A DNA stretch of 64,000 nt, taken from assembly GCA_002632355.1 (NCBI GenBank), contig NSJJ01000002.1, positions 62,001 to 126,000 on the forward strand. The letters are read 5' to 3'. How positions within the stretch are numbered: position 1 is the stretch's first letter; every line of letters starts with the position of its first letter. The translations under genes were made by a program, and so were the position numbers. Shown here piece after piece: positions 1-64,000 of this stretch. The DNA is from Sulfuricella denitrificans. GTDB taxonomy: Bacteria; Pseudomonadota; Gammaproteobacteria; Burkholderiales; Sulfuricellaceae. The notes beneath the pieces were generated by a model. It did not search any database. It was not told the DNA's origin and saw nothing but the letters and a program-made list of their open reading frames with translations.

Positions 1-32
1 ACTCCTCAAGTTTATTAAACATAATCATGGCA

Positions 33-1664
33 TTATGGAACAATCCACTCGCTTACCGGCATCAGCATGGTTTCACCCCCGACAGGAAATCTGGCCACGT
101 AGCTGCCCCTGGATGCAAAACGCTGCCCTGGCCCGAGGCTGAGGCGGGGATAAACGGCGGATGACAGGGATTGTTCGGTCATGTTTTCCACGCGCTCGAT
201 GAAATAATCGCGCGAGAAAGTGTCCCCCATGTGAGAAAGCGCATCACCGGCAACGGTGACGGCGAAATAGGTGCTGGACTGGATGCGCTCGTCCAGCAGC
301 GCAATGTTTCTGGCTTCGAGCCAGTGCTTGGTGCGTGACAGCCGCTGCGCACGGCGCTCCGTCAGCTCGAAGGGGTAAACCAGGCGCATCCTGTCCAGCC
401 AGGGCCCGAATAGCAGGACCTTGCAGGGCCGCGCGATCAGGCTGCCAGACAGGTATACATGCTCCATTTCAGGCGGAGTGCTTTCCTGGGAATGCAGGCT
501 TGCGATGTCTTCATCCCCCAGCCACAAAACCAGCACGCCGGGCCGGGTTTCTTCCAGCAGTTGCGACCAGAATGCAGACGACACAGGAGATTCGCCTGCC
601 ACCGGACGATCAGAAATTTCATCGATGCCGCGACGCAGCAAGGCAGCACGCATGGCCTGAGCCGGCACGCGCCCGGCGTCGTTATCGCGGAACACCTGCA
701 CGATCCGGGCTGAACGGCCGGCCTTCCTGTTCTCCGCCAGGTGTTTTGCCAGCACCTCGGCCTCCAGCATAACGCCACGTGAAAAATACAGCGTCGAATA
801 ACCGGGCTGCCCGGTTTCAGGGTAATCCACATTGGGGAACAGGCAGGGGACCCCGGCCTGCTCGCAGAATTCATGCACCGGGCGCCAGCTTCCCTCACCA
901 ATCCCGCTCAGCACGGCAAACACCGGCTGCTGCCGGTAGCGTTCTTCAAGCTGTTTTTGCCAGCGATCAGGAGGGCCGGACAAGCTCCACTCATGCAATA
1001 CCCATTTGCGGTAAACGCGGTACATCTGGTCCGTACCGGCGGATTTGCGGCGGGCTTCCTTGCGGGTGCCGCCGTTTTTGTCGCTGAAGAATGCCTGCAG
1101 CACGCCCCGCATCGCCTCCACCCGGAAAGGGTCGACGCCCGGCGTGATGATGGTGGCAAAATGGATTTCGTTTTCCGTCACGCCCGGCGCAGGATTCAGC
1201 GACAGCCCCTGCAGATAGGCGGCCAGCGGCGCAATTTCGGCATCGCTCAGGGCATAGCGCGGCATCAGCGGGTCCAGCTTGCGCCCGGCGGGATCAATGC
1301 CCTCGCGCAATGCGCGCTTCAGGCTTTCAAGCGTATAGGGCTCACGAACGGCATCCACATTGAAAAGCGCGCGGGAGCGTTCAGTGCTGCCGATCTTCCG
1401 GTTGGAAAAAAGCAGACGCCCGGCAATCGGGCGAATCTCGTTTTGCCCTTCGCTGCTGCCCAGTCCGCTGCGGCGATGGCACTTGACGCAGGCGGCATCG
1501 CCGCCGCTCAGCTCGACACCGGTCTGGGCCATGCCACGCAAGGGCATTCCGGAAGGCAGCAGGCCTTCACGATAGATGCGCTTGCCCGCCTGCTCAGGCA
1601 TGATGTCCGCCGCCGCTGCCGCCCCGGAAAGCAGCATGGCCAAAATCAGGATCCGTGGACTCAT
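33..1664 (-). CDS. Cytochrome c / periplasmic binding protein fusion
   Basis: Exported 543-residue protein with a signal peptide (about residues 1-19). An N-terminal monohaem cytochrome c domain carries the CVKCH site at 59-63. From about residue 150 it resembles the type I periplasmic binding fold of branched-chain amino acid ABC transporter receptors, yet no permease or ATPase genes are nearby. The start is the internal ATG before MSPRIL, because that gives a signal peptide; the open frame continues 43 codons upstream into the SCO1 gene. It is the last gene of the eight-gene cluster, 13 bp after the SCO1 stop. A role in electron transfer or ligand sensing with the upstream cupredoxin proteins is inferred; the ligand is unknown. 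Confidence 0.8.
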   Translation of the reverse strand: MSPRILILAMLLSGAAAAADIMPEQAGKRIYREGLLPSGMPLRGMAQTGVELSGGDAACVKCHRRSGLGSSEGQNEIRPIAGRLLFSNRKIGSTERSRALFNVDAVREPYTLESLKRALREGIDPAGRKLDPLMPRYALSDAEIAPLAAYLQGLSLNPAPGVTENEIHFATIITPGVDPFRVEAMRGVLQAFFSDKNGGTRKEARRKSAGTDQMYRVYRKWVLHEWSLSGPPDRWQKQLEERYRQQPVFAVLSGIGEGSWRPVHEFCEQAGVPCLFPNVDYPETGQPGYSTLYFSRGVMLEAEVLAKHLAENRKAGRSARIVQVFRDNDAGRVPAQAMRAALLRRGIDEISDRPVAGESPVSSAFWSQLLEETRPGVLVLWLGDEDIASLHSQESTPPEMEHVYLSGSLIARPCKVLLFGPWLDRMRLVYPFELTERRAQRLSRTKHWLEARNIALLDERIQSSTYFAVTVAGDALSHMGDTFSRDYFIERVENMTEQSLSSAVYPRLSLGPGQRFASRGSYVARFPVGGETMLMPVSEWIVP

Positions 1665-1677
1665 GGCGGGCACGCGC

Positions 1678-2349
1678 TCATCGGGATGCCAGCTGATGGT
1701 ATTCCCTGATGATATCCGGCGCACTGGCAAATCCGTCCAGCCTGACCCATGGCCGGCCAGCGCCGCCTGCCCGGATGAAGGTGGCAGGCGCATGATTCAT
1801 CTTGTCGCCGCGATAGACGCCGAAAGCGCGCTGCACTGCGATGCTGTTTTCGGCGCTGCCGGTCAGCATGGTCCATTGCGGCCCGGCGCGATATTTGCCG
1901 GCATATTCCATGAGTTTTTCCGGGGTATCGTTTTCAGGATCGATGGAAATCGAGATCATGCGCACCTTGCTGCTTTCTGCCCCAAGACGGTCCTGCACAT
2001 GGTGAAAAGTGGCGCTCATCACCGGGCAGACCGCGGTGCAGGTGGTAAAGATGAAATTCAGCAGGACAGGCTCTTTTCCGTCCAGTCCGTCGCGCAGGGA
2101 AACCTGCGCTCCGTTCATGTCCACCAGTTTGATATCAGGGATACGGTAAGCAGCGACCGATCGCGTATAGACATCGCGCATCGCATCCATGCCCTGCCCG
2201 TGGTGATGATCGTGCTCGCCGCCCAGCGCAGTCCCTGCAGCCAGCGCCAGCCCGAGCGTCAGCAGCACAGCGGACATCGTTCCGGATAACCGGAACAGGG
2301 ACAGATCTTTTTTTGATACCCGGCGTTTCATGGTGTTTTCAGTGCTCAT
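1678..2349 (-). CDS. SCO1/SenC family copper chaperone
   Basis: Membrane-anchored thioredoxin-fold protein of 223 residues. One hydrophobic segment (about 20-43) is followed by a His-rich stretch (HDHHH, 46-50). The copper-binding CTAVC motif is at 104-108 and the conserved distal His is His186 (MNHAPATF). SCO proteins deliver copper to, or reduce, copper sites; the usual client is cytochrome oxidase CuA. Here it sits inside a cluster with three cupredoxin-type proteins and away from any oxidase genes, so delivery to those proteins is inferred. The ATG at MSTEN is chosen because AAAGGGGAA lies about 7 bases upstream; an earlier in-frame ATG overlaps that ribosome site. Confidence 0.9.
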   Translation of the reverse strand: MSTENTMKRRVSKKDLSLFRLSGTMSAVLLTLGLALAAGTALGGEHDHHHGQGMDAMRDVYTRSVAAYRIPDIKLVDMNGAQVSLRDGLDGKEPVLLNFIFTTCTAVCPVMSATFHHVQDRLGAESSKVRMISISIDPENDTPEKLMEYAGKYRAGPQWTMLTGSAENSIAVQRAFGVYRGDKMNHAPATFIRAGGAGRPWVRLDGFASAPDIIREYHQLASR

Positions 2350-2385
2350 TCGGCATTCCCCTTTCATCCCGATGTAAATCTACCG

Positions 2386-4737
2386 CTACAGCACAGAAAC
2401 CCGCACAAATGCACCTGCATCCGGCGCCAGTCCCGTTGTATCCCGTACCTTGTAACGGAAAGTCTCGGTTCCGCTGAATCCGGCCCTGGGCCGGTAGGCA
2501 ATGCTGCCGTCCGGGTTGGCGACTGCCCAGCCGCCACTGTCAGGCACCGTGGTCAGAAACACCGAGGCCGGGTCGATGGTATTGGCAGGCGCATCCGGAT
2601 CGCTGTCGTTGGCCAGCACATTGACGACCACAGCCGGATAGGGAATGCCCGCCGTGCGCAGCGGCGCAATGCCCGTGTCGTCTGCCAGCAGCGGCGGCTG
2701 GTTTGCGGCAACGGGCGCAGCGGCAACTGTGACGCGCACGAAGGCGGCGCTGGCGGGAGCCAGCCCGAGCGTATCGCGCACCTTGTAGCGGAAGGTTTCC
2801 ACTCCGGTGAAACCGGCCTTGGGACGATAGGAAATAGTCCCGTCCGGATTGGCGACGGCCCAGCCGCCCTTGTCCGGCGTCGTGGTCAGGAATACCGTGG
2901 CGGGATTGATGGTGTTAGCGGGCGCATCCGGGTCGCTATCGTTGGCCAGCACATTGATGATCACCGCCGGATAGCTGGTGCCGGATACCCGCAATGGCGC
3001 GCTGGCGGCATCGTCTGCCAGCAGCGGCGGACGATTGGCGGCCGGGGGCGCAGCGGCGACAGTGACACGCACGGAGGCGGCAGAAACGGCGGCCAGGCCC
3101 AGCGTATCCTTCACCTTATAGCGGAATGTTTCCACCCCGGAGAAGCCCGCCTTGGGTCGATAGGAAACAGTCCCATCCGGATTGGCCGCCGCCCAGCCGC
3201 CCTGGTCCGGCACTGTGGTCAGAAACACCGTGGCCGGGTCGATGCTGTTGGCCGGCGCATCCGGGTCGCTATCGTTGGCCAGCACGTTGATGATCACCGC
3301 CGGATAAGTCGCGCTGCCGCGCTGCGGCGCTGCGGCAGTGTCATCCGCAGCGACGGGCGGATGGTTGGCTGCGACGAGCAACCGGTCGTAGGCCGCCCTG
3401 GCATGCGTCATGCCATTGCCGTAGCTGTTGTCCGGGCCGGCAACGCCGAGGTCCTGGGCGCTCTGCATCAGCGCGCCCTCGATGTCGGCAACGCTGGCGG
3501 CCGGGAAAGCCCCGGCCAGCAGGGCCATGACTCCTGCCGCATGCGGCGCGGCGTAGGATGTCCCGGAAACCACGGCATACAGCGGCAGGCCGCCGAAAGA
3601 CAGGTCGGACGTATTGACATTAACCCCCGGCGAAGTGATTTTCGGGTAAATGCCGCCATCGCAGGATGACACGCCACGGCTGCTGAAACTGGCGATGGTC
3701 AGGGACGAATCCACCGCCCCGGCGGAAAATCCGGCCAGATTATTGGCGGGACTCACGCTGCTCATGGGCGCGGGGCCGCTGTTGCCGGCGGCAAAGACCA
3801 CCGCGATCCCGGCCACTTTGAGATTTTCGATATCCGGATTGAATTCGGCAATACACTGCCCGGCCGTTCCGGACAGATACCATGAGGCATTGACCACGTC
3901 TGGCGCATCCGCTGTCGTCGGGTCGCCATCCGGGTCCAGCAGCCACTGGAATGCGAGGTGAATGTCGCTGTAGGCTGCCTGACCGGCATCGTTGAACAGT
4001 TTCACGGCGACCCAGCGTGCGCCGGGGGCCACGCCGATCGCACTGCCGCCCAGCGACCCGCCGACCATGATGCCCATGGTCTGTGTGCCATGGCCGTTCG
4101 GATCGAAGGGGGCAAGATGCTCGCCGTGCGGGTCGTACCAGCTGTTGCTTCCGCCGCGCCAGCTCCCGGCCAGGTCGGGATGGTTCGCATCGACGCCGGT
4201 ATCCATGCCGGCGACCACGACACCACTGCCGGCATAGCCCAGCGACCACAGGTCCGGCGCCTGTACGGCAAGCAGGTTCCACTCCGGAACGGCCATGCCG
4301 CCCAGGCTCACGGGCGGCGCCTGGAGCAGGGAATCGAGGCGTATGCTCTCGATGCCGGGACGGGATGCCAGCTCCCGGATAGCATCGGCACGGACCTTCA
4401 CCGCAATGCCATTGATGACCCACAGTTCGCGCACGCGCCTTCCACCACGGTCTTCCAGAAATTTTTTCACCGGCACCTGGGTAAGCGCGGCTTTCTGCCG
4501 CAAGGCCCTGACATGCTCGGGATCGTGTTCCTTGCGGTTTCTGGTTTTGAACAGCCGGGGGTTCACCTTGTCGGCCATGGTGATGATGACCGAAACCTCT
4601 TCGAAAGGCTTGCGGACGGTCAGCTCGTTTTCCAGCTCGGCATCGACCACCGCCGCCCTGGCCGCGGTGCTGCACAGCAATGCCAGCAGCAGCGCGCCCA
4701 GCCAGCAGCGCAGCGGATCATTTTCCGTATTTTTCAT
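2386..4737 (-). CDS. Secreted S8 (subtilisin-like) protease with three C-terminal Ig-like repeats
   Basis: A 783-residue exported serine protease. After the signal peptide (about 1-28) comes an I9-like propeptide region (about 40-140). The S8 catalytic domain follows, with Asp179 (MDTG), His216 (NGHGT), oxyanion Asn319 (AAGNS) and Ser394 (SGTSYAAP), so it should be active. The last 330 residues are three tandem repeats of about 105-110 residues, each with NDSDPD and YRP-AGF-G-ETFRYKV signatures of the cadherin/Ig-like kind. Related repeats end the cupredoxin protein encoded at 5475-7379, which suggests a shared anchor or partner. The start has AGGAGAGG just upstream and yields the signal peptide; the open frame extends 30 codons further. 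Confidence 0.92.
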   Translation of the reverse strand: MKNTENDPLRCWLGALLLALLCSTAARAAVVDAELENELTVRKPFEEVSVIITMADKVNPRLFKTRNRKEHDPEHVRALRQKAALTQVPVKKFLEDRGGRRVRELWVINGIAVKVRADAIRELASRPGIESIRLDSLLQAPPVSLGGMAVPEWNLLAVQAPDLWSLGYAGSGVVVAGMDTGVDANHPDLAGSWRGGSNSWYDPHGEHLAPFDPNGHGTQTMGIMVGGSLGGSAIGVAPGARWVAVKLFNDAGQAAYSDIHLAFQWLLDPDGDPTTADAPDVVNASWYLSGTAGQCIAEFNPDIENLKVAGIAVVFAAGNSGPAPMSSVSPANNLAGFSAGAVDSSLTIASFSSRGVSSCDGGIYPKITSPGVNVNTSDLSFGGLPLYAVVSGTSYAAPHAAGVMALLAGAFPAASVADIEGALMQSAQDLGVAGPDNSYGNGMTHARAAYDRLLVAANHPPVAADDTAAAPQRGSATYPAVIINVLANDSDPDAPANSIDPATVFLTTVPDQGGWAAANPDGTVSYRPKAGFSGVETFRYKVKDTLGLAAVSAASVRVTVAAAPPAANRPPLLADDAASAPLRVSGTSYPAVIINVLANDSDPDAPANTINPATVFLTTTPDKGGWAVANPDGTISYRPKAGFTGVETFRYKVRDTLGLAPASAAFVRVTVAAAPVAANQPPLLADDTGIAPLRTAGIPYPAVVVNVLANDSDPDAPANTIDPASVFLTTVPDSGGWAVANPDGSIAYRPRAGFSGTETFRYKVRDTTGLAPDAGAFVRVSVL
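2389..3366 (-). repeat. Three tandem Ig/cadherin-like repeat units within the protease gene
   Basis: In-frame units at about 2389-2703, 2704-3036 and 3037-3366 (105-111 codons each). Every unit starts N-x-P-P and contains NVLANDSDPD and ETFRYKV. The units are nearly identical over long stretches, which fits recent tandem duplication and may cause assembly errors. Confidence 0.9.
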
Positions 4738-4778
4738 GGCCCTCTCCTGACGAGCATGGCAAATTGCCACACGAAACT

Positions 4779-4842
4779 GTGAAGCGGGTGAAATGTGAAG
4801 TGTAATAACCACCGAGCCTGCTTTCATCCTTCACCCTTCACC
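4779..4842. repeat. Opposed arrays of short TTCAC / GTGAA units
   Basis: Between the protease and lipoprotein genes, 4822-4842 holds three heptamers of the form YTTCANC. About 20 bp away, 4779-4802 holds three GTGAA units in the opposite sense. The two arms are largely complementary and could fold as a long hairpin. A similar YTTCACN array sits between ccmC and ccmB, so this is a dispersed intergenic motif. Its function is unknown; transcript ending or processing is possible. Confidence 0.6.
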
Positions 4843-4848
4843 CTAAAA

Positions 4849-5376
4849 CTATCTGACAACCAGGTTTTCCACCTTGATATCGCCGATCACCAGTGAAACC
4901 ATCTGCCCCGCCTGCAGCCAGTGGCCTGGATTGGCAAACAGGACGTGATAATTTCTGTCAGTCATCGCATCGCTGTTGCGCCGCGTGGTCCGCAACTGGC
5001 CCAGCTTGGGCGAATCCGGCACGCCGAAGGCCGCCCCGCTCGCCTCGTCCAGCAGATAGGGCCGGACCTTGCGGTCGAACAGGGGAGCCGCCTTGAGCGG
5101 ATCGACGACCCGGTAGCGGAAATCGAGCATGTTGCCGGCAGCAGCAAGATGCACGGCACCGAATTCGATACCGAGTTGCTCGTCGCGCCGGCAATCCGTG
5201 AGTTCTTCTGATGAGGCTTCGCTCGTCCCGTACAGCGTGTTTTGTCGTGCCGCCGTACTCGAACAGCCGGAAAAAACGAGCAGGACAAAGAAGCAGCCGA
5301 GTATCGCCACCATGCTCCAGAAGTCTGAATCGGACTCCTGCTCGCCATCTGAAGCGCGTCTTTTCAGTACGTCCAT
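4849..5376 (-). CDS. Predicted lipoprotein of unknown function
   Basis: A 175-residue protein with a hydrophobic segment ending in the lipobox LVFSGC, which makes Cys38 the predicted lipidation site. The N-terminus before the hydrophobic stretch is unusually long and acidic (about 18 residues). I do not recognise the remaining domain, which is probably a small beta-rich periplasmic fold. ATG 5376 is preferred to an upstream GTG because AAGGAG lies about 8 bases before it, whereas the GTG is almost on top of that site. It lies between the protease and the cupredoxin protein genes and probably belongs to the same exported module. Confidence 0.65.
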   Translation of the reverse strand: MDVLKRRASDGEQESDSDFWSMVAILGCFFVLLVFSGCSSTAARQNTLYGTSEASSEELTDCRRDEQLGIEFGAVHLAAAGNMLDFRYRVVDPLKAAPLFDRKVRPYLLDEASGAAFGVPDSPKLGQLRTTRRNSDAMTDRNYHVLFANPGHWLQAGQMVSLVIGDIKVENLVVR

Positions 5377-5474
5377 TGCATTCACTCCTTTTTATGGCTT
5401 GATCATCCGTTCCTGATTTGCGCCGCCCCATGTGTTGGGCGACGCAAAAGGAGCCCGGCCTGTCATCGTTTCCG

Positions 5475-7379
5475 CTACTGCACATTGACCCGCACATAGG
5501 CCGCCGTCGTTGCCGCCAGTCCCAGGTTGTCCTTGACCTTGTAGCGCAAGGTCTCGGTGCCGGTGAACCCGGCCCTTGGGCGGTAGGAAATGGTGCCGTC
5601 GGGATTCACGACTGCCCAGCCGCCCTTGTTGGGGGTGACCGTGATCCATACCGTGGCCGGGTCGATGGTGCCGTCCGGGTCGGAATCGTTAACCAGCACG
5701 TTGATGATCTGTGCCGGGTAAGGCGCTGCCGTCCGGACCGGCGCAGTGACGGTATCGTCCACCAGTACCGGAGCCTGGTTGGCGGCGCTGACGGTGACCC
5801 GCACGAAGGCAGCAGGATTGGAGGCCAGACCCAGCGTATCTTTCACCTTGTAGCGGAAGGTTTCGACGCCGGTGAAGCCCACCGCAGGACGGTAGGCAAT
5901 GGTGCCGTCGCCATTGACGCTTGCTGTTCCGCCATTTCCTGGACCTACCGTGATCCACACGGAAGCCGGATCAATGGTGTTGGACGGCGTATCCGGGTCC
6001 ATATCATTGGCCAGCACGTTGATTGTCACTGCCGGGTAGGTAGCGCCTGCTGTCCGCACAGGCGCGGTAGCCGCGTCGTCGGCAGTTATCGGAGCGCGAT
6101 TGACGGCGATGACCGTGATTTTGTAAACCTGGTCGTAGCGCAGGCCGGTGGGATCTGTCACCCGCGCGGTTACCGTCTGGGTTCCGATGACGGTTGGCGT
6201 CCACGAGATCAGTCCTGCGCTGTCAACAGTCATTCCCACAGGCGGATTGACCAGGGAGAAGATCAGTGGCCCGCCGTCGGGATCGCTGGCCGTCAGCTGA
6301 TAGTTATAGAGGCTGCCGGCGGTGGCACCCGTCACCGGAGTGGATGTCATGACAGGAGAATGAACGCCATTGGCGACCACCAGACGGGCAAACATGCCGC
6401 CATCGGCAGCCGCGCCGCTAGTCAGGTACAGACGGCGATCATAGAGCGGATAATTGGCTGAGGTCGCGCCGGCCGCGAGTTGCGGGGTGACGACCGCGTC
6501 AACGGTTTTCGCCGCTGGCAGCAGTGCAGAATACTGCATCCTGGGCCATGGATAGAGATTGCCATCCTCCGCCAGCAGTTCCATGTCCATGCCGTTGATG
6601 ACCGGGACGTGGCTCTTCAGGCCGGCATTGATGAAGCGGAACAGGGTGCGCTGGCCGGCCGGAAGCGGCAGCGGCGCATCGCCAACGGTAAAGGGTTTGC
6701 CGTTGACGAGGAAATACCGGGGCTGGTAATCGAGTGTGCTGGTGATGGTCTTGCCTGGCCCGTAGTTGTCGCTTGCCACGGCGGCATGCAAATCCGGGTC
6801 GATCTCGCTGAACAGCAGCAGCAACTGGCTGTCGTAAGCGATGCCGCTATAGGCCTGACCGCTTGCCGCGTCGTGCGTCATGCCGCCGTAGAGTCCCATC
6901 TGCACCTGGACCTGGGGATGGGTACCGCTTTCATACAGGTAGGTGCCCGGCTTCAGATTGCTCCAGGTGTAAGTGCCCGTTCCGCCGTTCGCCGCCGCTT
7001 CGTGGGTGAACGACTGCACCACCCGCTTGCCGCTGGAGTTGGTGGTATACACCGGGGTCATCGAAGCCAGTTGGCCTGGAATGACGATGGAGGTCGGTAC
7101 CGCCAGGTTGTTCTTGAGATTGACGGTCAGCGAGGTGTCGCCCGGCGGTACGTTCAGCACCGGACCGGGAACCGTCGCCACGCAGGGCGGTGCCGCGCAG
7201 GATGCGCCGTCGAGCGCATAGCCCCACATCTGGATGACGGCACCGTCAGGCATCGTCAGCGGAACGGCTTCGGCGCGCAGATTGTAGCTGGCAGCGAATA
7301 CCGGGGCGGCAAGCGTCACCATCCCTGTCAGCGCCAGCGCCTGCACGAGACGTTTGGTATGTAGCGTGTTCTTTTTCAT
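5475..7379 (-). CDS. Cupredoxin-domain protein (degenerate multicopper oxidase) with Ig-like repeats
   Basis: A 634-residue exported protein with a signal peptide at about 1-30. Residues 31-340 follow the two-cupredoxin plan of multicopper oxidases, but most copper ligands are missing. The usual HxH and HCH motifs are absent. Only scattered His remain, such as FTHE (125-128) and SGTHPQ before QVQMGLYG, and the HPxHxHG motif is replaced by HVPVINGM (257-264). A putative-Ig (He_PIG-like) domain follows at about 340-426, then two repeats like those of the S8 protease. GGGAGAAGCG precedes the ATG and the upstream gene ends 17 bp away. It may be a structural or partner subunit rather than an oxidase. 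Confidence 0.8.
   Translation of the reverse strand: MKKNTLHTKRLVQALALTGMVTLAAPVFAASYNLRAEAVPLTMPDGAVIQMWGYALDGASCAAPPCVATVPGPVLNVPPGDTSLTVNLKNNLAVPTSIVIPGQLASMTPVYTTNSSGKRVVQSFTHEAAANGGTGTYTWSNLKPGTYLYESGTHPQVQVQMGLYGGMTHDAASGQAYSGIAYDSQLLLLFSEIDPDLHAAVASDNYGPGKTITSTLDYQPRYFLVNGKPFTVGDAPLPLPAGQRTLFRFINAGLKSHVPVINGMDMELLAEDGNLYPWPRMQYSALLPAAKTVDAVVTPQLAAGATSANYPLYDRRLYLTSGAAADGGMFARLVVANGVHSPVMTSTPVTGATAGSLYNYQLTASDPDGGPLIFSLVNPPVGMTVDSAGLISWTPTVIGTQTVTARVTDPTGLRYDQVYKITVIAVNRAPITADDAATAPVRTAGATYPAVTINVLANDMDPDTPSNTIDPASVWITVGPGNGGTASVNGDGTIAYRPAVGFTGVETFRYKVKDTLGLASNPAAFVRVTVSAANQAPVLVDDTVTAPVRTAAPYPAQIINVLVNDSDPDGTIDPATVWITVTPNKGGWAVVNPDGTISYRPRAGFTGTETLRYKVKDNLGLAATTAAYVRVNVQ
5478..6101 (-). 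repeat. Two Ig/cadherin-like repeats in the cupredoxin gene
   Basis: Units at about 5478-5781 and 5782-6101 share the NVL-ND-DPD, GTI-YRP and KVKDNLGLA/KVKDTLGLA signatures with the three protease repeats. The match is clear at protein level and implies duplication or exchange between genes of one cluster. Confidence 0.85.
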
Positions 7380-7396
7380 GATCGCTTCTCCCTGGA

Positions 7397-8689
7397 TTAC
7401 GGTATGGTCACGCCGATGGGTTCGATGATCAGCATGGTCATCATTCCGCCGGGGAAAATATCGTCGTTGGTGATTTCCTTCTCATTGTGGGAATGCCACA
7501 TATGGAAATAGCCGCCGTTCTCGCCCTGCGGTGTCTGTCCCGGCGGCAGGGCGCCGAACTGTCCGAGATACGGGCTGCCGCTGTAGTGAGGGCCGTAGGA
7601 AAGATCCTGGACGTTGGGCAAAATCACCGGAATGGGCTTGCCATGGTCTGCTGCGTACTCGTTCGGGGCCAGCGCATCCCCTGGCGCGTGGCCGTAGACG
7701 TCCCAGCCCAGGTTCTTGCCTGTCCATTCGAAGGTCGCATCGTAGGTTTCGCCCGGCACGGCACGAATGGTGAAATTCGACTCGGCCAGATCGGGCCCCA
7801 TCCCCGGCGCGCTTTCCAGCAGGCGCCCGTCGCGGGCGATGGTCCAGGTATTGTTGCCATGGGTATGGAGGGGGTGCAGGTCGCGCCCGGCATCGACCAC
7901 GCGCAGCAGGATTTTATCTCCGGCATGCATGCGCGGCACGCAGTTGTAGGGCTGGGTCGGCAGCCACGGCACATTGGCGTCGAGCAGGGTGTCCGGCGCG
8001 TTGCGTCCGTTGAGGAACCACAGCGTCGGGCGGAAAGTGCTGGTATCCACTGCGGGCGCTGCGGACGGATTGGCCGTCACCAGCGCATCGACCTGGGCAT
8101 GGATCAGCGGGTCCATCTCGGTGAGCAGGAACAGGTACTCATGGTCGAAGGCGGTGCCGGGATGGGCATAGGCCTGGTGCAGCGGGTCGGGGCTGGCGGG
8201 CCGCACGATCAGCGCGCCCAGCATCCCCATCTCGACCTGCAGCGAAGGATTGCTGCCGCTGTGGTAGAGATAGGTGCCGGGATTGCCGGCAACGAAGCTG
8301 TAGGTCACGCTGCCGCCGCCGGGCAGCACCTCGTTGGTCATCAGTCCCGGTGTGCCGCCGCTGGCGACGACGTTGTTCTGGCCGGGGAAGACAATGGACA
8401 CCGGGGCGGGAACCGGCAACGCGTTGCTCAGGGTGACGGTGACGGTATCGCCCTGGTTGACGATCATGGTCACGCCCGGGTACTGCATTCTCCCGCTACC
8501 GCTGGCATAGCCCCAGGCATAGTGAACGTTGCCGTCCGCGCTGGAGACATAATCCGCCCTTGCTGTCAGGTTGAAGGTATTTGACGTGACGCCGTCCACG
8601 ACGGCCCACGCCACATTGGTCACCGCAAGCAGCAGCAGCGTCATGACAACGTTGAGCAATCGCGGGCATTTGCAGGTCAGCTGGTTCAT
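7397..8689 (-). CDS. Two-domain multicopper oxidase-like protein lacking the type 1 copper cysteine
   Basis: A 430-residue exported protein with a signal peptide at about 1-30. Domain 1 ends in LYHSGSNPSLQVEMGM, where a copper-binding family member would have HCH. Domain 2 keeps HPLHTHG (272-278), the canonical trinuclear-site motif. It ends with HMWHSH (396-401), in which Ser400 replaces the type 1 Cys and an inserted segment precedes GGMM. So it retains some trinuclear-type ligands but no visible type 1 site. AGGAGGACGAT precedes the ATG; it sits 22 bp after the intact-looking paralogue. Cooperation with its neighbours in one oxidase assembly is inferred. Confidence 0.85.
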   Translation of the reverse strand: MNQLTCKCPRLLNVVMTLLLLAVTNVAWAVVDGVTSNTFNLTARADYVSSADGNVHYAWGYASGSGRMQYPGVTMIVNQGDTVTVTLSNALPVPAPVSIVFPGQNNVVASGGTPGLMTNEVLPGGGSVTYSFVAGNPGTYLYHSGSNPSLQVEMGMLGALIVRPASPDPLHQAYAHPGTAFDHEYLFLLTEMDPLIHAQVDALVTANPSAAPAVDTSTFRPTLWFLNGRNAPDTLLDANVPWLPTQPYNCVPRMHAGDKILLRVVDAGRDLHPLHTHGNNTWTIARDGRLLESAPGMGPDLAESNFTIRAVPGETYDATFEWTGKNLGWDVYGHAPGDALAPNEYAADHGKPIPVILPNVQDLSYGPHYSGSPYLGQFGALPPGQTPQGENGGYFHMWHSHNEKEITNDDIFPGGMMTMLIIEPIGVTIP

Positions 8690-8711
8690 ATCGTCCTCCT
8701 CTTTTCGCAGA

Positions 8712-9902
8712 TCAGTTGACGCGGATTTCGGTCATCATTCCGCCGAAATCCTGCACGTCGTTGCTCAGATAATTGAGATTGGTGGTGTAAAGAAAGTAGG
8801 TGCCTGCCGGCGCGCCTGAAGTATCGACCAGCACATCCGCCGATTCGCCGCCACCGATGGTGACGGAACTGGTGTTGAAGGCGAGGTCCTTGCCATCTGG
8901 CCCGCGAGCGATATGGGCACCGCTGCCGACTACCCGCATCGGCAGGCCGAGAACGGAGATGGTGTAGTAGTTGACCACGCTGAGATTGGACAGACGCAGG
9001 AGGATTTTTTCCCCCGCATTCGCCGTGATCAGCGCACTCAGTTTCTGCGATGTCAGGCCGCCGTTTTCGACCGGAGCAGGCAAGGGGTTGGGATCGACCG
9101 TATCCGGATAACCGCGCCCGTTGATCATGGGATAGGTATCGCGCAGCGTGGAGAACGGCAGCGGCTGGATGGCGAGATGGTCTTCGTGGAACTTGCGGTC
9201 GAAGCCGCTCAACTGCAGCGGATAGGCCTTGTTGTAGCCGGTCGAGCCATCGCCGTCGTTGTAGGTGAAGGCGGTATAGGTCTTGCCGTTATAAGTCTTG
9301 GGCTGCCCGTCCTGGGCCGGCCTGACATACAGGTTGCCCAGCATGCCCATCTGCATGTGCTCGGTCGCCTCCTGATGGCAGTGGTACATGAAGGTACCGG
9401 GCTCGAGGACATTGTAGAAATAGGTCACGCTGGAACCCATGTTCACCCCGAAAGACCCCTCTGGCATGCCGTCGAACACCGGCGCCGCCTGCGGGAAACC
9501 GTGGAAGTGGACGGTGTGCGGGTCGAACAGGTCAGGCCGCATCACCATGCCGACATTGGTCAGCGAGAGAAAAAACTTGTTGCCTTCCTTGAGCTCGATG
9601 GTGGGAGCGGAAAATTCAGCCGCCAACTCGCCCTGGGCGAAGACCTGATCAGGTGGAACGCCGGTGATATCGTGGAAGCCGAAGTTGTAAAGCACGTTGC
9701 CGTCCGCCATGGAGATGAATCCGTCTCCGGCGCTAAGGGATTTGCACACCACGTTCGGATCGGCCGGGCCGTCCGGAATGCCATCGCCGTTGGTGTCTCC
9801 TGGACACTGCACGAAGACGGCTGCCGTGGCGGGGAGAGAGACAGCCCACATGACGGCGGCTGCCAGGGAAGCGGTAAGTTTGAAAAGATTTTTGGTGCTC
9901 AT
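8712..9902 (-). CDS. Multicopper oxidase-type protein with an intact HCH motif
   Basis: A 396-residue exported protein with a signal peptide at about 1-28. A calcium-binding-like loop DTNGDGIPDG (37-46) follows. Domain 1 has HFHG (132-135) and HCH (174-176) with His182 and a Met-rich MQMGM tail, giving a plausible type 1 copper site. Domain 2 (about 290-396) has a cupredoxin outline but almost no His ligands. The arrangement is therefore complementary to the next gene, which keeps domain 2 ligands and lacks those of domain 1. AAAGGAG lies upstream of the chosen ATG. It is first of the three cupredoxin genes and lies 59 bp after the giant beta-helix gene. Confidence 0.88.
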   Translation of the reverse strand: MSTKNLFKLTASLAAAVMWAVSLPATAAVFVQCPGDTNGDGIPDGPADPNVVCKSLSAGDGFISMADGNVLYNFGFHDITGVPPDQVFAQGELAAEFSAPTIELKEGNKFFLSLTNVGMVMRPDLFDPHTVHFHGFPQAAPVFDGMPEGSFGVNMGSSVTYFYNVLEPGTFMYHCHQEATEHMQMGMLGNLYVRPAQDGQPKTYNGKTYTAFTYNDGDGSTGYNKAYPLQLSGFDRKFHEDHLAIQPLPFSTLRDTYPMINGRGYPDTVDPNPLPAPVENGGLTSQKLSALITANAGEKILLRLSNLSVVNYYTISVLGLPMRVVGSGAHIARGPDGKDLAFNTSSVTIGGGESADVLVDTSGAPAGTYFLYTTNLNYLSNDVQDFGGMMTEIRVN

Positions 9903-9961
9903 GATCTTTCTCCTTTGACCGGGCCACCGGAAACAGTCTCCGGCGGTCCGAGTTGCCACGG

Positions 9962-12900
9962 TTACTGTTGCTCGTCCGCACCAATGTCGGGCGGGTTCGA
10001 ACGTGCCTGGCCGTCAATGTCTACCTGGCAGTTGGCCGGCGTTGCGCACTGCACCTGGGTTCCCCTGTTGATGGCTGGGGAGCCCGCGTTCAGGTGGTAA
10101 TTGCCGGACGGGGTGAGCGGACCGAAGCGCACATCGATCCAGTTGCCGCCTTCGTCAAAGGCTGGAGCGGTGGTAATGGCGGTCGTGAACTCAGGTTGCT
10201 GAACAGTCTGTCCAGGCTGACCGTTGACATATCCCGCGATGAACGCCGGGTCGACCATCAGGTTGGAAGCTGCATAGCCTGTGGTATCGGTCAGCACGCT
10301 GAAAGTCGGGTTGAGCAACGCCGGGGTTGAAGTGCCCAGCACAGCCAGATCCCAGTAGACAGGCGCTTCGCCGCCAGCACCAAGGCTTGGATGCAGACCG
10401 AAGCTCGGCGGCGTGGTGGTATTGTCGATGGTCCAGTAGAACGAGCGGTTGTGCCATACGATGTTGTTCACCAGCAGCGGGTTCGAGTATCCGACCTTGT
10501 AAGGACGGGCACTATTGCCGTTGCCTATGGTGCTGTTCAGCAGCGTACTGCTCGCACGCGAGACGATCCCCGCTGGCTGCGCCGTCGACTGGTTCGGGCT
10601 GTTGGCTGCGAATGCCGCCCCTGCCGTTGCCGTGCTGTCGTTATTGGCAATGGTGTTGTTGGCAATGGTGGTGTAGATGGCATCCTGTAAGGAGATGCCG
10701 CCGCCTGCCATGCCTGCCATGTTGTCAGTCACGATGTTGTTGACGATGGTCAGCGGGAACCAGCCTGACGGGAAGTTCGGAGCGCGGACCACATCCTGGC
10801 CATTGACGAACTGGGCCGCAATGCCGCCGCCATCACCTGCCCCGGCCTGGTTGCCCTGGATCAGGTTGCTGGTGATGGTCACCTTGCCGGTGCCCGGTGA
10901 GAGACCAGCGCCATTCAGAGGTGGCTGACCGCCGACGAAGATGCCGCCGCCGGAGACATTCACGCCCTGGTTGAAGGTCTGGTTGAAGATCACCGTATTG
11001 TTGGCAATCATGCTGCCGCCGCTCCAGCCCAGATGGCCGATACCGCCACCATTGCCAGCACTGAAGTTGCCGCAGATGTAATTGCCGCTGACGTTGTAGT
11101 TCTGGCTGCCGTTGCAGATCGCTACGCCGCCGCCTACCGCACCGTCGGTTTCCGCGCCATTCTGCGCGATGTGGTTGTTGTGGATGGAAACAAAATTGTT
11201 CTGGCTATCCGTGACATTGCCGTTGGCATCGACCAGGTCGGGGTGACCGAGACGGATGCCGCCGCCGTACAGGCCGTTGTTGGCAACGATCTTGTTGTTG
11301 CTGATCTCCAGATAATTGGCGTAGCCATTGACGAAGATGCCGCCGCCGGTGTCGCCGCCGGTGATGCTCAAACCGTCGATGCGCGCATGTGCCGTGCCGT
11401 TGGCAAATGCATTCGTCCTGGCAACCACCATGATGCCAGCGCCCTCCTCGGTGTTGAACAGGTTAGGCTCGTTGTTGGGCACATTGACGCCCACCGTCTG
11501 CCCGGGAACCAGGTCGAAGGTCCGGCTTGCACCGCCGTTGGCGTACTTGATGTTGACCAGGGTGCGCCAGCTGTTGATCTTTTCTGCTGGCACCTTGGCA
11601 GCATTGATGGTCGTGGACAGCGCACCCCAGCCTTGCAGGCGGATTTTCTTGTCCATGATCACCAGCTCGTCGTAGCGGCCGGGTGGCACCAGGATCAGGT
11701 CGCCCGGGTTGGCGGCATCGATCGCTGCCTGGATCTTGCTGCCCGGCAGCATCGCCCTGACAGTGGTACCGGCAGGCGTGCCGACCGTGACTGTCACACC
11801 GAGACTTGAGGTCTTGAGATTGTTGGCCGCGATCTGACGTGTAACTTCCAGTTGCCCGGTCGTCACATTCGTGGTCCCGACGGTTCTGGGAACGCGAACC
11901 TCGATGATATCGTTGCTCCATGAAATCACCGGCAGGCTCAGTCCGCCCAGGCTCACCTTGCTGCCTGCGCCCTGTGCGCCGAAACCGAAGTCGCGCAGGA
12001 TATTCCGTGGTGTAGCCGTGGTTCCGTCATAAGCCGGATTCGGCACTTCCATCATGCCTGCCGAAACAATCCTCAGTCTCGGCTGATTGGCGACAGTCGT
12101 GCTGGGAACCGGCACGAAAGGTCCGTTCTGGCTGGTGCCAGTCGAAGTCACGCCTTCTACGGAATAGATCACCGGCGTGCCATCGGCAAATTCACAATCC
12201 AGCGGGAACTGCCCCGGACCGGCGAATGCAGCCACCGGCAGCACAGGCGTATCCAGATAGGTGGTCTTGCCCGGCAGGTACTGGAAGGTATAGCAGAACT
12301 GGCTGTACTGGCGGCTGAAGTACGGATCGATCACCAGGTTGCCGCGGCCATCCGGTATCGGACCGGGGTCGTTCATGCAGGTGGTGATCATGTTGGGCGC
12401 CACACCGGACGGCATGGGGACGTTCACTGAATAAGTGGACGGCACCAGCGCATTGAAAGTCCCCCACTGGTCTGCATAGACGCGGGAAATCTCGCGTCCG
12501 CTCCAGTCGCGGATCGATACCGGCACCCATGCCGGGGCCTGTTTCTCGCCGAAAGTCGGGGCATTGGGATCGAACTCGTTGGCCAGATCGTTGAGGATCA
12601 TGCCGACGATATGGCCGGAGACCGGTACTTCGGTAAACATGAAGAAGTCAGCCGCGGCATTCTTGCCCTGGACCACATCGACCGCCTTGCGATCGCACAG
12701 CGGACGCTGCTGTCCGGCGTAAGCAGAAGGCACGCCGGGGAACAGGGCCAGTTCGTTCGGGACTGTATGCAGATCGCCCACGCAGGCAGGTGGCAGCGCC
12801 AGCGTACCCGGCTTGTAGGCATCGCCGAAATCGACGTTCTTGTCTTCTTCTTTTTCAGTCAGATAACCTGCGGGCGCAACGGACTCGACGATATACCTGC

Positions 12901-15064
12901 CAGCAGGAAGTTCCGCATCACCTGCGGGAGGTCCGAAGGCATAACCGCCATCGAACACTGCCGGGCGAACCTGGTTGAAGTTGCGCAGGCCGTCGTAGCA
13001 GTCCGTGGTATATCCGTTGGAAACAAACGGCTCACCCTGACAACCGCTGGGCAGCTTGTCGTCCCAGCTATCGGTGGTGCCGATCTTGTAGGCGTCGCCC
13101 GGGTCGAATACGCCGTTGCCGTTGCGGTCGATATCTTCAGCACCGGGGAAGTTGCCGAACGGCCAGTTGTCCACATCGGCAAGTACCACGCTGGCGGCCG
13201 TATTCAGCCCGGTCGTTGCGGTGCAGTCGGCCTTGTCGATGATGCCATCGGCGTTACAGTCGCGATACAGGTTCACCTGAACGCGCGGAATGCCCGGCTC
13301 CCAGTTTTCCGCCACGGCAAAGCGCGGGTCTTCCTCGGCACGGGTAATGGCGTAATGCACGATGCCGGTAATGCCGCCGTTCTCTCCTGGGGCATAAACA
13401 TTTTTGCCCCACTCGATCACATTGGTCTGACCGAGGAAAGTCTGGATGCCTTGCAGCAGGACCGGACCGGTTTCGGTGCGATAGGGCAGGCCGCCATTAT
13501 CGGTCTGCGGTTGCGGATTCAGCTTGTTCCATGACGGCATTGCCCAGCCGCCATGCGGTGGAACCGGACCACCGGCATCCACCACGATGGTCGCGCCGGT
13601 CGCCTTGAAGCGGGCGAAATCCACTTCGGCCACCAGCCAGTTGAAGAAGGGGAACACTTCGCTAAACATGGCATCGCCATTCGCATCGGTCAGTTGCGAC
13701 TGGTAAATGCTGCCGTCGCGGAAGCGCAGATTGACTGCCTGCCCGCCGATGCCGACCTCGCCGGTGTCGCGGAATCCATTATTGTTGGCATCGAAAAACA
13801 CCCGGCTGTCGAGCCTGCCGAACCACCTGAAAACCGGCACTTCCTGCAGATCGATAGCCGCGCCGCCTGTCGGTACCGTGACATTATGCGAGGCGATGAC
13901 GACATCCAGATTCTCGTCCCAGATGACCAGCTGATAAGCTCCGGCCGCCACGTTGGGGATGGAGAAAGTGCTGTCCGCCTTGCAGGGGGTGGTAAAGACC
14001 GCACGCCCGCCGGCAACGGCAAGTTCGTTCAGGCCGATCCAGCATTGCGGGATGGGTTCGCCGTTGTAAAAGGAAAAATTCGGCGGCCGGGCACTGTGCA
14101 TGTTGACCACCTTGCCGCTGATCGTGCTGCTGCCGGTCAGCACCGTACGATCGTTGAGGGCCATTTTGACGAAGCCGACGAATACATGGTGTCCGGGCGG
14201 GCCGAATTCCTGGAAGAAACTGGGCTCGTTGGCTTTCACCCAGGCATCGTCACCCTTGGTGCCCTCGATGGTGGAAGTCTGGATATAACCCGAACCGGCG
14301 GGAGGAATCACCTCGATCGTATACTTGGCTGGCGGCAGGTATTTGATCAGCGCCGTGCCATCCGCGCCGGACTTGATGAAGCCGCTGCCCTTGACGCTGA
14401 TCACCGGCGCACCCGCAACCATCACCGGCGTGCCGTCCGGATTCTTCTGATACTCGGTACCGATGGGATTGCCGAAGGCATCCTGGGTCACCTGACCGCC
14501 TGAGGCGCCATAGGTGCCGCCCGCCTCCTTCAGGGTAATGGAGAAACCAGCCAGCCCCGTTTCCTGCGGCAGATCAGGGGCGGCATTGATAGGCTGGTTG
14601 TCATTGAAAACAAAAATGGAAATCTGCGCCGTCGGGATCGGGGTCTTGTTCACCACGATATTCACCGCCATCTGCCCCGGCGCGACCGCAGCGCCGCCCA
14701 TCTGGTAGCCGTCGTCAGGCATCACCGAGACGTAATAGCGCTTCAGCGGGTCGAGCGTGAGCGCCGCCGGCGACCTGAGCGGATCGGTACTGTTGCCAGC
14801 CGCGACCACTGGCATGTAGCTGGTATGGAAGCTGAGAGCAAGATTGCTGCCGTCTGCCGGCACGCCAGGAATGGATGCCTTGGTGGCATCTTCCTCCACC
14901 AGCCAGCGGTAGCCCGGCACGACCGCGCCATCCGAGCCAGCGACGTTGATGCTGAGCGCCACCGCATACTGCGGACTCAGCACTGCCAGCAACAGCGAGG
15001 CGAAAATCAGCCGCCAGGATTTCTGCAGCACCCCTCCAAAATATTTCATGGCATTGGTTTTCAT
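9962..15064 (-). CDS. Giant secreted right-handed beta-helix protein with SdrD-like and IPT domains
   Basis: A 1700-residue exported protein. A signal peptide (about 1-37) is followed by a string of beta-sandwich regions of the carboxypeptidase-regulatory / SdrD-B kind. One of them (about 416-500) contains the calcium-type loop DANNNGFRDTGE, and others carry DCNADGIID (about 600) and DRNGNGVFD (about 645). An IPT/TIG-like region (about 1015-1105) precedes a pectate-lyase-like beta-helix (about 1110-1670), which opens with IQAAIDAANPGDLILVPPG and repeats NN-I--N---GGGI. The C-terminus (DIGADEQQ) resembles beta-helix proteins with an end cap. GGGAGG lies 5 bases before the ATG. It is the first gene of the cluster; a surface scaffold or adhesin role is inferred. 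Confidence 0.88.
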   Translation of the reverse strand: MKTNAMKYFGGVLQKSWRLIFASLLLAVLSPQYAVALSINVAGSDGAVVPGYRWLVEEDATKASIPGVPADGSNLALSFHTSYMPVVAAGNSTDPLRSPAALTLDPLKRYYVSVMPDDGYQMGGAAVAPGQMAVNIVVNKTPIPTAQISIFVFNDNQPINAAPDLPQETGLAGFSITLKEAGGTYGASGGQVTQDAFGNPIGTEYQKNPDGTPVMVAGAPVISVKGSGFIKSGADGTALIKYLPPAKYTIEVIPPAGSGYIQTSTIEGTKGDDAWVKANEPSFFQEFGPPGHHVFVGFVKMALNDRTVLTGSSTISGKVVNMHSARPPNFSFYNGEPIPQCWIGLNELAVAGGRAVFTTPCKADSTFSIPNVAAGAYQLVIWDENLDVVIASHNVTVPTGGAAIDLQEVPVFRWFGRLDSRVFFDANNNGFRDTGEVGIGGQAVNLRFRDGSIYQSQLTDANGDAMFSEVFPFFNWLVAEVDFARFKATGATIVVDAGGPVPPHGGWAMPSWNKLNPQPQTDNGGLPYRTETGPVLLQGIQTFLGQTNVIEWGKNVYAPGENGGITGIVHYAITRAEEDPRFAVAENWEPGIPRVQVNLYRDCNADGIIDKADCTATTGLNTAASVVLADVDNWPFGNFPGAEDIDRNGNGVFDPGDAYKIGTTDSWDDKLPSGCQGEPFVSNGYTTDCYDGLRNFNQVRPAVFDGGYAFGPPAGDAELPAGRYIVESVAPAGYLTEKEEDKNVDFGDAYKPGTLALPPACVGDLHTVPNELALFPGVPSAYAGQQRPLCDRKAVDVVQGKNAAADFFMFTEVPVSGHIVGMILNDLANEFDPNAPTFGEKQAPAWVPVSIRDWSGREISRVYADQWGTFNALVPSTYSVNVPMPSGVAPNMITTCMNDPGPIPDGRGNLVIDPYFSRQYSQFCYTFQYLPGKTTYLDTPVLPVAAFAGPGQFPLDCEFADGTPVIYSVEGVTSTGTSQNGPFVPVPSTTVANQPRLRIVSAGMMEVPNPAYDGTTATPRNILRDFGFGAQGAGSKVSLGGLSLPVISWSNDIIEVRVPRTVGTTNVTTGQLEVTRQIAANNLKTSSLGVTVTVGTPAGTTVRAMLPGSKIQAAIDAANPGDLILVPPGRYDELVIMDKKIRLQGWGALSTTINAAKVPAEKINSWRTLVNIKYANGGASRTFDLVPGQTVGVNVPNNEPNLFNTEEGAGIMVVARTNAFANGTAHARIDGLSITGGDTGGGIFVNGYANYLEISNNKIVANNGLYGGGIRLGHPDLVDANGNVTDSQNNFVSIHNNHIAQNGAETDGAVGGGVAICNGSQNYNVSGNYICGNFSAGNGGGIGHLGWSGGSMIANNTVIFNQTFNQGVNVSGGGIFVGGQPPLNGAGLSPGTGKVTITSNLIQGNQAGAGDGGGIAAQFVNGQDVVRAPNFPSGWFPLTIVNNIVTDNMAGMAGGGISLQDAIYTTIANNTIANNDSTATAGAAFAANSPNQSTAQPAGIVSRASSTLLNSTIGNGNSARPYKVGYSNPLLVNNIVWHNRSFYWTIDNTTTPPSFGLHPSLGAGGEAPVYWDLAVLGTSTPALLNPTFSVLTDTTGYAASNLMVDPAFIAGYVNGQPGQTVQQPEFTTAITTAPAFDEGGNWIDVRFGPLTPSGNYHLNAGSPAINRGTQVQCATPANCQVDIDGQARSNPPDIGADEQQ

Positions 15065-15483
15065 AACGCCTCCCTCACTCAACATGAAGCAAAATTGTCT
15101 GCCCAGGATTTTCAGGACGGGATTGGCAACGCCATCGCTGCAATCCATGTGACAGATTGTTCATGAAGTGCGGCAAATTGACACCGAGGCAAAGACTGCA
15201 TTTCGCTACGGCCGGAACTTCACTTGGCGTGGGTGAATAACTGTAGGCAGGGACTAGGGGGAGGAGAAATGACGTACAGGCGTTAAAATTTTGGGCTATT
15301 CACATTCCGGCATTGGAACCCGGATTTTAGACGGCCCTGGAATGAGCGCTGTTTGGTGCAAAATCTGGTTGGCCTATCCAGGAATCGTGTTTGTTGATTC
15401 GTGCAATACAAGCTTGGGAATATCCGAAAATCAATATAGATATTGACCTTCCCCCTGCAACGGCCGGGTTGGGCCGCACCGCT
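15065..15483. other. Intergenic region upstream of the beta-helix/cupredoxin cluster
   Basis: About 420 bp between the start of the giant gene and the stop of the antitoxin gene. The promoter of the large cluster should lie here, but I see no convincing -35/-10 pair, sigma-54 motif or long palindrome. A good ribosome site followed by a five-codon frame (ATG at 15269, plus strand) is too short to call. Confidence 0.5.
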
Positions 15484-15792
15484 TCACGCAGCGAGTTCTT
15501 GAAGAATTTCGGGATGGAGCCTGGCGACCCGGAAGAGGGTTTTCGCCGCACCCGATGGCTCGCGACGCCCCTGTTCCCAGTCTTGGAGCGTGCGCACAGA
15601 AACTCCAAGCAGTGCCGCGAATGCAGTTTGAGAAAGCCCAGACACCAAACGGGCGTGAGCAATTTCAGAAATCTCGGGACGATGGACACGAGCGCGAATA
15701 CCGGCCTTCATTTCACGCACCGACATGAGTAGTTCAGCGCCAATATCAATTGCGGGCTGATGGCTGACAGGCTTCTGTTTGGCTTTATGCAT
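15484..15792 (-). CDS. XRE-family antitoxin (NadS/HigA type)
   Basis: A 102-residue DNA-binding protein whose C-terminal half is a helix-turn-helix: LSQTAFAALLGVSVRTLQDW, then EQGRREPSG. This is typical of NadS-like antitoxins paired with RelE-type toxins. It should neutralise the toxin and repress the operon by binding the palindrome in the upstream promoter. The start overlaps the toxin stop by 8 bp (ATGCATAA), which implies translational coupling and sets the start. Toxin-first order is usual for HigBA-like pairs. Confidence 0.9.
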   Translation of the reverse strand: MHKAKQKPVSHQPAIDIGAELLMSVREMKAGIRARVHRPEISEIAHARLVSGLSQTAFAALLGVSVRTLQDWEQGRREPSGAAKTLFRVARLHPEILQELAA

Positions 15793-16099
15793 TTTCGATC
15801 TCCTCTTTGATCTGCCGAAGTACATGCGCTGGAATATTTTCACGCACAGACTTTCCGTAGACCAGTAACAACCAGACTTCTCCGTTGGCGAGGCGGTTGA
15901 AGTAAATGACTCGCACCCCACCACGCTTGCCACGACCAGCACTCCCCCACCGAGCTTTTCTTACGCCTCCCGACCCGGGCACGACATCGCCAGCTTCTGG
16001 ATCTCCGGCGATGAAGTTGATAAAGCTGATTCGATCTTCATCATTCCAGCAGTCGCTGGCGAGGCGGACGAACGTAGGCGTTTCGATGACCGTGAACAT
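15785..16099 (-). CDS. RelE/HigB-family toxin
   Basis: A 104-residue protein matching the RelE/ParE superfamily in length and pattern. It has a basic core (RKARWGSAGRGKRGG), then VRVIYF and VWLLLVYGKS strands, and ends in an acidic-basic helix. Members are usually ribosome-dependent mRNA endonucleases; no activity can be proven here. ATG 16099 is chosen because the promoter's -10 element ends only about 8 bp upstream, so the longer frame to 16135 would begin at the -35 element. The mRNA would then be leaderless or nearly so. It is coupled to the antitoxin by an 8-bp overlap. Confidence 0.88.
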   Translation of the reverse strand: MFTVIETPTFVRLASDCWNDEDRISFINFIAGDPEAGDVVPGSGGVRKARWGSAGRGKRGGVRVIYFNRLANGEVWLLLVYGKSVRENIPAHVLRQIKEEIENA

Positions 16100-16106
16100 G
16101 GACTCA

Positions 16107-16135
16107 AATATACGGCAATGCCGTAGTTTAGTCAA
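16107..16135 (-). promoter_or_regulatory. Toxin-antitoxin promoter with operator in the spacer
   Basis: Read on the minus strand, TTGACT (16130-16135) and TATATT (16107-16112) are separated by exactly 17 bp. A perfect palindrome, TACGGCA-A-TGCCGTA (16111-16125), lies between them and touches the -10, ideally placed for repression by the antitoxin. The predicted transcript start (about 16100) falls at the toxin ATG. Confidence 0.85.
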
Positions 16136-16289
16136 ACACTCAAACTGAGTTCATGGTAAGGAAAAATTGGTAATATATTGATTTCGGTATAATTTCTTTT
16201 CTGCGTTTTTATAGACGTTGTTTCCGTATCACGATTATTTCGATAGAAGCTTCCCCGATCCAACCCTGTTTTGCACATAGCCAAATTTT

Positions 16290-16679
16290 TCATGTCGCCA
16301 GACCGGAGAGCATGCCGTCCACGACAGAAATGATCGCGGCCTCGGTGGATTCATCCTTGACGATGAAATGATCCGCACCGCTGCAGAAAGCAGCATCCCT
16401 GTATTCCGGCAGGTCGAAACTGGTGATGACGCAGATCAGGGGGTGGATATCGGTGCTTTTGATGATGCGGATGATATCGAGGCCATTTTTTCCAGGCATT
16501 CTGATGTCCATGAAAACCAGATCCGGAATCCGCTGCGCCACGCTATTCAGCGCGCCCTCCCCTTCGCCTGCCTGGCTGACCTGCATGAAAGGAAAATGCC
16601 GCACCAGGATGTGCCGCAACGATTGACGGAAGGCTTCATTGTCGTCGACGATCAGCACATTGAGTTTCTTCATCTGCAT
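16290..16679 (-). CDS. Stand-alone response regulator receiver domain
   Basis: A 129-residue single receiver domain with the acidic pocket DD (12-13), phosphoacceptor Asp58 (FMDIRMP), a Thr/Ser position in VITSFDL and the conserved Lys in FIVKDES. There is no output domain, so it acts by protein contact, CheY-style, or in a phosphorelay. No histidine kinase gene is adjacent. The gene follows the lytic transglycosylase gene by 12 bp on the same strand, so they are probably co-transcribed. Two ATGs are possible (16679 and 16673) and neither has a strong ribosome site. Confidence 0.88.
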   Translation of the reverse strand: MQMKKLNVLIVDDNEAFRQSLRHILVRHFPFMQVSQAGEGEGALNSVAQRIPDLVFMDIRMPGKNGLDIIRIIKSTDIHPLICVITSFDLPEYRDAAFCSGADHFIVKDESTEAAIISVVDGMLSGLAT

Positions 16680-16691
16680 GGCGCCGCCGGA

Positions 16692-17309
16692 TCAGAGCCT
16701 TGCCTGATACTGGTGGTAAAAATTCAGCACGCGCGGCACATAGTCCCGGGTCTCGCGATACGGGGGAATACGGTTTCCATGCCGGATCACGGCATTTTCG
16801 CCGGCATTGTAAGCTGCCAGCGCCAGTTTCAGGTCACTGTTGAACAGGGTCAGCAGATCGCGCAGATATTGCGCGCCGCCATGCAGATTCTGGACCGGGT
16901 CGAGCGAATCCGAGACGCCATAGCGTTTCGCGGTCGCAGGCATGAGCTGCATCAGTCCGGCAGCGCCCTTGCTGGAAACGGCTTGTGAATTGTAGTGCGA
17001 CTCCACCGAGATGACAGCGTGCAGCAGCGCGCCGTCAATCCCGTGGGTACGGGCGACTTCCTCGACGATCCCGTCATACTGTGACTTGCCCGCACGCTCA
17101 GACGAACGGGCCAGCCTGACCGCAGAGGCATTGTCAGGGGCGCCGGTCTGTCCGGTCACAAGGGGTTTGTAACGCGGGTCCGCCGGCACGTTGCTCAGGC
17201 TCACGCTGCCGTCCGCTGTGGTATAGACATAGATATTCGCCCGGGCGGCCGGAATCTGGCTCAACCCGAGCAAACATAACGATGCAAGAACAGATCCCGT
17301 AAATTTCAT
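16692..17309 (-). CDS. Lytic transglycosylase (SLT domain) with DUF4124-like N-terminus
   Basis: A 205-residue exported protein with a signal peptide at about 1-24. A short DUF4124-type segment (IYVYTTADGSVSLSNVP) is followed by the goose-lysozyme-like SLT domain (about 80-200). Motifs include AVISVESHYN with the catalytic Glu, SKGAAGLMQLMPATA and AAYNAGE. Such enzymes cleave peptidoglycan glycan strands, for turnover or to make room for envelope-spanning machines. It lies upstream of the receiver-domain gene in a probable two-gene unit and is divergent from the exopolysaccharide cluster. Confidence 0.93.
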   Translation of the reverse strand: MKFTGSVLASLCLLGLSQIPAARANIYVYTTADGSVSLSNVPADPRYKPLVTGQTGAPDNASAVRLARSSERAGKSQYDGIVEEVARTHGIDGALLHAVISVESHYNSQAVSSKGAAGLMQLMPATAKRYGVSDSLDPVQNLHGGAQYLRDLLTLFNSDLKLALAAYNAGENAVIRHGNRIPPYRETRDYVPRVLNFYHQYQARL

Positions 17310-17489
17310 GGCTCACCTGTCAGTATTAAACGTCATCCTGCTGCGCTTTCTAAATTAGGCAATCGCTCCCGGGCCGGCAATACACTGGATGCTGTAAGTT
17401 CGCCCCGTACATTCCCCATCGGAACCGCACTGGATTGCTGATTCACCGCCCGGAACCTCCTGCGAAACAGGCCCCGGCTTCTACCGTGT

Positions 17490-17560
17490 ATTCAGTAATG
17501 GAGCCTACTACTGAATAGGGTATTCACCCCATTCTGCTGGTCTCCACCCTGGGCTATAAA
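17490..17560 (+). promoter_or_regulatory. Candidate promoter region of the exopolysaccharide cluster
   Basis: A perfect inverted repeat, ATTCAGTA-N11-TACTGAAT (17490-17516), lies about 40 bp upstream of a -10-like TATAAA (17555-17560), which has only a weak -35 (TTCTGC, 17532-17537). A weak -35 with an upstream palindrome suggests activator control. sqdB starts 46 bp after the -10. No sigma-54 motif is visible. Confidence 0.45.
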
Positions 17561-17606
17561 TTAAAGCGTAGAGCGACTCCAACGTTCCGGCACAGGGAGA
17601 AGGATC

Positions 17607-18824
17607 ATGAGAATTTGCATTCTGGGTGGTGATGGTTATCTGGGCTGGCCCACGGCCATGTATTTTTCCGCACGCGGCCACGAGGTCATGGTGGTCGACA
17701 ATATGGCCAAGCGCGGCTGGGAAGCTGAAATCGGGGCAAAGCCGCTGGAGCACGTCCCGGCGCTCAAGGAACGTGCCCGGCGCTGGAAGCAGAAAAAATT
17801 CCAGCCCATCGAAGTGGTGATCGGCAATATCGCAGACGACGGGCAGCTCATGAACGGCATCTGCCACGACTTCCGGCCCGAGGCCATCATTCACTATGGT
17901 GAACAGCCCTCGGCGCCCTACTCCATGCTGAACCAGGAAAATGCCGTGTATACGCAATGCAACAACGTGGTCGGCACGCTCAACGTCATGTTCGCCATGC
18001 GCGAACACTGCCCGCAGGCCCACCTGGTCAAGCTGGGCACCATGGGTGAATACGGCACGCCCAACATCGATATCGAGGAGGGTTGGCTGGATGTCACGCA
18101 CAACGGCCGCAAGGACCGGGTGCTGTACCCAAAGAAACCCCACTCCCTCTACCACCTGTCCAAGGTGCATGACTCCCATAACCTCGAATTCGCCAGCCGC
18201 ATGTGGGATTTCCGCGTCACCGACCTGAACCAGGGCGTGGTCTACGGCAGCGACACCGACGAGATCGGCAACGACCCAGAGCTGTGCACCAGCTTCCACT
18301 ACGACGACGTTTTCGGTACCGTGCTGAACCGTTTCGTGGTGCAGGCTGCCATCGGCATGCCGCTCACCGTGTACGGCAGCGGCAAACAGATCAGGGGCTA
18401 CCTGAATATCCGCGACACCTTGCGCTGCGTCGAACTTGCGGTCACGAATCCGGCAGGACGGGGCGAATTCCGGGTATTCAACCAGTTCACGGAACAATTC
18501 TCCGTCATGGAGCTGGCTCAGCGGGTCCGGGAAAGCGCCGCCATTAATGGCATGAAAGTGGAAATCCAGCATCTGCGCAATCCGCGTGTCGAGCAGGAAG
18601 AACATTATTACCACGCAGCGCATTCCAGCCTGTCCAGCCTGGGTCTCGAACCCCATCTGCTGAATCATGAAGTCATCGGGCAGATGCTGGAAAAGGCCAT
18701 GAAAACGGCCAATCGCATCAATGAAGCCTCGATCCTGCCCAAAGTGGACTGGAAGCAGGGATGGCAAGCGCCGGTCACCGGGCTTTCCACAGCAGTTCCC
18801 CGCCTGCAAGCTGTCCGGGCATAA
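17607..18824 (+). CDS. sqdB: UDP-sulfoquinovose synthase-like NAD-dependent enzyme
   Basis: A 405-residue short-chain dehydrogenase/epimerase-type protein. It has the Rossmann motif GGDGYLGWP (8-16), the catalytic YHLSK motif, and the long conserved stretches of the SQD1/SqdB/Agl3 family (KLGTMGEYGTPN, VVYGSDTDEIG). The family converts UDP-glucose and sulfite to UDP-sulfoquinovose in the cytoplasm. In photosynthetic organisms the product feeds sulfolipid; in some archaea and bacteria it feeds glycans. No sulfolipid synthase gene (sqdD or sqdX) is visible here, but a processive glycosyltransferase follows, so a sulfosugar-containing polymer is inferred. GGGAGAAGGATC precedes the ATG. Confidence 0.9.
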   Translation: MRICILGGDGYLGWPTAMYFSARGHEVMVVDNMAKRGWEAEIGAKPLEHVPALKERARRWKQKKFQPIEVVIGNIADDGQLMNGICHDFRPEAIIHYGEQPSAPYSMLNQENAVYTQCNNVVGTLNVMFAMREHCPQAHLVKLGTMGEYGTPNIDIEEGWLDVTHNGRKDRVLYPKKPHSLYHLSKVHDSHNLEFASRMWDFRVTDLNQGVVYGSDTDEIGNDPELCTSFHYDDVFGTVLNRFVVQAAIGMPLTVYGSGKQIRGYLNIRDTLRCVELAVTNPAGRGEFRVFNQFTEQFSVMELAQRVRESAAINGMKVEIQHLRNPRVEQEEHYYHAAHSSLSSLGLEPHLLNHEVIGQMLEKAMKTANRINEASILPKVDWKQGWQAPVTGLSTAVPRLQAVRA

Positions 18825-18835
18825 GGGGCATTGGC

Positions 18836-19741
18836 ATGCAACGCCGACTCTGCCTGAAATCCATGGCAGCAGGACTTTTCCTTGCTGCCGCAGGGAAATC
18901 CGGACTGGCGCAGGAACAGGCAGGCCGGACGTTTTCCGCCATCCCCAAAAGCCTCTGGGTATGGCGCACGCCGCTGTCCGGGTCGGACGAGGTCATGGCG
19001 TTGCTGCGTCAATTCAATTTCCGCAGCGTGTTCTACTCGATCCAGCCAGACGAGCGGGCCAAACTGTTCGCTGGCGGCAAGCAACAGACGGCGGCCATCC
19101 AGTCCTGCCGCGAAGCCGGTATCGCCTTTTACGCCGTCTCCGGTGATCCCGCATGGAGCAAACGCGGCGGAAAAATCCCAGTGGCTGTCGACGAACTGCT
19201 CAATTTCCAGCAGCGCACCCAGCGCTTCGATGGCCTGTGTCTGGACATTGAACCCCACGCCCTGCCGGAATGGAAAAGTGACAAACGCGAGCAGATTATC
19301 CATGGATACTTCGACGTGCTGGACAAGATACGTGAGGCCAGCCTGGATGTCGGGCTCCCGCTTGCGGCGGCAGTAGTTCCGTTCTTTGCCGCGATCACCG
19401 CTCCCGGAAAGGAAGGAAAATCCGTACTGGAAAGCGCCGCCGCCAGGCTCGATGCTGCGGTGATGATGGCCTACCGCAGTTCTCCCGACGAAGGCCTGCG
19501 CATTTCAGCAAAAGCGCTGGATCAGCTTGATGCCATGAAGAAGGCCTGGTGGTTCGGCGTCACCACCTATCGCGGCGCCAGGGAAGACATCAGCTATGCC
19601 GGAGCCAGCTTCGAGCATTTCGACACAGCGCTGCGCGAGATCGATGCAAAACTGGCATCCCGTTCGGCCTTTTATCGCGGGATTGCGATCAACGACTATC
19701 CGTCCCTGACTTCCATCCTGACTCGTGTTAACACGCCCTGA
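18836..19741 (+). CDS. Exported TIM-barrel (GH18-like) protein
   Basis: A 301-residue protein with an N-terminal signal (MQRRLCLKSMAAG...) of about 25 residues. The motif FDGLCLDIE (131-139) resembles the DGxDxDxE catalytic strand of family 18 glycoside hydrolases. The length fits a TIM barrel, but I cannot assign a known subfamily. In this cluster it may trim or process the polymer in the periplasm, as hydrolases do in other synthase-dependent polysaccharide systems. The internal ATG is chosen for its AAGGGG ribosome site and the signal peptide; the gap to sqdB is 11 bp, indicating an operon. Confidence 0.7.
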   Translation: MQRRLCLKSMAAGLFLAAAGKSGLAQEQAGRTFSAIPKSLWVWRTPLSGSDEVMALLRQFNFRSVFYSIQPDERAKLFAGGKQQTAAIQSCREAGIAFYAVSGDPAWSKRGGKIPVAVDELLNFQQRTQRFDGLCLDIEPHALPEWKSDKREQIIHGYFDVLDKIREASLDVGLPLAAAVVPFFAAITAPGKEGKSVLESAAARLDAAVMMAYRSSPDEGLRISAKALDQLDAMKKAWWFGVTTYRGAREDISYAGASFEHFDTALREIDAKLASRSAFYRGIAINDYPSLTSILTRVNTP

Positions 19742-19755
19742 ATAAGGAGATGATC

Positions 19756-20856
19756 ATGCGCTTCCGCGTAAATCCACAGCAAAAATCAGCCACGAACGAG
19801 GCCACGACAGGCAGGAAACGCCGCCTGGCAAAAATCACGCTGGCCCTGCTGCTTGGCGGCACTGTCATGTACGCGATCGCCGTGCCCCCAGCCAATGTCC
19901 GAGTGGAAGGATTGCTGCATGGCGATCTGATCCCGGTCTCTCCGCTCTACCGCGCGCAGATCACGCAACAGCTCACTCATTGCTACAGCAAGGTGAAAGC
20001 CGGCGAGCCGCTGGTCATGGTGAGCAATTTCATCCTGGACGAGCAATATGCCTCGGACTACCAGACCAGGCAGACTTCCCTGCATCTGGAACGGATCAAC
20101 CAGAACGAGGGTGCAGCCGCTGCTGCCATGGAAGTCCAGATGGCGCAGCAGAGTTACCGGGCCGCAGCGTCTTCAGCAGATAAAGCCAGAGCACTGTCCC
20201 AGGCTTACGACGAACTGCACGATGCCCGCGCCATCGGCCGGGTGGCGCGCGACGCGGCCCGTTCTGACCTGCAGCGGGCAAATGCCGAGTCTGCCGCGCT
20301 GAAGGAGGCCTGGAACAGATCGCGCATGAATCTGGCGCAAATCAAAAAAGGCAGCGTGGAAAAAGTCGCGTCGCTGGAACAGCAGTTGAACCTGATCGAC
20401 GATGCGCGCAAGCGTGTCAGCACACAGCCCATCCTTTCTCCGGCTTCCGGACAGGTGCTTGACTGCACGGCATTCCCGAATGCCGTGGTCGAGGCGGGAA
20501 CGCCGATCTACCGCATTTTCGATATCGACCGGGCCTATGTAATGGTTTTCACCGACCCTTCAGAAATTTCCAGCCTGAGTGTCGGCATGCCCGCCTATAT
20601 CAGCATTCCTGGCGTTTCGAAAACCCTGCCAGGCCACATCACGGCGCTGACGCCAGAAGCCTCCAGGCTGCCGGAGTCGCTGACCCGCTACTTCTGGCAG
20701 CACAACCAGTGGTCCCAGTACCGTCCGGTCAAGATCGCCCTGGATAACCTGGCAGGTCTCGATCCGGCGCTGCGCGAAAAGCTGATTTACGACGCCAGGG
20801 TACAGGTCAGGATTCCAGTTTCATCCTGGGGCGAATGGCTGTGGGGAAAGAGTTAG
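19756..20856 (+). CDS. HlyD-like membrane fusion protein
   Basis: A 366-residue inner-membrane-anchored periplasmic adaptor. One transmembrane helix (about 26-45) follows a basic cytoplasmic start. A lipoyl/barrel half comes next, then a long Ala/Gln/Glu-rich coiled-coil hairpin (about 95-215), and the second barrel half (SPASGQVLDC..., YVMVFTDPSEISSL). Such proteins link an inner-membrane transporter or synthase to an outer-membrane channel. The start is the second ATG, since AAGGAG touches the first one directly. It overlaps no neighbour and follows the TIM-barrel gene by 14 bp. Confidence 0.87.
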   Translation: MRFRVNPQQKSATNEATTGRKRRLAKITLALLLGGTVMYAIAVPPANVRVEGLLHGDLIPVSPLYRAQITQQLTHCYSKVKAGEPLVMVSNFILDEQYASDYQTRQTSLHLERINQNEGAAAAAMEVQMAQQSYRAAASSADKARALSQAYDELHDARAIGRVARDAARSDLQRANAESAALKEAWNRSRMNLAQIKKGSVEKVASLEQQLNLIDDARKRVSTQPILSPASGQVLDCTAFPNAVVEAGTPIYRIFDIDRAYVMVFTDPSEISSLSVGMPAYISIPGVSKTLPGHITALTPEASRLPESLTRYFWQHNQWSQYRPVKIALDNLAGLDPALREKLIYDARVQVRIPVSSWGEWLWGKS

Positions 20857-20924
20857 CCTGATGCGGCAAATCCGCATCATGGCAGGCAAGACATCCAGTC
20901 TGGAAACAAAAGGGGGAAATCAAA

Positions 20925-21923
20925 ATGACTACGGACAATAAATACGGCGAACCCATGCTGGTGTTGCAACAGGTTCAGCAAAGCGGTGGGCAGTTGCATC
21001 CGGAGTGGCAGGTCGGGCATACCGATGGCTATACCCATTTCCCGCAATTCGAAAGCGACGTTGCCGGGCAAATGATGCAGGATCTCGAATACCTCGCCAG
21101 CGCGGATTACCTGGACAAGCTGTTTTTCGACCGTCTGAGCATCTGCCCGGCCTGCGGGAGCCATCATGTCAACGTGCGCGAAGCCTGTTCGTCGTGCAAA
21201 TCCACGCACATCTCGCCGGTTGCGCTATTGCACCATTTCCGCTGCGGCTATGTGGCACCTGCAGAGACTTTCGCTCACGACGGCAAGGGCAGGATCTGCC
21301 CGAAATGCCATGGCCGCCTGACAGACCTTGGCACCGATCACGACGTGCCTGGCGAGAACTTTACCTGCCACAATTGCCACGCCTCATTCCAGGTGCCGGA
21401 AGTCGAAGGCCTGTGCATGTCCTGCCTGACGCGCACGCCCGGAGACCAGTTGCTGCACAAGGACATCCACAGCTACCGCCTGAATTCGCTCGGCATGGCG
21501 GCGCTGAGCAATGGACGCCTGTTCGACCAGGAGGAAGCGCAACTGCTCGAAGGCGAAGGACGCCCGATTTATCGCCGTCATGTGTTCATGTTCCTGCTCG
21601 AAGACGAGATGCGCCGCGCCAGGCGCTATGGCACAGCCTTCAGCCTGATCATGCTGCGGCTTCCGGGCGACGACGCCAAAACAGAAGAACTGGTTTTTCA
21701 TATGGCGGTGATGCTGAGAAATTCCGACAAGATCGGGCGTCACGACAATGACCGGCTGATGATCATGATGCCGGCGACAGACCGCTCCGGAGCCGAAATC
21801 TGGCTCAAGCGCTTTCTCGCTGGCGCGGGCGGCGAGTTGCAGGCGAGCGTCATCGCGCTTGATCCGGCAGGCGACCTTGAAAAGCAGCTTACCGCCAGCG
21901 AGGCGCAATCATGGAGCACCTGA
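20925..21923 (+). CDS. TackOD1-type zinc-ribbon protein with degenerate GGDEF domain
   Basis: A 332-residue cytoplasmic protein. Residues 70-200 form a Cys-rich domain with pairs at 74/77, 88/91, 125/128, 148/151 and 164/167 plus Cys107, matching the metal-binding TackOD1 output domain. Residues 205-330 have the outline of a GGDEF domain (RRHVFMFLLEDEMRRARRYG, FSLIMLRL), but the catalytic loop reads RHDNDRLM, so diguanylate cyclase activity is not expected. It may bind a nucleotide or the synthase and tune polymer output. The gene overlaps the glycosyltransferase start by 13 bp, which implies tight coupling. The ribosome site is GGGGGAAA. Confidence 0.75.
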   Translation: MTTDNKYGEPMLVLQQVQQSGGQLHPEWQVGHTDGYTHFPQFESDVAGQMMQDLEYLASADYLDKLFFDRLSICPACGSHHVNVREACSSCKSTHISPVALLHHFRCGYVAPAETFAHDGKGRICPKCHGRLTDLGTDHDVPGENFTCHNCHASFQVPEVEGLCMSCLTRTPGDQLLHKDIHSYRLNSLGMAALSNGRLFDQEEAQLLEGEGRPIYRRHVFMFLLEDEMRRARRYGTAFSLIMLRLPGDDAKTEELVFHMAVMLRNSDKIGRHDNDRLMIMMPATDRSGAEIWLKRFLAGAGGELQASVIALDPAGDLEKQLTASEAQSWST

Positions 21924-23218
21924 ACGGTTTCCTGGCTTACCTGCTCGCGCCGCTGAATCTGGTCAATATCGGTGGCATTTTGCGCGTCCTGGGGGTGCTG
22001 CTGACGTCAGCCAATCCGGTCTTCTGGTTTCTGGTGCTGGTGCTGATGCGTTTCGTGCTGCCCGATATCCTGCTGTGGCTGACCTATGTGTTTTATCCCC
22101 GTGCCATGGCCGTTCCGCAAGGTGCCGGACTTCCGGAAAACCCGCTGGTTTCCGTGATCATCGCCGGCCGCAACGAAGGCGAAAGCATCGAAAAGATGAT
22201 TCAGTCCACGCTGCAATGCGGCTACCACAAGCTTGAAATCATTTTTGTCGACGACCATTCCAGCGACGACAGCGTAGCGCGTGCCCGGAAATGGGAAAAA
22301 ACCGGCCGGGTGCGCGTCTTCGAAGCGAGGAACCATAACGGCAAACCCGGCAGCCTGAATATCGGCCTGACGCTGGCGCGCGGGGATTTCATTTTCGTGC
22401 CGGATGCGGACTGCGAACTGCAGCCGGGCATTATCCAGCATCTGCTCGCCCCTTTTGCCGATGCCCGGGTGGGTGCCGTGACCGCGAACCTGCGCGTGAG
22501 AAATGCCAGCCACAACTGGGTCACGCGCTTCCAGGAGTGCGAATACGCACTGAATGTCAGCCTATCCAGACTATGGCGCGCACCTTTGAATCTTCTTTCC
22601 ATCCTGCCGGGTGCGGGCAGCATGTTTCGCGCCGTCGCCATGCGTCAGCTGGGCGGCTACGACTCGGGACTGGGGGACGACACGGATCTCACCCTGCGCC
22701 TGCGCAAGCAGGGCTGGAAACTGCGCTTTGCGCTGGATGCCATCGTCTGGACCGACGTTCCCGATCACTATGGCTGGCTGTTGCACCAGCGCAGCCGCTG
22801 GACCCGGAACATGGTCAAGATCCGCCTGCACAAGCAGGGCGATCTCTATCACTTCTGGCGCTTTGGCTTCGTCAATGCGCTTGTATTTACCGACATCCTG
22901 ATTTTCCGCGTCGTCATTCCTTTTCTTGCCTTGTGGAGCGTGTTCTATTTCATGGCGACTGACCCCTTTTCCACACCGGCGCTGCTGACAGTTGTGTACT
23001 GGATGACGACTTTCTTCCTTTTCATCAAGATGCTGATCGCACATGACATCGCCGCCACGCCGCGCCTGAAGATGCTGTGGCTGGCACCGCTCTACCCTTT
23101 TTACCGCTTTCCCATTCATTTGGTTGAGCTGCTTTCCATGTTGCGTGAGTTCCTGCGCATCCGCCTCTGGCACCCCTACGTGCCGGAGCGGATCTGGGCC
23201 CGGATTCCGCACTGGTAA
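21911..23218 (+). CDS. Processive family 2 glycosyltransferase (cellulose/hyaluronan synthase-like)
   Basis: A 435-residue inner-membrane enzyme. Two N-terminal transmembrane helices (about 20-75) precede a GT-A domain with VSVIIAGRNE, FVDDHS, the DADCE metal site, GDDTDL and QRSRW. These make up the D,D,D,QxxRW signature of processive synthases. Three or more C-terminal helices (about 315-400) would form the translocation channel. No PilZ domain is present, unlike BcsA. It probably polymerises and extrudes the polysaccharide whose sulfosugar precursor is made by SqdB. It overlaps the upstream zinc-ribbon gene by 13 bp. Confidence 0.9.
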   Translation: MEHLNGFLAYLLAPLNLVNIGGILRVLGVLLTSANPVFWFLVLVLMRFVLPDILLWLTYVFYPRAMAVPQGAGLPENPLVSVIIAGRNEGESIEKMIQSTLQCGYHKLEIIFVDDHSSDDSVARARKWEKTGRVRVFEARNHNGKPGSLNIGLTLARGDFIFVPDADCELQPGIIQHLLAPFADARVGAVTANLRVRNASHNWVTRFQECEYALNVSLSRLWRAPLNLLSILPGAGSMFRAVAMRQLGGYDSGLGDDTDLTLRLRKQGWKLRFALDAIVWTDVPDHYGWLLHQRSRWTRNMVKIRLHKQGDLYHFWRFGFVNALVFTDILIFRVVIPFLALWSVFYFMATDPFSTPALLTVVYWMTTFFLFIKMLIAHDIAATPRLKMLWLAPLYPFYRFPIHLVELLSMLREFLRIRLWHPYVPERIWARIPHW

Positions 23219-23262
23219 AGGCCTCACGAAATGCGCCAGAACAATGACAAAAGGGGGTTCAT

Positions 23263-24591
23263 ATGTTCGATAGATCGAAAGGCAAGCGCAACGTAACATC
23301 TTTTCTTTCGAAGAATTTGCGCCAAGCCATGCTGGCCTCGATCCTGGTCGCACTTTTGACGCCTGCCGCAATCCGGGCCGAGACCATGCCCTTATCGAGA
23401 CTCGAAGACAGCCTATCCTCATCGCTGCGTCTCAAGGCGGTAAAAACACAGATCGACTATGCGCATCACCTTCTGCGTCAGGAACAAGCCAGGGAAGGCG
23501 CGCAAATCTCGGGCAGGCTGGATGTCGGCCATCACAGGCAGATCGTCACCAACAGCCTGACACGCAATTATGATGCCCTGCAGCCTTCACTCAGCCTGAG
23601 TTACCCGTTGCTGGGAGGGCGTGCGCGGCAACTCGAAGCGACCAAGGCAGCGCAAATGCAAATCCGGTTGAGTTCGATCGATTTTGATGAAATGCAGCGT
23701 CAATTACAGCTTCAATTGCGCACGCAGTACACCCTGTACTGGCAATACAGCCAGGCGGAGCAACAGACTGCCCGGTATCTTGATGCATTGAGCGGACATG
23801 TTCCTGCAGCTAACAAGTTGCATGAAAAAGGGATGTGGACCGACAGCGAATATCTGCATTTCAACTCCGAGCTGTCTGTCGCAAAGGATGAACTGCAGCG
23901 CTTCCGCTCCCTGCAGCGCATCGCCATGAACGCCATGCACTCGATTCTGGGACAGGGTATCGCCGAATTTCAGCCGGTGCAGCCAGAGCTGCCGCAGCTT
24001 TGCCTGTCGAGCAGCGCACTAAACCAGTCCGCCGAACGCCACGCATCGGAGGTCATGAAACTCGGTGCACAGCGTGAAGCCCTTCTCTACAACCGGGATA
24101 TCAGCGCCGGCAGCAGCGTGAATGCCGACCTCCATCTGGGCGTGAGTTACATTGAAGAACTTGCCGACAGCAGGCAGGGTTATGCCGCCACCGCCGGCAT
24201 CAGCATCAGCATGCCGGCCGGATTTCAGGAAGTCGAACACGCCAACAGCGACCGTCTCAATGCCGCCATCATGATGAACCGCACCCTGGATGAACAGGCG
24301 CGGCTGGATATTCAGCTCACGACCGCACAAGCGTTCGAAAATTTCAGGCTTGCCCAGAACAAACTGGAAATAACGAAAAACCAGTCCAGAACGGCCCGGG
24401 AATCCCTGCGCGAAGCCCGGATACAGTTCGACCGTCTGCCGCACCCGGTCTTCAATGAATTGATACAGAAAGTTTCTCAGGAATACCAATCTTCGCTGGC
24501 AGAAATCGAAGGCCAGAGCCAGTTGCTGCAGAAAACCGCCGATCTCCTGCTGCTGGCCCCTGATAGCTGCGCCGAGACAGGCAGGATATGA
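23263..24591 (+). CDS. TolC-like outer-membrane channel protein
   Basis: A 442-residue exported protein with an unusually long, basic N-terminal extension before the signal hydrophobic stretch (about 22-41). The rest is heptad-rich helix with repeated LQLQLRTQYTLYWQY-like and LRLAQNKLEITKNQ-like segments, typical of the two-fold TolC repeat. It should form the trimeric outer-membrane duct for the polymer with the HlyD-like adaptor. AAAAGGGGG lies 6 bases before the ATG. It is the last clear member of the exopolysaccharide operon. Confidence 0.85.
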   Translation: MFDRSKGKRNVTSFLSKNLRQAMLASILVALLTPAAIRAETMPLSRLEDSLSSSLRLKAVKTQIDYAHHLLRQEQAREGAQISGRLDVGHHRQIVTNSLTRNYDALQPSLSLSYPLLGGRARQLEATKAAQMQIRLSSIDFDEMQRQLQLQLRTQYTLYWQYSQAEQQTARYLDALSGHVPAANKLHEKGMWTDSEYLHFNSELSVAKDELQRFRSLQRIAMNAMHSILGQGIAEFQPVQPELPQLCLSSSALNQSAERHASEVMKLGAQREALLYNRDISAGSSVNADLHLGVSYIEELADSRQGYAATAGISISMPAGFQEVEHANSDRLNAAIMMNRTLDEQARLDIQLTTAQAFENFRLAQNKLEITKNQSRTARESLREARIQFDRLPHPVFNELIQKVSQEYQSSLAEIEGQSQLLQKTADLLLLAPDSCAETGRI

Positions 24592-24630
24592 TTCCGGAAA
24601 ATATGACCTGCAACCGGAGCAACGCCCCTG

Positions 24631-25101
24631 ATGCCTGCAACAGACGCTTTCGATCAGCCGCAACCGCTGGACATCCGGTTTTTTCGCCAGCCTTCGCCAT
24701 TCTGGCCTGCCGCTACCGCGCTGCGCCTTGCCGTGTTCGTCACGGAGCAGCGTGTACCGGAAGCACTGGAAATCGACGCCGAGGATGCCCGTGCCCTGCA
24801 TCTGCTGGCGCGTGACGCTGACGGGCATGCGCTGGGCACCCTGCGCATCCTGACCGGAAACAAAACCGGAAAGATCGGCCGCGTGGCGGTGGCGGCAGAG
24901 GCGCGCAAGCGCGGAATCGGAACGGAAATGATGCGCCGGGCGCTGGAACAGTGCCGCGCTTTGCATCTGGAATCCGTGGCGCTGGATTCGCAGACCTACA
25001 TCACGCCTTTTTACGAAAAACTGGGATTTGTCTCAGACGGAGAAGTGTTCATGGACGCGGGCATTCCGCATATCCACATGAGCCGCTCGCTACAGGATTG
25101 A
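24631..25101 (+). CDS. GNAT-family N-acetyltransferase
   Basis: A 156-residue acetyltransferase of the ElaA/YjcF kind. It has the motif A acetyl-CoA loop RVAVAAEARKRGIGTEMM and the C-terminal FYEKLGFVSDGEVFMDAGIPHIHM. Family members often act on small metabolites or proteins; the substrate is unknown. It starts 39 bp after the TolC-like gene and could acetylate a component of the polymer pathway, but this is only positional. The ribosome site is weak. Its stop lies 12 bp from that of the convergent PAS-GGDEF gene. Confidence 0.85.
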   Translation: MPATDAFDQPQPLDIRFFRQPSPFWPAATALRLAVFVTEQRVPEALEIDAEDARALHLLARDADGHALGTLRILTGNKTGKIGRVAVAAEARKRGIGTEMMRRALEQCRALHLESVALDSQTYITPFYEKLGFVSDGEVFMDAGIPHIHMSRSLQD

Positions 25102-25113
25102 TTCGCCCGCGCT

Positions 25114-26826
25114 TCAGCCCTCGAAGCTCATCCACCAGGTATCGCGGCCGTTCTTTTTCGCTTCATACATGGCCGTATCAGCACGCCGCAGCAGACTTTC
25201 AAAAGAATCTTCCGCGCCTAGAAACAGGACGATGCCCATGCTGGCGGAACCGGCATATTTTTCGCCCTGCAGGGAATAGGGCTGGCGCAATGCCTCCAGA
25301 ATCTTGTCGCCGACCGTGCTCGCCTTGCCCAGGGCCACCAGACGCTCCACATGCAGGTCTTCCAGCACCACCACGAATTCGTCACCGCCCAGGCGCGCAA
25401 CGGTGTCTCCTTCACGGACAGCCGCCTGCAGGCGCCTTGCCGCCTCGATTAGCAGCTCATCCCCGACATCATGCCCCAGGCTGTCGTTCACCTGCTTGAA
25501 GTTATCGAGATCAAGGAACATGACTGCGCCGTAAAATCCGTTGCGTGAACTGGCGATCAGGGCATGCCGCAGGCGATCGGTCAGCAGGCGCCGATTGGGC
25601 AGGCTGGTGAGCGGGTCGTAGAAAGCCAGATAGCGGATTTCCTCTTCGGCGGCTTTTTGCTCGGTAATGTCGGTATAGCTGCCAATGAAGTTGGTGATTT
25701 TTCCCTCGGGGTTTCTGACCGCGCTAATCGTGAGCCATTCCGGATAGATTTCACCAGACTTGCGCCGGTTCCAGATTTCCCCCTGCCAATGCCCCTCTTT
25801 TACAAGTTCTGCCCACATTTCCTGATAAAACTCGATTTTATGCCTGCCCGATTTGAGGATATTCGGCAGCTGGCCAATCGCCTCTTCCGCCAGATACCCG
25901 GTCAGGCGGGTAAAGGCCCGGTTGACGCGCAGAATCCGGCCATCCGCATCGGTAATCAGCATCCCCTGCTGGGATTCAAAGGCCACGGCGGCGATGCGCA
26001 TCTCCAGCTCCGCCGATTTCATCGCAGTGATATCTTCATAGACGCCCAGCACGCCGATGGGCTCATGTTCCAGATTGCGCAACGGCACCTTGGAAGTGCG
26101 TAGCCAGATCAGTTCTCCCGACGGGGTGGTCTGCGGCTCTTCATAACCAAGCTTGGGTGCCCCCGTTGCCATCACCTGCCGGTCATCAGCGCGATACAGA
26201 TCGGCCTGGTCATGCCAGGCCAGTTGCGAATCGACCTGGCCGACCACTTCTGCAGCCCCGGACTTGCCCGCATCTGCTGCAAAGGCCACATTGCATCCCA
26301 GATACCGGGATTCGCTGTCCTTCCAGAAAACCCGCATGGGAATCGTTTCAATGATGGATTGAAGCACATTGCGCGCCTCGGCCAGTTCATTCATTGCCGT
26401 GACGCGTTCGCTAATATCGTAAAGCGTGACCAGGTGAATGCCCTGCAGCGACGCGCCCACCGGGGCAGCACCCGCCACGATGGTTTTCACCTGGCCGTTC
26501 TTGCTGTGAATTTTCACTTCCAGCGGCTCGAATGGTGCGCCACTGGCCCGCGCCTGTTCCAGCCGATTCTGCCAGGCATCAGCCACAGACTGGCGATAAG
26601 CAGGATCAGGGTAGGCCTTGGGCCACCACTCCGCCAGTGTTGGAATATCCTCCGGCTGATAGCCAAAAGTCTGAACAAAGGCCTGATTCAGGAAAATGAT
26701 ATTTTGTGCGTCATCATTCAGCGCCATGGGAACGGGGATGGCATCGATCAGGTTTCGGATACAGGGGTCCATATCGTCTAACCGATGTTCAGGACTGGTG
26801 ACAGGACCATCCGGAGTATTTTGCAT
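25114..26826 (-). CDS. Diguanylate cyclase with three PAS domains
   Basis: A 570-residue soluble signalling protein with three PAS/PAC modules (about 20-130, 140-265, 270-390). A GGDEF domain (about 400-565) with intact LGGDEFVV and preceding FLDLDNFKQVNDSLGH should make cyclic di-GMP. No EAL domain or membrane segment is present. The start at MQNTPDG is chosen because the upstream part of the frame is low-complexity and lacks a PAS fold; the ribosome site is weak. It is convergent with the exopolysaccharide cluster, so its product could act on that system, but this is inference from position. Confidence 0.9.
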   Translation of the reverse strand: MQNTPDGPVTSPEHRLDDMDPCIRNLIDAIPVPMALNDDAQNIIFLNQAFVQTFGYQPEDIPTLAEWWPKAYPDPAYRQSVADAWQNRLEQARASGAPFEPLEVKIHSKNGQVKTIVAGAAPVGASLQGIHLVTLYDISERVTAMNELAEARNVLQSIIETIPMRVFWKDSESRYLGCNVAFAADAGKSGAAEVVGQVDSQLAWHDQADLYRADDRQVMATGAPKLGYEEPQTTPSGELIWLRTSKVPLRNLEHEPIGVLGVYEDITAMKSAELEMRIAAVAFESQQGMLITDADGRILRVNRAFTRLTGYLAEEAIGQLPNILKSGRHKIEFYQEMWAELVKEGHWQGEIWNRRKSGEIYPEWLTISAVRNPEGKITNFIGSYTDITEQKAAEEEIRYLAFYDPLTSLPNRRLLTDRLRHALIASSRNGFYGAVMFLDLDNFKQVNDSLGHDVGDELLIEAARRLQAAVREGDTVARLGGDEFVVVLEDLHVERLVALGKASTVGDKILEALRQPYSLQGEKYAGSASMGIVLFLGAEDSFESLLRRADTAMYEAKKNGRDTWWMSFEG

Positions 26827-26959
26827 TTTCAGCTGATTCACAGTTGATGTAATTCTGATTATGGGTGCAAAGCACGAGCCAAACAAGAATTCAGTGGCGC
26901 GTTCATCAAGTCCGCCCCCTTGAAATCGGGGGTTTCCGGACCTGGTTACGCCTACGCGG

Positions 26960-27643
26960 TCATGGCTTGGTTTTCCCCTTCCCGCTTGACCAGCCATCGA
27001 TCACCCGTGCCGCCCAGTCGCGCCCGCCGATTCCGAAAGCCAGCGCCAGCGCGAGGCAGATCGCACCAAACAGAATGGCGAAAGCCGTCGTCAATAGCTG
27101 GGTGCCAATCGCAAGTTGTTCGAGCGCCACGAACACGGCGAAGACCTGAACGCCGTATTCGGAGATGGTGCTGATGGTAAGCGCGCCTTCAACGCCCAGG
27201 TTGCGCAGCCAGGCGAACACCATGCGGTTGATGAAGCGCGCCAGCAGCGTGCCGAAAATGATGATCAGCACCGCGACGATGATATTGGGCAGAAATAGCG
27301 CCACGCGGTGGAACAAATCCGCCACTGCGCTCAGGCCGAGGCTGCTGGAGACAGTCACCAGGACGATCAGCAACACCAGCCAGTAGCTCACTTCGCTGAT
27401 GATGCCGGCAAAAGTGATCTGCATCTCGCCATGCCTGAGGAATTCCTCCACGCCGGTTTTCTGGGCAAGGCGGTCGAAGTGGGCCATTGCCAGCAAACGC
27501 TTCACGCCACCGCGCACCAGCTTGGCCACGACCCAGCCCAGAAACAGCAATACCAGCGCTGCAAGCAGTTTGGGCAGGAAATCGGCAAGTTGTCCGATGA
27601 TGGCATTGAACGATGAAAGGAAGATATCGAATTGCTGCTGCAT
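26960..27643 (-). CDS. Small membrane protein with conserved TM-helix repeats (MscS-related)
   Basis: A 227-residue inner-membrane protein with about five hydrophobic helices at 18-42, 78-100, 113-138, 160-180 and 188-208. The pattern (LVLLFLGWVVAKLVRGGVKRLL, then PNIIVAVLIIIFGTLLARF) matches the conserved TM-helix family often annotated as mechanosensitive-channel-like. It lacks the beta domain of MscS, so channel activity is uncertain. AGGAGG lies 7 bases before the ATG. Confidence 0.82.
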   Translation of the reverse strand: MQQQFDIFLSSFNAIIGQLADFLPKLLAALVLLFLGWVVAKLVRGGVKRLLAMAHFDRLAQKTGVEEFLRHGEMQITFAGIISEVSYWLVLLIVLVTVSSSLGLSAVADLFHRVALFLPNIIVAVLIIIFGTLLARFINRMVFAWLRNLGVEGALTISTISEYGVQVFAVFVALEQLAIGTQLLTTAFAILFGAICLALALAFGIGGRDWAARVIDGWSSGKGKTKP

Positions 27644-27798
27644 GGTTGAACCTCCTGTGCATGATGTGCGCGGAACGAAGTGACAGTGCCTATTGCCGGC
27701 TGCCGTTCATGGCGGAAGTAAAAAGAAAGCCGGCAAGGCGATAATGCGTTGCCGACAGCCACAGTATAGCCAAGCACGGAGGATCGTGAAACCGGCTT

Positions 27799-27926
27799 TC
27801 CCTGACAAGGGGGGATTCCCTGCATTTATCCCCGGCTACCTGTCGGCACCTCCCCCTGGCAAGGGGGTGCGGAGAGTGATATTTTCCAGCGCATTAACCC
27901 CACGCCCCCATTGTCAGGGGGAGTCC
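27799..27926. repeat. Palindrome-ended short interspersed repeat, copy 1
   Basis: The 77-bp unit 27850-27926 is bounded by near-perfect inverted ends (CTCCCCCTGGCAAGGGGG and its counterpart ATTGTCAGGGGGAGTCC). Its reverse complement aligns with the copy downstream of dusC, including the internal block AATGCG-TGGAAAATA. A lone palindrome end (27799-27820) precedes it. These lie in the 341-bp gap between the TM-helix gene and dusC, which otherwise shows only a possible promoter. No transposase is encoded, so it resembles a MITE or REP-like element. Confidence 0.75.
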
Positions 27927-27984
27927 ATATGTTTCGAACTGACTGGCTGCTAGAATAAGCGCCCCTCAACCGCAGAACGACACC

Positions 27985-28932
27985 ATGCGACTGATACTCG
28001 CCCCGATGGAGGGCCTTGCCGACCAGGACATGCGCGACGTACTGACGCGCCTCGGCGGCATCGACCTGTGCGTCGCGGAATTCGTGCGTGTCACCCACCA
28101 CCTGATTACCGGGCGCATCCTCCTGCGCACCGTGCCGGAGCTGGCCAATGGCGGCTGTACCCGTGCCGGAGTGCCGGTGCGTGTACAGTTGCTGGGCAGC
28201 GACCCGGTGTGCCTGGCCGAAAACGCCGGTCACATCGCCGGCCTGGGTGCGCCGGGCATCGACCTCAACTTCGGCTGCCCGGCACCCATGGTCAATCGTC
28301 ACGGCGGCGGCGCGGTGCTGCTGCAATATCCCGAAACCATTTACGCCATCGTGAGCGCTACTCGCCGCGCCGTGCCGCGCCATGTCCCCGTCACCGCAAA
28401 AATGAGGCTCGGCCTGACGGATACGGCACTGACCCTCGACTGCGCCCGCGCCATCGAGGATGCCGGCGCCGACGAGCTCACCGTCCATGCCCGCACCAAG
28501 GTCGAAGGCTACCGCCCGCCCGCGCACTGGGAGTGGCTCGCGCGGATCCGCGAAACCGTCAAGCTGCCGGTGGTGGCGAACGGCGAGGTATGGTCGCCAG
28601 AGGACTGGGAAGAGATCCGCCGGGTCAGCGGCTGCAGTGACGTGATGATCGGACGCGGCGCCATCGTCCGGCCGGACCTTGCGCTGCGCATCATGACCGG
28701 CAATGCCGCCATGGCCTGGCCTGATCTGCTGCCCTGGGTGGCGGACTACTACCTGCGCCTGCGCGCCCGGGTGGAACCGAAGCACGCGCCGGGGAGGCTA
28801 AAACAATGGCTGGGGATGCTGCGCAGCGTCTACCCGGAAGCTGAGGCACTGCACCAGATCTTGCGTACCGAGCGCGACCCGGATGTAGTGGAAAGAATGC
28901 TGCAGGCAATCAGTCCCGTCGAACCGGATTGA
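27985..28932 (+). CDS. dusC: tRNA-dihydrouridine(16) synthase
   Basis: A 315-residue flavoprotein of the Dus family that reduces uridine in the D-loop of tRNA. The N-terminal LAPMEGLAD, the catalytic cysteine in FGCPAP (Cys98), AKMRLGL and HARTK are all present. Length and the C-terminal helical domain fit DusC rather than DusA or DusB. The gene stands alone between two inverted copies of a short repeat; the downstream copy begins at its stop codon and may serve as transcript end. Confidence 0.92.
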   Translation: MRLILAPMEGLADQDMRDVLTRLGGIDLCVAEFVRVTHHLITGRILLRTVPELANGGCTRAGVPVRVQLLGSDPVCLAENAGHIAGLGAPGIDLNFGCPAPMVNRHGGGAVLLQYPETIYAIVSATRRAVPRHVPVTAKMRLGLTDTALTLDCARAIEDAGADELTVHARTKVEGYRPPAHWEWLARIRETVKLPVVANGEVWSPEDWEEIRRVSGCSDVMIGRGAIVRPDLALRIMTGNAAMAWPDLLPWVADYYLRLRARVEPKHAPGRLKQWLGMLRSVYPEAEALHQILRTERDPDVVERMLQAISPVEPD

Positions 28933-29013
28933 CTCCCCCTGACATGGGGGGCGGGGGTAATGCGGTGGAAAATACCCCTTTGCAACCCCTCGATCCTCCC
29001 CTTGTCAGGGGGT
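28931..29013. repeat. Palindrome-ended short interspersed repeat, copy 2
   Basis: An 83-bp unit in the opposite orientation to copy 1, starting with ACTCCCCCTGACATGGGGGG and ending with CTCCCCTTGTCAGGGGG. It fills the space between the convergent dusC and ccmI genes and overlaps the dusC stop. Its strong inverted ends may also act as a bidirectional transcript terminator. Confidence 0.75.
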
Positions 29014-29030
29014 AGCTGCAGGACAAACCG

Positions 29031-30314
29031 TCAGGGCAGGACCTTGTCGATAACGATGGCAACATCCTGCTGGCCGGGCTTGACCGGACTTACCCGGCCC
29101 AGCAGGTCGCCACTTTGCGATATCGCCTGACCTGATTTCGAAACGCGCGCGCTGACCATGACCTCGGCATGATTCGACAGCTTGTCATTGGGTGTCATGG
29201 CAAGCGAATCGTCCAGCCTGAAGTGATAGGGTAGCTGTCTGGCTTCGATTTTCAGGCTGGCAATCGGCATTTTCGGACCTTCCGGCATCTGCGCATAAAT
29301 GAAGACCGTATCCTCTGGCGCGATCCTGGCGATGAGGTCCCTGCTCACGGTCACCGTGCCGGAAACGGCTGCAGCCACGCCTGTCTGGACTTGGGCCGCC
29401 TCTTTCACGGGGCGTTCACTGGGCCCCATCGCAGAAAGGTTATCCAGGCCGGAGACACTGGCTGATTTTTCGGCGTCCTCGATCGCCGCCCGGACTTCGC
29501 TGGCATAACCATCATTCGGAGGAAGCAGCTTGAGCAGACTGCGCCAGTATTCTGCGGCACGGGAAAAATTCTTGACCTGGTAAGCTGCACTGCCAGCAAG
29601 ATTCAGCGCCTTCTCGTCCTGCGGATTCAGTTTCAGCGCTTGGTGAATCAACTCCAGCGGCTTGCCCTGCAGGTTTCCGTCCTGAGTCATGGCAAACGCG
29701 TCCGCGTAATCCGCCAGCACGCCCGAATCTTCAGGCAGCATTTCATGAACTTTGGCAAAAACCCGTACCGCTTCGCCATACTGCCCGGTTGCGCCATAGC
29801 TGCGCGCCAGCATATACCAGCCGGCGACATCGTCCGGCTTGCTCTTGAGCCGGGCTTCCAGCGCCGCAATCATGGGTGCGGCATCGTGCTGCCCCGCCTG
29901 CCCTGCCATGGCAGGCGCTTCACTGCGCGGTTGCAGCGCGGCTTCGGGATTGCCCAGTGCCACATAAATACCGATGGCCAGCAGCGGAATCGCTGCGGCA
30001 AGCCCATAGCCCACGCTACGCCCGCCCTGGCTGACCACTACGGGCACATCTTCTGCGGGCACATCCTCGCTCAGGCGCTTCTCGATTTCGAGGCGTGCAT
30101 CCTGATATTGCTGCGGCTCCAGTTCACCGCTATCGAGATCGGCCTTCAACTCCGCCAGCTGGTCGTGATAGATGGCAATGTTGGCAGCCTTGCGATCCAC
30201 CTGACCGGTTCTGACATTGCGCCGCAGCAGGGGGGGCAGGATAAATGCCAGCGCGACGCCGATGAGGAGCAGAAATAGTGCCCAGAACAGTGAAACAGTC
30301 CAGAAATTGCTCAT
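29031..30314 (-). CDS. ccmI: Cytochrome c maturation protein CcmI
   Basis: A 427-residue membrane protein that holds apocytochrome c for haem attachment by CcmFH. Two transmembrane helices flank a short cytoplasmic loop with the leucine-zipper-like stretch (about 40-85). A periplasmic TPR region (about 145-280) precedes a C-terminal beta domain. It overlaps ccmH by 4 bp and is the last gene of the ccmABCDEFGHI operon. The C-terminal domain beyond the TPRs makes it a full-length CcmI rather than the short form. Confidence 0.93.
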   Translation of the reverse strand: MSNFWTVSLFWALFLLLIGVALAFILPPLLRRNVRTGQVDRKAANIAIYHDQLAELKADLDSGELEPQQYQDARLEIEKRLSEDVPAEDVPVVVSQGGRSVGYGLAAAIPLLAIGIYVALGNPEAALQPRSEAPAMAGQAGQHDAAPMIAALEARLKSKPDDVAGWYMLARSYGATGQYGEAVRVFAKVHEMLPEDSGVLADYADAFAMTQDGNLQGKPLELIHQALKLNPQDEKALNLAGSAAYQVKNFSRAAEYWRSLLKLLPPNDGYASEVRAAIEDAEKSASVSGLDNLSAMGPSERPVKEAAQVQTGVAAAVSGTVTVSRDLIARIAPEDTVFIYAQMPEGPKMPIASLKIEARQLPYHFRLDDSLAMTPNDKLSNHAEVMVSARVSKSGQAISQSGDLLGRVSPVKPGQQDVAIVIDKVLP

Positions 30315-30799
30315 GATTCATTTCCGTTGCTGCCAAGGAGAGCTTCCACGCGCTGCTTTTCTTCCGCAGACAGGGTTTCGCTGGCAAGGCGCGTGCCGCG
30401 CCGTTTGAGGTAAAAATAGAAGCCGCCTGCAGCGCCGATCAGCAACGCGAAAGGACCAAACCACAGCAGCCAGGTCAGGGGTTTGAGTGGCGGTTTATAA
30501 AGTACGAAATCGCCATAGCGCTGGGTGAGATAACTGACCACTTCCTTGTCGCTCTTGCCCGCGCGCATCTGCTCGCGAATTTCCTGGCGCAGGTCCTGTG
30601 CCAGATCTGCGCGCGAACCTGCCAGCGATTCGTTCTGGCAAACCAGGCAACGCAAATCTTCGGATAACGCGATCATGCGCTGTTCCAGCACGGGGTCCTG
30701 CGCGACCGGAACAGCCTCGCCAGCAATCGCGGCAAGGGGAAGCCAGAGAACGAGCGCAACCATGCCGGCTCGCAGTGCGGGTTTGATATTCAGTCTCAT
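30311..30799 (-). CDS. ccmH: Cytochrome c maturation protein CcmH
   Basis: A 162-residue periplasmic thioredoxin-like reductant. A signal peptide (about 1-26) is followed by the redox motif LRCLVCQN, which reduces apocytochrome cysteines, and a C-terminal transmembrane anchor (about 105-130). It overlaps both ccmI and ccmG by 4 bp, a sign of translational coupling through the operon. Confidence 0.95.
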   Translation of the reverse strand: MRLNIKPALRAGMVALVLWLPLAAIAGEAVPVAQDPVLEQRMIALSEDLRCLVCQNESLAGSRADLAQDLRQEIREQMRAGKSDKEVVSYLTQRYGDFVLYKPPLKPLTWLLWFGPFALLIGAAGGFYFYLKRRGTRLASETLSAEEKQRVEALLGSNGNES

Positions 30800-31320
30800 T
30801 GCTGCAGCTCCTTTACCAGGGGCAGAATCTTCCTCTCCAGGACTTCCGGGGTCACGGGGCCGGTGTGTTTCATGCGGATGATGCCGTTCTTGTCAATCAG
30901 GTAGGTTTCGGGAACGCCATACACCCCGTAATTGATGCCCGCCCGTCCATCGCGATCGACAACCGTTTCGGTATAGGGGTTGCCGTAGCTGTTCAGCACC
31001 GCTTGTGCGTCAGCGGGCTGATCCTTGTAATCCATGCCATAGATCGGCACGATGCCTTTCTTCGACAGATCGAGGAGAACATCGTGTTCCTGTCGGCAGG
31101 AAGCGCACCATGAAGCCCACACATTGAACAGCCAGACCTTGCCGCGCAGTTCCGCCGGGCTGAGTTGCCTGGCCGGATCGGAGAGCAGGGCCAGGCTGAA
31201 AGCGGGCGCAGGCTTGCCGATCAGTGGCGAAGGCACTTCGCGCGGATCGAGCTTCAGGCCGATGCCGAGGAATATCACCAGAACGATGAAAATACCCAGG
31301 GGAATCATGAAACGCTTCAT
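30796..31320 (-). CDS. ccmG: Thiol:disulfide interchange protein CcmG/DsbE
   Basis: A 174-residue membrane-anchored thioredoxin with one N-terminal helix (about 4-22) and the active site WASWCASC. The cis-Pro region (GVYGVPETYLID) is typical of CcmG. It keeps apocytochrome c cysteines reduced before haem ligation. The start is the ATG overlapping the ccmF stop by 4 bp; the open frame runs further into ccmF but that part is a shadow. Confidence 0.95.
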   Translation of the reverse strand: MKRFMIPLGIFIVLVIFLGIGLKLDPREVPSPLIGKPAPAFSLALLSDPARQLSPAELRGKVWLFNVWASWCASCRQEHDVLLDLSKKGIVPIYGMDYKDQPADAQAVLNSYGNPYTETVVDRDGRAGINYGVYGVPETYLIDKNGIIRMKHTGPVTPEVLERKILPLVKELQQ

Positions 31321-33242
31321 GCTGCGGCCCTCCCCTGTTTGCGCGAAGCGCGGTAGCGCCGGTCGGTGATCGCCATGAAACCGCCCAGAGCCATCAGCAC
31401 GGCCCCGATCCAGATCCACACCACGAACGGCTTATGGAACAGACGCACGCTCCAGGCGCCGCCATCCAGGCTCTCGCCAAGCGCGGTATACAGGTCGCGT
31501 GTCAGGCCGTAATCGATTGCCGATTCTGTGAAAGGCATGCCGGAAGCAACATAAATCCGTTTTTCCGGATACATGGTGGAGACCGGCTTGCCGTTGCGGC
31601 TGACTTCGAGCGTGCCGCGCGAACCTTTGTAATTCGGACCGACGATATCTTCCACGCCACCAAAACGGAAGGTGTAGCCCTGTAACGTAACCGTATCGCC
31701 AACCGCCATGCGCATGTTGCGCTCGGTCTGGTAGGACGACACCATGGTGACGCCAATGACGGTCACAGCGACGCCGAGGTGGGCCAGATTCATGCCGTAA
31801 AAGTTTGCCGACCAGCCTGAGCTCGAACGCAGGCGCGCACGTACGCTGATGGCAACGGTGACTGCGATCCACAGGGACAGCAGGCAGCCCAGGGAAACCA
31901 GCGGCTGCCAGTCGCCTTGCGTGAACGGCAGCAGCAATGCCGCCACGACGCTGGCGCCGAAGCCCCATTTCAGGCGATTTGCGAGTTCCGGCACGTTCAC
32001 CTGTTTCCAGCGCGCCAGCGGGCCGATGCCGGCGAGGAAAATCAGCGGCGTCACCAGAGGCACGAACACCGAATTGAAATAAGGCGGCCCGACCGAGATT
32101 TTGCCCAGGCCCAGCGCATCGAGAAACAGCGGATACAGGGTACCCAGCAGCACCGAACCGGTCGCCGTCAGGAGCAGGATATTATTCACCAGCAGGAAGG
32201 ATTCGCGCGATATCAGGGCAAAGCGGCCGCCCAGCCCGACCTGTGAGGCGCGCATGGCAAACAGCAGCAATGAACCGCCGATGACCACGGCAAGGAAGAT
32301 GAGAATGAACAGGCCGCGTGTCGGATCGGTAGCGAAAGAGTGCACCGACGACAGCACGCCGGAACGCACCAGGAAGGTACCGAGCAGGCTCAGGGAAAAC
32401 GCGCCGATGGCAAGGAATACCGTCCACGCCTTGAAACTGCCGCGCTTTTCGGTGACTGCAAGGGAGTGGATCAGCGCCGTGCCCACCAGCCAGGGCATGA
32501 GCGAGGCATTTTCCACCGGATCCCAGAACCACCAGCCGCCCCAACCCAGTTCGTAGTAAGCCCACCAGCTGCCCATCATGATGCCGATGGTCAGGAACGA
32601 CCAGGCCGCCGTGGTCCATGGACGCGACCAGCGCGCCCAGCTGGCATCCAGCTTGCCGGAAAGGAGGGCGGTGATGGCAAAGGCGAAAGCCACGGAAAAT
32701 CCGACATAACCCATATACAGGATCGGCGGATGAACCACCATGCCGGGATCCTGCAGCAGGGGATTGAGATCGGAACCATCCATGGCCATGGGCATGCGCA
32801 GGAAAGGGTTGGATGTGGCCAGCATGAAGAGCAGGAAGCCGAAGCTGACCAGCCCCATTACGCCCACCACCCGCGCCAGCATGTCTTCGGGCAGATGGCG
32901 GCTGAACAGGGTCACTGCCACGGTCCACAGGCCAAGGATAAAAGTCCACAGCAGCATCGAGCCTTCATGCGAACCCCAGGTGGCGGTCAAGCGGTAAATT
33001 TCGGGCAGGCGGGAATGCGAGTTGCGGGTCACGTTCACAACCGAAAAATCACCGCTCAGAAACGAATAGGCCAGCGCGCCAAAGGCAATGGCGACGAACA
33101 GGAACTGGGCGCGTGCCGCAGGTCTGGCGACCGCCATCCACGCCGCGTTGTTGCGCGCCGCACCCACCAGCGGCAGGACGCCCTGGACCAGCGCCAGCAG
33201 CAGCGCCAGAATTAACGAGAAGTGACCGAGTTCTGGAATCAT
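31317..33242 (-). CDS. ccmF: Haem lyase subunit CcmF
   Basis: A 641-residue polytopic membrane protein with about 14-15 helices. The periplasm-facing tryptophan-rich [18 protein letters not shown] motif and conserved His residues for haem b mark the family. With CcmH and CcmI it ligates haem to apocytochrome c. It overlaps ccmE and ccmG by 4 bp each. Confidence 0.96.
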
Positions 33243-33703
33243 TTTTTACCTTCTGGTGGTGCGACTAAAGTTTTCTGCGCTTTCTGCGCCTGCTCCAGCG
33301 CGCTGGCTGCTTCGGGCGGCATGTAATTTTCGTCATGCTTGGCCAGCACCTGCTCGGCCATGAAAACACCGCCGCTGCTCATGCGGCCTTCCGCCACCAC
33401 GCCTTTGCCTTCCTTGAACAGATCTGGCAGGAGTCCTTTGTAGGTCACGGAGATGGTCTGGGCCGTATCGGTGATGCGGAAATGCGCCGTCACGCCGTCA
33501 GCTTCGCGGCGCAAGCTGCCGGCTTCGACCAGACCGCCGATACGGAAAGCGCGTTCATGGGGCGACTCCCCGTTAACGACCTGGGTCGGGGAGAAAAAAA
33601 ACACCAGATTGCTGCGGAAAGCATTGAGCACCAGTGCCGCCACTGCACCCAGCGCCAAGACCACCACGCCGATCAGGATCAGCTTCTTATGCCGTGACTT
33701 CAT
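33239..33703 (-). CDS. ccmE: Haem chaperone CcmE
   Basis: A 154-residue periplasmic haem carrier anchored by one helix (about 8-28). The haem-binding histidine is in the HDENY motif (HxxxY type) near residue 120, followed by a flexible charged tail. The start is the internal ATG before KSRHKK; this overlaps the end of ccmD by 17 bp. Confidence 0.95.
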
Positions 33704-33893
33704 CGTTGCCCTCATCCTTTTCGACCTTGCCATATTTGACCGTGCGCAGCGCCAGCTGAATCGCTCTCTGCCGCCGTGCCCTCAGGGAGAAAATCTCGGC
33801 GACGATCAACATAGCCGTCACCCCATAAGACCCCCAGATGTAAAGGGCATATCCCTTCATGTAAAAAAATTCTGCCCAGCCGCCCCAGTTCAT
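33687..33893 (-). CDS. ccmD: Haem exporter accessory protein CcmD
   Basis: A 68-residue single-helix membrane protein with the family pattern: Gly/Trp-rich start ([20 protein letters not shown]), one transmembrane segment and a basic tail RRQRAIQ. It helps release haem-loaded CcmE from CcmABC. It overlaps ccmC by 4 bp. It is somewhat longer at the C-terminus than most CcmD. Confidence 0.92.
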
Positions 33894-34633
33894 GCCTTGC
33901 CCTCCAGCAGTTGCGCCACCCACTGGCTGTTGCGCTCACGCTCCAGAATGATGCTGCGTGCCCGCGACAGCGCCGCCGCAATGGCGTACATCCATACCGC
34001 GAAGGCCATCACCAGCATTCCCAGCAGCATGATGCTGGCCATGCTCGGCGCCTTGGTCACGCTTACCGAAGCGCCCTGGTGCAGGGTGTTCCACCATCTG
34101 ACCGAAAAATAGATGATCGGTACATTGACCACACCCACCAGTGCGATCAGCGCACCGGCGCGATCGGCGCGGCGCGGGTCGTCGATTGCCGCCTGCAGCG
34201 CCATGAAGCCGATATACAGAAAGAACAGAATCAGCTCCGAGGTCAGACGCGCATCCCACACCCACCACGCACCCCAGGTCGGCCGCCCCCACAGGGCGCC
34301 GGTCCACAGGGCGACAAAGGTCAGCATGGCGCCGGTCGGCGCCAGCGCGCTCGCCATCATGAACGACAGGCGCGTGTTGAAGGCCAGCCCGATCGCCGCC
34401 CACACGGCCATCACCACATAGATGAACATCGACATCCAGGAGGCCGGTACATGGATGAAGATGATGCGGTAGGCTTCGCTCTGCTGAAAATCGGTGGGCG
34501 CGAGAAAAAATCCGATATACAACCCGGCCGCGCAGAGCAGGGCTGCGGCCGCGTAGAACCACGGGATCATCCTGCCGGCAAGATCGTAGAAAGTTGCCGG
34601 AGAAGCGTATTTATACCAATTGAAACCGCTCAT
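33890..34633 (-). CDS. ccmC: Haem exporter protein CcmC
   Basis: A 247-residue membrane protein with six helices. The tryptophan-rich WGRPTWGAWWVWDARLTS motif and two conserved His (HVPASW, NTLHQG) present haem to CcmE. ATG 34633 is preferred to the upstream GTG since homologues start near MSGFNWYKYASP. The gap to ccmB (49 bp) is the only sizeable gap in the operon and contains a heptamer array. Confidence 0.95.
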   Translation of the reverse strand: MSGFNWYKYASPATFYDLAGRMIPWFYAAAALLCAAGLYIGFFLAPTDFQQSEAYRIIFIHVPASWMSMFIYVVMAVWAAIGLAFNTRLSFMMASALAPTGAMLTFVALWTGALWGRPTWGAWWVWDARLTSELILFFLYIGFMALQAAIDDPRRADRAGALIALVGVVNVPIIYFSVRWWNTLHQGASVSVTKAPSMASIMLLGMLVMAFAVWMYAIAAALSRARSIILERERNSQWVAQLLEGKA

Positions 34634-34644
34634 CGAGATTCCGC

Positions 34645-34672
34645 TTTCACTTTTCACCCTTCACGCTTCACG
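34645..34672. repeat. Heptamer array (YTTCACN) in the ccm operon
   Basis: Four consecutive 7-bp units: TTTCACT, TTTCACC, CTTCACG and CTTCACG, followed by a T-run. They lie between ccmB and ccmC. The motif matches the array near 4822-4842. This looks like a dispersed intergenic micro-repeat rather than a protein-binding site. Confidence 0.6.
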
Positions 34673-34682
34673 CTTTTTTTCA

Positions 34683-35357
34683 TCATTCCATCGAAATCCG
34701 TAATGCCGCCGCCACCGCCCAGGGCGTCAGCATGAAGGCCAAAATCAAAATCCCGCCCAGCAGGGACAGGTGCGCTTCCGCGCCCAGCCCCGACATTGCG
34801 CCATCCACTGCGCCAGCACCAAAAATCAGTACCGGAATGTAAAGCGGCAGCACCAGCACTGACACCAGCACACCGCCGCCGCGCAGGCCCAGGGTCAGGG
34901 CCGCCCCGATGGCGCCGATCAGCGACAGTACCGGGGTGCCCAGCAGCAGGGACAACATCAGTACGCCAAGCGCCTCGTTCGACAATCCGAACTGGATTCC
35001 CAGCACCGGCGCCACAAGGATCAGCGGCACCCCGCTCACCAGCCAGTGCGCCAGGATCTTGCCGGTGATCCACACCACCGGTGGCGTCGGCGTCAGAATC
35101 AGTTGCTCCAGCGTGCCGTCGGCATGATCGCTGGCAAACAGGCGACCCAGCGAAAGCATGGCTGCCAGCAACGCCGATACCCACACCACACCGCCGCCCA
35201 TGAGGCGCAAAAGCTGGGTATCCGGTCCCACGCCGAGCGGAAACAGGCTGGCGACAATGACGAAAAAAAACAGCACGGTCAGCACATCCCCGCGCCGTCT
35301 CATGGCCAGCGTCAACTCCCGCCGCAGCAATACAGTAAAGGTTTGCAGCATACTCAT
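34683..35357 (-). CDS. ccmB: Haem exporter permease CcmB
   Basis: A 224-residue membrane protein with six helices and the family motif LASDHADGTLEQL after the second helix. It forms the ABC complex with CcmA and CcmC that drives release of holo-CcmE. The start ATGA overlaps the ccmA stop by 4 bp, which fixes it although the frame stays open for a further 158 codons upstream through ccmA. Confidence 0.95.
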   Translation of the reverse strand: MSMLQTFTVLLRRELTLAMRRRGDVLTVLFFFVIVASLFPLGVGPDTQLLRLMGGGVVWVSALLAAMLSLGRLFASDHADGTLEQLILTPTPPVVWITGKILAHWLVSGVPLILVAPVLGIQFGLSNEALGVLMLSLLLGTPVLSLIGAIGAALTLGLRGGGVLVSVLVLPLYIPVLIFGAGAVDGAMSGLGAEAHLSLLGGILILAFMLTPWAVAAALRISME

Positions 35358-35971
35358 GGCGTCAACTGCAAAAACCTGGGTTCGATGCCCGGAATCATGA
35401 CCGGCTGATGGGTGGTCAGCAAAGCCATTCCGCCGCGCTGCAAATGCTCGCCAAGAAGAGACTGCACCAGTTGCAAGGCCGCCTGGTCGAGCGCTGTCAG
35501 CGGCTCGTCGAGAATCCACAATTTGGCTCTGACCAGCAACATACGCGCAAGCCCCACCCGCCTGCGCTGCCCTTGTGACAGCGATTTTGCCGCGAGGTTC
35601 AGGCAATGTCCCAAACCCAGGTGACCAAGCGCGCCTTCCACCTCGTCGCGACGAAGCTGAATACCGGCCAGACGGCAGGAAAAATCCAGATTCTCGAAGG
35701 CACTCAGGTCCTCCTTGATTGCCGGAGCATGGCCGAAATAGGCCATCTCGGCATGGTAGGCTTCGCGCACCCCGGTTATTTTTTCGCCGCGCCACAGAAT
35801 ATCGCCGAACTCCGGCGCCAGCAAGCCGCACACCATACGCAGCAGGCTGGTCTTGCCGCTGCCGTTGGCGCCCTGAACCAGCAACAGTTCGCCCTGGTCA
35901 AGCGTAAAATCGAGGTGGCTGAACAGCGTGCGCTCGCCGCGAACACAGGCGAGATCTTTCCCTTCCAGCAT
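35354..35971 (-). CDS. ccmA: Haem exporter ATP-binding protein CcmA
   Basis: A 205-residue ABC ATPase with Walker A GANGSGKT, signature LSQGQ, Walker B LWILDEP and the H-loop TTHQ. It is the first gene of the ccm operon, so its promoter should lie in the 150 bp upstream; no clear -35/-10 pair was seen there. Confidence 0.95.
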   Translation of the reverse strand: MLEGKDLACVRGERTLFSHLDFTLDQGELLLVQGANGSGKTSLLRMVCGLLAPEFGDILWRGEKITGVREAYHAEMAYFGHAPAIKEDLSAFENLDFSCRLAGIQLRRDEVEGALGHLGLGHCLNLAAKSLSQGQRRRVGLARMLLVRAKLWILDEPLTALDQAALQLVQSLLGEHLQRGGMALLTTHQPVMIPGIEPRFLQLTP

Positions 35972-36123
35972 CAGTTAGCGCCCTAATCTTGAATTGATCG
36001 CCTGCAAGAAAGCCAGCAAAAATGGGGTCATTGTACTGGAAAAATTCGTCGCTGCCCCGCCCATGAGCGTTTGCAGCATGGCGCGAAAAAGACAGATTCC
36101 ATTATCCCCGGCGGCTTGCAACC

Positions 36124-36678
36124 TCAGTTCAAACCGGATTTTTCAAGTTCCTTGAGTATGGCGATCACCAGTCCCCTGCCCTGAGAATCCATACCGCGCG
36201 TCAACAGGTCCGCATCGCGCTCGCCATCCACCAGGCGGCGCATGATTGCCGCCAGACGCGCCATGTCGCCGCCTGCTCCGCTCATCTGCTCCGCCATGTT
36301 GGCCAGCAGCTGCAACGCCTGCACATCACCTCTGGCTGATGCCCCGATCATTGCCGCCAGCCCCGGCGCAGCCGCGCCCGCATCTGCCTTGGCCAGCGGG
36401 TCTGGCAGGCTGGCCGGATTCCTGATGCCTTCCAGGATCGCCCCGACAATGATCCGGTCTTCTTCATCCAGCCCGTTCAGCAAGCTCGATTCCCGCTTGC
36501 CATCGAGTATCTGGCGCACGGCCTTCATCAGGGCGACCCAGCCATTCTCCTCTGACGCCTTGATGAGCGGCGCAAGGGAAGGGACCAGATCGCGCTGGTG
36601 GCATGCCATCACAACGCGATGAATCAGCGCGGCATGGACCTGCAGGACTTGTTGAGATTTTTCGGGCAAAACAGGCAT
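36124..36678 (-). CDS. Conserved hypothetical alpha-helical protein
   Basis: A 184-residue soluble, helix-rich, acidic protein without signal peptide, membrane segment or metal motif. Two halves (about 35-80 and 115-175) look alike in sequence (DGKRESSLLNGLDEEDRIIVGAILEG versus DGERDADLLTRGMDSQGRGLVIAILKE), suggesting an internal duplication. I do not recognise the family. AAGGAACCG precedes the ATG. It lies 11 bp after hslR on the same strand, so it may belong to the hslO-hslR heat-shock unit. Confidence 0.7.
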   Translation of the reverse strand: MPVLPEKSQQVLQVHAALIHRVVMACHQRDLVPSLAPLIKASEENGWVALMKAVRQILDGKRESSLLNGLDEEDRIIVGAILEGIRNPASLPDPLAKADAGAAAPGLAAMIGASARGDVQALQLLANMAEQMSGAGGDMARLAAIMRRLVDGERDADLLTRGMDSQGRGLVIAILKELEKSGLN

Positions 36679-36689
36679 AAAACGGTTCC

Positions 36690-37082
36690 TTAATGTCCTT
36701 CCGTAAAACGGATAATGTGACGGCGGTCCCGCTTGGTAGGACGGCCCTTTTGTTCAAAAACCGGCTCGGCCTTCAATTGTTCCTTGAGGATGGCACGCGC
36801 GGTCATGCTTTCGGGCGTTTCCTCATACAGCAGGGCCGCCTCGCTGGCCGGCCCACGCCGTTCCGACAGGGCACGCACCAGAACCGTGAATTCGTAGGAC
36901 CCCTGGCGAATGCGCAATTCGTCACTGATATGCACGGCACGAGCCGGCTTGATGCGCTCGCCATTGCAAACCACCTTGCCGCCATCCACCGCCTGTGTAG
37001 CCAGCGAGCGCGTCTTGAAAAAGCGCGCGGCCCACAGCCACTTGTCGATACGGACCTTGCCGTCAGCTGCTGCCGTTTTCAA
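36690..37082 (-). CDS. hslR: Ribosome-associated heat shock protein Hsp15
   Basis: A 130-residue S4-domain RNA-binding protein (RIDKWLWAARFFKTRSLATQAV, then GGKVVCNGERIKPAR) with the Hsp15 signature ERRGPASEAALLYEET and a basic tail. Hsp15 recycles stalled 50S subunits carrying peptidyl-tRNA. The start is a TTG that overlaps the hslO stop as TTGA; alignment of the N-terminus with the family supports it. Confidence 0.93.
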   Translation of the reverse strand: MKTAAADGKVRIDKWLWAARFFKTRSLATQAVDGGKVVCNGERIKPARAVHISDELRIRQGSYEFTVLVRALSERRGPASEAALLYEETPESMTARAILKEQLKAEPVFEQKGRPTKRDRRHIIRFTEGH

Positions 37083-37972
37083 TGCAGGTTTTTCGGCACT
37101 TGCGCAGCCACTTCCGAGGAAAACACCTGTTCCACGTCCACCTTGTCGAACACATAGTGCTTGTTGCAGAATTCGCAGTCCACCTCGACCGAGTCGTGCT
37201 GCTCCAGCAGGTTCCGCACCTCGTCATAGCCAATCATGCGCAACATCCCGGCCACACGTTCGTGCGAACACGGACAATAAAAACCGACCGGCTGCGGATC
37301 GAAGACGCGGATATCTTCTTCATGGTAAAGACGATGAATCATTTGCCGCGCCGGCAAGCCGAGCAACTCCCTGCGTGTCAGGGTAGAGGCAAAATGCACG
37401 ATGCGCCGCCATGCGTCAGGATCCATTTCATCATGGTCCGGGCCCGGCATTTTCTGCAAAAGCACCCCTGCCGCCTGATGTTCATCCGCAGCCAGCCAGA
37501 AACGGGTATCCAGTTGTTCGGAACGTGCCATGTAATCTTCCAGCGCGTCCGCCACTGACATACCGGTCAGGGCAACCACCCCCTGGTAGGTCTTGCGGCC
37601 ATCGCGCGGATCAATCGTAATCACAAAACGTCCTGCTCCAGTCAGTTCGGCCAGGGACTCTCCCGACACATCCCCGTCCCAGTGCGCCATGGCACGCATG
37701 GTCAGATCGCTCATGCATTCGACCACCAGCAGCTTGACCGCACCCTCACCCTGCACCTGCAGAATAATCGAGCCGCTAAACTTGAGCGTAGCCGCCATCA
37801 ATGCCGCCGCCGCCATCAGTTCACCTAGCAGGTTGCGTAACGGCGCAGGGTAATTGCGCCGCTCCAGCACAGCCTGCCAGGTCGTATCCAGATGAACGAT
37901 TTCTCCACGCACGGCAACATGCTCAAACATGAATCTTTGCAAACTGTCCCGATTTTCCAAGTCGATTTCCAA
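37079..37972 (-). CDS. hslO: Redox-regulated chaperone Hsp33
   Basis: A 297-residue cytoplasmic holdase activated by oxidation. The C-terminal zinc site CPC...CEFC is intact, and the family motif ALEDYMARSEQL is present. The start is taken as TTG 37972: the first in-frame ATG would remove the conserved SLQRFMFEH region. It is coupled to hslR by a 4-bp overlap. Confidence 0.94.
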   Translation of the reverse strand: MEIDLENRDSLQRFMFEHVAVRGEIVHLDTTWQAVLERRNYPAPLRNLLGELMAAAALMAATLKFSGSIILQVQGEGAVKLLVVECMSDLTMRAMAHWDGDVSGESLAELTGAGRFVITIDPRDGRKTYQGVVALTGMSVADALEDYMARSEQLDTRFWLAADEHQAAGVLLQKMPGPDHDEMDPDAWRRIVHFASTLTRRELLGLPARQMIHRLYHEEDIRVFDPQPVGFYCPCSHERVAGMLRMIGYDEVRNLLEQHDSVEVDCEFCNKHYVFDKVDVEQVFSSEVAAQVPKNLH

Positions 37973-38004
37973 GGCTGAAATAACCGGGATATTCTACATC
38001 CTGA

Positions 38005-38032
38005 TTGACAAGGAAGATAAATAAAGTAAAAT
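38005..38032 (+). promoter_or_regulatory. Promoter of tRNA-Lys
   Basis: Consensus TTGACA (38005-38010) and TAAAAT (38027-38032) with a 16-bp spacer, 14 bp before the mature tRNA 5' end. Confidence 0.8.
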
Positions 38033-38046
38033 GCCGACTCTCGTTT

Positions 38047-38122
38047 GGGACGTTAGCTCAGCCGGTAGAGCAGCGGACTTTTAATCCGTTGGTCGGCAGT
38101 TCGAACCTGCCACGTCCTACCA
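38047..38122 (+). tRNA. tRNA-Lys (anticodon UUU)
   Basis: A 76-nt cloverleaf with encoded CCA. The acceptor stem GGGACGT pairs with ACGTCCT, including a G-U first pair. The D-loop reads AGCTCAGCCGGTAGAGC. The anticodon loop CTTTTAA has UUU at 38080-38082, and the T-loop is GTTCGAACC. Confidence 0.97.
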
Positions 38123-38132
38123 AAAACAAAAC

Positions 38133-38162
38133 AAAGGGTCAGCCATCATGAGCTGGCCCTTT
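38133..38162 (+). terminator. Hairpin terminator after tRNA-Lys
   Basis: An 11-bp stem (AAAGGGTCAGC with GCTGGCCCTTT, one G-U pair) and an 8-base loop. The 3' side is only moderately T-rich. Confidence 0.65.
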
Positions 38163-38202
38163 GTCGTTTCCGGGCAATGCTGAATTGCTTCAGGGCGGCC
38201 TC

Positions 38203-39405
38203 ATGAATTTCGATGTCATCATTATTGGCGCGGGAGCCGCAGGCATGATGTGTGCCGCGACAGCCGGCAGGCGAGACCGTCGTGTTCTGCTGCTGGATCA
38301 TGCGGCCAAGGTCGGCGAGCGGATTCGCATTTCCGGCGGGGGGCGATGCAACTTCACCAACCGCAATGTCAGTGCGGAAAATTACCTCTCGCAGAACCCG
38401 CACTTCTGCCGCTCCGCACTCTCCCGCTTCACGCAGCACCATTTTATCGCCATGGTCGAACAGCGCCGCATTTCCTATCACGAGCGCGAGCACGGACAGT
38501 TATTTTGCGACGATTCGGCACAGGACATCATCACCATGCTCAAGGATGCTTGCGATGATGCTGTCGTTCAGTGGGCACTCGATTGCAGCGTCAAAACCAT
38601 CGAGAAGATACCTGACGGGCAGGATATGCGCTTCAGACTGGCAACCAGCCGTGGCACTTTTCACTGCCAGTCGCTGGTCATCGCCAGCGGCGGCCTGGCC
38701 GTCCCGCAGATTGGCGCCAGCCCGTTCGGCTACAGGATCGCCGAGCAGTTCGGCCTGCACGTGCTTGCCCCCAAGCCCGCCCTGGTTCCGCTGGCACTGG
38801 CGCCGGAAACACTGACGCCCCTCAAGCCGCTTGCAGGCTCCACGCTGGATGCGGGCAGCCATTGCAATGGGGCCTCATTCCGGGAAAACGTGCTGATCAC
38901 GCATCGCGGTCTTTCCGGGCCAGCCATTCTGCAGATATCGAGCTACTGGCAGATGCAGGAATATAACAGCCCCAGAAAAGGCCCGATCGAAATCGATCTC
39001 ATGCCCGGCCTCGATGTCGCAGCCTGGCTCGCCGGACACCGCCGCAGCAAAGCCACACTTCCCAACCTCATGGCAGCGTATCTGCCGCGTCGTTTTGCAC
39101 ACGAATGGTGTGCGCTCCATGCCTGGGGAAAACCTGCCAACGAATGTTCAAACCGGGAAATTGAGGCCATCACGCACGCGATAAAAGGCTGGGAACTGAT
39201 GCCATCCGGTACGCTGGGCTATGCCAAGGCTGAGGTCACTCTGGGCGGGGTAGATACCCGGGAACTCTCCTCCAGGACCATGGAAGCGAAGGCGCTACCG
39301 GGACTATTTTTTATCGGCGAAGTGGTGGATGTCACCGGCTGGCTGGGCGGCTACAATTTCCAGTGGGCGTGGTCATCCGGCTGGGTGGCGGGTCAGTCCG
39401 CCTGA
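38203..39405 (+). CDS. HI0933/YhiN-family flavoprotein
   Basis: A 400-residue FAD protein of the HI0933/BaiN type. It has the N-terminal dinucleotide motif GAGAAGMMCA, ISGGGRCNFTN, VIASGGLAVPQIG and the C-terminal GWLGGYNFQWAWSSG. Family members are annotated as NAD(P)/FAD-dependent oxidoreductases; physiological substrates are mostly unknown. The internal ATG at MNFDVIIIGAG is chosen because the Rossmann motif should be near the N-terminus. Its 3' end overlaps the convergent amidase gene by 13 bp. Confidence 0.9.
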   Translation: MNFDVIIIGAGAAGMMCAATAGRRDRRVLLLDHAAKVGERIRISGGGRCNFTNRNVSAENYLSQNPHFCRSALSRFTQHHFIAMVEQRRISYHEREHGQLFCDDSAQDIITMLKDACDDAVVQWALDCSVKTIEKIPDGQDMRFRLATSRGTFHCQSLVIASGGLAVPQIGASPFGYRIAEQFGLHVLAPKPALVPLALAPETLTPLKPLAGSTLDAGSHCNGASFRENVLITHRGLSGPAILQISSYWQMQEYNSPRKGPIEIDLMPGLDVAAWLAGHRRSKATLPNLMAAYLPRRFAHEWCALHAWGKPANECSNREIEAITHAIKGWELMPSGTLGYAKAEVTLGGVDTRELSSRTMEAKALPGLFFIGEVVDVTGWLGGYNFQWAWSSGWVAGQSA

Positions 39406-40820
39406 GCCAGTCTGGACTTGGCCAGTGGCGGGTTTTTGGCGAAATAACTGCGGATACCTGAGAGGATGGCTTTGGCCATTTTATCCTGGTAGGCATCGTC
39501 ATTAAGGCGACGCTCTTCCTCGGGGTTGGAGATGAATGCGGTTTCCACCAGGATGGAGGGAATATCGGGCGATTTGAGCACGGCAAACCCGGCCTGCTCC
39601 ACCGCGCCCTTGTGCAATGAGTTGATGCCACCCAGTTCGCCCAGCACCGCCTTGCCCAGTTTCAGACTGTCGTTGATGGTCGCTGTCTGTGAAAGATCAA
39701 GCAGGGTGCGCGCCAGATAGGGATCTTTCACATCCAGATTCACGCCGCCGATCAGGTCCGCGTCATTCTCTTTCTTTGCCAGCCAGCGTGCCGCAGCCGA
39801 GGTGGCGCCGTTCTCCGAAAGCGCATATACCGACGAGCCGCGCGCTTCGGGACGGGTAAAGGCGTCGGCGTGAATGGACACGAACAGGTCGGCACTGACT
39901 TTACGCGCCTTGACCACACGACCATGCAGTGGAATGAAGTAATCGTCGTCACGGATCAGCACGCCACGCATATTGGGCTCATTGTCCACCACCGACTTGA
40001 GTCGCCGGGCGATCGAAAGCGTCACGTCTTTCTCATGCGTGCCCCGCGCCCCGCGTGCCCCCGGATCCTCGCCGCCATGCCCGGCGTCAATGGCGATAGT
40101 GACAAGCCGGGTGACTTGCAGTTCAGATTTGCGTTTTTCGATTTTGGCGGGCTTGCCAGGATTTTCTTTCCTGCTTTCCTGCATGGCCACCTTCGCCGAA
40201 TCCGTCACTTCAGGAAGTGATGGAGCGGCAACAGGCGATGACGAGACGACCGCTTTTTCTTCTCCCTGTGCTTCCCCTGTCATCCCTCCCGCTGCCAGGC
40301 GAGGTGAATTAACGAGGGCCATCAGTGGATCCACAGCCTGCAGCGGATAGATATCGATGACCAGGCGATTGCCATATTCACCGACGGGAGCAAGCGTAAA
40401 CACCGATGGATTGACTTCGGTTTTGAGGTCCAGCACCACGCGGACGACTTTGGGTTTGAAACGTCCAACGCGAACCAGCCTGACATAGGGATCGGATTCC
40501 CCGATTTTGGCCGAAAGGCCGGTCAGAACGTCATTGGGTTCGACGCCTTCGAGATCGAGCACCAGGCGCTCGGGATTCTTGATGGCGGAAAATGAAAACT
40601 TGACGGGCTGGGAAAGTTCAAGGGTAATCCGCGTATATTCGGCGGCAGGCCAGACCCGCGAGGCAGTCACCACGGGTGAGGCATTAGCCGTGTTCACCGC
40701 AAACAGGGCCAGCAGAAACGTTACCCACAACATGCCCAGACCGAGCAGCGCAATCTGGCTGCGACCGGGTGAAATCAATACATTCAGTTTGCCATCATGT
40801 TCCGAAGCCGGTTTAAACAT
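39393..40820 (-). CDS. amiC: N-acetylmuramoyl-L-alanine amidase with AMIN domain
   Basis: A 475-residue exported peptidoglycan amidase for daughter-cell separation. The signal segment (about 22-47) is preceded by a longish N-terminus. An AMIN domain (about 50-160) for septal targeting and a variable linker follow. The Amidase_3 domain (about 235-460) has zinc ligands in DAGHGG, GTHEKD and SIHADAF and the catalytic Glu in LVETAF. It overlaps tsaE by 37 bp upstream. A shorter start at an internal Met (codon 30) would also leave a signal peptide. Confidence 0.93.
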   Translation of the reverse strand: MFKPASEHDGKLNVLISPGRSQIALLGLGMLWVTFLLALFAVNTANASPVVTASRVWPAAEYTRITLELSQPVKFSFSAIKNPERLVLDLEGVEPNDVLTGLSAKIGESDPYVRLVRVGRFKPKVVRVVLDLKTEVNPSVFTLAPVGEYGNRLVIDIYPLQAVDPLMALVNSPRLAAGGMTGEAQGEEKAVVSSSPVAAPSLPEVTDSAKVAMQESRKENPGKPAKIEKRKSELQVTRLVTIAIDAGHGGEDPGARGARGTHEKDVTLSIARRLKSVVDNEPNMRGVLIRDDDYFIPLHGRVVKARKVSADLFVSIHADAFTRPEARGSSVYALSENGATSAAARWLAKKENDADLIGGVNLDVKDPYLARTLLDLSQTATINDSLKLGKAVLGELGGINSLHKGAVEQAGFAVLKSPDIPSILVETAFISNPEEERRLNDDAYQDKMAKAILSGIRSYFAKNPPLAKSRLAQAD

Positions 40821-41278
40821 TGTCTGCCTGCCTCCGTTACTGCCGTCAGCGCCATATCCCGCCCTTCATCCCGGATATGGAACCGAATTTCCACATCCGC
40901 CGGGGGCAGGAAGCCCGAGGCTTTTTCCGGCCATTCCACCAGACAAACGGTGGCCGGATTGAAATATTCCCGAAATCCCGATCCTTCCCACTCTTCCGGA
41001 TCTGCGAAACGATATAAATCAAAGTGGTATAAGTTTAAACTAGAAACAACGTAAAGTTCAACCAGTGTGTAGGTCGGGCTTTTTACTTTTCCCTCATAAC
41101 CCAGCCCGCGTAGAATGGCGCGAACCAGGGTGGTTTTCCCTGCACCGAGGTCTCCGGAGAGATAGATGACTAGCCCCGGATGCAGTGCCAGAGCCAGTTT
41201 CGCGCCCATTTTCAGGGTGCTGTTTTCATCCGCGAGAAATCGCGTTATTTCGATATTGGAGTCTTGTGCAGGTTTCAT
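40784..41278 (-). CDS. tsaE: tRNA threonylcarbamoyladenosine biosynthesis ATPase TsaE
   Basis: A 164-residue P-loop ATPase with Walker A GDLGAGKTT (42-50) and SPTYTLVE, needed with TsaB, TsaC and TsaD for the t6A37 modification of ANN-decoding tRNAs. Its 5' end overlaps the divergent queG gene. The tsaE-amiC order is common in proteobacteria. Confidence 0.94.
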   Translation of the reverse strand: MKPAQDSNIEITRFLADENSTLKMGAKLALALHPGLVIYLSGDLGAGKTTLVRAILRGLGYEGKVKSPTYTLVELYVVSSLNLYHFDLYRFADPEEWEGSGFREYFNPATVCLVEWPEKASGFLPPADVEIRFHIRDEGRDMALTAVTEAGRQCLNRLRNMMAN

Positions 41279-42375
41279 GTTCTGATTCTGATTTCGGCAA
41301 ATTGAGCGAAAAAATTAAGGCATGGGGGCAGGAATTGGGTTTCCAGGCCGTCGCCATCAGTGCCCCGCAGCTCGCGCACGCTGAAAAACGCTTGCTGGAA
41401 TGGCTGTCGCGGGGCTACCACGGCGAAATGCATTATATGGCAAGCCATGGCGTGAAGCGCAGTCGCCCGAACGAATTAGTGCCCGGCACAGTAAGCGTAA
41501 TCAGTGTTCGACTCGATTACTTGCCTCCGGATGCACGTGACAGCGAGGAAGTGCTTGCTAACACTGACAAGGCTTTCATTTCACGTTATGCCCTGGGACG
41601 TGATTACCACAAGACACTGCGCAACAGGCTGCAGAAACTGGCAGACAAGATTCAGGAATCCATCGGCCCGTTTGGCTACCGCGTGTTTACCGATAGCGCC
41701 CCCGCGATGGAAGTCGAACTGGCGAGCCAGGCCGGCCTGGGCTGGCGCGGCAAACATAGCCTGCTGCTGTCACGTGAACATGGCTCGTGGTTTTTTCTCG
41801 GCGAGATATTCACTGATCTGCCCCTGCCATCCGACCCGGCACAGTCGAGCCATTGCGGCACCTGCACCCGCTGCATTGAAGTCTGCCCCACCCAGGCGAT
41901 TATCGCGCCCTATCAGGTGGATGCGCGGCGCTGTATTTCCTATCTCACCATCGAGCTGAAAGGCAGCATCCCACAGGAACTGCGGCCATTGATGGGCAAC
42001 CGCATCTATGGCTGCGATGATTGCCAGCTGACCTGTCCTTGGAACCGCCATGCGCAATCCAGCATGGAGAAGGATTTCATGGTACGGCATGGCCTCGATG
42101 CCCCTGACCTTGTCACGCTTTTCTCATGGAGCGAAGAAACGTTTCTGGCAAAAACGGCTGGCAGTGCGATCCACCGCATCGGGCATGAACGCTGGCTACG
42201 CAACATTGCAGTCGCGCTGGGCAATGCGCCCCCCAGCGAAGCGGCGCTACAAGCCCTCAACCAGCGCCGGGACCACCCATCGGAAGTCGTGCGCGAACAC
42301 GTTGCATGGGCGCTGGCGCAACACGGACAATCATGCGATGATTGGCCCCATTCTGAAGACTGGCGTGATACCTGA
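41266..42375 (+). CDS. queG: Epoxyqueuosine reductase
   Basis: A 369-residue cobalamin and 4Fe-4S enzyme for the last step of queuosine synthesis in tRNA. Motifs are SRYALGRDYHK, FTDSAPAMEVELASQAGLGWRGKHS, and two clusters, CGTCTRCIEVCP and CDDCQLTCPWN. The chosen start is GTG 41266, where homology to the QueG N-terminus begins (KIKAWGQELGF). A GTG 27 codons upstream lies deeper in tsaE, and a TTG at 41302 is also possible. Even with the shorter start the gene overlaps the divergent tsaE start by 13 bp. Confidence 0.9.
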   Translation: MQVSCSDSDFGKLSEKIKAWGQELGFQAVAISAPQLAHAEKRLLEWLSRGYHGEMHYMASHGVKRSRPNELVPGTVSVISVRLDYLPPDARDSEEVLANTDKAFISRYALGRDYHKTLRNRLQKLADKIQESIGPFGYRVFTDSAPAMEVELASQAGLGWRGKHSLLLSREHGSWFFLGEIFTDLPLPSDPAQSSHCGTCTRCIEVCPTQAIIAPYQVDARRCISYLTIELKGSIPQELRPLMGNRIYGCDDCQLTCPWNRHAQSSMEKDFMVRHGLDAPDLVTLFSWSEETFLAKTAGSAIHRIGHERWLRNIAVALGNAPPSEAALQALNQRRDHPSEVVREHVAWALAQHGQSCDDWPHSEDWRDT

Positions 42376-42377
42376 AT

Positions 42378-43148
42378 ATGCAACAGAAAGCGCATAAACT
42401 TTTCGCCACTATTGTTGACGCCCGTTTCCCAAAACCAGCCTGCTCAGCCTGTGATCTGCGCGACCTCTGGTGTCTCCCCTCAGGGCTTAAAGGGCAACAA
42501 TCCAAACAGCTGGATAACATTATCAACCGCCGCAAGCGGATAAAACGGGGCGAATATCTCTACCGCTCGGGTGATCCATTTCGCTCGCTCTTTGCTTTGC
42601 GCACTGGTTTTTTTAAAACACTCCTGAGCAGCGAGAGCGGCCAGGAGCACGTAACGGGTTTCTACATGACCGGTGAATTACTGGGACTGGATGCCATCTG
42701 CGACGACATTCACAGTTGCAATGCCATTGCCCTGGAAGACAGCGAAATCTGCGAGATACCCTATACAGCACTGGAAGGCCTGTGCCGGGAAATCCCGGAA
42801 CTACAGCATCAGTTCCACAAAATCATGAGCCGCGAAATCGCTCGCGATCATAATCTGATGGCGCTGCTTTCCAGCATGAATGCGGATGAACGCATTGCCG
42901 TTTTTCTGATCAACCTGTCGCAGCGCTTCGAGGTACGCGGCTATTCGCCGGTGGAGTTTCAGCTACGCATGACACGCGGAGAAATTGGCAGCTACCTTGG
43001 GCTCAAGCTGGAAACCGTCAGCCGCACTTTGTCCAAACTTCAGGACGAAGGCATCATTGGCGTACAACACAAACACCTTACCCTTAACGATCTGCCCCGT
43101 CTGAAGCAGATCGTCGGGCGTGCCCGGGCGCCTCTCTGCAAGGACTGA
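42378..43148 (+). CDS. fnr: FNR-type oxygen-sensing transcription regulator
   Basis: A 256-residue CRP/FNR-family activator. The predicted 4Fe-4S ligands are Cys22, Cys25, Cys32 and Cys125 (CEIPY). A cNMP-like domain (about 45-160), the dimer helix and a helix-turn-helix with LETVSRTL follow; the Glu-Ser-Arg there reads TTGAT half-sites. The first three Cys are spaced CX2CX6C, one residue longer than in well-studied FNR/ANR proteins. FNR-like boxes lie before ccoN and ccoI downstream. The start is 2 bp after the queG stop. Confidence 0.93.
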   Translation: MQQKAHKLFATIVDARFPKPACSACDLRDLWCLPSGLKGQQSKQLDNIINRRKRIKRGEYLYRSGDPFRSLFALRTGFFKTLLSSESGQEHVTGFYMTGELLGLDAICDDIHSCNAIALEDSEICEIPYTALEGLCREIPELQHQFHKIMSREIARDHNLMALLSSMNADERIAVFLINLSQRFEVRGYSPVEFQLRMTRGEIGSYLGLKLETVSRTLSKLQDEGIIGVQHKHLTLNDLPRLKQIVGRARAPLCKD

Positions 43149-43160
43149 AATAGTGTTCCA

Positions 43161-43292
43161 TCAGGCGTTAGGATCACCTGACTTCTTGATGAACCAGAAA
43201 ATGAAAAACACTGCCATGACCAGCACGAAGCCGATCGTGAACATGCTGAGCAGACCGATATCCGTTTTAAACAGCAGATCCATGACTACCAT
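43161..43292 (-). CDS. Small DUF3149-like membrane protein
   Basis: A 43-residue protein with one transmembrane helix (about 14-35) and the pattern MDLLFKTDIGLLSMFTIGFV ending FWFIKKSGDPNA, which resembles DUF3149 proteins near cbb3 oxidase genes. GGGAGAG lies before the ATG. It is 35 bp after ccoH and could be part of the oxidase unit. The function is unknown. Confidence 0.75.
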   Translation of the reverse strand: MVVMDLLFKTDIGLLSMFTIGFVLVMAVFFIFWFIKKSGDPNA

Positions 43293-43327
43293 TTCACTCT
43301 CCCTCTTCTTAAGTATTAACGAAAAAA

Positions 43328-43849
43328 TTATCCGTTGACTTGCATGACAGCGACACTTTCCCTGGGCATGTGCAATTTGCCTGATAAACGCCAGTGACTG
43401 TCTGCATCTTCCAGAATCAGCCGCCACCGTGTAGGCTCCAACGCCTTGAGTTGCCCTTCGTAATAACCCGAATCACTTTTTTTCAGCATGACAACCCGAT
43501 CCATATCGGAGCGGGTCGGATGCAGTATCTTGAGTCTCAGGATAGGCGGCAACACCTCGTCACCAGACCCTTTCTGCAACATCACGCGCAGCTGGGTGGC
43601 ATCGCTGCCCAGCATTAACTGCGCCTTGAGCTGAAGGGAGCGGGCCATCTGGTCGCGCGCGAGGGTCTGGTTGATGGCCAGTCCCTTTTTGTAATAATCG
43701 TCCTCCACCATGCCATCTTCTGTCGAGACCGCCAGCCAGGCCGTCACGAAACCCGCAACCACCACCACTGCAGGGCCCGCCATCAGGATCCATGGCCAGG
43801 GTTCGCGGTACCAGGGCTTACTGGATTGAGTCATGGTTGTCATCATCAT
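43328..43849 (-). CDS. ccoH: FixH/CcoH family protein
   Basis: A 173-residue membrane-anchored protein with one N-terminal helix (about 18-42) and a periplasmic beta domain. WYREPWPWILMAGPAVVVVAGF and DYYKKGLAINQTLARD are characteristic of CcoH/FixH, which supports cbb3 oxidase assembly. It overlaps ccoG by 4 bp. Confidence 0.92.
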   Translation of the reverse strand: MMMTTMTQSSKPWYREPWPWILMAGPAVVVVAGFVTAWLAVSTEDGMVEDDYYKKGLAINQTLARDQMARSLQLKAQLMLGSDATQLRVMLQKGSGDEVLPPILRLKILHPTRSDMDRVVMLKKSDSGYYEGQLKALEPTRWRLILEDADSHWRLSGKLHMPRESVAVMQVNG

Positions 43850-45291
43850 CTCACGATAAAACTGGTTTCTTCATTGACGGAAAATGCGGGGTTATCCACA
43901 TCCTGTACCTGAATATGAACATGGCTGGAACCCGGTTTCACATCATTCGGGTCAACACGCAGGCTGATTGAAAAATTGTGAGCTTCGGCCGCATGAACTT
44001 CCAGCGGCTGCGCTTCTGCCGTCACCACTTTCAAGCCATCCAGACCACTGGCGGTCAACTTGTAGCGATGCGGCTTTTCATCCATATTGATAATCTGCAT
44101 GCGATAAACGTTCTCGAGCAGGCCTTCATCGGTCTCCCTCACCAGCGACATCCGGTCGCGCATGATATTGACCTTGAGAGGCGTACGCACAAACAGCGCC
44201 ACGCCCAGCGCAATGGTTATTGCGGTAAGAATGGCCGTATACACAACCACACGAGGGCGGAACACATGGGCCATCATGGTGCGCTCGGGGAATTTGCCCA
44301 GCATGACATTTTCCGTCGAATACCGGATCAGGCCGCGCGGGTAATTCATCTTGTCCATGACCTGGTTGCAGCCATCGATACAGGCAGCGCACCCGATGCA
44401 CTCGTACTGCAAGCCCTTGCGGATATCGATGCCGGTCGGGCACACCTGAACGCAGATTCCGCAATCCACGCAATCGCCCTTGCCGTCTGCACGATAGTCA
44501 GCCCCTTTCTTGCGTTGCCCGCGCGGCTCGCCGCGGCTTTCGTCATAGGTGATGATGAGCGTGTCCGGGTCGAACATCACGCTCTGGAAGCGCGCATAAG
44601 GACACATGTAGAGACATACCTGCTCTTTCATCCAGCCGGCATTGCCGTAAGTGGCAAAACCATAGAAGAACACCCAGAACGTTTCCCACGGCCCCATGCC
44701 GAAACTGACAAATTCGACAGCCAGTTCCTTGATGGGGGTGAAATACCCCACGAAGGTAAATCCTGTCCATAAGGACAACGCAATCCAGGCTGTGTGCTTG
44801 GCGGTTCGGAGGGCAATCTTGCGCGCATCCCAGGCAGCCTTGTCCAGCTTGATGCGCTTCTGGCGGTCGCCTTCAATGAACTGTTCGATCCACATGAAAA
44901 GCTCGGTATACACCGTCTGCGGACAGGCATAACCACACCAGATACGCCCTGCCACGGCGGTAAAGAGAAACAGTCCAAGCGCAGAAATCACCAGCAGGCC
45001 GGTGAGGTAGATAAAATCCTGGGGGAAAAATACCGTGCCAAAAATATAGAATCTGCGCGTCAGCAGATCAAACAGGATCGCTGGGCGATCATTCCATGTC
45101 AGCCACGGCAGGCCGTAGAAAATCAGCTGGGTCAGCACCACGCCCCATATGCGCAGGCTGGCAAATATGCCGCTTACCGAACGCGGCTGGATTTTCTTGC
45201 GAACTGCGTACAACTCATCGCCTTCACCCTCAACCGAAGTAGAGGTATTTCTTGCCTGATTCAAAATCGACTCCTGAAGAAACTCTTGCAT
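43846..45291 (-). CDS. ccoG: cbb3 oxidase accessory protein CcoG (FixG)
   Basis: A 481-residue polytopic protein with two ferredoxin-type clusters (CVDCGICVQVCPTGIDIR and CIGCAACIDGCNQVMDKM) plus WCGYACPQTVYTE. CcoG is a copper reductase used in cbb3 maturation. An Ig-like C-terminal domain (about 370-481) is present. It follows ccoP by about 90 bp that contain a hairpin. Confidence 0.95.
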   Translation of the reverse strand: MQEFLQESILNQARNTSTSVEGEGDELYAVRKKIQPRSVSGIFASLRIWGVVLTQLIFYGLPWLTWNDRPAILFDLLTRRFYIFGTVFFPQDFIYLTGLLVISALGLFLFTAVAGRIWCGYACPQTVYTELFMWIEQFIEGDRQKRIKLDKAAWDARKIALRTAKHTAWIALSLWTGFTFVGYFTPIKELAVEFVSFGMGPWETFWVFFYGFATYGNAGWMKEQVCLYMCPYARFQSVMFDPDTLIITYDESRGEPRGQRKKGADYRADGKGDCVDCGICVQVCPTGIDIRKGLQYECIGCAACIDGCNQVMDKMNYPRGLIRYSTENVMLGKFPERTMMAHVFRPRVVVYTAILTAITIALGVALFVRTPLKVNIMRDRMSLVRETDEGLLENVYRMQIINMDEKPHRYKLTASGLDGLKVVTAEAQPLEVHAAEAHNFSISLRVDPNDVKPGSSHVHIQVQDVDNPAFSVNEETSFIVR

Positions 45292-45337
45292 CGTCTGCTA
45301 CTGAGCAAGCGATGCAGGAATTCCCTGTGGTAAACAC

Positions 45338-45365
45338 GGGCCGGATAAAGATCCCTTTCCGGCCC
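45338..45365 (-). terminator. Intra-operonic hairpin between ccoP and ccoG
   Basis: GGGCCGG and CCGGCCC form a perfect 7-bp stem around a 14-base loop. No T-run follows, so partial termination or mRNA stabilisation that separates structural genes from accessory genes is more likely than full termination. Confidence 0.55.
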
Positions 45366-45382
45366 GGTCTGATTACAACAAC

Positions 45383-46294
45383 TTACTTGCCTTCCGACAG
45401 GCCATACACATACGCGGCCAGCAAGTGAACCTTGGCTTCACCCAGGAAATCCTTCCATGCCGGCATCACGCCATGGCGACCTTTGCTGATCGTCTCAATA
45501 ACCGTCGCCTCGGAACCGCCATACAACCACACCTTGTCGGTCAGGTTGGGCGCGCCCAGCGCCTGCATGCCTGTACCTGCGGGGGTATGGCAGGCAGCGC
45601 AGACTTGATCGAACCTGGGCTTTCCGGCTGCGGCCTGGTTGGCATCATGAGGCCTGCCAGAGAGCGACAGGACATAATTGGCCACCTGTTTGGCACCCGC
45701 CTCTCCCCCCACAGCTTCAGGATTTCCGCCAAAGGGTGGCATGATGCCGTTACGGCCATTCATGATGCTCGCCTTGATGGTGTCAGGTTCGCCACCATAG
45801 AGCCAGTCCTTGTCGCTCAGATTAGGGAAACCTCTGGCGCCACCCGCATCAGAACCATGGCACTGCGAGCAGTAGGTCACGAACAGGCGCTGCCCCATCT
45901 GCCTGGCTTCAGGGTCGGCTGCCACGGCCTTCAGATCCTGCTTCAGGAACTTGTTGAAGATCGGATCATAGGTTTCCGCAGCGTGTTTCATTTCGCCTTC
46001 CCACTGACCTGCCGAACTCCAGCCCCAGATACCCTTGAAGCTGCCCAAGCCGGGGTAGAGCACCAGATAAACCAGCGAAAAAACCACCGTGATATAGAAC
46101 AACCAGCTCCACCATGCCGGCAACGGATTGTTCCATTCCGCCAGGTCACCGTCCCACACGTGGCCGGTGGTATCCACCTGACCCGCGCTGCGCTTGATGC
46201 TCACAGCCTTCAGGAATACGGCACAGCCAATCACGCTGATCAGGGTAATCCCTGCGACGAACAGGCTCCAAAAGTCGCTTACAAAATCACTCAT
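45383..46294 (-). CDS. ccoP: cbb3 cytochrome oxidase subunit III, dihaem cytochrome c
   Basis: A 303-residue subunit with two N-terminal helices and two c-type haem sites (CSQCH and CAACH), each with a distal Met segment (GIMPPFGG, GVMPAWKD). It passes electrons to CcoO and CcoN. AAGGAGG precedes the ATG. Confidence 0.96.
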   Translation of the reverse strand: MSDFVSDFWSLFVAGITLISVIGCAVFLKAVSIKRSAGQVDTTGHVWDGDLAEWNNPLPAWWSWLFYITVVFSLVYLVLYPGLGSFKGIWGWSSAGQWEGEMKHAAETYDPIFNKFLKQDLKAVAADPEARQMGQRLFVTYCSQCHGSDAGGARGFPNLSDKDWLYGGEPDTIKASIMNGRNGIMPPFGGNPEAVGGEAGAKQVANYVLSLSGRPHDANQAAAGKPRFDQVCAACHTPAGTGMQALGAPNLTDKVWLYGGSEATVIETISKGRHGVMPAWKDFLGEAKVHLLAAYVYGLSEGK

Positions 46295-46304
46295 TATTTC
46301 CTCC

Positions 46305-46490
46305 TTAGCGTTCCGCTGCCTTGACTGCGGAATTCACATTCACCTGTTCAAATTCATCATCATCCAGCGGCAGCCGGGCTGCTTCATCGAACGCCGACTT
46401 GCGGCGCCCGCTGAAGGCCCAGACAACGATGCCAAGGAAGGTAACGAACGACACCACCGTCACGATTGATCTGAGATCGTTGATGTCCAT
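46305..46490 (-). CDS. ccoQ: cbb3 oxidase small subunit CcoQ
   Basis: A 61-residue single-helix protein (MDINDLRSIVTVVSFVTFLG, then WAFSGRRKSAFDEAARLPL) typical of CcoQ, which stabilises the assembled oxidase. It lies between ccoO and ccoP. The start has GAGGTAAAACC upstream. Confidence 0.93.
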   Translation of the reverse strand: MDINDLRSIVTVVSFVTFLGIVVWAFSGRRKSAFDEAARLPLDDDEFEQVNVNSAVKAAER

Positions 46491-46494
46491 GGTT

Positions 46495-47115
46495 TTACCT
46501 CGTGCTCTTGATAGCCGTGCCCAAGTTCTGCAGATAGGCAATCAGGGCGTCCTGCTCGGTCTTGCCCTTCAGCTCATCATTGGCCTTGGCGATCTGCTCG
46601 TCGGTATAAGGAAGGCCCAGCGTGCGCAGCACTTTCATGTTGGGCCTGATATCGACCCCATCCATGCTCGCCTTGGCCAGCCATGGGTAAGCCGGCATAT
46701 TGGACTCCGGCACCACGTCGCGCGGCTGATTGAGGTGGGTACGATGCCAGTCGTCGGAATAGCGGCCACCGACGCGATGCAGGTCCGGACCAGTACGCTT
46801 GGAACCCCACTGGAACGGGTGATCATAGACAAACTCACCCGCCACCGAGTAGTGGCCGTAACGCTCGGTCTCGGCTCGGAACGGACGAATCATCTGCGAG
46901 TGGCAGTTGTAGCACCCTTCGCGCTGATAGATGTCACGTCCGGCCAGTTGCAGCGCGGAATAAGGCTTGAGACCAGCCACCGGCTCGGTGGTGGACTTCT
47001 GGAAGAACAGTGGCACGATTTCCACCAGTCCGCCCACACTCACCACCAGCAGGATCAGCACGATCATCAGGCCGATGTTTTTTTCCAGAAACTCATGCGA
47101 TGAAGTTGCACTCAT
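46495..47115 (-). CDS. ccoO: cbb3 cytochrome oxidase subunit II, monohaem cytochrome c
   Basis: A 206-residue subunit with one N-terminal helix, the haem site CYNCH and [18 protein letters not shown]. The axial Met lies in [10 protein letters not shown]. It transfers electrons from CcoP to the catalytic subunit. Confidence 0.97.
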
Positions 47116-47136
47116 TGTTTTTCTCCTTCCCTGAAC

Positions 47137-48567
47137 TTAAGCGTGAGCGCCGGCGACTGCGGGAATTGCCGCATCATTCACCGCCTTGGCACCCGAAACC
47201 GTTTTGAATACGTTGTAGGCCATGATCAGCATGCCGCTGAGGAACATCAGGCCGCCCGTCAAACGGATGGTCAGGAACGGATAGGTCATTTTCACTGCTT
47301 CGGCAAAGCTGTAGGTCAGCGTGCCATCCGGGTTGACCGCACGCCACATCAGGCCTTCCGCCACACCCGCGATCCACATTGCGGCGATGTACAGCACCAC
47401 ACCAATGGTTGCGATCCAGAAATGTGCCGTGATGAGTTTGATACTGTACATCTGGTCGCGGCCAAAGAGGCGCGGGATCAGGTAGTACATGCAGCCGATC
47501 GACACCATCGCCACCCAGCCCAGAGCGCCCGAGTGCACGTGGCCCACGGTCCAGTCGGTGTAATGGGACAGCGCATTCACGCTCTTGATGGCCATCATCG
47601 GGCCTTCGAAGGTGGACATGCCGTAAAAGGACAGGGAAGTCACCAGGAACTTCAGGATCGGATCGGTACGCAGTTTGTGCCACGCGCCGGACAGGGTCAT
47701 GATGCCGTTGATCATGCCGCCCCAGGAAGGCGCCAGCAGGATCAGGGAGAACAGCATGCCGATGGACTGGGTCCAGTCAGGCAAAGCGGTGTAGTGCAGA
47801 TGGTGTGGACCCGCCCACATGTAGGTGAAGATCAATGCCCAGAAGTGCACCACGGAGAGGCGGTAGGAATACACCGGACGACCTGCCTGCTTGGGCACGA
47901 AGTAGTACATCATGCCGAGAAAGCCGGCGGTCAGGAAGAAGCCTACCGCGTTATGACCGTACCACCACTGCACCATGGCATCCTGCACACCGGCATAAGC
48001 GGAGTAGGATTTGAACAGGCTGACCGGCAGTTCGGCGCTATTGACCACATGCAGCAGTGCCACGGTCAGGATGAAGGCACCGAAGAACCAGTTCGCCACA
48101 TAGATGTGGGTGGTCTTGCGCTTCATGATGGTGCCAAAGAACACGACAGCATAGGTCACCCACACCAGAGTGATAAGGATGTCGATTGGCCACTCCAGTT
48201 CAGCATATTCCTTGGAAGTGGTGATTCCCAGCGGCAGGGTAATGGCTGCCAGCAGAATCACGACCTGCCAGCCCCAGAAAGTAAAGGCCGCCAGTCCATC
48301 GCTGAACAACCGGGTGTGACAGGTGCGTTGAACGACATAATAGGAAGTCGCAAAAAGCGCCGACCCGCCAAAGGCAAAAATCACTGCATTGGTATGCAGC
48401 GGCCGCAAACGGCCATATGACAGGAACGGAATCCCGTAAGTCAGATCCGGCCAGACCAGCTGAGCGGCGATGATCACCCCTACCAGCATGCCGACAATTC
48501 CCCACACCACCGTCATGATGGAGAATTGCCGCACCACTTTGTAGTTATATGTGGCTTGCGCTTCCAT
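47137..48567 (-). CDS. ccoN: cbb3 cytochrome oxidase catalytic subunit I
   Basis: A 476-residue, 12-helix high-affinity terminal oxidase subunit. Haem and CuB histidines lie in [31 protein letters not shown] and [10 protein letters not shown]. The active-site Tyr region is [11 protein letters not shown]. The ATG at MEAQATYNY has AGGAGG upstream; the frame extends 14 codons more. It is the first gene of ccoNOQP, expressed from an FNR-type promoter. Confidence 0.97.
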
Positions 48568-48630
48568 AAATTTCCTCCTGAATAACAAATTAAACTTGCA
48601 GTGAACCATTTCGGGACATCACGGTCCGGA

Positions 48631-48672
48631 ATAATAGCGCTATCAGTAGGGGTATATTTTGCGCTAGATCAA
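48631..48672 (-). promoter_or_regulatory. FNR-activated class II promoter of ccoNOQP
   Basis: The FNR-like box TTGCG-CTAG-ATCAA (48659-48672) has one perfect half-site. TATTAT (minus strand, 48631-48636) fits a -10. The predicted start is about 48624, which puts the box centre at -41.5, the classical position for FNR activation. The leader is about 57 nt. Confidence 0.8.
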
Positions 48673-48729
48673 ACTTGCTGCGATTTATATCGACAAAAGT
48701 CGCATATTTATTTCGCGAGAGGTGTGGCG

Positions 48730-48894
48730 CTACTCATCGGGAGGAGATTGGGGGCGGTCATCATCCATCAGGATCCGGTGGGCGGGACCCTCCATATCTT
48801 CAAACTGCCCGCTCTTCACCGCCCAGAGGAATATCCCGACAATCAGGAAAATCAGGACGACGCTCAAAGGAATCAGTAAATAGAGAATTTCCAT
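48730..48894 (-). CDS. ccoS: cbb3 oxidase maturation protein CcoS
   Basis: A 54-residue protein found by translating the gap between ccoN and ccoI. The N-terminal helix MEILYLLIPLSVVLIFLIVG leads to FLWAVKSGQFEDMEGPAHRI, the CcoS signature. CcoS is needed for haem and copper insertion into CcoN. It starts 9 bp after the ccoI stop, so it belongs to a ccoI-ccoS unit. Confidence 0.93.
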   Translation of the reverse strand: MEILYLLIPLSVVLIFLIVGIFLWAVKSGQFEDMEGPAHRILMDDDRPQSPPDE

Positions 48895-48903
48895 GGTCGA
48901 ATC

Positions 48904-51402
48904 TTAACGCGTATTCGCTCCATCCGGTTCTGATTGAATCAGTCGCAGGGCATTCAGAACGACCAGTAATGAACTCGCAGACATGCCGATCCCTGCCATC
49001 CAGGGCGTGATATATCCCAGCGCCGCAAGCGGGATTGCCACCAGGTTATAGGCAAAAGCCCAGGCCAGATTCTGCCGGATCACTTGCTGCGCCTTGACCG
49101 CGACGTCCAGACTGGCATTCAGGTGCGGCAGGTGTTCCGAAAGCAGAATCATGTCAGCGCTGGCGCGCGCCACCTGGGTGCCGCTGCCCATGGCAATGGA
49201 AACATCGGCCGCTGCCAGCACCGGTGCGTCATTCACACCGTCACCCACCATTGCCACCACGGCGCCATCGTTCTGCAATTCACGCACATAATCCAGCTTT
49301 CCCTGAGGCGTCATTGCAGCGCGCACGACCGGGATACCCAGTTCCCCTGCCACCTGCTGTGCAGCGCCCTCCTGGTCACCGGATAACAGCACCACCGTCT
49401 TTCCCCGATGTTGCAGGCCCGTTACCAGGTCTGCAGCATCGGGGCGCAGCGCGTCGCCCAGAACGAACAGCGCAAGCCAGCCAGCCTTATCAGCGAGCGC
49501 GACGACGGTTGCGCCATTGCGGTCCAGCAAAGCGGATTCCGGCGCCATGCGCCCACACAACTCCCCGGCAAACTGCGGCCGGCCGAGGCGGTAACGCTTT
49601 CCATCGACGACACCTTCCACACCGCTGCCGGGAAGATTCGCCGTTTCGCCCGTTTCCAGGACATGCCCATGCGTTTCCACCGCAGCAGACAGCGCACGCG
49701 CAATGGCATGTTCAGAGGCATGCTCAAGTGCAGCGGCGATCTGCAAAGACTGGTCTCCGGAAAGCGCGCCAAGCGGAATTACCTCCAGCAGGCTCATTTT
49801 GCCGCGAGTCAGGGTGCCGGTTTTATCGAAAACGAAATGCGTCGCACGGGCCAGCGTTTCCAGCGCGTGGCCGCGTGTCGTCAGCAAGCCCAGTCGGGTC
49901 AAGCTGCCGGTGGCCGCCGTAAGCGCTGCAGGCGTGGCCAGGGACAGGGCGCAGGGGCAACTCACCACCAGCACCGCTACCGTGATCCAGAATGCCCGTG
50001 CCGGCTCGATGAAATACCAGGCTGCACCCGTAAAAGCCGCGATCAGCAACAACGCCAGCACAAACCAGCCCGCCACCCGGTCCGCCAGTTGCGCCAGCGC
50101 GGGCTTTTCGGCCATGGCCCGGTCCAGCAGGCGCACGATCCCGGACAGCACGGTATCCTGCCCCAGTCCATCCACCTTCATCACCAGCGCGCTATCCACA
50201 TTGACCGTGCCTGCAATCAGGCGCTCACCGCCTTTCTTTTCGACAGGCCGGCTTTCTCCGGTCAGCAGGGACTCATCCACCTGACTCGTGCCCTGCGCCA
50301 CCAGGCCGTCTGCCGGAATACCCTCGCCGGGCCGGATCAGGACATGCTCGCCAAGACTCAGGCTGCTGACCGGGACCAGTTCATCCTCCCATGACTCGGG
50401 ATAGGCTACGAGGCGATTGGCCATGGCCGGTTGCAGCTTGACCAGCTTCTCCGCCGCATCCGCCGCCTTGCGCCGCGCACCCATTTCGAGAAAACGCCCG
50501 GAAAGGAGAAAAAAAACGAACATGCTGACAGAATCGAAATATACCTCGCCATGCCCTGCCAGCGTCGCATATACGCTGGCCAGGAAGGCTGAGCCGACCC
50601 CCAGCGCCACCGGCACATCCATGCCGGCCTGACGCAGCTTCAGGTCGCGCCACGCCCCCAGAAAGAAGGGCCACGCAGAATAAGCCACGACCGGCAAGGT
50701 CAGTACCAGGCTCGCCCAGCGCATCATGCTCTCGATCCAGGGAGGCATGGAACCATCCCCCGTGGCCATATACATCGGCACGGCATACATCATCACCTGC
50801 ATCATGCCGATGCCGGCAATAAACAGGCGGCGCAGGGCGGCCTGGCGCTCCTTCTGGAAAAGCTGCTCCTGACGTCCGGGGTCGAAGGGGTGAGCGGTAT
50901 AACCAATCGCCGCCACGGCGTGGAGGATTTCCGACAGCCGGATGCGGGCATTGTCCCAGCGCACCCGGGCGCGATGGGTGGAGTAGTTGACTTCGACCGA
51001 CAGCACGCCGGGCAGGCTGGAGATATGATGCTCGTTCAGCCAGACGCAGGCCGCGCAAACGATGCCTTCCAGAATCAGGGAAGCTTCACGTATCTCCCCG
51101 GCTTCCTGGCGCACGAAGCTGTGCTGCACTTCCGGCAAATCGTAGAGCGTGGCCTGACGCAGCCATTCCGGCACGACATCTGCAGCATCCAGAACCGCCG
51201 TGCCGGATTTGGCGGTGCGGTGACGATAATAATCCGCCAACCCGCCATCCACGATCGCCTGCGCTACTGCCTGGCAACCGCGGCAGCACATTTCGCGCGA
51301 AATATGCTCGATCTCCACCGGATAGCAGGTGTTGTGAGGAATTGGCTGACCGCAATGGAAACATTCCTGCACGGCACAGTCAGAAATCGCTGAGGGATTC
51401 AT
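48904..51402 (-). CDS. ccoI: Copper-exporting P-type ATPase for cbb3 assembly (CcoI/FixI)
   Basis: An 832-residue P1B ATPase. The Cys-rich N-terminus (CFHCGQPIP, CCRGCQAV) and an HMA domain with CAAC (about 115-118) precede eight membrane helices with the CPC copper site. The phosphorylation motif DKTGTLT and GDGVNDAP follow. CcoI supplies copper to the periplasm for the CuB site. It forms a unit with ccoS and has its own FNR-type promoter. Confidence 0.95.
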   Translation of the reverse strand: MNPSAISDCAVQECFHCGQPIPHNTCYPVEIEHISREMCCRGCQAVAQAIVDGGLADYYRHRTAKSGTAVLDAADVVPEWLRQATLYDLPEVQHSFVRQEAGEIREASLILEGIVCAACVWLNEHHISSLPGVLSVEVNYSTHRARVRWDNARIRLSEILHAVAAIGYTAHPFDPGRQEQLFQKERQAALRRLFIAGIGMMQVMMYAVPMYMATGDGSMPPWIESMMRWASLVLTLPVVAYSAWPFFLGAWRDLKLRQAGMDVPVALGVGSAFLASVYATLAGHGEVYFDSVSMFVFFLLSGRFLEMGARRKAADAAEKLVKLQPAMANRLVAYPESWEDELVPVSSLSLGEHVLIRPGEGIPADGLVAQGTSQVDESLLTGESRPVEKKGGERLIAGTVNVDSALVMKVDGLGQDTVLSGIVRLLDRAMAEKPALAQLADRVAGWFVLALLLIAAFTGAAWYFIEPARAFWITVAVLVVSCPCALSLATPAALTAATGSLTRLGLLTTRGHALETLARATHFVFDKTGTLTRGKMSLLEVIPLGALSGDQSLQIAAALEHASEHAIARALSAAVETHGHVLETGETANLPGSGVEGVVDGKRYRLGRPQFAGELCGRMAPESALLDRNGATVVALADKAGWLALFVLGDALRPDAADLVTGLQHRGKTVVLLSGDQEGAAQQVAGELGIPVVRAAMTPQGKLDYVRELQNDGAVVAMVGDGVNDAPVLAAADVSIAMGSGTQVARASADMILLSEHLPHLNASLDVAVKAQQVIRQNLAWAFAYNLVAIPLAALGYITPWMAGIGMSASSLLVVLNALRLIQSEPDGANTR

Positions 51403-51413
51403 AAAGGCACGGA

Positions 51414-51455
51414 ATTTTAAACGATCCGCCCTTTACAGGTTATGACCTGGATCAA
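51414..51455 (-). promoter_or_regulatory. FNR-activated class II promoter of ccoIS
   Basis: The FNR-like box ATGAC-CTGG-ATCAA (51442-51455) has one perfect half-site, and TAAAAT (minus strand, 51414-51419) serves as -10. The predicted start is 51407, so the box centre is at -41.5, the same geometry as the ccoN promoter. The mRNA leader would be only about 5 nt. Confidence 0.7.
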
Positions 51456-51492
51456 ACCAGGCACGAAGGATGCCCGGCCTGAACCCGCCATG

Positions 51493-52308
51493 TTAAAGCC
51501 CGAACAGGCGGATCAGAGGCGAATAATCGTCCTTGCTGGTGGAGATAAAACCATCCTTGCGGCCCATTTTTTCCAGCATGGTACGGCCTTCAGCAGTATT
51601 GGGCGCATCCAGCAGGGCCTGGCGAATACGCTGGGAATCTGCCTCGCCCAGGTCCTCGCGCAGCGCAAAAGCAAAGTGGGGAACCTCATAGCTTTCCTCA
51701 ACGATGCGGGCACCCGGATGCTCCTCAACCCAGCTTCTGGCAAAACCAGCCGTTACCGCTACCATATCAACACGTCCGATCTTGAGTGCATTCAACGTCG
51801 CATCCTGAAAACGCTGATTAAAAATTTCAGAAAAATAGCTTTCCGGTGTAATTCTGGAAAAACGCAGCTTGGCGAGTGCCAGATTGGATGCCAGACTATC
51901 CTTGTCCGGCAAACCCAGTCGCTTGCCTCGTGCATCGCTCAGGCTTTTGATACCGCTGGATTCCATTACCACGAATGCCGCCTTGAGCTTGCCTGGATAC
52001 CGGGCTATAGGCACATAGTTTGCACTCTTCATTGCCTGGGCAATGACCTGAGGCGGCCCCAGGAACAGGTCGAAAGCATCTTTTTTCAGCCGCCGTTCAG
52101 ACGCAGAAAGACTCTGGCTGACTTCAAGCTTGACTGGCCGCTTAAGCACAGCGGACAAGTAATCAGCCAGCGGCTTGTATTTCTCAGTGATATCCCTTTG
52201 CTCATCCCGGGCAGGAACACCCGTATTGACGCCGAACAGCAAGCGCTCCGTAGCACTTGCGGGAAGCGCCGCAAAAGCAATCAGCAGCGCCACAAGATAT
52301 TTAGTCAT
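51493..52308 (-). CDS. Orphan PhnD-like periplasmic binding protein
   Basis: A 271-residue exported protein with a signal peptide at about 1-19. It shows the phosphate/phosphonate-type binding fold: FGVNTGVPARD, FDLFLGPPQVIAQAM, VVMESSGIKSLSDARGKRLGLPD and the ATLNALKIGRVDMVAV loop. No permease or ATPase gene is adjacent, so it may feed a sensor or bind another oxyanion. The gene stands between the rhodanese terminator and the ccoI promoter. Confidence 0.82.
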   Translation of the reverse strand: MTKYLVALLIAFAALPASATERLLFGVNTGVPARDEQRDITEKYKPLADYLSAVLKRPVKLEVSQSLSASERRLKKDAFDLFLGPPQVIAQAMKSANYVPIARYPGKLKAAFVVMESSGIKSLSDARGKRLGLPDKDSLASNLALAKLRFSRITPESYFSEIFNQRFQDATLNALKIGRVDMVAVTAGFARSWVEEHPGARIVEESYEVPHFAFALREDLGEADSQRIRQALLDAPNTAEGRTMLEKMGRKDGFISTSKDDYSPLIRLFGL

Positions 52309-52348
52309 ATGTCCTCCAGTCCCGCCAAATAGTTATTATTGAGCCGTT

Positions 52349-52373
52349 AAAAAAAGGGCGACTTGCGCCGCCC
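52349..52373 (-). terminator. Rho-independent terminator after the rhodanese genes
   Basis: On the minus strand, GGGCGGC-GCAA-GTCGCCC (one G-U pair) is followed by seven T. Confidence 0.88.
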
Positions 52374-52399
52374 TCAACGGAGACACACCAGCATTCAAA

Positions 52400-53092
52400 T
52401 TATTTTGCGGGCTTGACCGTGGTCAAACCGAGAATTTCCCACTCCTGCATACCACCGCGGTACCAGATCAGCTTGTGTGCCGGGTAACCGATCTTGAGCA
52501 GGCCCTTGATATTGGTCGGCGACTGTCCACACCAATGACCGTTGCAGAACATCACCAGGGTTTTGGCATTGGAGAAATCCCAGAAACCATCCTGCTGCTT
52601 GGCACCCAGTTGTTTCTCAAGAATTTCCTGCACGGTGATCGGGTCGGATTTGCCAATATTCAGCTTATCCCAGGGGATACTGACCGCACCAGGAATGGTT
52701 CCTTTCTCGACCCAGTCAGGTGTACGTGAATCGATCACCAGGATGGACTTGTCGCCAGCGCTCACCTTCTGCAGATAATGCAGCATTTCCAGCTCGCCGA
52801 TGGTCTTTACCCCTGTAGCCAACTCACCAGGCTGGATACAGAACGGCGGGCATTTGCGCGAGGTTTTACCAAATGCAGGATTGAGATTGTTATCCTGATT
52901 CTGATTGCGCTGGATGGTAACTGTCTTGCCGTTATGCATCACGTCCACCGAGGGCATGTCTGCAGCAATGCCGACTTCCAGCGCTTTCCCGGATGCAGCT
53001 GCATTACCACCAGTGGAAGCGCAACCCGACATGCCGAGAGCGGCGACCAGACCCAAAGTAATTCCAGAAATCTTGAGCAGATTCTTCTTCAT
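52400..53092 (-). CDS. Periplasmic rhodanese-like lipoprotein (copy B)
   Basis: A 230-residue protein with lipobox LGMSGC (Cys24). The rhodanese domain has IDSRTPDWVEKGTIPGAVSIP and the active-site loop MFCNGHWCGQSP, with Cys183 as the probable sulfur carrier and a second Cys188. A preceding KCPPFCIQPGE motif is shared with copy A. The two proteins are closely similar over nearly all of their mature length. Rhodaneses move sulfane sulfur; linkage to the SQR product is inferred from the cluster. Confidence 0.88.
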   Translation of the reverse strand: MKKNLLKISGITLGLVAALGMSGCASTGGNAAASGKALEVGIAADMPSVDVMHNGKTVTIQRNQNQDNNLNPAFGKTSRKCPPFCIQPGELATGVKTIGELEMLHYLQKVSAGDKSILVIDSRTPDWVEKGTIPGAVSIPWDKLNIGKSDPITVQEILEKQLGAKQQDGFWDFSNAKTLVMFCNGHWCGQSPTNIKGLLKIGYPAHKLIWYRGGMQEWEILGLTTVKPAK

Positions 53093-53130
53093 AAACTTAT
53101 TCCTCCGTTATTTTATGGTGATGTGCTGGC

Positions 53131-53778
53131 TTAAGGCTTGACAGTAGTCAGGCCCAGCATTTCCCAATCCTGCATGCCGCCGCGGTACCATTTGATCTTT
53201 TCAGCAGGATAGCCGATCTTGAGCAGGCCCTTGATGTTGGTGGGCGACTGTCCGCACCACGAACCATTGCAGAACATCACCAGCGTCTTGGCGTTGCCAA
53301 AATTCCAGAACCCCTCTGACTGCTTGGCACCCAACTGCTTCTCCAGAATTTCCTGAACGGTGATCGGGTCGGATTTGCCGATATTCAGCTTGTCCCATGG
53401 AATATTCACTGCACCGGGGATGGTTCCCTTGGCAACCCAGTCTGGCGTCCGAGAATCGATCACCATGATGCTCTTGTCGCCATCACTCATTTTTTTCAGG
53501 TAATGCATCATTTCCAGCTCACCGATGGTTTCCACGCCGGGAGCCAGTTCGCCCGGCTGGATGCAGAACGGTGGGCATTTGCGCGATGTCTTGCCAAAAG
53601 CCGGATTGATGTTGTTATCCTGATTCTGGTTGCGCTGAATGGCCACCTTCTGGCCGTTATGCATCACTTCCAGAGAGGGCATGTCGGGTGTGATATTCAC
53701 GTCCAGCGCAAATGATGCGCCGGGCAACATGATACTGGCCAGCAAAGCAGTTGAAGCAAGCAGTTTATTAACAGTCAT
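53131..53778 (-). CDS. Periplasmic rhodanese-like protein (copy A)
   Basis: A 215-residue exported paralogue of copy B with a cleavable signal peptide (about 1-27, ending GASFA) and no lipobox. It carries the same CPPFC motif and the loop MFCNGSWCGQSP. One copy would be soluble and the other membrane-tethered, which suggests division of labour after tandem duplication. The start is the second of two near ATGs because AGGAGG abuts the first. The gap to copy B is 38 bp. Confidence 0.88.
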   Translation of the reverse strand: MTVNKLLASTALLASIMLPGASFALDVNITPDMPSLEVMHNGQKVAIQRNQNQDNNINPAFGKTSRKCPPFCIQPGELAPGVETIGELEMMHYLKKMSDGDKSIMVIDSRTPDWVAKGTIPGAVNIPWDKLNIGKSDPITVQEILEKQLGAKQSEGFWNFGNAKTLVMFCNGSWCGQSPTNIKGLLKIGYPAEKIKWYRGGMQDWEMLGLTTVKP

Positions 53779-53825
53779 TTCCATCCTCCTATTGGTTTTT
53801 ATTGCAAGGTACAACTTTTTATTAT

Positions 53826-54020
53826 TTAACTGCACTCAGGTTCCGAACCACCTTTTTTTTCTTCTTTCTTTTCGCCCGACTCTCCGGCTTTGCCATCTTT
53901 TTTGTCGCCGGTCGCTTTCTGTTCGCCCTTCTGGTCCTTCGGTGCCTCGTCAGCAGCGTAAGCAAGCGGCATTGCTGCTATGCCACAAGCCAGAAACAGC
54001 ACGGTAAGAATTTTTTTCAT
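53826..54020 (-). CDS. Small secreted Lys/Glu-rich protein
   Basis: A 64-residue protein with a signal peptide (about 1-22, cleaved after AYA). The mature part is low-complexity, rich in Lys, Glu, Asp and Gly, and ends in SEPECS with a single Cys. I do not recognise a family. CAGGAG lies 8 bases before the ATG. As the first gene of the rhodanese unit, it may offer a thiol on a flexible tail as sulfur acceptor, but this is speculation. Confidence 0.65.
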   Translation of the reverse strand: MKKILTVLFLACGIAAMPLAYAADEAPKDQKGEQKATGDKKDGKAGESGEKKEEKKGGSEPECS

Positions 54021-54080
54021 GAACAATACTCCTGTGGTTGCTTAATACCTGCACTACATGTAAAGCGACAACTTTGTCTG

Positions 54081-54108
54081 ATTCTACCGGTCAGGTCCGC
54101 ACTGGCAA
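54081..54108 (-). promoter_or_regulatory. Promoter of the rhodanese unit
   Basis: On the minus strand, TTGCCA (54103-54108) and TAGAAT (54081-54086) are separated by 16 bp, about 54 nt upstream of the small-protein ATG. This lets the rhodaneses be expressed independently of sqr. Confidence 0.6.
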
Positions 54109-54167
54109 TAGTCCATATGTACCATGCGAACCACCGGATGACTCTTTTAAAGGCTAAAAGCCGCGAC

Positions 54168-55442
54168 TTATTTATCCTTGAGCTTCTTGATGCCCAAAGC
54201 GCCCAAAACGTACTTTTCATACAGAGGCTCGGTCGTACCCTTTTTCATCTTGCGAATAAAGTACTTTTCGAAAGCAATCTTGGCCAGGTGCACCCACTTA
54301 CCTTCCTTGAACCAGTTCACATTGCGTGGTGGAATCTGTGGCAGGGCCACGAAAGCCGCGCCAGTGTCACCGAAATCTGCCAGACAGATGGCGTTCCAGG
54401 TGGCTTTCTGATCCGGCTCCTTGCCATCGAGCACGGCACGGATATTGTGGGCTGCCGCCGTCACCATGGTCTCGATCATATAGCCGGTTTTTGGTGCGCC
54501 AGTCGGAACCGGGGTTGCCTCTACCGGAGGAATCGCCACACAAACACCCACAGAGTAGATATTCTGGTATTTCGGATTGCGCTGATAAGGATCGATCAGG
54601 ATAAAGCCGCGAGGATTGGTCAGTCCCTCGATACCGAATACGGCATCGACCCCCTTGAAAGCGGGGAGCATCATGCCGTACTTGAACGGCAACTCGTGCT
54701 CCTTCTTGACGTTACCCATGTCATCATGCTCGGCCACAAACATCTTGCCGGCCTCGACCTTGGTCACTTTGGCGTTGGTGATCCACTTGACGTGGCGATC
54801 ACGCATGGCGGATTCCATCAAACCTTTTGAGTCGCCCACACCACCCAGGCCGAGATGGCCAATATATGGCTCGGCAGTAATGAAGGTCATCGGCACCTTG
54901 TCACGAATGCGGCGCCGACGCAGATCGGTATCCATGATAAATGCAAATTCATATGCCGGACCGTAACAGGACGCGCCCTGAACCGCACCCACCACGATCG
55001 GACCCGGATCCTTGACGAACTGACTCCATGCCTCACCCGCCTTGAGTGCATGGTCAACGTGACAAACCGACTGCGTGTGCCCATCAGGGCCGAGGCCTTC
55101 GACTTCTTCGAAGGCAAGTTTTGGACCAGTAGCAATTACCAGAAAGTCATAGTCGACAACTTTCCCGTCCACCAATTCCACCTGATTCTTTTCAGGGTGC
55201 ACCCTTTTTGCGGCCGTAGGGATAAAGGCAATATTTTTTCTTTCAAAATAAGGCCCTACAGGAAACTGGATATCTTCACGCGTACGCCAGTTGACCGCCA
55301 CCCAGGGGTTGGAAGGCACGAAATGAAAGCTATCGGTATTGGAAATCACCGTCAGCTTGTCTCCCGACCTCAGTTGCTCACGCATCTCATAAGCCATCGG
55401 CATGCCGCCGATACCCGCACCCATAATTACGATATGTGCCAT
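54168..55442 (-). CDS. sqr: Sulfide:quinone oxidoreductase
   Basis: A 424-residue FAD enzyme that oxidises sulfide and reduces quinone at the membrane. The GAGIGGMP dinucleotide motif is at the N-terminus. The three catalytic cysteines are Cys127 (SVCHVD), Cys159 (GASCYGP) and Cys354 (NAICLADFGD), in the pattern known from Acidithiobacillus SQR. A C-terminal amphipathic stretch (FEKYFIRKMKKG) should bind the membrane. The start at MAHIVIM has GGAGAATG upstream. It has its own sigma-54 promoter and is divergent from a FisR-type activator. Confidence 0.94.
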   Translation of the reverse strand: MAHIVIMGAGIGGMPMAYEMREQLRSGDKLTVISNTDSFHFVPSNPWVAVNWRTREDIQFPVGPYFERKNIAFIPTAAKRVHPEKNQVELVDGKVVDYDFLVIATGPKLAFEEVEGLGPDGHTQSVCHVDHALKAGEAWSQFVKDPGPIVVGAVQGASCYGPAYEFAFIMDTDLRRRRIRDKVPMTFITAEPYIGHLGLGGVGDSKGLMESAMRDRHVKWITNAKVTKVEAGKMFVAEHDDMGNVKKEHELPFKYGMMLPAFKGVDAVFGIEGLTNPRGFILIDPYQRNPKYQNIYSVGVCVAIPPVEATPVPTGAPKTGYMIETMVTAAAHNIRAVLDGKEPDQKATWNAICLADFGDTGAAFVALPQIPPRNVNWFKEGKWVHLAKIAFEKYFIRKMKKGTTEPLYEKYVLGALGIKKLKDK

Positions 55443-55498
55443 TGAATCATTCTCCGTATTATTTATGATGACCGACAAAAACCAACATGCCTCACTTT

Positions 55499-55514
55499 AG
55501 CAATTGCCATGCCA
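55499..55514 (-). promoter_or_regulatory. Sigma-54 promoter of sqr
   Basis: On the minus strand, TGGCAT-GGCAA-TTGCT matches the -24/-12 consensus (TGGCAC-N5-TTGCA) with exact GG/GC spacing. The predicted start is 55488, giving a 46-nt leader to sqr. Confidence 0.85.
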
Positions 55515-55574
55515 GAACATTAACTCACTGTAATTTAAGCAGAAGTCACCATGACTACCCATCGCCACCCGGAA

Positions 55575-55597
55575 TGTCATGACAAATTGACATGACA
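55575..55597. promoter_or_regulatory. Upstream activator sites for sqr
   Basis: Perfect palindrome TGTCATGACA (55575-55584) and near-perfect TGACATGACA (55588-55597), 13 bp apart. They are centred at -91.5 and -104.5 from the predicted sqr start, a good distance for a sigma-54 activator. Confidence 0.8.
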
Positions 55598-55747
55598 CCT
55601 CAACTCAATGTTTATTATGGATTTTCATGAATATAATTTCAGAGCATTGCAGACTCACCGCACATCAAGTTTGTACAAGCCTGTGTTTTATAAATGCAAA
55701 TAGTCATTCGACAAGGGCATTGCAAAACACGAAGTCTGAAGTCATAC

Positions 55748-55770
55748 TGTCATGACACTATGTCATGACA
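55748..55770. promoter_or_regulatory. Second palindrome pair, overlapping the activator gene start
   Basis: Two perfect copies of TGTCATGACA (55748-55757 and 55761-55770), again 13 bp apart. The second copy contains the candidate start codon of the activator gene. Autoregulation of that gene is likely. Confidence 0.75.
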
Positions 55771-57123
55771 TACCCCATGGACCAGATCCCGGTACAGATT
55801 CAATCCCTCATCGATGCGCAGGAAAACCCCTTCGTCCTGATTGATGAAAAATACCGCATTGTCGCCGCCAATCGCGCCTACTGTATCCGTTATGGCGCTG
55901 ACGAGACGCAGGTTGTCGGACGTGCATGTCACGAAATATCTCACCACTCTTCTGTCCCCTGCCACCTCAATGGCGAAACCTGCCCCCACCAGCAAGTATT
56001 TGCCACCGGCGAGGGACAACAGGTCCTGCACACTCACTATGATCACCACAACCGGCCTGAACACGTTCGTATCCAGGGACACCCGATTCGCGGCCTAAGC
56101 GGCGAACTGTATCTGGGAGAAGCCATCTACCCGTTCGCGCCTTCCACGGCAATGGACTGCAACGAAATGCGCATGATCGGCAAATCGGCAGCCTTCCTTG
56201 CCTGCGTGGACAACCTGACACGCGTTGCAGAATCGGAGGCCTCGATCCTGCTATATGGCGAGAGCGGCGTAGGCAAAGAACTCGCCGCCCAGTACATACA
56301 CCGCCGCTCCAGCAGAGAAAACAAGACATTCATTGCTGTGGATTGCGCATCCATTACTGAATCCATGTTCGAAAGCGAGCTTTTCGGCCATGAACGCGGC
56401 GCATTCACCGGCTGCGTCGGCCGTAAGCTGGGCCTGTTCGAGCTTGCCAATGAGGGCACCCTTTTTCTCGACGAGATCGGCGAAATCCCGCTCTCGATGC
56501 AAGCCAAACTGTTACGCGTTCTTGAAAGCGGAGAATACCGCCGCGTCGGCGGGACCGAGACCCTGCGCGCCGATGTACGCATCGTCAGCGCCACCAACAG
56601 GGATCTGCTTGATATGGCCGACCAGGGCCAATTCAGGCTCGACCTCTACTATCGTATTGCGGGAATCGACGTGACCCTACCCGCCCTGAGAGAACGGCGC
56701 AGCGATATCCCCCCTCTGGCGAAGGCGCTGCTTTCACGCATGAATGGCGGGAAAAACTTCCATCTGCGCGAAGATGCCGCCACCCGCTTGCTGGAATACG
56801 ATTACCCAGGCAATGTGCGTGAACTGCGCAATATCCTGCAAAAAGCCCTGATCTTGAGCGACAACGGACTGATCACAGCCGAGCATATCCGCTTCGATGC
56901 AAACAACCAGTGGATCGCCGGAACTTCTCCCAGACCATCCAGCATCCATTCTGTCGTAGCAGATCAACTTACACATACCACGACCATTTCCGAACTGGAA
57001 TCGAGCCATATTTCCAGACTTCTGGAACAGTACCAGGGCCATCGACGTAAAGTGGCGGAAATTCTGGGGATTAGCGAGAGAACCCTTTACCGAAAACTGA
57101 TCCGCTACGGGTTAAGGAATTGA
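55765..57123 (+). CDS. fisR: FisR-type sigma-54 activator (sulfane-sulfur sensor)
   Basis: A 452-residue enhancer-binding protein. An N-terminal PAS-like domain (about 12-125) has Cys55, Cys66 and Cys73. Their spacing (11 and 7) equals that of the three sulfur-sensing cysteines of FisR from Cupriavidus. The AAA+ domain has Walker A GESGVGKE (165-172) and Walker B LFLDEIGE. The sigma-54 loop reads GAFTGC instead of GAFTGA. A Fis-type helix-turn-helix ends the protein. It is divergent from sqr, its probable target. Two starts are possible (ATG 55765 or 55777), both lacking a clear ribosome site. Confidence 0.88.
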   Translation: MTYPMDQIPVQIQSLIDAQENPFVLIDEKYRIVAANRAYCIRYGADETQVVGRACHEISHHSSVPCHLNGETCPHQQVFATGEGQQVLHTHYDHHNRPEHVRIQGHPIRGLSGELYLGEAIYPFAPSTAMDCNEMRMIGKSAAFLACVDNLTRVAESEASILLYGESGVGKELAAQYIHRRSSRENKTFIAVDCASITESMFESELFGHERGAFTGCVGRKLGLFELANEGTLFLDEIGEIPLSMQAKLLRVLESGEYRRVGGTETLRADVRIVSATNRDLLDMADQGQFRLDLYYRIAGIDVTLPALRERRSDIPPLAKALLSRMNGGKNFHLREDAATRLLEYDYPGNVRELRNILQKALILSDNGLITAEHIRFDANNQWIAGTSPRPSSIHSVVADQLTHTTTISELESSHISRLLEQYQGHRRKVAEILGISERTLYRKLIRYGLRN

Positions 57124-57157
57124 CTCGAGGAAAAGGGGAATGAATGACATCAAAGAC

Positions 57158-57234
57158 TGGTCGGGGTGAGAGGATTCGAACCTCCGGCCTCTACGTCCCG
57201 AACGTAGCGCTCTACCAGGCTAAGCTACACCCCG
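57158..57234 (-). tRNA. tRNA-Pro (anticodon CGG)
   Basis: A 77-nt cloverleaf with encoded CCA. The acceptor CGGGGTG pairs with CACCCCG. The anticodon stem CTACG/CGTAG encloses TTCGGGA, giving CGG, and the T-loop GTTCGAATCC is present. Confidence 0.97.
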
Positions 57235-57250
57235 AAATTGATGTGTTACG

Positions 57251-58219
57251 CTAGTAATTGCGCGTAACAGAAAAAGTAGCCAATTGTAACAAAGATTCTT
57301 TAAACGTTGAATCTGGCAGACTCGAGATTGCGGCGCAAGCAGCCTGCACCTCACGGTCAGCCTGCTGGCGCGTGTAGTCAAGAGCACCGGTGTCACGAAT
57401 CGCTTGCAGCACGCCCTGAAGATCGTCCAATCCGCCCTGCTCAATCGCATGGCGAACCACCCCCGCCTGATCTGCATTACCGTGCTTGATCGCATAGATT
57501 AGCGGCAATGTCGGCTTTCCTTCCGCCAGATCATCCCCTACGTTTTTACCCGTTTCATGATGATCACCCGAATAGTCGAGCACATCGTCGATCAACTGGA
57601 ACGCCGTCCCCAGACGCATTCCATATTCCGCCATGGCATCCTCGACGTCCCGCGTCGCCCCGCCGAGAATCGCACCCAGACGGCTAGCGGTCTCGAACAG
57701 CTTGGCCGTTTTGTAATGGATCACCTGCAGATAACGCTCTTCATCTATATCCGGGTCATGACAATTGAGCAGTTGCAGGACTTCCCCTTCCGCAATGACG
57801 TTAGTCGCGTCAGAAACCACTGCCATGACGCGCAGGTTGTCCGTGCCTACCATCATCTGAAAAGCGCGGGAATACAGAAAGTCACCTACCAGAACACTAG
57901 CCGCGTTTCCAAACATGGCGTTTGCAGTCGCACGTCCGCGACGCAGGCTGGATTCATCAACCACATCGTCATGCAACAATGTTGCGGTATGAATAAACTC
58001 AACCACCGCCGCCAGCTCATGATGATATGTACCACAATAACCAAACGCACCTGCAGAAAGCAGCACCAGAGCCGGGCGCAGGCGTTTCCCGCCACTATTG
58101 ATGATATATTCGCTGATCTGGCGGACCAGAACGACTTCAGAGTAAAGACGCTGCCGGATGACGGCGTCCACAGCATGCATGTCTGTTTCGATGCAGCCGC
58201 GTATGGCTTCGAGTGGCAC
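57251..58219 (-). CDS. ispB: Octaprenyl diphosphate synthase
   Basis: A 322-residue trans-prenyltransferase for the ubiquinone side chain. Two Asp-rich motifs, LLHDDVVDES and LIDDVLDY, and GGKRLRP are present. The start is GTG 58219: the N-terminus from PLEAIR aligns with IspB of E. coli from its second residue. It is divergent from rplU, the usual arrangement in proteobacteria. Confidence 0.94.
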   Translation of the reverse strand: MPLEAIRGCIETDMHAVDAVIRQRLYSEVVLVRQISEYIINSGGKRLRPALVLLSAGAFGYCGTYHHELAAVVEFIHTATLLHDDVVDESSLRRGRATANAMFGNAASVLVGDFLYSRAFQMMVGTDNLRVMAVVSDATNVIAEGEVLQLLNCHDPDIDEERYLQVIHYKTAKLFETASRLGAILGGATRDVEDAMAEYGMRLGTAFQLIDDVLDYSGDHHETGKNVGDDLAEGKPTLPLIYAIKHGNADQAGVVRHAIEQGGLDDLQGVLQAIRDTGALDYTRQQADREVQAACAAISSLPDSTFKESLLQLATFSVTRNY

Positions 58220-58325
58220 GAAGGAATAGTCCGAAAAAAGTTGAATGTTAGGAACGTTCGCAAGAAAGTGTCAAGTAAAGATGGCTCTCCGGCCCTTGCG
58301 CCAATCATAACACCGCAAACAATTC

Positions 58326-58354
58326 TTGACCGCTATCATAAGCTTAGGCATAAT
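58326..58354 (+). promoter_or_regulatory. Promoter of rplU-rpmA
   Basis: TTGACC (58326-58331) and CATAAT (58349-58354) with a 17-bp spacer, about 39 bp before the rplU start. Confidence 0.75.
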
Positions 58355-58392
58355 TCCGGGTTCATTTCAAAAGTGAAGCAATGGAGCTCAAC

Positions 58393-58704
58393 ATGTATGC
58401 GGTCATAAAAACCGGCGGCAAGCAATATCGCGTCGTCGCTGGCGAAAAACTTAAAATAGAACAGATACCGGCAGACATCGGCAGCGAAATCGTACTGGAT
58501 CAAGTATTGATGGTCGCGGATGGCGAAGCGGTAACTGTGGGTGCCCCCCTGATAGCAGGTGCAACGGTGAAGGCTACCGTGATCGGTCAGGGACGTGCTA
58601 AGAAGGTGATGATTTTCAAAATGCGCCGTCGCAAGCACTACCGTAAAACCCAGGGACATCGGCAGAATTTCACCGAAATCCGTATCGATCAAATCGCCCA
58701 GTAA
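58393..58704 (+). CDS. rplU: 50S ribosomal protein L21
   Basis: A 103-residue ribosomal protein with [14 protein letters not shown] at the start and [20 protein letters not shown] near the end, both diagnostic. The ATG with GGAG upstream is used; a longer frame adds four residues that homologues lack. It is co-transcribed with rpmA, 22 bp downstream. Confidence 0.98.
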
Positions 58705-58726
58705 GCGCTGAGCAAGGAGAAAACTC

Positions 58727-58987
58727 ATGGCACATAAAAAAGCAGGCGGCAGTTCACGTAACGGCCGCGACTCGCATTCCAAACGCCTTGGCGTGAAACG
58801 CTTCGGCGGCGAACTGGTTTCTGGCGGCAGCATCATCGTGCGCCAGCGCGGCACCCAGATGCACCCTGGTGACAATGTTGGCATCGGCAAGGATCACACC
58901 CTGTTTGCCAAGATTGACGGCCATGTGCATTTTGCAGTCAAAGGCGCACTGCGTCGCACCATGGTGAGCATCATCCCGGCTGCCTGA
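58727..58987 (+). CDS. rpmA: 50S ribosomal protein L27
   Basis: An 86-residue ribosomal protein that begins [20 protein letters not shown], whose N-terminal tail reaches the peptidyl transferase centre. AAGGAG precedes the ATG. A strong terminator follows 25 bp after the stop. Confidence 0.98.
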
Positions 58988-59012
58988 TTCTTCAGGCACC
59001 AGGCGATGCGAT

Positions 59013-59049
59013 ACGGCCCTATCGGAAAAGATAGGGCCGTTTTGTTTTT
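59013..59049 (+). terminator. Rho-independent terminator after rpmA
   Basis: ACGGCCCTATC-GGAAAA-GATAGGGCCGT, a perfect 11-bp stem, is followed by TTTGTTTTT. It separates rplU-rpmA from obgE, which must have another promoter in the following 50 bp. Confidence 0.95.
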
Positions 59050-59051
59050 AG

Positions 59052-60197
<1,146 letters not shown>

Positions 60198-60200
60198 ATC

Positions 60201-61319
60201 ATGAAATCGATACTCGAAAACTCCCGGCGGCTGGTCGTCAAGGTTGGCAGCAGCCTGGTCACCAACAGCGGCGCGGGGCTTGACCACGTCGCCCTTGCCA
60301 ACTGGGCAGCACAGATCGCCGAACTCAAAAAAACGGGCAGGGAAGTCGTCCTCGTTTCTTCAGGTGCAGTGGCCGAGGGCATGCAGCGCCTGGGATGGAA
60401 GAAACGCCCCAGTGCCATACATGACTTGCAGGCCGCTGCCGCCGTTGGCCAGATGGGACTGGTACAGGTCTATGAAACCTGCTTCCGTCAGCATGGGCTT
60501 CACACCGCCCAGATCCTGCTCACTCATGACGATCTGGCAAACCGCAAGCGTTACCTCAACGCCAGCACCACCTTGCGCACGCTGCTGCAACTCAATGTGA
60601 TCCCCATTATCAATGAAAATGACACCGTGGTCACCGACGAAATCCGTTTTGGCGACAACGATACCCTGGGCGCACTGGTCACCAACCTGATCGAGGCAGA
60701 TACGCTGGTGATCCTGACCGACCAGTCCGGCCTGTTCAGTGCTGACCCGCGCAAGGACCCCGCCGCCACGCTGATTCAGGAAGCCCGCGCCGGCAATCCC
60801 GAACTGGAAAAAATGGCGGGCGGCGCTGGCAGCGATATCGGCCGCGGCGGCATGCTGACCAAGATCCTTGCCGCCAAACGCGCTGCGCGCAGTGGTGCCC
60901 ACACCATTATTGCCTCCGGGCGCGAACAGGATGTACTCGTACGCCTGGCTCGTGGAGAGGCCATCGGCACCCAGTTGATCGCCGAAACCATGCCTATCAC
61001 CGCAAGGAAACAATGGCTTGCAGACCACCTGCAAGTGCGCGGGAAGATTGTTCTGGATGAAGGAGCGGCAAAGGCGCTAAACCAGGGAGGCAAAAGCCTG
61101 CTGCCTATCGGCGTAAGCGATCTGAGTGGCGATTTTGAGCGTGGCGAAGTGGTGACCTGCATCGACCAGAACGGACGTGAAATTGCCCGGGGTCTGGTTA
61201 ATTACGCTTCGGGTGAAGTGAGGAAGATCCTGCGTCAACCCAGTAACAAAATTGAATCCATCCTGGGGTATGTGGACGAAATGGAACTGATTCACCGTGA
61301 CAACCTGGTCCTGCTTTAG
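60201..61319 (+). CDS. proB: Glutamate 5-kinase
   Basis: A 372-residue enzyme for the first step of proline synthesis. It has an amino-acid kinase domain ([27 protein letters not shown]) and a C-terminal PUA domain (about 280-370; [13 protein letters not shown]). It is likely translated together with obgE. Confidence 0.97.
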
Positions 61320-61392
61320 CAGAATCATTTCGAATCAACATGCCTGAATTTCATTCGACACCGCTTCAGTCAACGTACTTGCACAAATAAAA

Positions 61393-61412
61393 AGGGCGGC
61401 CTGAGCCGCCCT
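61393..61412. terminator. Bidirectional terminator between proB and the Bax-inhibitor gene
   Basis: AGGGCGGC-CTGA-GCCGCCCT, a perfect 8-bp stem, has an A-run on one side and a T-rich stretch on the other, serving both convergent genes. Confidence 0.85.
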
Positions 61413-61438
61413 AATTTATTTATCAGTGGATGATTCGT

Positions 61439-62128
61439 TCAGTCCCTCTCGCCACTTAATGCCATCAGCAATTGCAACAGGTTGACGAACAGGTTATAGA
61501 TATCCAGATACAGCGCCAGCGTTGCCATGATGTAATTGGTCTCGCCGCCCTGCACGATACGACTCACATCAAACAGGATAAAGCCGGAAAACAGCAATAC
61601 CGCGACTGAAGAAATAGCCAGTGAAGCTGCCGGAACCTGGAAGAATATGTTAGCCAGGGAGGCAATGATCAAAAGTATCAGGCCAACAAAGAGGAAGTTG
61701 CCGAGGAAGCTGAAATCCTTTTTGGAAACGGTGGCATAGGAAGCCAGCGAGAGGAAGATCACACCTGTTCCCCCAGCAGCCAACCCAACCAGTTGCGCGC
61801 CATTCCTGAGGTGCAGGGCCACCTGCAGAATCGGACCCAGCATGATGCCCATGAAGAAAGTCAGTGCCAGAAGCAGCACGACGCCCACGCCACTATCGCG
61901 ATTTTTTGAAATCCCCCAGAACAGACCGAACATGACCGCCAGCATGACCACCATACCCAGTATCGGGCTTTGTGCCATGAAGGAAAAATTCATGCTCATG
62001 CCAATGACAGCTCCAATCACTGTTGGAACCATGGTCAGGCCAAGCAACATATAGGTATTACGCAATACTTTATGAATGGATGGTGAAAATCCAGCAGTTT
62101 GGGTAGCCATACGTAATTCAGGTTGCAT
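61439..62128 (-). CDS. Bax inhibitor-1/YccA family membrane protein
   Basis: A 229-residue protein with seven hydrophobic helices and the family's C-terminal ALYLDIYNLFVNLLQLL. Bacterial members act as pH-sensitive calcium leak channels or interact with FtsH; the exact role here is unknown. ATG 62128 has AAGGAG 8 bases upstream. Confidence 0.92.
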   Translation of the reverse strand: MQPELRMATQTAGFSPSIHKVLRNTYMLLGLTMVPTVIGAVIGMSMNFSFMAQSPILGMVVMLAVMFGLFWGISKNRDSGVGVVLLLALTFFMGIMLGPILQVALHLRNGAQLVGLAAGGTGVIFLSLASYATVSKKDFSFLGNFLFVGLILLIIASLANIFFQVPAASLAISSVAVLLFSGFILFDVSRIVQGGETNYIMATLALYLDIYNLFVNLLQLLMALSGERD

Positions 62129-62202
62129 CAAACATTCTCCTTGAAATAGAACAAACGACTCTGTGGGTCAGACTACAGAATGTAATGTAAAGTTTCAATC
62201 TT

Positions 62203-62553
62203 TCAAGCGCCGGCTTCCACCCAATCGCTCGCCAGATCATAGTTCTCGAAAAACTGGATCTCGGCATCAAGGAAAGCACGCGCCAACCAGGCGCTCCAGG
62301 CCACCAGGCGTCCATTGGCGATTACCGCGATTTTCTCGAAATCATGCGCATGCTGCCAGTTGAAACGCACATCTTCCCAAGCCACATCAAGCGTGAAATC
62401 GGCCATGTCACTCAAATCCACCAGCAGGTTGACCTTGCCCTGGAACTTCATTTCGACAAGCACGGCCTCTTCAAGCTGCCTGTAATCGGCCAGCGTGAAT
62501 TCGCCAAATACTGAAACCTTGACGACCTGATCATGGTGTTCAATGGTAATCAT
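62203..62553 (-). CDS. SpoIIAA-like STAS family protein
   Basis: A 116-residue protein with the SpoIIAA-like fold pattern: MITIEHHDQVVKVSVFGEFT, a central LLVDLSDMADFT strand, and a final amphipathic helix FLDAEIQFFENYDLASDWV. Proteins of this group may bind lipids or partners; none is phosphorylated in a known way. It stands alone between the Bax-inhibitor and DsrC-like genes. Confidence 0.82.
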   Translation of the reverse strand: MITIEHHDQVVKVSVFGEFTLADYRQLEEAVLVEMKFQGKVNLLVDLSDMADFTLDVAWEDVRFNWQHAHDFEKIAVIANGRLVAWSAWLARAFLDAEIQFFENYDLASDWVEAGA

Positions 62554-62597
62554 TTCTCAGACCCTTTCGTAAAGTACCGACGGGCTTATTCTATCGC

Positions 62598-62638
62598 AAA
62601 AAAGCGAAAGCCCGGGATGCAAAGCACCCCAGGCCTTT
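62598..62638 (-). terminator. Rho-independent terminator after the dsrC-like gene
   Basis: On the minus strand, AAAGGCCTGGGGTGC-TTT-GCATCCCGGGCTTT pairs throughout with two wobbles and one bulge, followed by CGCTTTTTT. Confidence 0.88.
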
Positions 62639-62658
62639 TACACTGCCCAACTGCGAAT

Positions 62659-62952
62659 TTAGACGCAACCGGTAGGCTTGGGCAAGCCACCATATTTGGT
62701 GATAGGTTTCATGGGCCCTGTCATCCAGGTGCTGAAAATGACTTTCTGATCTTCGTCGATATACTTGGCAAATTTACGAATCGGCGGCACGGAACTGGTT
62801 TCCTCGAAATACTCACGCGCTTTCAGGATGTGGTTCCATTTAACCTCATCGAGATCTACGCCATCGGCTTCAGCCATTGCACGGCCAATTTCTTCTGTCC
62901 ATTCATTCATGTCGGCCAAGTAACCATCACCATCTCGTGCTGGAAGTTCCAT
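62659..62952 (-). CDS. DsrC/TusE-family sulfur carrier protein
   Basis: A 97-residue protein with the family's C-terminus GLPKPTGCV. The penultimate Cys96 is present, but the second DsrC cysteine 11 residues before it is Thr85. True DsrC needs both for trisulfide chemistry, so this is a TusE-like or sulfurtransferase-type relative. AAGGAG precedes the ATG. No dsrAB genes are in the window. A palindrome lies just upstream. Confidence 0.85.
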   Translation of the reverse strand: MELPARDGDGYLADMNEWTEEIGRAMAEADGVDLDEVKWNHILKAREYFEETSSVPPIRKFAKYIDEDQKVIFSTWMTGPMKPITKYGGLPKPTGCV

Positions 62953-62994
62953 TGTAATACTCCTTAATAAAATTACTGAATGTTGGTCTTGACT

Positions 62995-63015
62995 TTGCCT
63001 ATGAGGTTTAGGCAA
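62995..63015 (-). promoter_or_regulatory. Candidate operator upstream of the dsrC-like gene
   Basis: Perfect inverted repeat TTGCCTA-N7-TAGGCAA, about 43 bp upstream of the start codon. No regulator is adjacent. It may alternatively be a weak mRNA hairpin. Confidence 0.45.
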
Positions 63016-63133
63016 TCCAGAGTTTAGACTTGGATAAAATGTGCATTCATTAAAACATACCCGATCTAAATAGTCAACAATAGGGTTTCATGTTCAATGT
63101 ATAATCGCACCTGTCAAATTCAGTTGTTTTGCC

Positions 63134-64000
63134 GTGCCGCCTGATCTCAGTAACCTTACCGTTGATATTTCGAATTGCATGCAGCGCGACCGACACCGTT
63201 TTGGCCGTGAACTGAATAAACTTGAGGCAGACCTGCGCAAAGGAAAAGCGTCGGAAGCCGCACTTGCCAACCTTAGTGCCCGCATCCTGTCATCTCTTGA
63301 GAAGCGCGTGCAGCGGCTCAAAAACATTCCGTGCCCTGCCTTCGTCTCTGAACTGCCGGTCAATGAAAAGCGCCATGACATCGCTGCAGCAATTGCAGCC
63401 AACCAGGTCGTCATCATCTGTGGCGAAACCGGCTCAGGCAAAACCACCCAACTGCCGCAAATCTGTCTTGACCTCAAGCGTGGTGTAGCCGGACTGATTG
63501 GTCATACGCAACCCAGGCGGATTGCTGCGCGGAGTGTGGCGGCGCGCATTTCGGAAGAACTCAACTCCGAACTTGGGCAGGCAGTCGGCTACCAGGTACG
63601 GTTCAATGATCGGATCAGCGAATACAATTACATCAAGGTCATGACAGACGGCATCCTGCTTGCCGAGACGCAGGGCGACCGATTTCTCGATACCTACGAT
63701 ACGATTATCATTGACGAGGCCCACGAGCGCAGTCTTAATATTGATTTTCTGCTGGGCTACTTTAAACGCATCCTGCCCCGACGTCCTGATCTGAAACTTA
63801 TTATCACCTCCGCCACCATTAATGCGGAGCGTTTTTCAACGCATTTCAACGGAGCTCCGGTGATTGAGGTATCGGGCCGCACTTATCCGGTCGAAGTCCG
63901 TTATCGCCCTCCTCATACCGAGGAAGACAGTGGAAACGAAGAAGCGCTTGAACTGTCCATTCTCCACGCAGTAGACGAGATTGCTTCTCACGGTGGCGAT
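63134..64000 (+). CDS. hrpA: ATP-dependent RNA helicase HrpA (3' truncated by the window)
   Basis: The first 289 residues of a DEAH-box helicase; the gene continues past the window edge. Motif I is GETGSGKTTQLPQ, motif II is DEAHERS, and motif III is SAT. A proteobacterial HrpA-type N-terminal extension (about 1-75) precedes the helicase core. GTG 63134 is the likely start; the next in-frame ATG (63179) would also be possible. A TATAAT (63100-63105) lies 28 bp upstream. Confidence 0.92.
   Translation, partial: MPPDLSNLTVDISNCMQRDRHRFGRELNKLEADLRKGKASEAALANLSARILSSLEKRVQRLKNIPCPAFVSELPVNEKRHDIAAAIAANQVVIICGETGSGKTTQLPQICLDLKRGVAGLIGHTQPRRIAARSVAARISEELNSELGQAVGYQVRFNDRISEYNYIKVMTDGILLAETQGDRFLDTYDTIIIDEAHERSLNIDFLLGYFKRILPRRPDLKLIITSATINAERFSTHFNGAPVIEVSGRTYPVEVRYRPPHTEEDSGNEEALELSILHAVDEIASHGGD

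Follow-up and report, generated by a model that had tools for sequence, protein, structure and literature searches.

A run of genes for exported proteins with cupredoxin domains in Sulfuricella denitrificans raises the question of whether they encode one copper-dependent machine at the cell surface and, if so, on what substrate it would act. We analysed a stretch of 64,000 nucleotides, hereafter the window, which corresponds to positions 62001-126000 of its own contig (C4) in a genome of 3.09 Mb. The original prediction had proposed that eight genes facing one way form a single extracellular oxidation system, possibly for metals or for electron uptake.

Eight co-directional genes encode putatively exported proteins

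We found eight co-directional ORFs, here termed A to H, at 33-15064 on the minus strand, with intergenic gaps of 13-111 bp when likely starts are taken, and both the predicted placement and the predicted domain types proved correct. Protein families were assigned by Pfam and NCBIfam, and signal peptides, like the lipobox of E, were identified by eye. Gene A (9962-15064) encodes an exported giant protein in which Ig-like/SdrD_B repeats are followed by a beta-helix with a choice-of-anchor Q end; SdrD_B and choice-of-anchor Q are matched, the beta-helix matches are weak, and we propose the protein to be a scaffold or adhesin. Genes B (8712-9905) and C (7397-8689) encode cupredoxin proteins that both match Cu-oxidase, and D (5475-7379) encodes a degenerate cupredoxin with Big_9 repeats, for which Cu-oxidase_3 lies barely above its cut-off (24.1 vs 21 bits). 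The product of E (4849-5385; likely start 5376 or 5385) is a putative lipoprotein with a predicted Ig-like sandwich, which has no Pfam or NCBIfam family at E <= 1 and whose predicted fold has no structural match at E <= 0.001, the best ones being unspecific Ig-like folds. F (2386-4737) encodes an S8 (subtilisin-like) peptidase with three Big_9 repeats (Peptidase_S8, Big_9), G (1678-2367) a SCO1/SenC copper chaperone with a CxxxC motif (SCO1-SenC), and H (33-1664) a MofC-like protein that combines a one-haem cytochrome c (Cytochrom_C, 22.5 vs a cut-off of 21.3) with a periplasmic binding domain (Peripla_BP_6, slightly below cut-off at 31.1 vs 31.7).

On the minus strand, 0 promoter-like or terminator-like sites were found in the gaps, a weak negative because the scan yielded fewer sites than did its shuffled controls (3 vs 5.3 and 10 vs 15.0). 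A glyoxalase-like ORF in the same direction starts about 40 bp past the last gene, just beyond the window, and an Rfam search of the window returned two tRNAs and nothing else.

Four genes form a conserved unit

Upon scanning genome contigs with an alignment of B, we found 433 relatives of this protein; all locus counts refer to the best 80 of these 433, picked by B alone. A was present in 76 of the 80 loci, B in 80, C in 80, D in 74, E in 63 and the peptidase gene F in 46, with H in 26, G in 24 and both of the latter together in 23. The presence of a C homologue in all 80 loci chosen by B alone is more than chance, and wherever A (four loci) or D (six loci) is missing, the contig ends there. 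A coarser screen gave D in 80 and F in 49 of the 80 loci, because cupredoxin paralogues and repeats were not separated. When adjacency was defined as genes in order with a spacing of -200 to 400 bp, A and B were adjacent in 68 of 70 loci, with 6 more in which they are fused into one ORF, followed by B-C (77/80), C-D (72/74), D-E (55/63) and E-F (41/46). Exceptions to the order were F before E in L079, L099, L103 and L105, an A fragment on the opposite strand in L090, and overlapping long ORFs in L040 and L092.

A-B-C-D is therefore a conserved unit, and the predicted co-occurrence holds for it, with homologues that are not scattered; the counts of F, G and H do not bear out the view that all eight genes are core. 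G and H vary in place and strand among loci, which would fit a reading of the cluster as unrelated exported proteins that are chance neighbours, but the conservation and fusion of A-B-C-D in effect refute this for A to D, and we regard it as very improbable.

Some of the encoded proteins have common C-terminal domains: A and D in 10 of 60 loci vs 31 of 3540 between-locus pairs, D and F in 15 of 45 vs 305 of 1980, A and F in 3 of 43 vs 2 of 1806, and B-D and C-D in 1 of 68 each. The common domains of A, D and F were rejected as proof of one complex, and count as support because the sharing is partial.

By record title, the 80 loci fall into eight phyla, sulfate reducers among them: Pseudomonadota (37), Thermodesulfobacteriota (14), Nitrospirota (9), Myxococcota (9), Acidobacteriota (2), Planctomycetota (2), Bacteroidota (1) and Bdellovibrionota (1), with 5 loci having no phylum (three Hydrogenedentes); single or short phylum cases may be misbinned because most loci are metagenome bins, the Bacteroidota case being a 4.7 kb contig, and Deltaproteobacteria titles were possibly mapped to the wrong phylum. 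The tree of B has 23 phylum-label changes, compared with a minimum of 11 and with 37 needed in shuffles, and the bins and paralogues bar a conclusion on between-phylum transfer. The B model matched at E <= 1e-40 in at least 2 of 398 genomes of the phylum, own genome included, which is a lower bound, as scoring was limited to at most four candidates in each genome, and C matches spanning most of its length were observed in 4 of 100 relatives, own included. A tblastn search of C against plasmid records yielded 403 records, with 8 covering at least 80% of the query, all of them from Paraburkholderia or Cupriavidus. Among viral contigs, 47 stretches matched a pattern and 0 were relatives.

The copper ligands are divided between two proteins

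We investigated the copper ligands of the three cupredoxin proteins. In B, residues H130, H133, H135, H175, C176, H177, H183 and M188 are invariant (84/84 aligned rows), and domain 1 holds a full type-1 copper ligand set together with four trinuclear histidines. C has no ligands in domain 1, and in domain 2 it carries the other four, with H272, H275 and H277 constant in 83/83 rows and H399 and H401 in 79/79. The alignment has no corresponding copper ligand set in D, so that of the three cupredoxin proteins originally predicted B and C keep copper ligands and D has none. The search pattern EH[ML]QMGM, carried by 78 of the 80 loci, includes H183, M186 and M188 of B, and the invariance of these residues is selected for because they sit in it; the other five histidines and the cysteine of B, as well as all C ligands, are not part of the pattern.

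In phmmer alignments, C spans both domains of 3g5w, with the domain-1 ligands replaced and the domain-2 ligands kept, and B aligns to domain 1. The AlphaFold2 model of C (mean pLDDT 85.4; loop 357-390 poor) has 2zwn as its best PDB match, then 3g5w, indicating a two-domain multicopper oxidase (MCO) fold; the two-cupredoxin fold is assigned to C by the model and to B by sequence matches only. In two-domain MCOs, each trinuclear site is shared by neighbouring chains, one of which contributes domain 1 and the other domain 2. The division of ligands between B and C therefore suggests that a single oxidase site is probably formed jointly by the two proteins, and the inter-chain sites of two-domain MCOs point to one B-C site with D as third subunit. 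The window resembles two-domain MCOs (2zwn, 3g5w) in the fold of C and in the domain-wise ligand positions, but in those enzymes each chain has both site halves (compare the 3g5w alignment), whereas here the halves lie in different proteins and the third has none. Ceruloplasmin and MnxG are six-domain MCOs, with six cupredoxin domains and one trinuclear site; in domain architecture, the window would be like them only if B, C and D assemble, and it has three genes in place of one chain.

The predicted use of copper is strongly implied by the ligands of B and C and by nearby SCO1 or NosL chaperones. The NosL family occurs in 5 of the 80 loci, other than the 24 SCO1 loci (one NosL confirmed by Pfam), and the ABC and FtsX families occur in 6 and 7 loci (one member each confirmed by Pfam). 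L062, L063, L068, L086 and L090 have a NosL-family copper chaperone and ABC/FtsX genes beside the core module, with SCO1 absent, and this is a replaced copper supply.

The cluster is a variant of one noticed in iron oxidisers

The original prediction knew of no described system of such composition. However, Slit_1812-1818 of Sideroxydans lithotrophicus ES-1 was noted in 2017 (PMC5566968) and was raised on magnetite (PMC12016527). In ES-1, three MCO genes lie in tandem, accompanied by mofC-like and copper chaperone genes, and these MCOs are stated as not homologous to known metal oxidoreductases (PMC5566968). Slit_1812-1818 was more abundant in late cultures on magnetite than in those on Fe(II)-citrate, has canonical motifs in two of its three cupredoxins, and has kin in Burkholderiales, Anaeromyxobacter and Steroidobacteraceae, and the authors' main candidate in ES-1 is MtoAB, not the cupredoxins (PMC12016527). 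A literature search on five Slit locus tags found PMC12016527 alone. Like the window, the ES-1 cluster groups SCO1, a cytochrome and small proteins with three cupredoxins, of which one lacks copper motifs, and its named kin include Paraburkholderia. The window's cluster is a variant of this cluster already noticed in iron oxidisers.

We distinguish two types of locus. In type I, D and A are fused into one giant protein placed after C (L021, L022, L028): of the 8 plasmid loci two were compared, and the Cupriavidus metallidurans locus has B, C, the giant D + A protein, E, G and H, and a Paraburkholderia locus (L022) is the same with no G match seen. The window represents type II, in which A heads the cluster as a gene separate from D and the S8 peptidase is added. 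In the tree of B, from which ES-1 itself is absent, type I (Cupriavidus, Paraburkholderia and genome G004, in the same three rows) stands apart from the window and its relatives with support of 100. Both types occur in one genus because G004 belongs to the window's own genus, and type II genes occur on a contig whose title names Sideroxydans sp. (L084). Like ES-1, the window has three cupredoxin genes in tandem, two of them with MCO motifs and the third lacking these, and SCO1 and cytochrome genes inside the cluster; it differs in that its motif-less cupredoxin is not fused to a large adhesin-like part and in that its B falls outside the type I clade of that tree without ES-1. The divided copper site and the secretion link described below are new and testable, and the type II loci are possibly drawn in Fig. 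S4 of PMC12016527. No shared-site MCO and no gene order like the present one is named in the open literature searched, mostly at the level of titles and abstracts.

The cluster could instead belong to the manganese or iron systems of the MofA/OmpB family (MofABC of Leptothrix, OmpB of Geobacter), which have SCO1, a MofC-like cytochrome/binding protein and a secretin type in common with it; a MofC-like pairing of cytochrome and binding domain, as in H, is described in PMC5566968. However, the MofA/OmpB oxidase consists of a single very large chain for which blastp detects no kinship to B, C or D, and the MofB-like PPIase of MofA clusters is absent from the window's eight proteins (Pfam/NCBIfam). 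B, C and D had no blastp match at E <= 1e-4 to the one protein compared (L140), which is termed MofA-like from its neighbours only, and hhalign against it gave probabilities of 21% and 1%. We consider membership in this family improbable. In locus L139 (genome G089), a third MCO kind (650 aa, Cu-oxidase_2) lies between SCO1 and a MofC-like gene; the pair of SCO1 and MofC-like genes therefore seems to serve several exported MCO types.

A related type II secretion system lies nearby

Eight secretin matches were found in the window's own genome. A type II system (a secretin with cohesin domain, secretion proteins E, F and G, and pseudopilins) lies at about 37.5-47.5 kb of C4, on the same strand and 14.5 kb from gene H, not adjacent to the cluster. 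Its secretin is 67% identical to that of G004, 50% to those in G165 and L071 and 49% to that of Cupriavidus, whereas identity to six other own secretins is 24-30% over shorter stretches and the seventh gave no match. In Cupriavidus a type II system directly precedes B, and in G004 B and the secretin are 3.4 kb apart. In G165 a MofA-like protein is encoded 1.5 kb from the secretin, with SCO1, MofC-like and PPIase genes after it, and the secretin beside the MofA-like locus L140 is of the same kind as the nearby one of the window genome. In Geobacteraceae, OmpB export needs the Pul system, with OxpG (PMC3543383; also the title of Mehta 2006). Type II secretion genes lie near 10 of the 80 loci, two of which are near copies (L085, L106), and the secretion E/F matches may be pilus genes.

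The nearby secretin (L023 13075-15429; C4 about 39-41 kb) ends in its cohesin domain, and in L086 and L095 both A and D terminate in dockerin-like motifs. Cohesin-dockerin docking of exported proteins is possible, a lead only because the motifs come from different genomes.

Proposed mechanism and substrate

We propose that the cluster encodes one exported redox complex for extracellular metal or mineral, with a shared B-C site, A as scaffold and type II export, and we judge the chances for and against this whole proposal to be evenly balanced. B, C and D, as two-domain cupredoxins, would form a trimer of the two-domain MCO kind with one live site, to which domain 1 of B would supply the type-1 copper and four trinuclear histidines and domain 2 of C the other four, with D as a dead structural subunit. 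The beta-helix protein A would hold the enzyme at the surface or on the mineral, E and F may anchor or mature it, SCO1 (G) would load copper and H would act on the periplasmic side. Export would proceed by Sec and then by the Pul/Oxp-like type II system 14.5 kb away, and the complex would most likely exchange electrons with metal outside the cell, probably in solids that bear Fe(II) or Mn. This analysis observed the gene order, the conservation, the ligand pattern and the kinship of the secretion system; we infer the B-C-D trimer, the shared site, the cell location, the export route and the substrate. The complex is favoured by gene order and co-occurrence, the ligand split, the fold of C, the A-B and D-A fusions, the copper chaperones and the secretin kinship. 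Against the export proposal, the nearby type II secretin is not adjacent to the cluster, and the genome has seven other secretin matches.

A role with metals or in electron uptake, as the original prediction had suggested, gains indirect support by analogy from the magnetite rise published for the sister cluster (PMC12016527), and ORFs with three or more haem motifs in 10 of the 80 loci also favour a metal or mineral role. Against it, the evidence on function comes from the sister type, where the authors favour MtoAB, and the host carries dsrA, because of which sulphur may be its donor. Furthermore, an O2-reducing site makes little sense for many holders because many are anaerobes by name. MtrB/PioB had no match in the own genome, in a search whose control gave no signal either.

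The same complex may act on another substrate, oxidising phenols, humic matter or other organics in the manner of a laccase at the surface and perhaps cross-linking a matrix. The fold of C resembles two-domain laccases, MCOs are promiscuous, and a polysaccharide-like gene set lies at 18-25 kb of the window (by eye), but the sister cluster responds to magnetite (PMC12016527) and metal-linked MCO clusters have these same partners, SCO1 and a MofC-like protein; we find this reading unlikely. Somewhat less likely again is a protective surface layer that binds or oxidises copper or removes surface oxygen and has no respiratory role. The anaerobes among the holders by title would fit such a layer, as would the copper handling indicated by the chaperones, but the NCBIfam copper-resistance MCO model scores 49.5 against a cut-off of 479 bits, and a dedicated cytochrome partner is present in 26 of the 80 loci.

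Returning to the proposed redox complex, its most far-reaching form joins a two-gene active site, a dead subunit, a beta-helix scaffold and Pul/Oxp-like export into a widespread surface redox machine of aerobes and anaerobes that would pass electrons to or from solid metals largely without haem, and this we hold more tentatively, with the balance tipped slightly against it. An uncharacterised cluster of iron oxidisers becomes a module found in eight phyla by record titles, with a sharp prediction (one B-C copper site) and a candidate export route. If the mineral redox role is true, it would mean largely haem-free extracellular electron exchange, from freshwater iron oxidisers to sulfate reducers.

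Neighbouring genes

Two further genes lie upstream on the minus strand and are associated with the cluster, not core: a response-regulator receiver protein (16290-16679; Pfam Response_reg) and a lytic transglycosylase (16692-17309; Pfam SLT). A receiver-domain match, which is unspecific, occurs in 22 of the 80 loci, and the transglycosylase in 9 of the 80 as well as in the three type I loci L021, L022 and L028. A response-regulator family is present in 21 of the 80 loci, one member being a sigma-54 activator, and 11 loci have a sensor family.

Between the response regulator and A, the minus strand carries two ORFs at 15484-16135, one RelE-like (25 bits, cut-off 27) and the other HTH antitoxin-like. 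Relatives such as L031 have no such pair listed there, and it is perhaps an inserted toxin-antitoxin module; PADLOC gave weak helix-turn-helix matches and nothing more for it. Beyond the polysaccharide-like set, we observed by eye, at 29000-51400, apparent genes for cytochrome c maturation and for a cbb3 oxidase together with a copper ATPase. At 52400-53835 on the minus strand, two paralogues that look exported, each of about 230 aa and encoded in tandem, have a common MHNG...RNQNQDNN-NPAFGKTSR stretch and adjoin a flavoprotein that resembles sulfide:quinone oxidoreductase, both likewise by eye.
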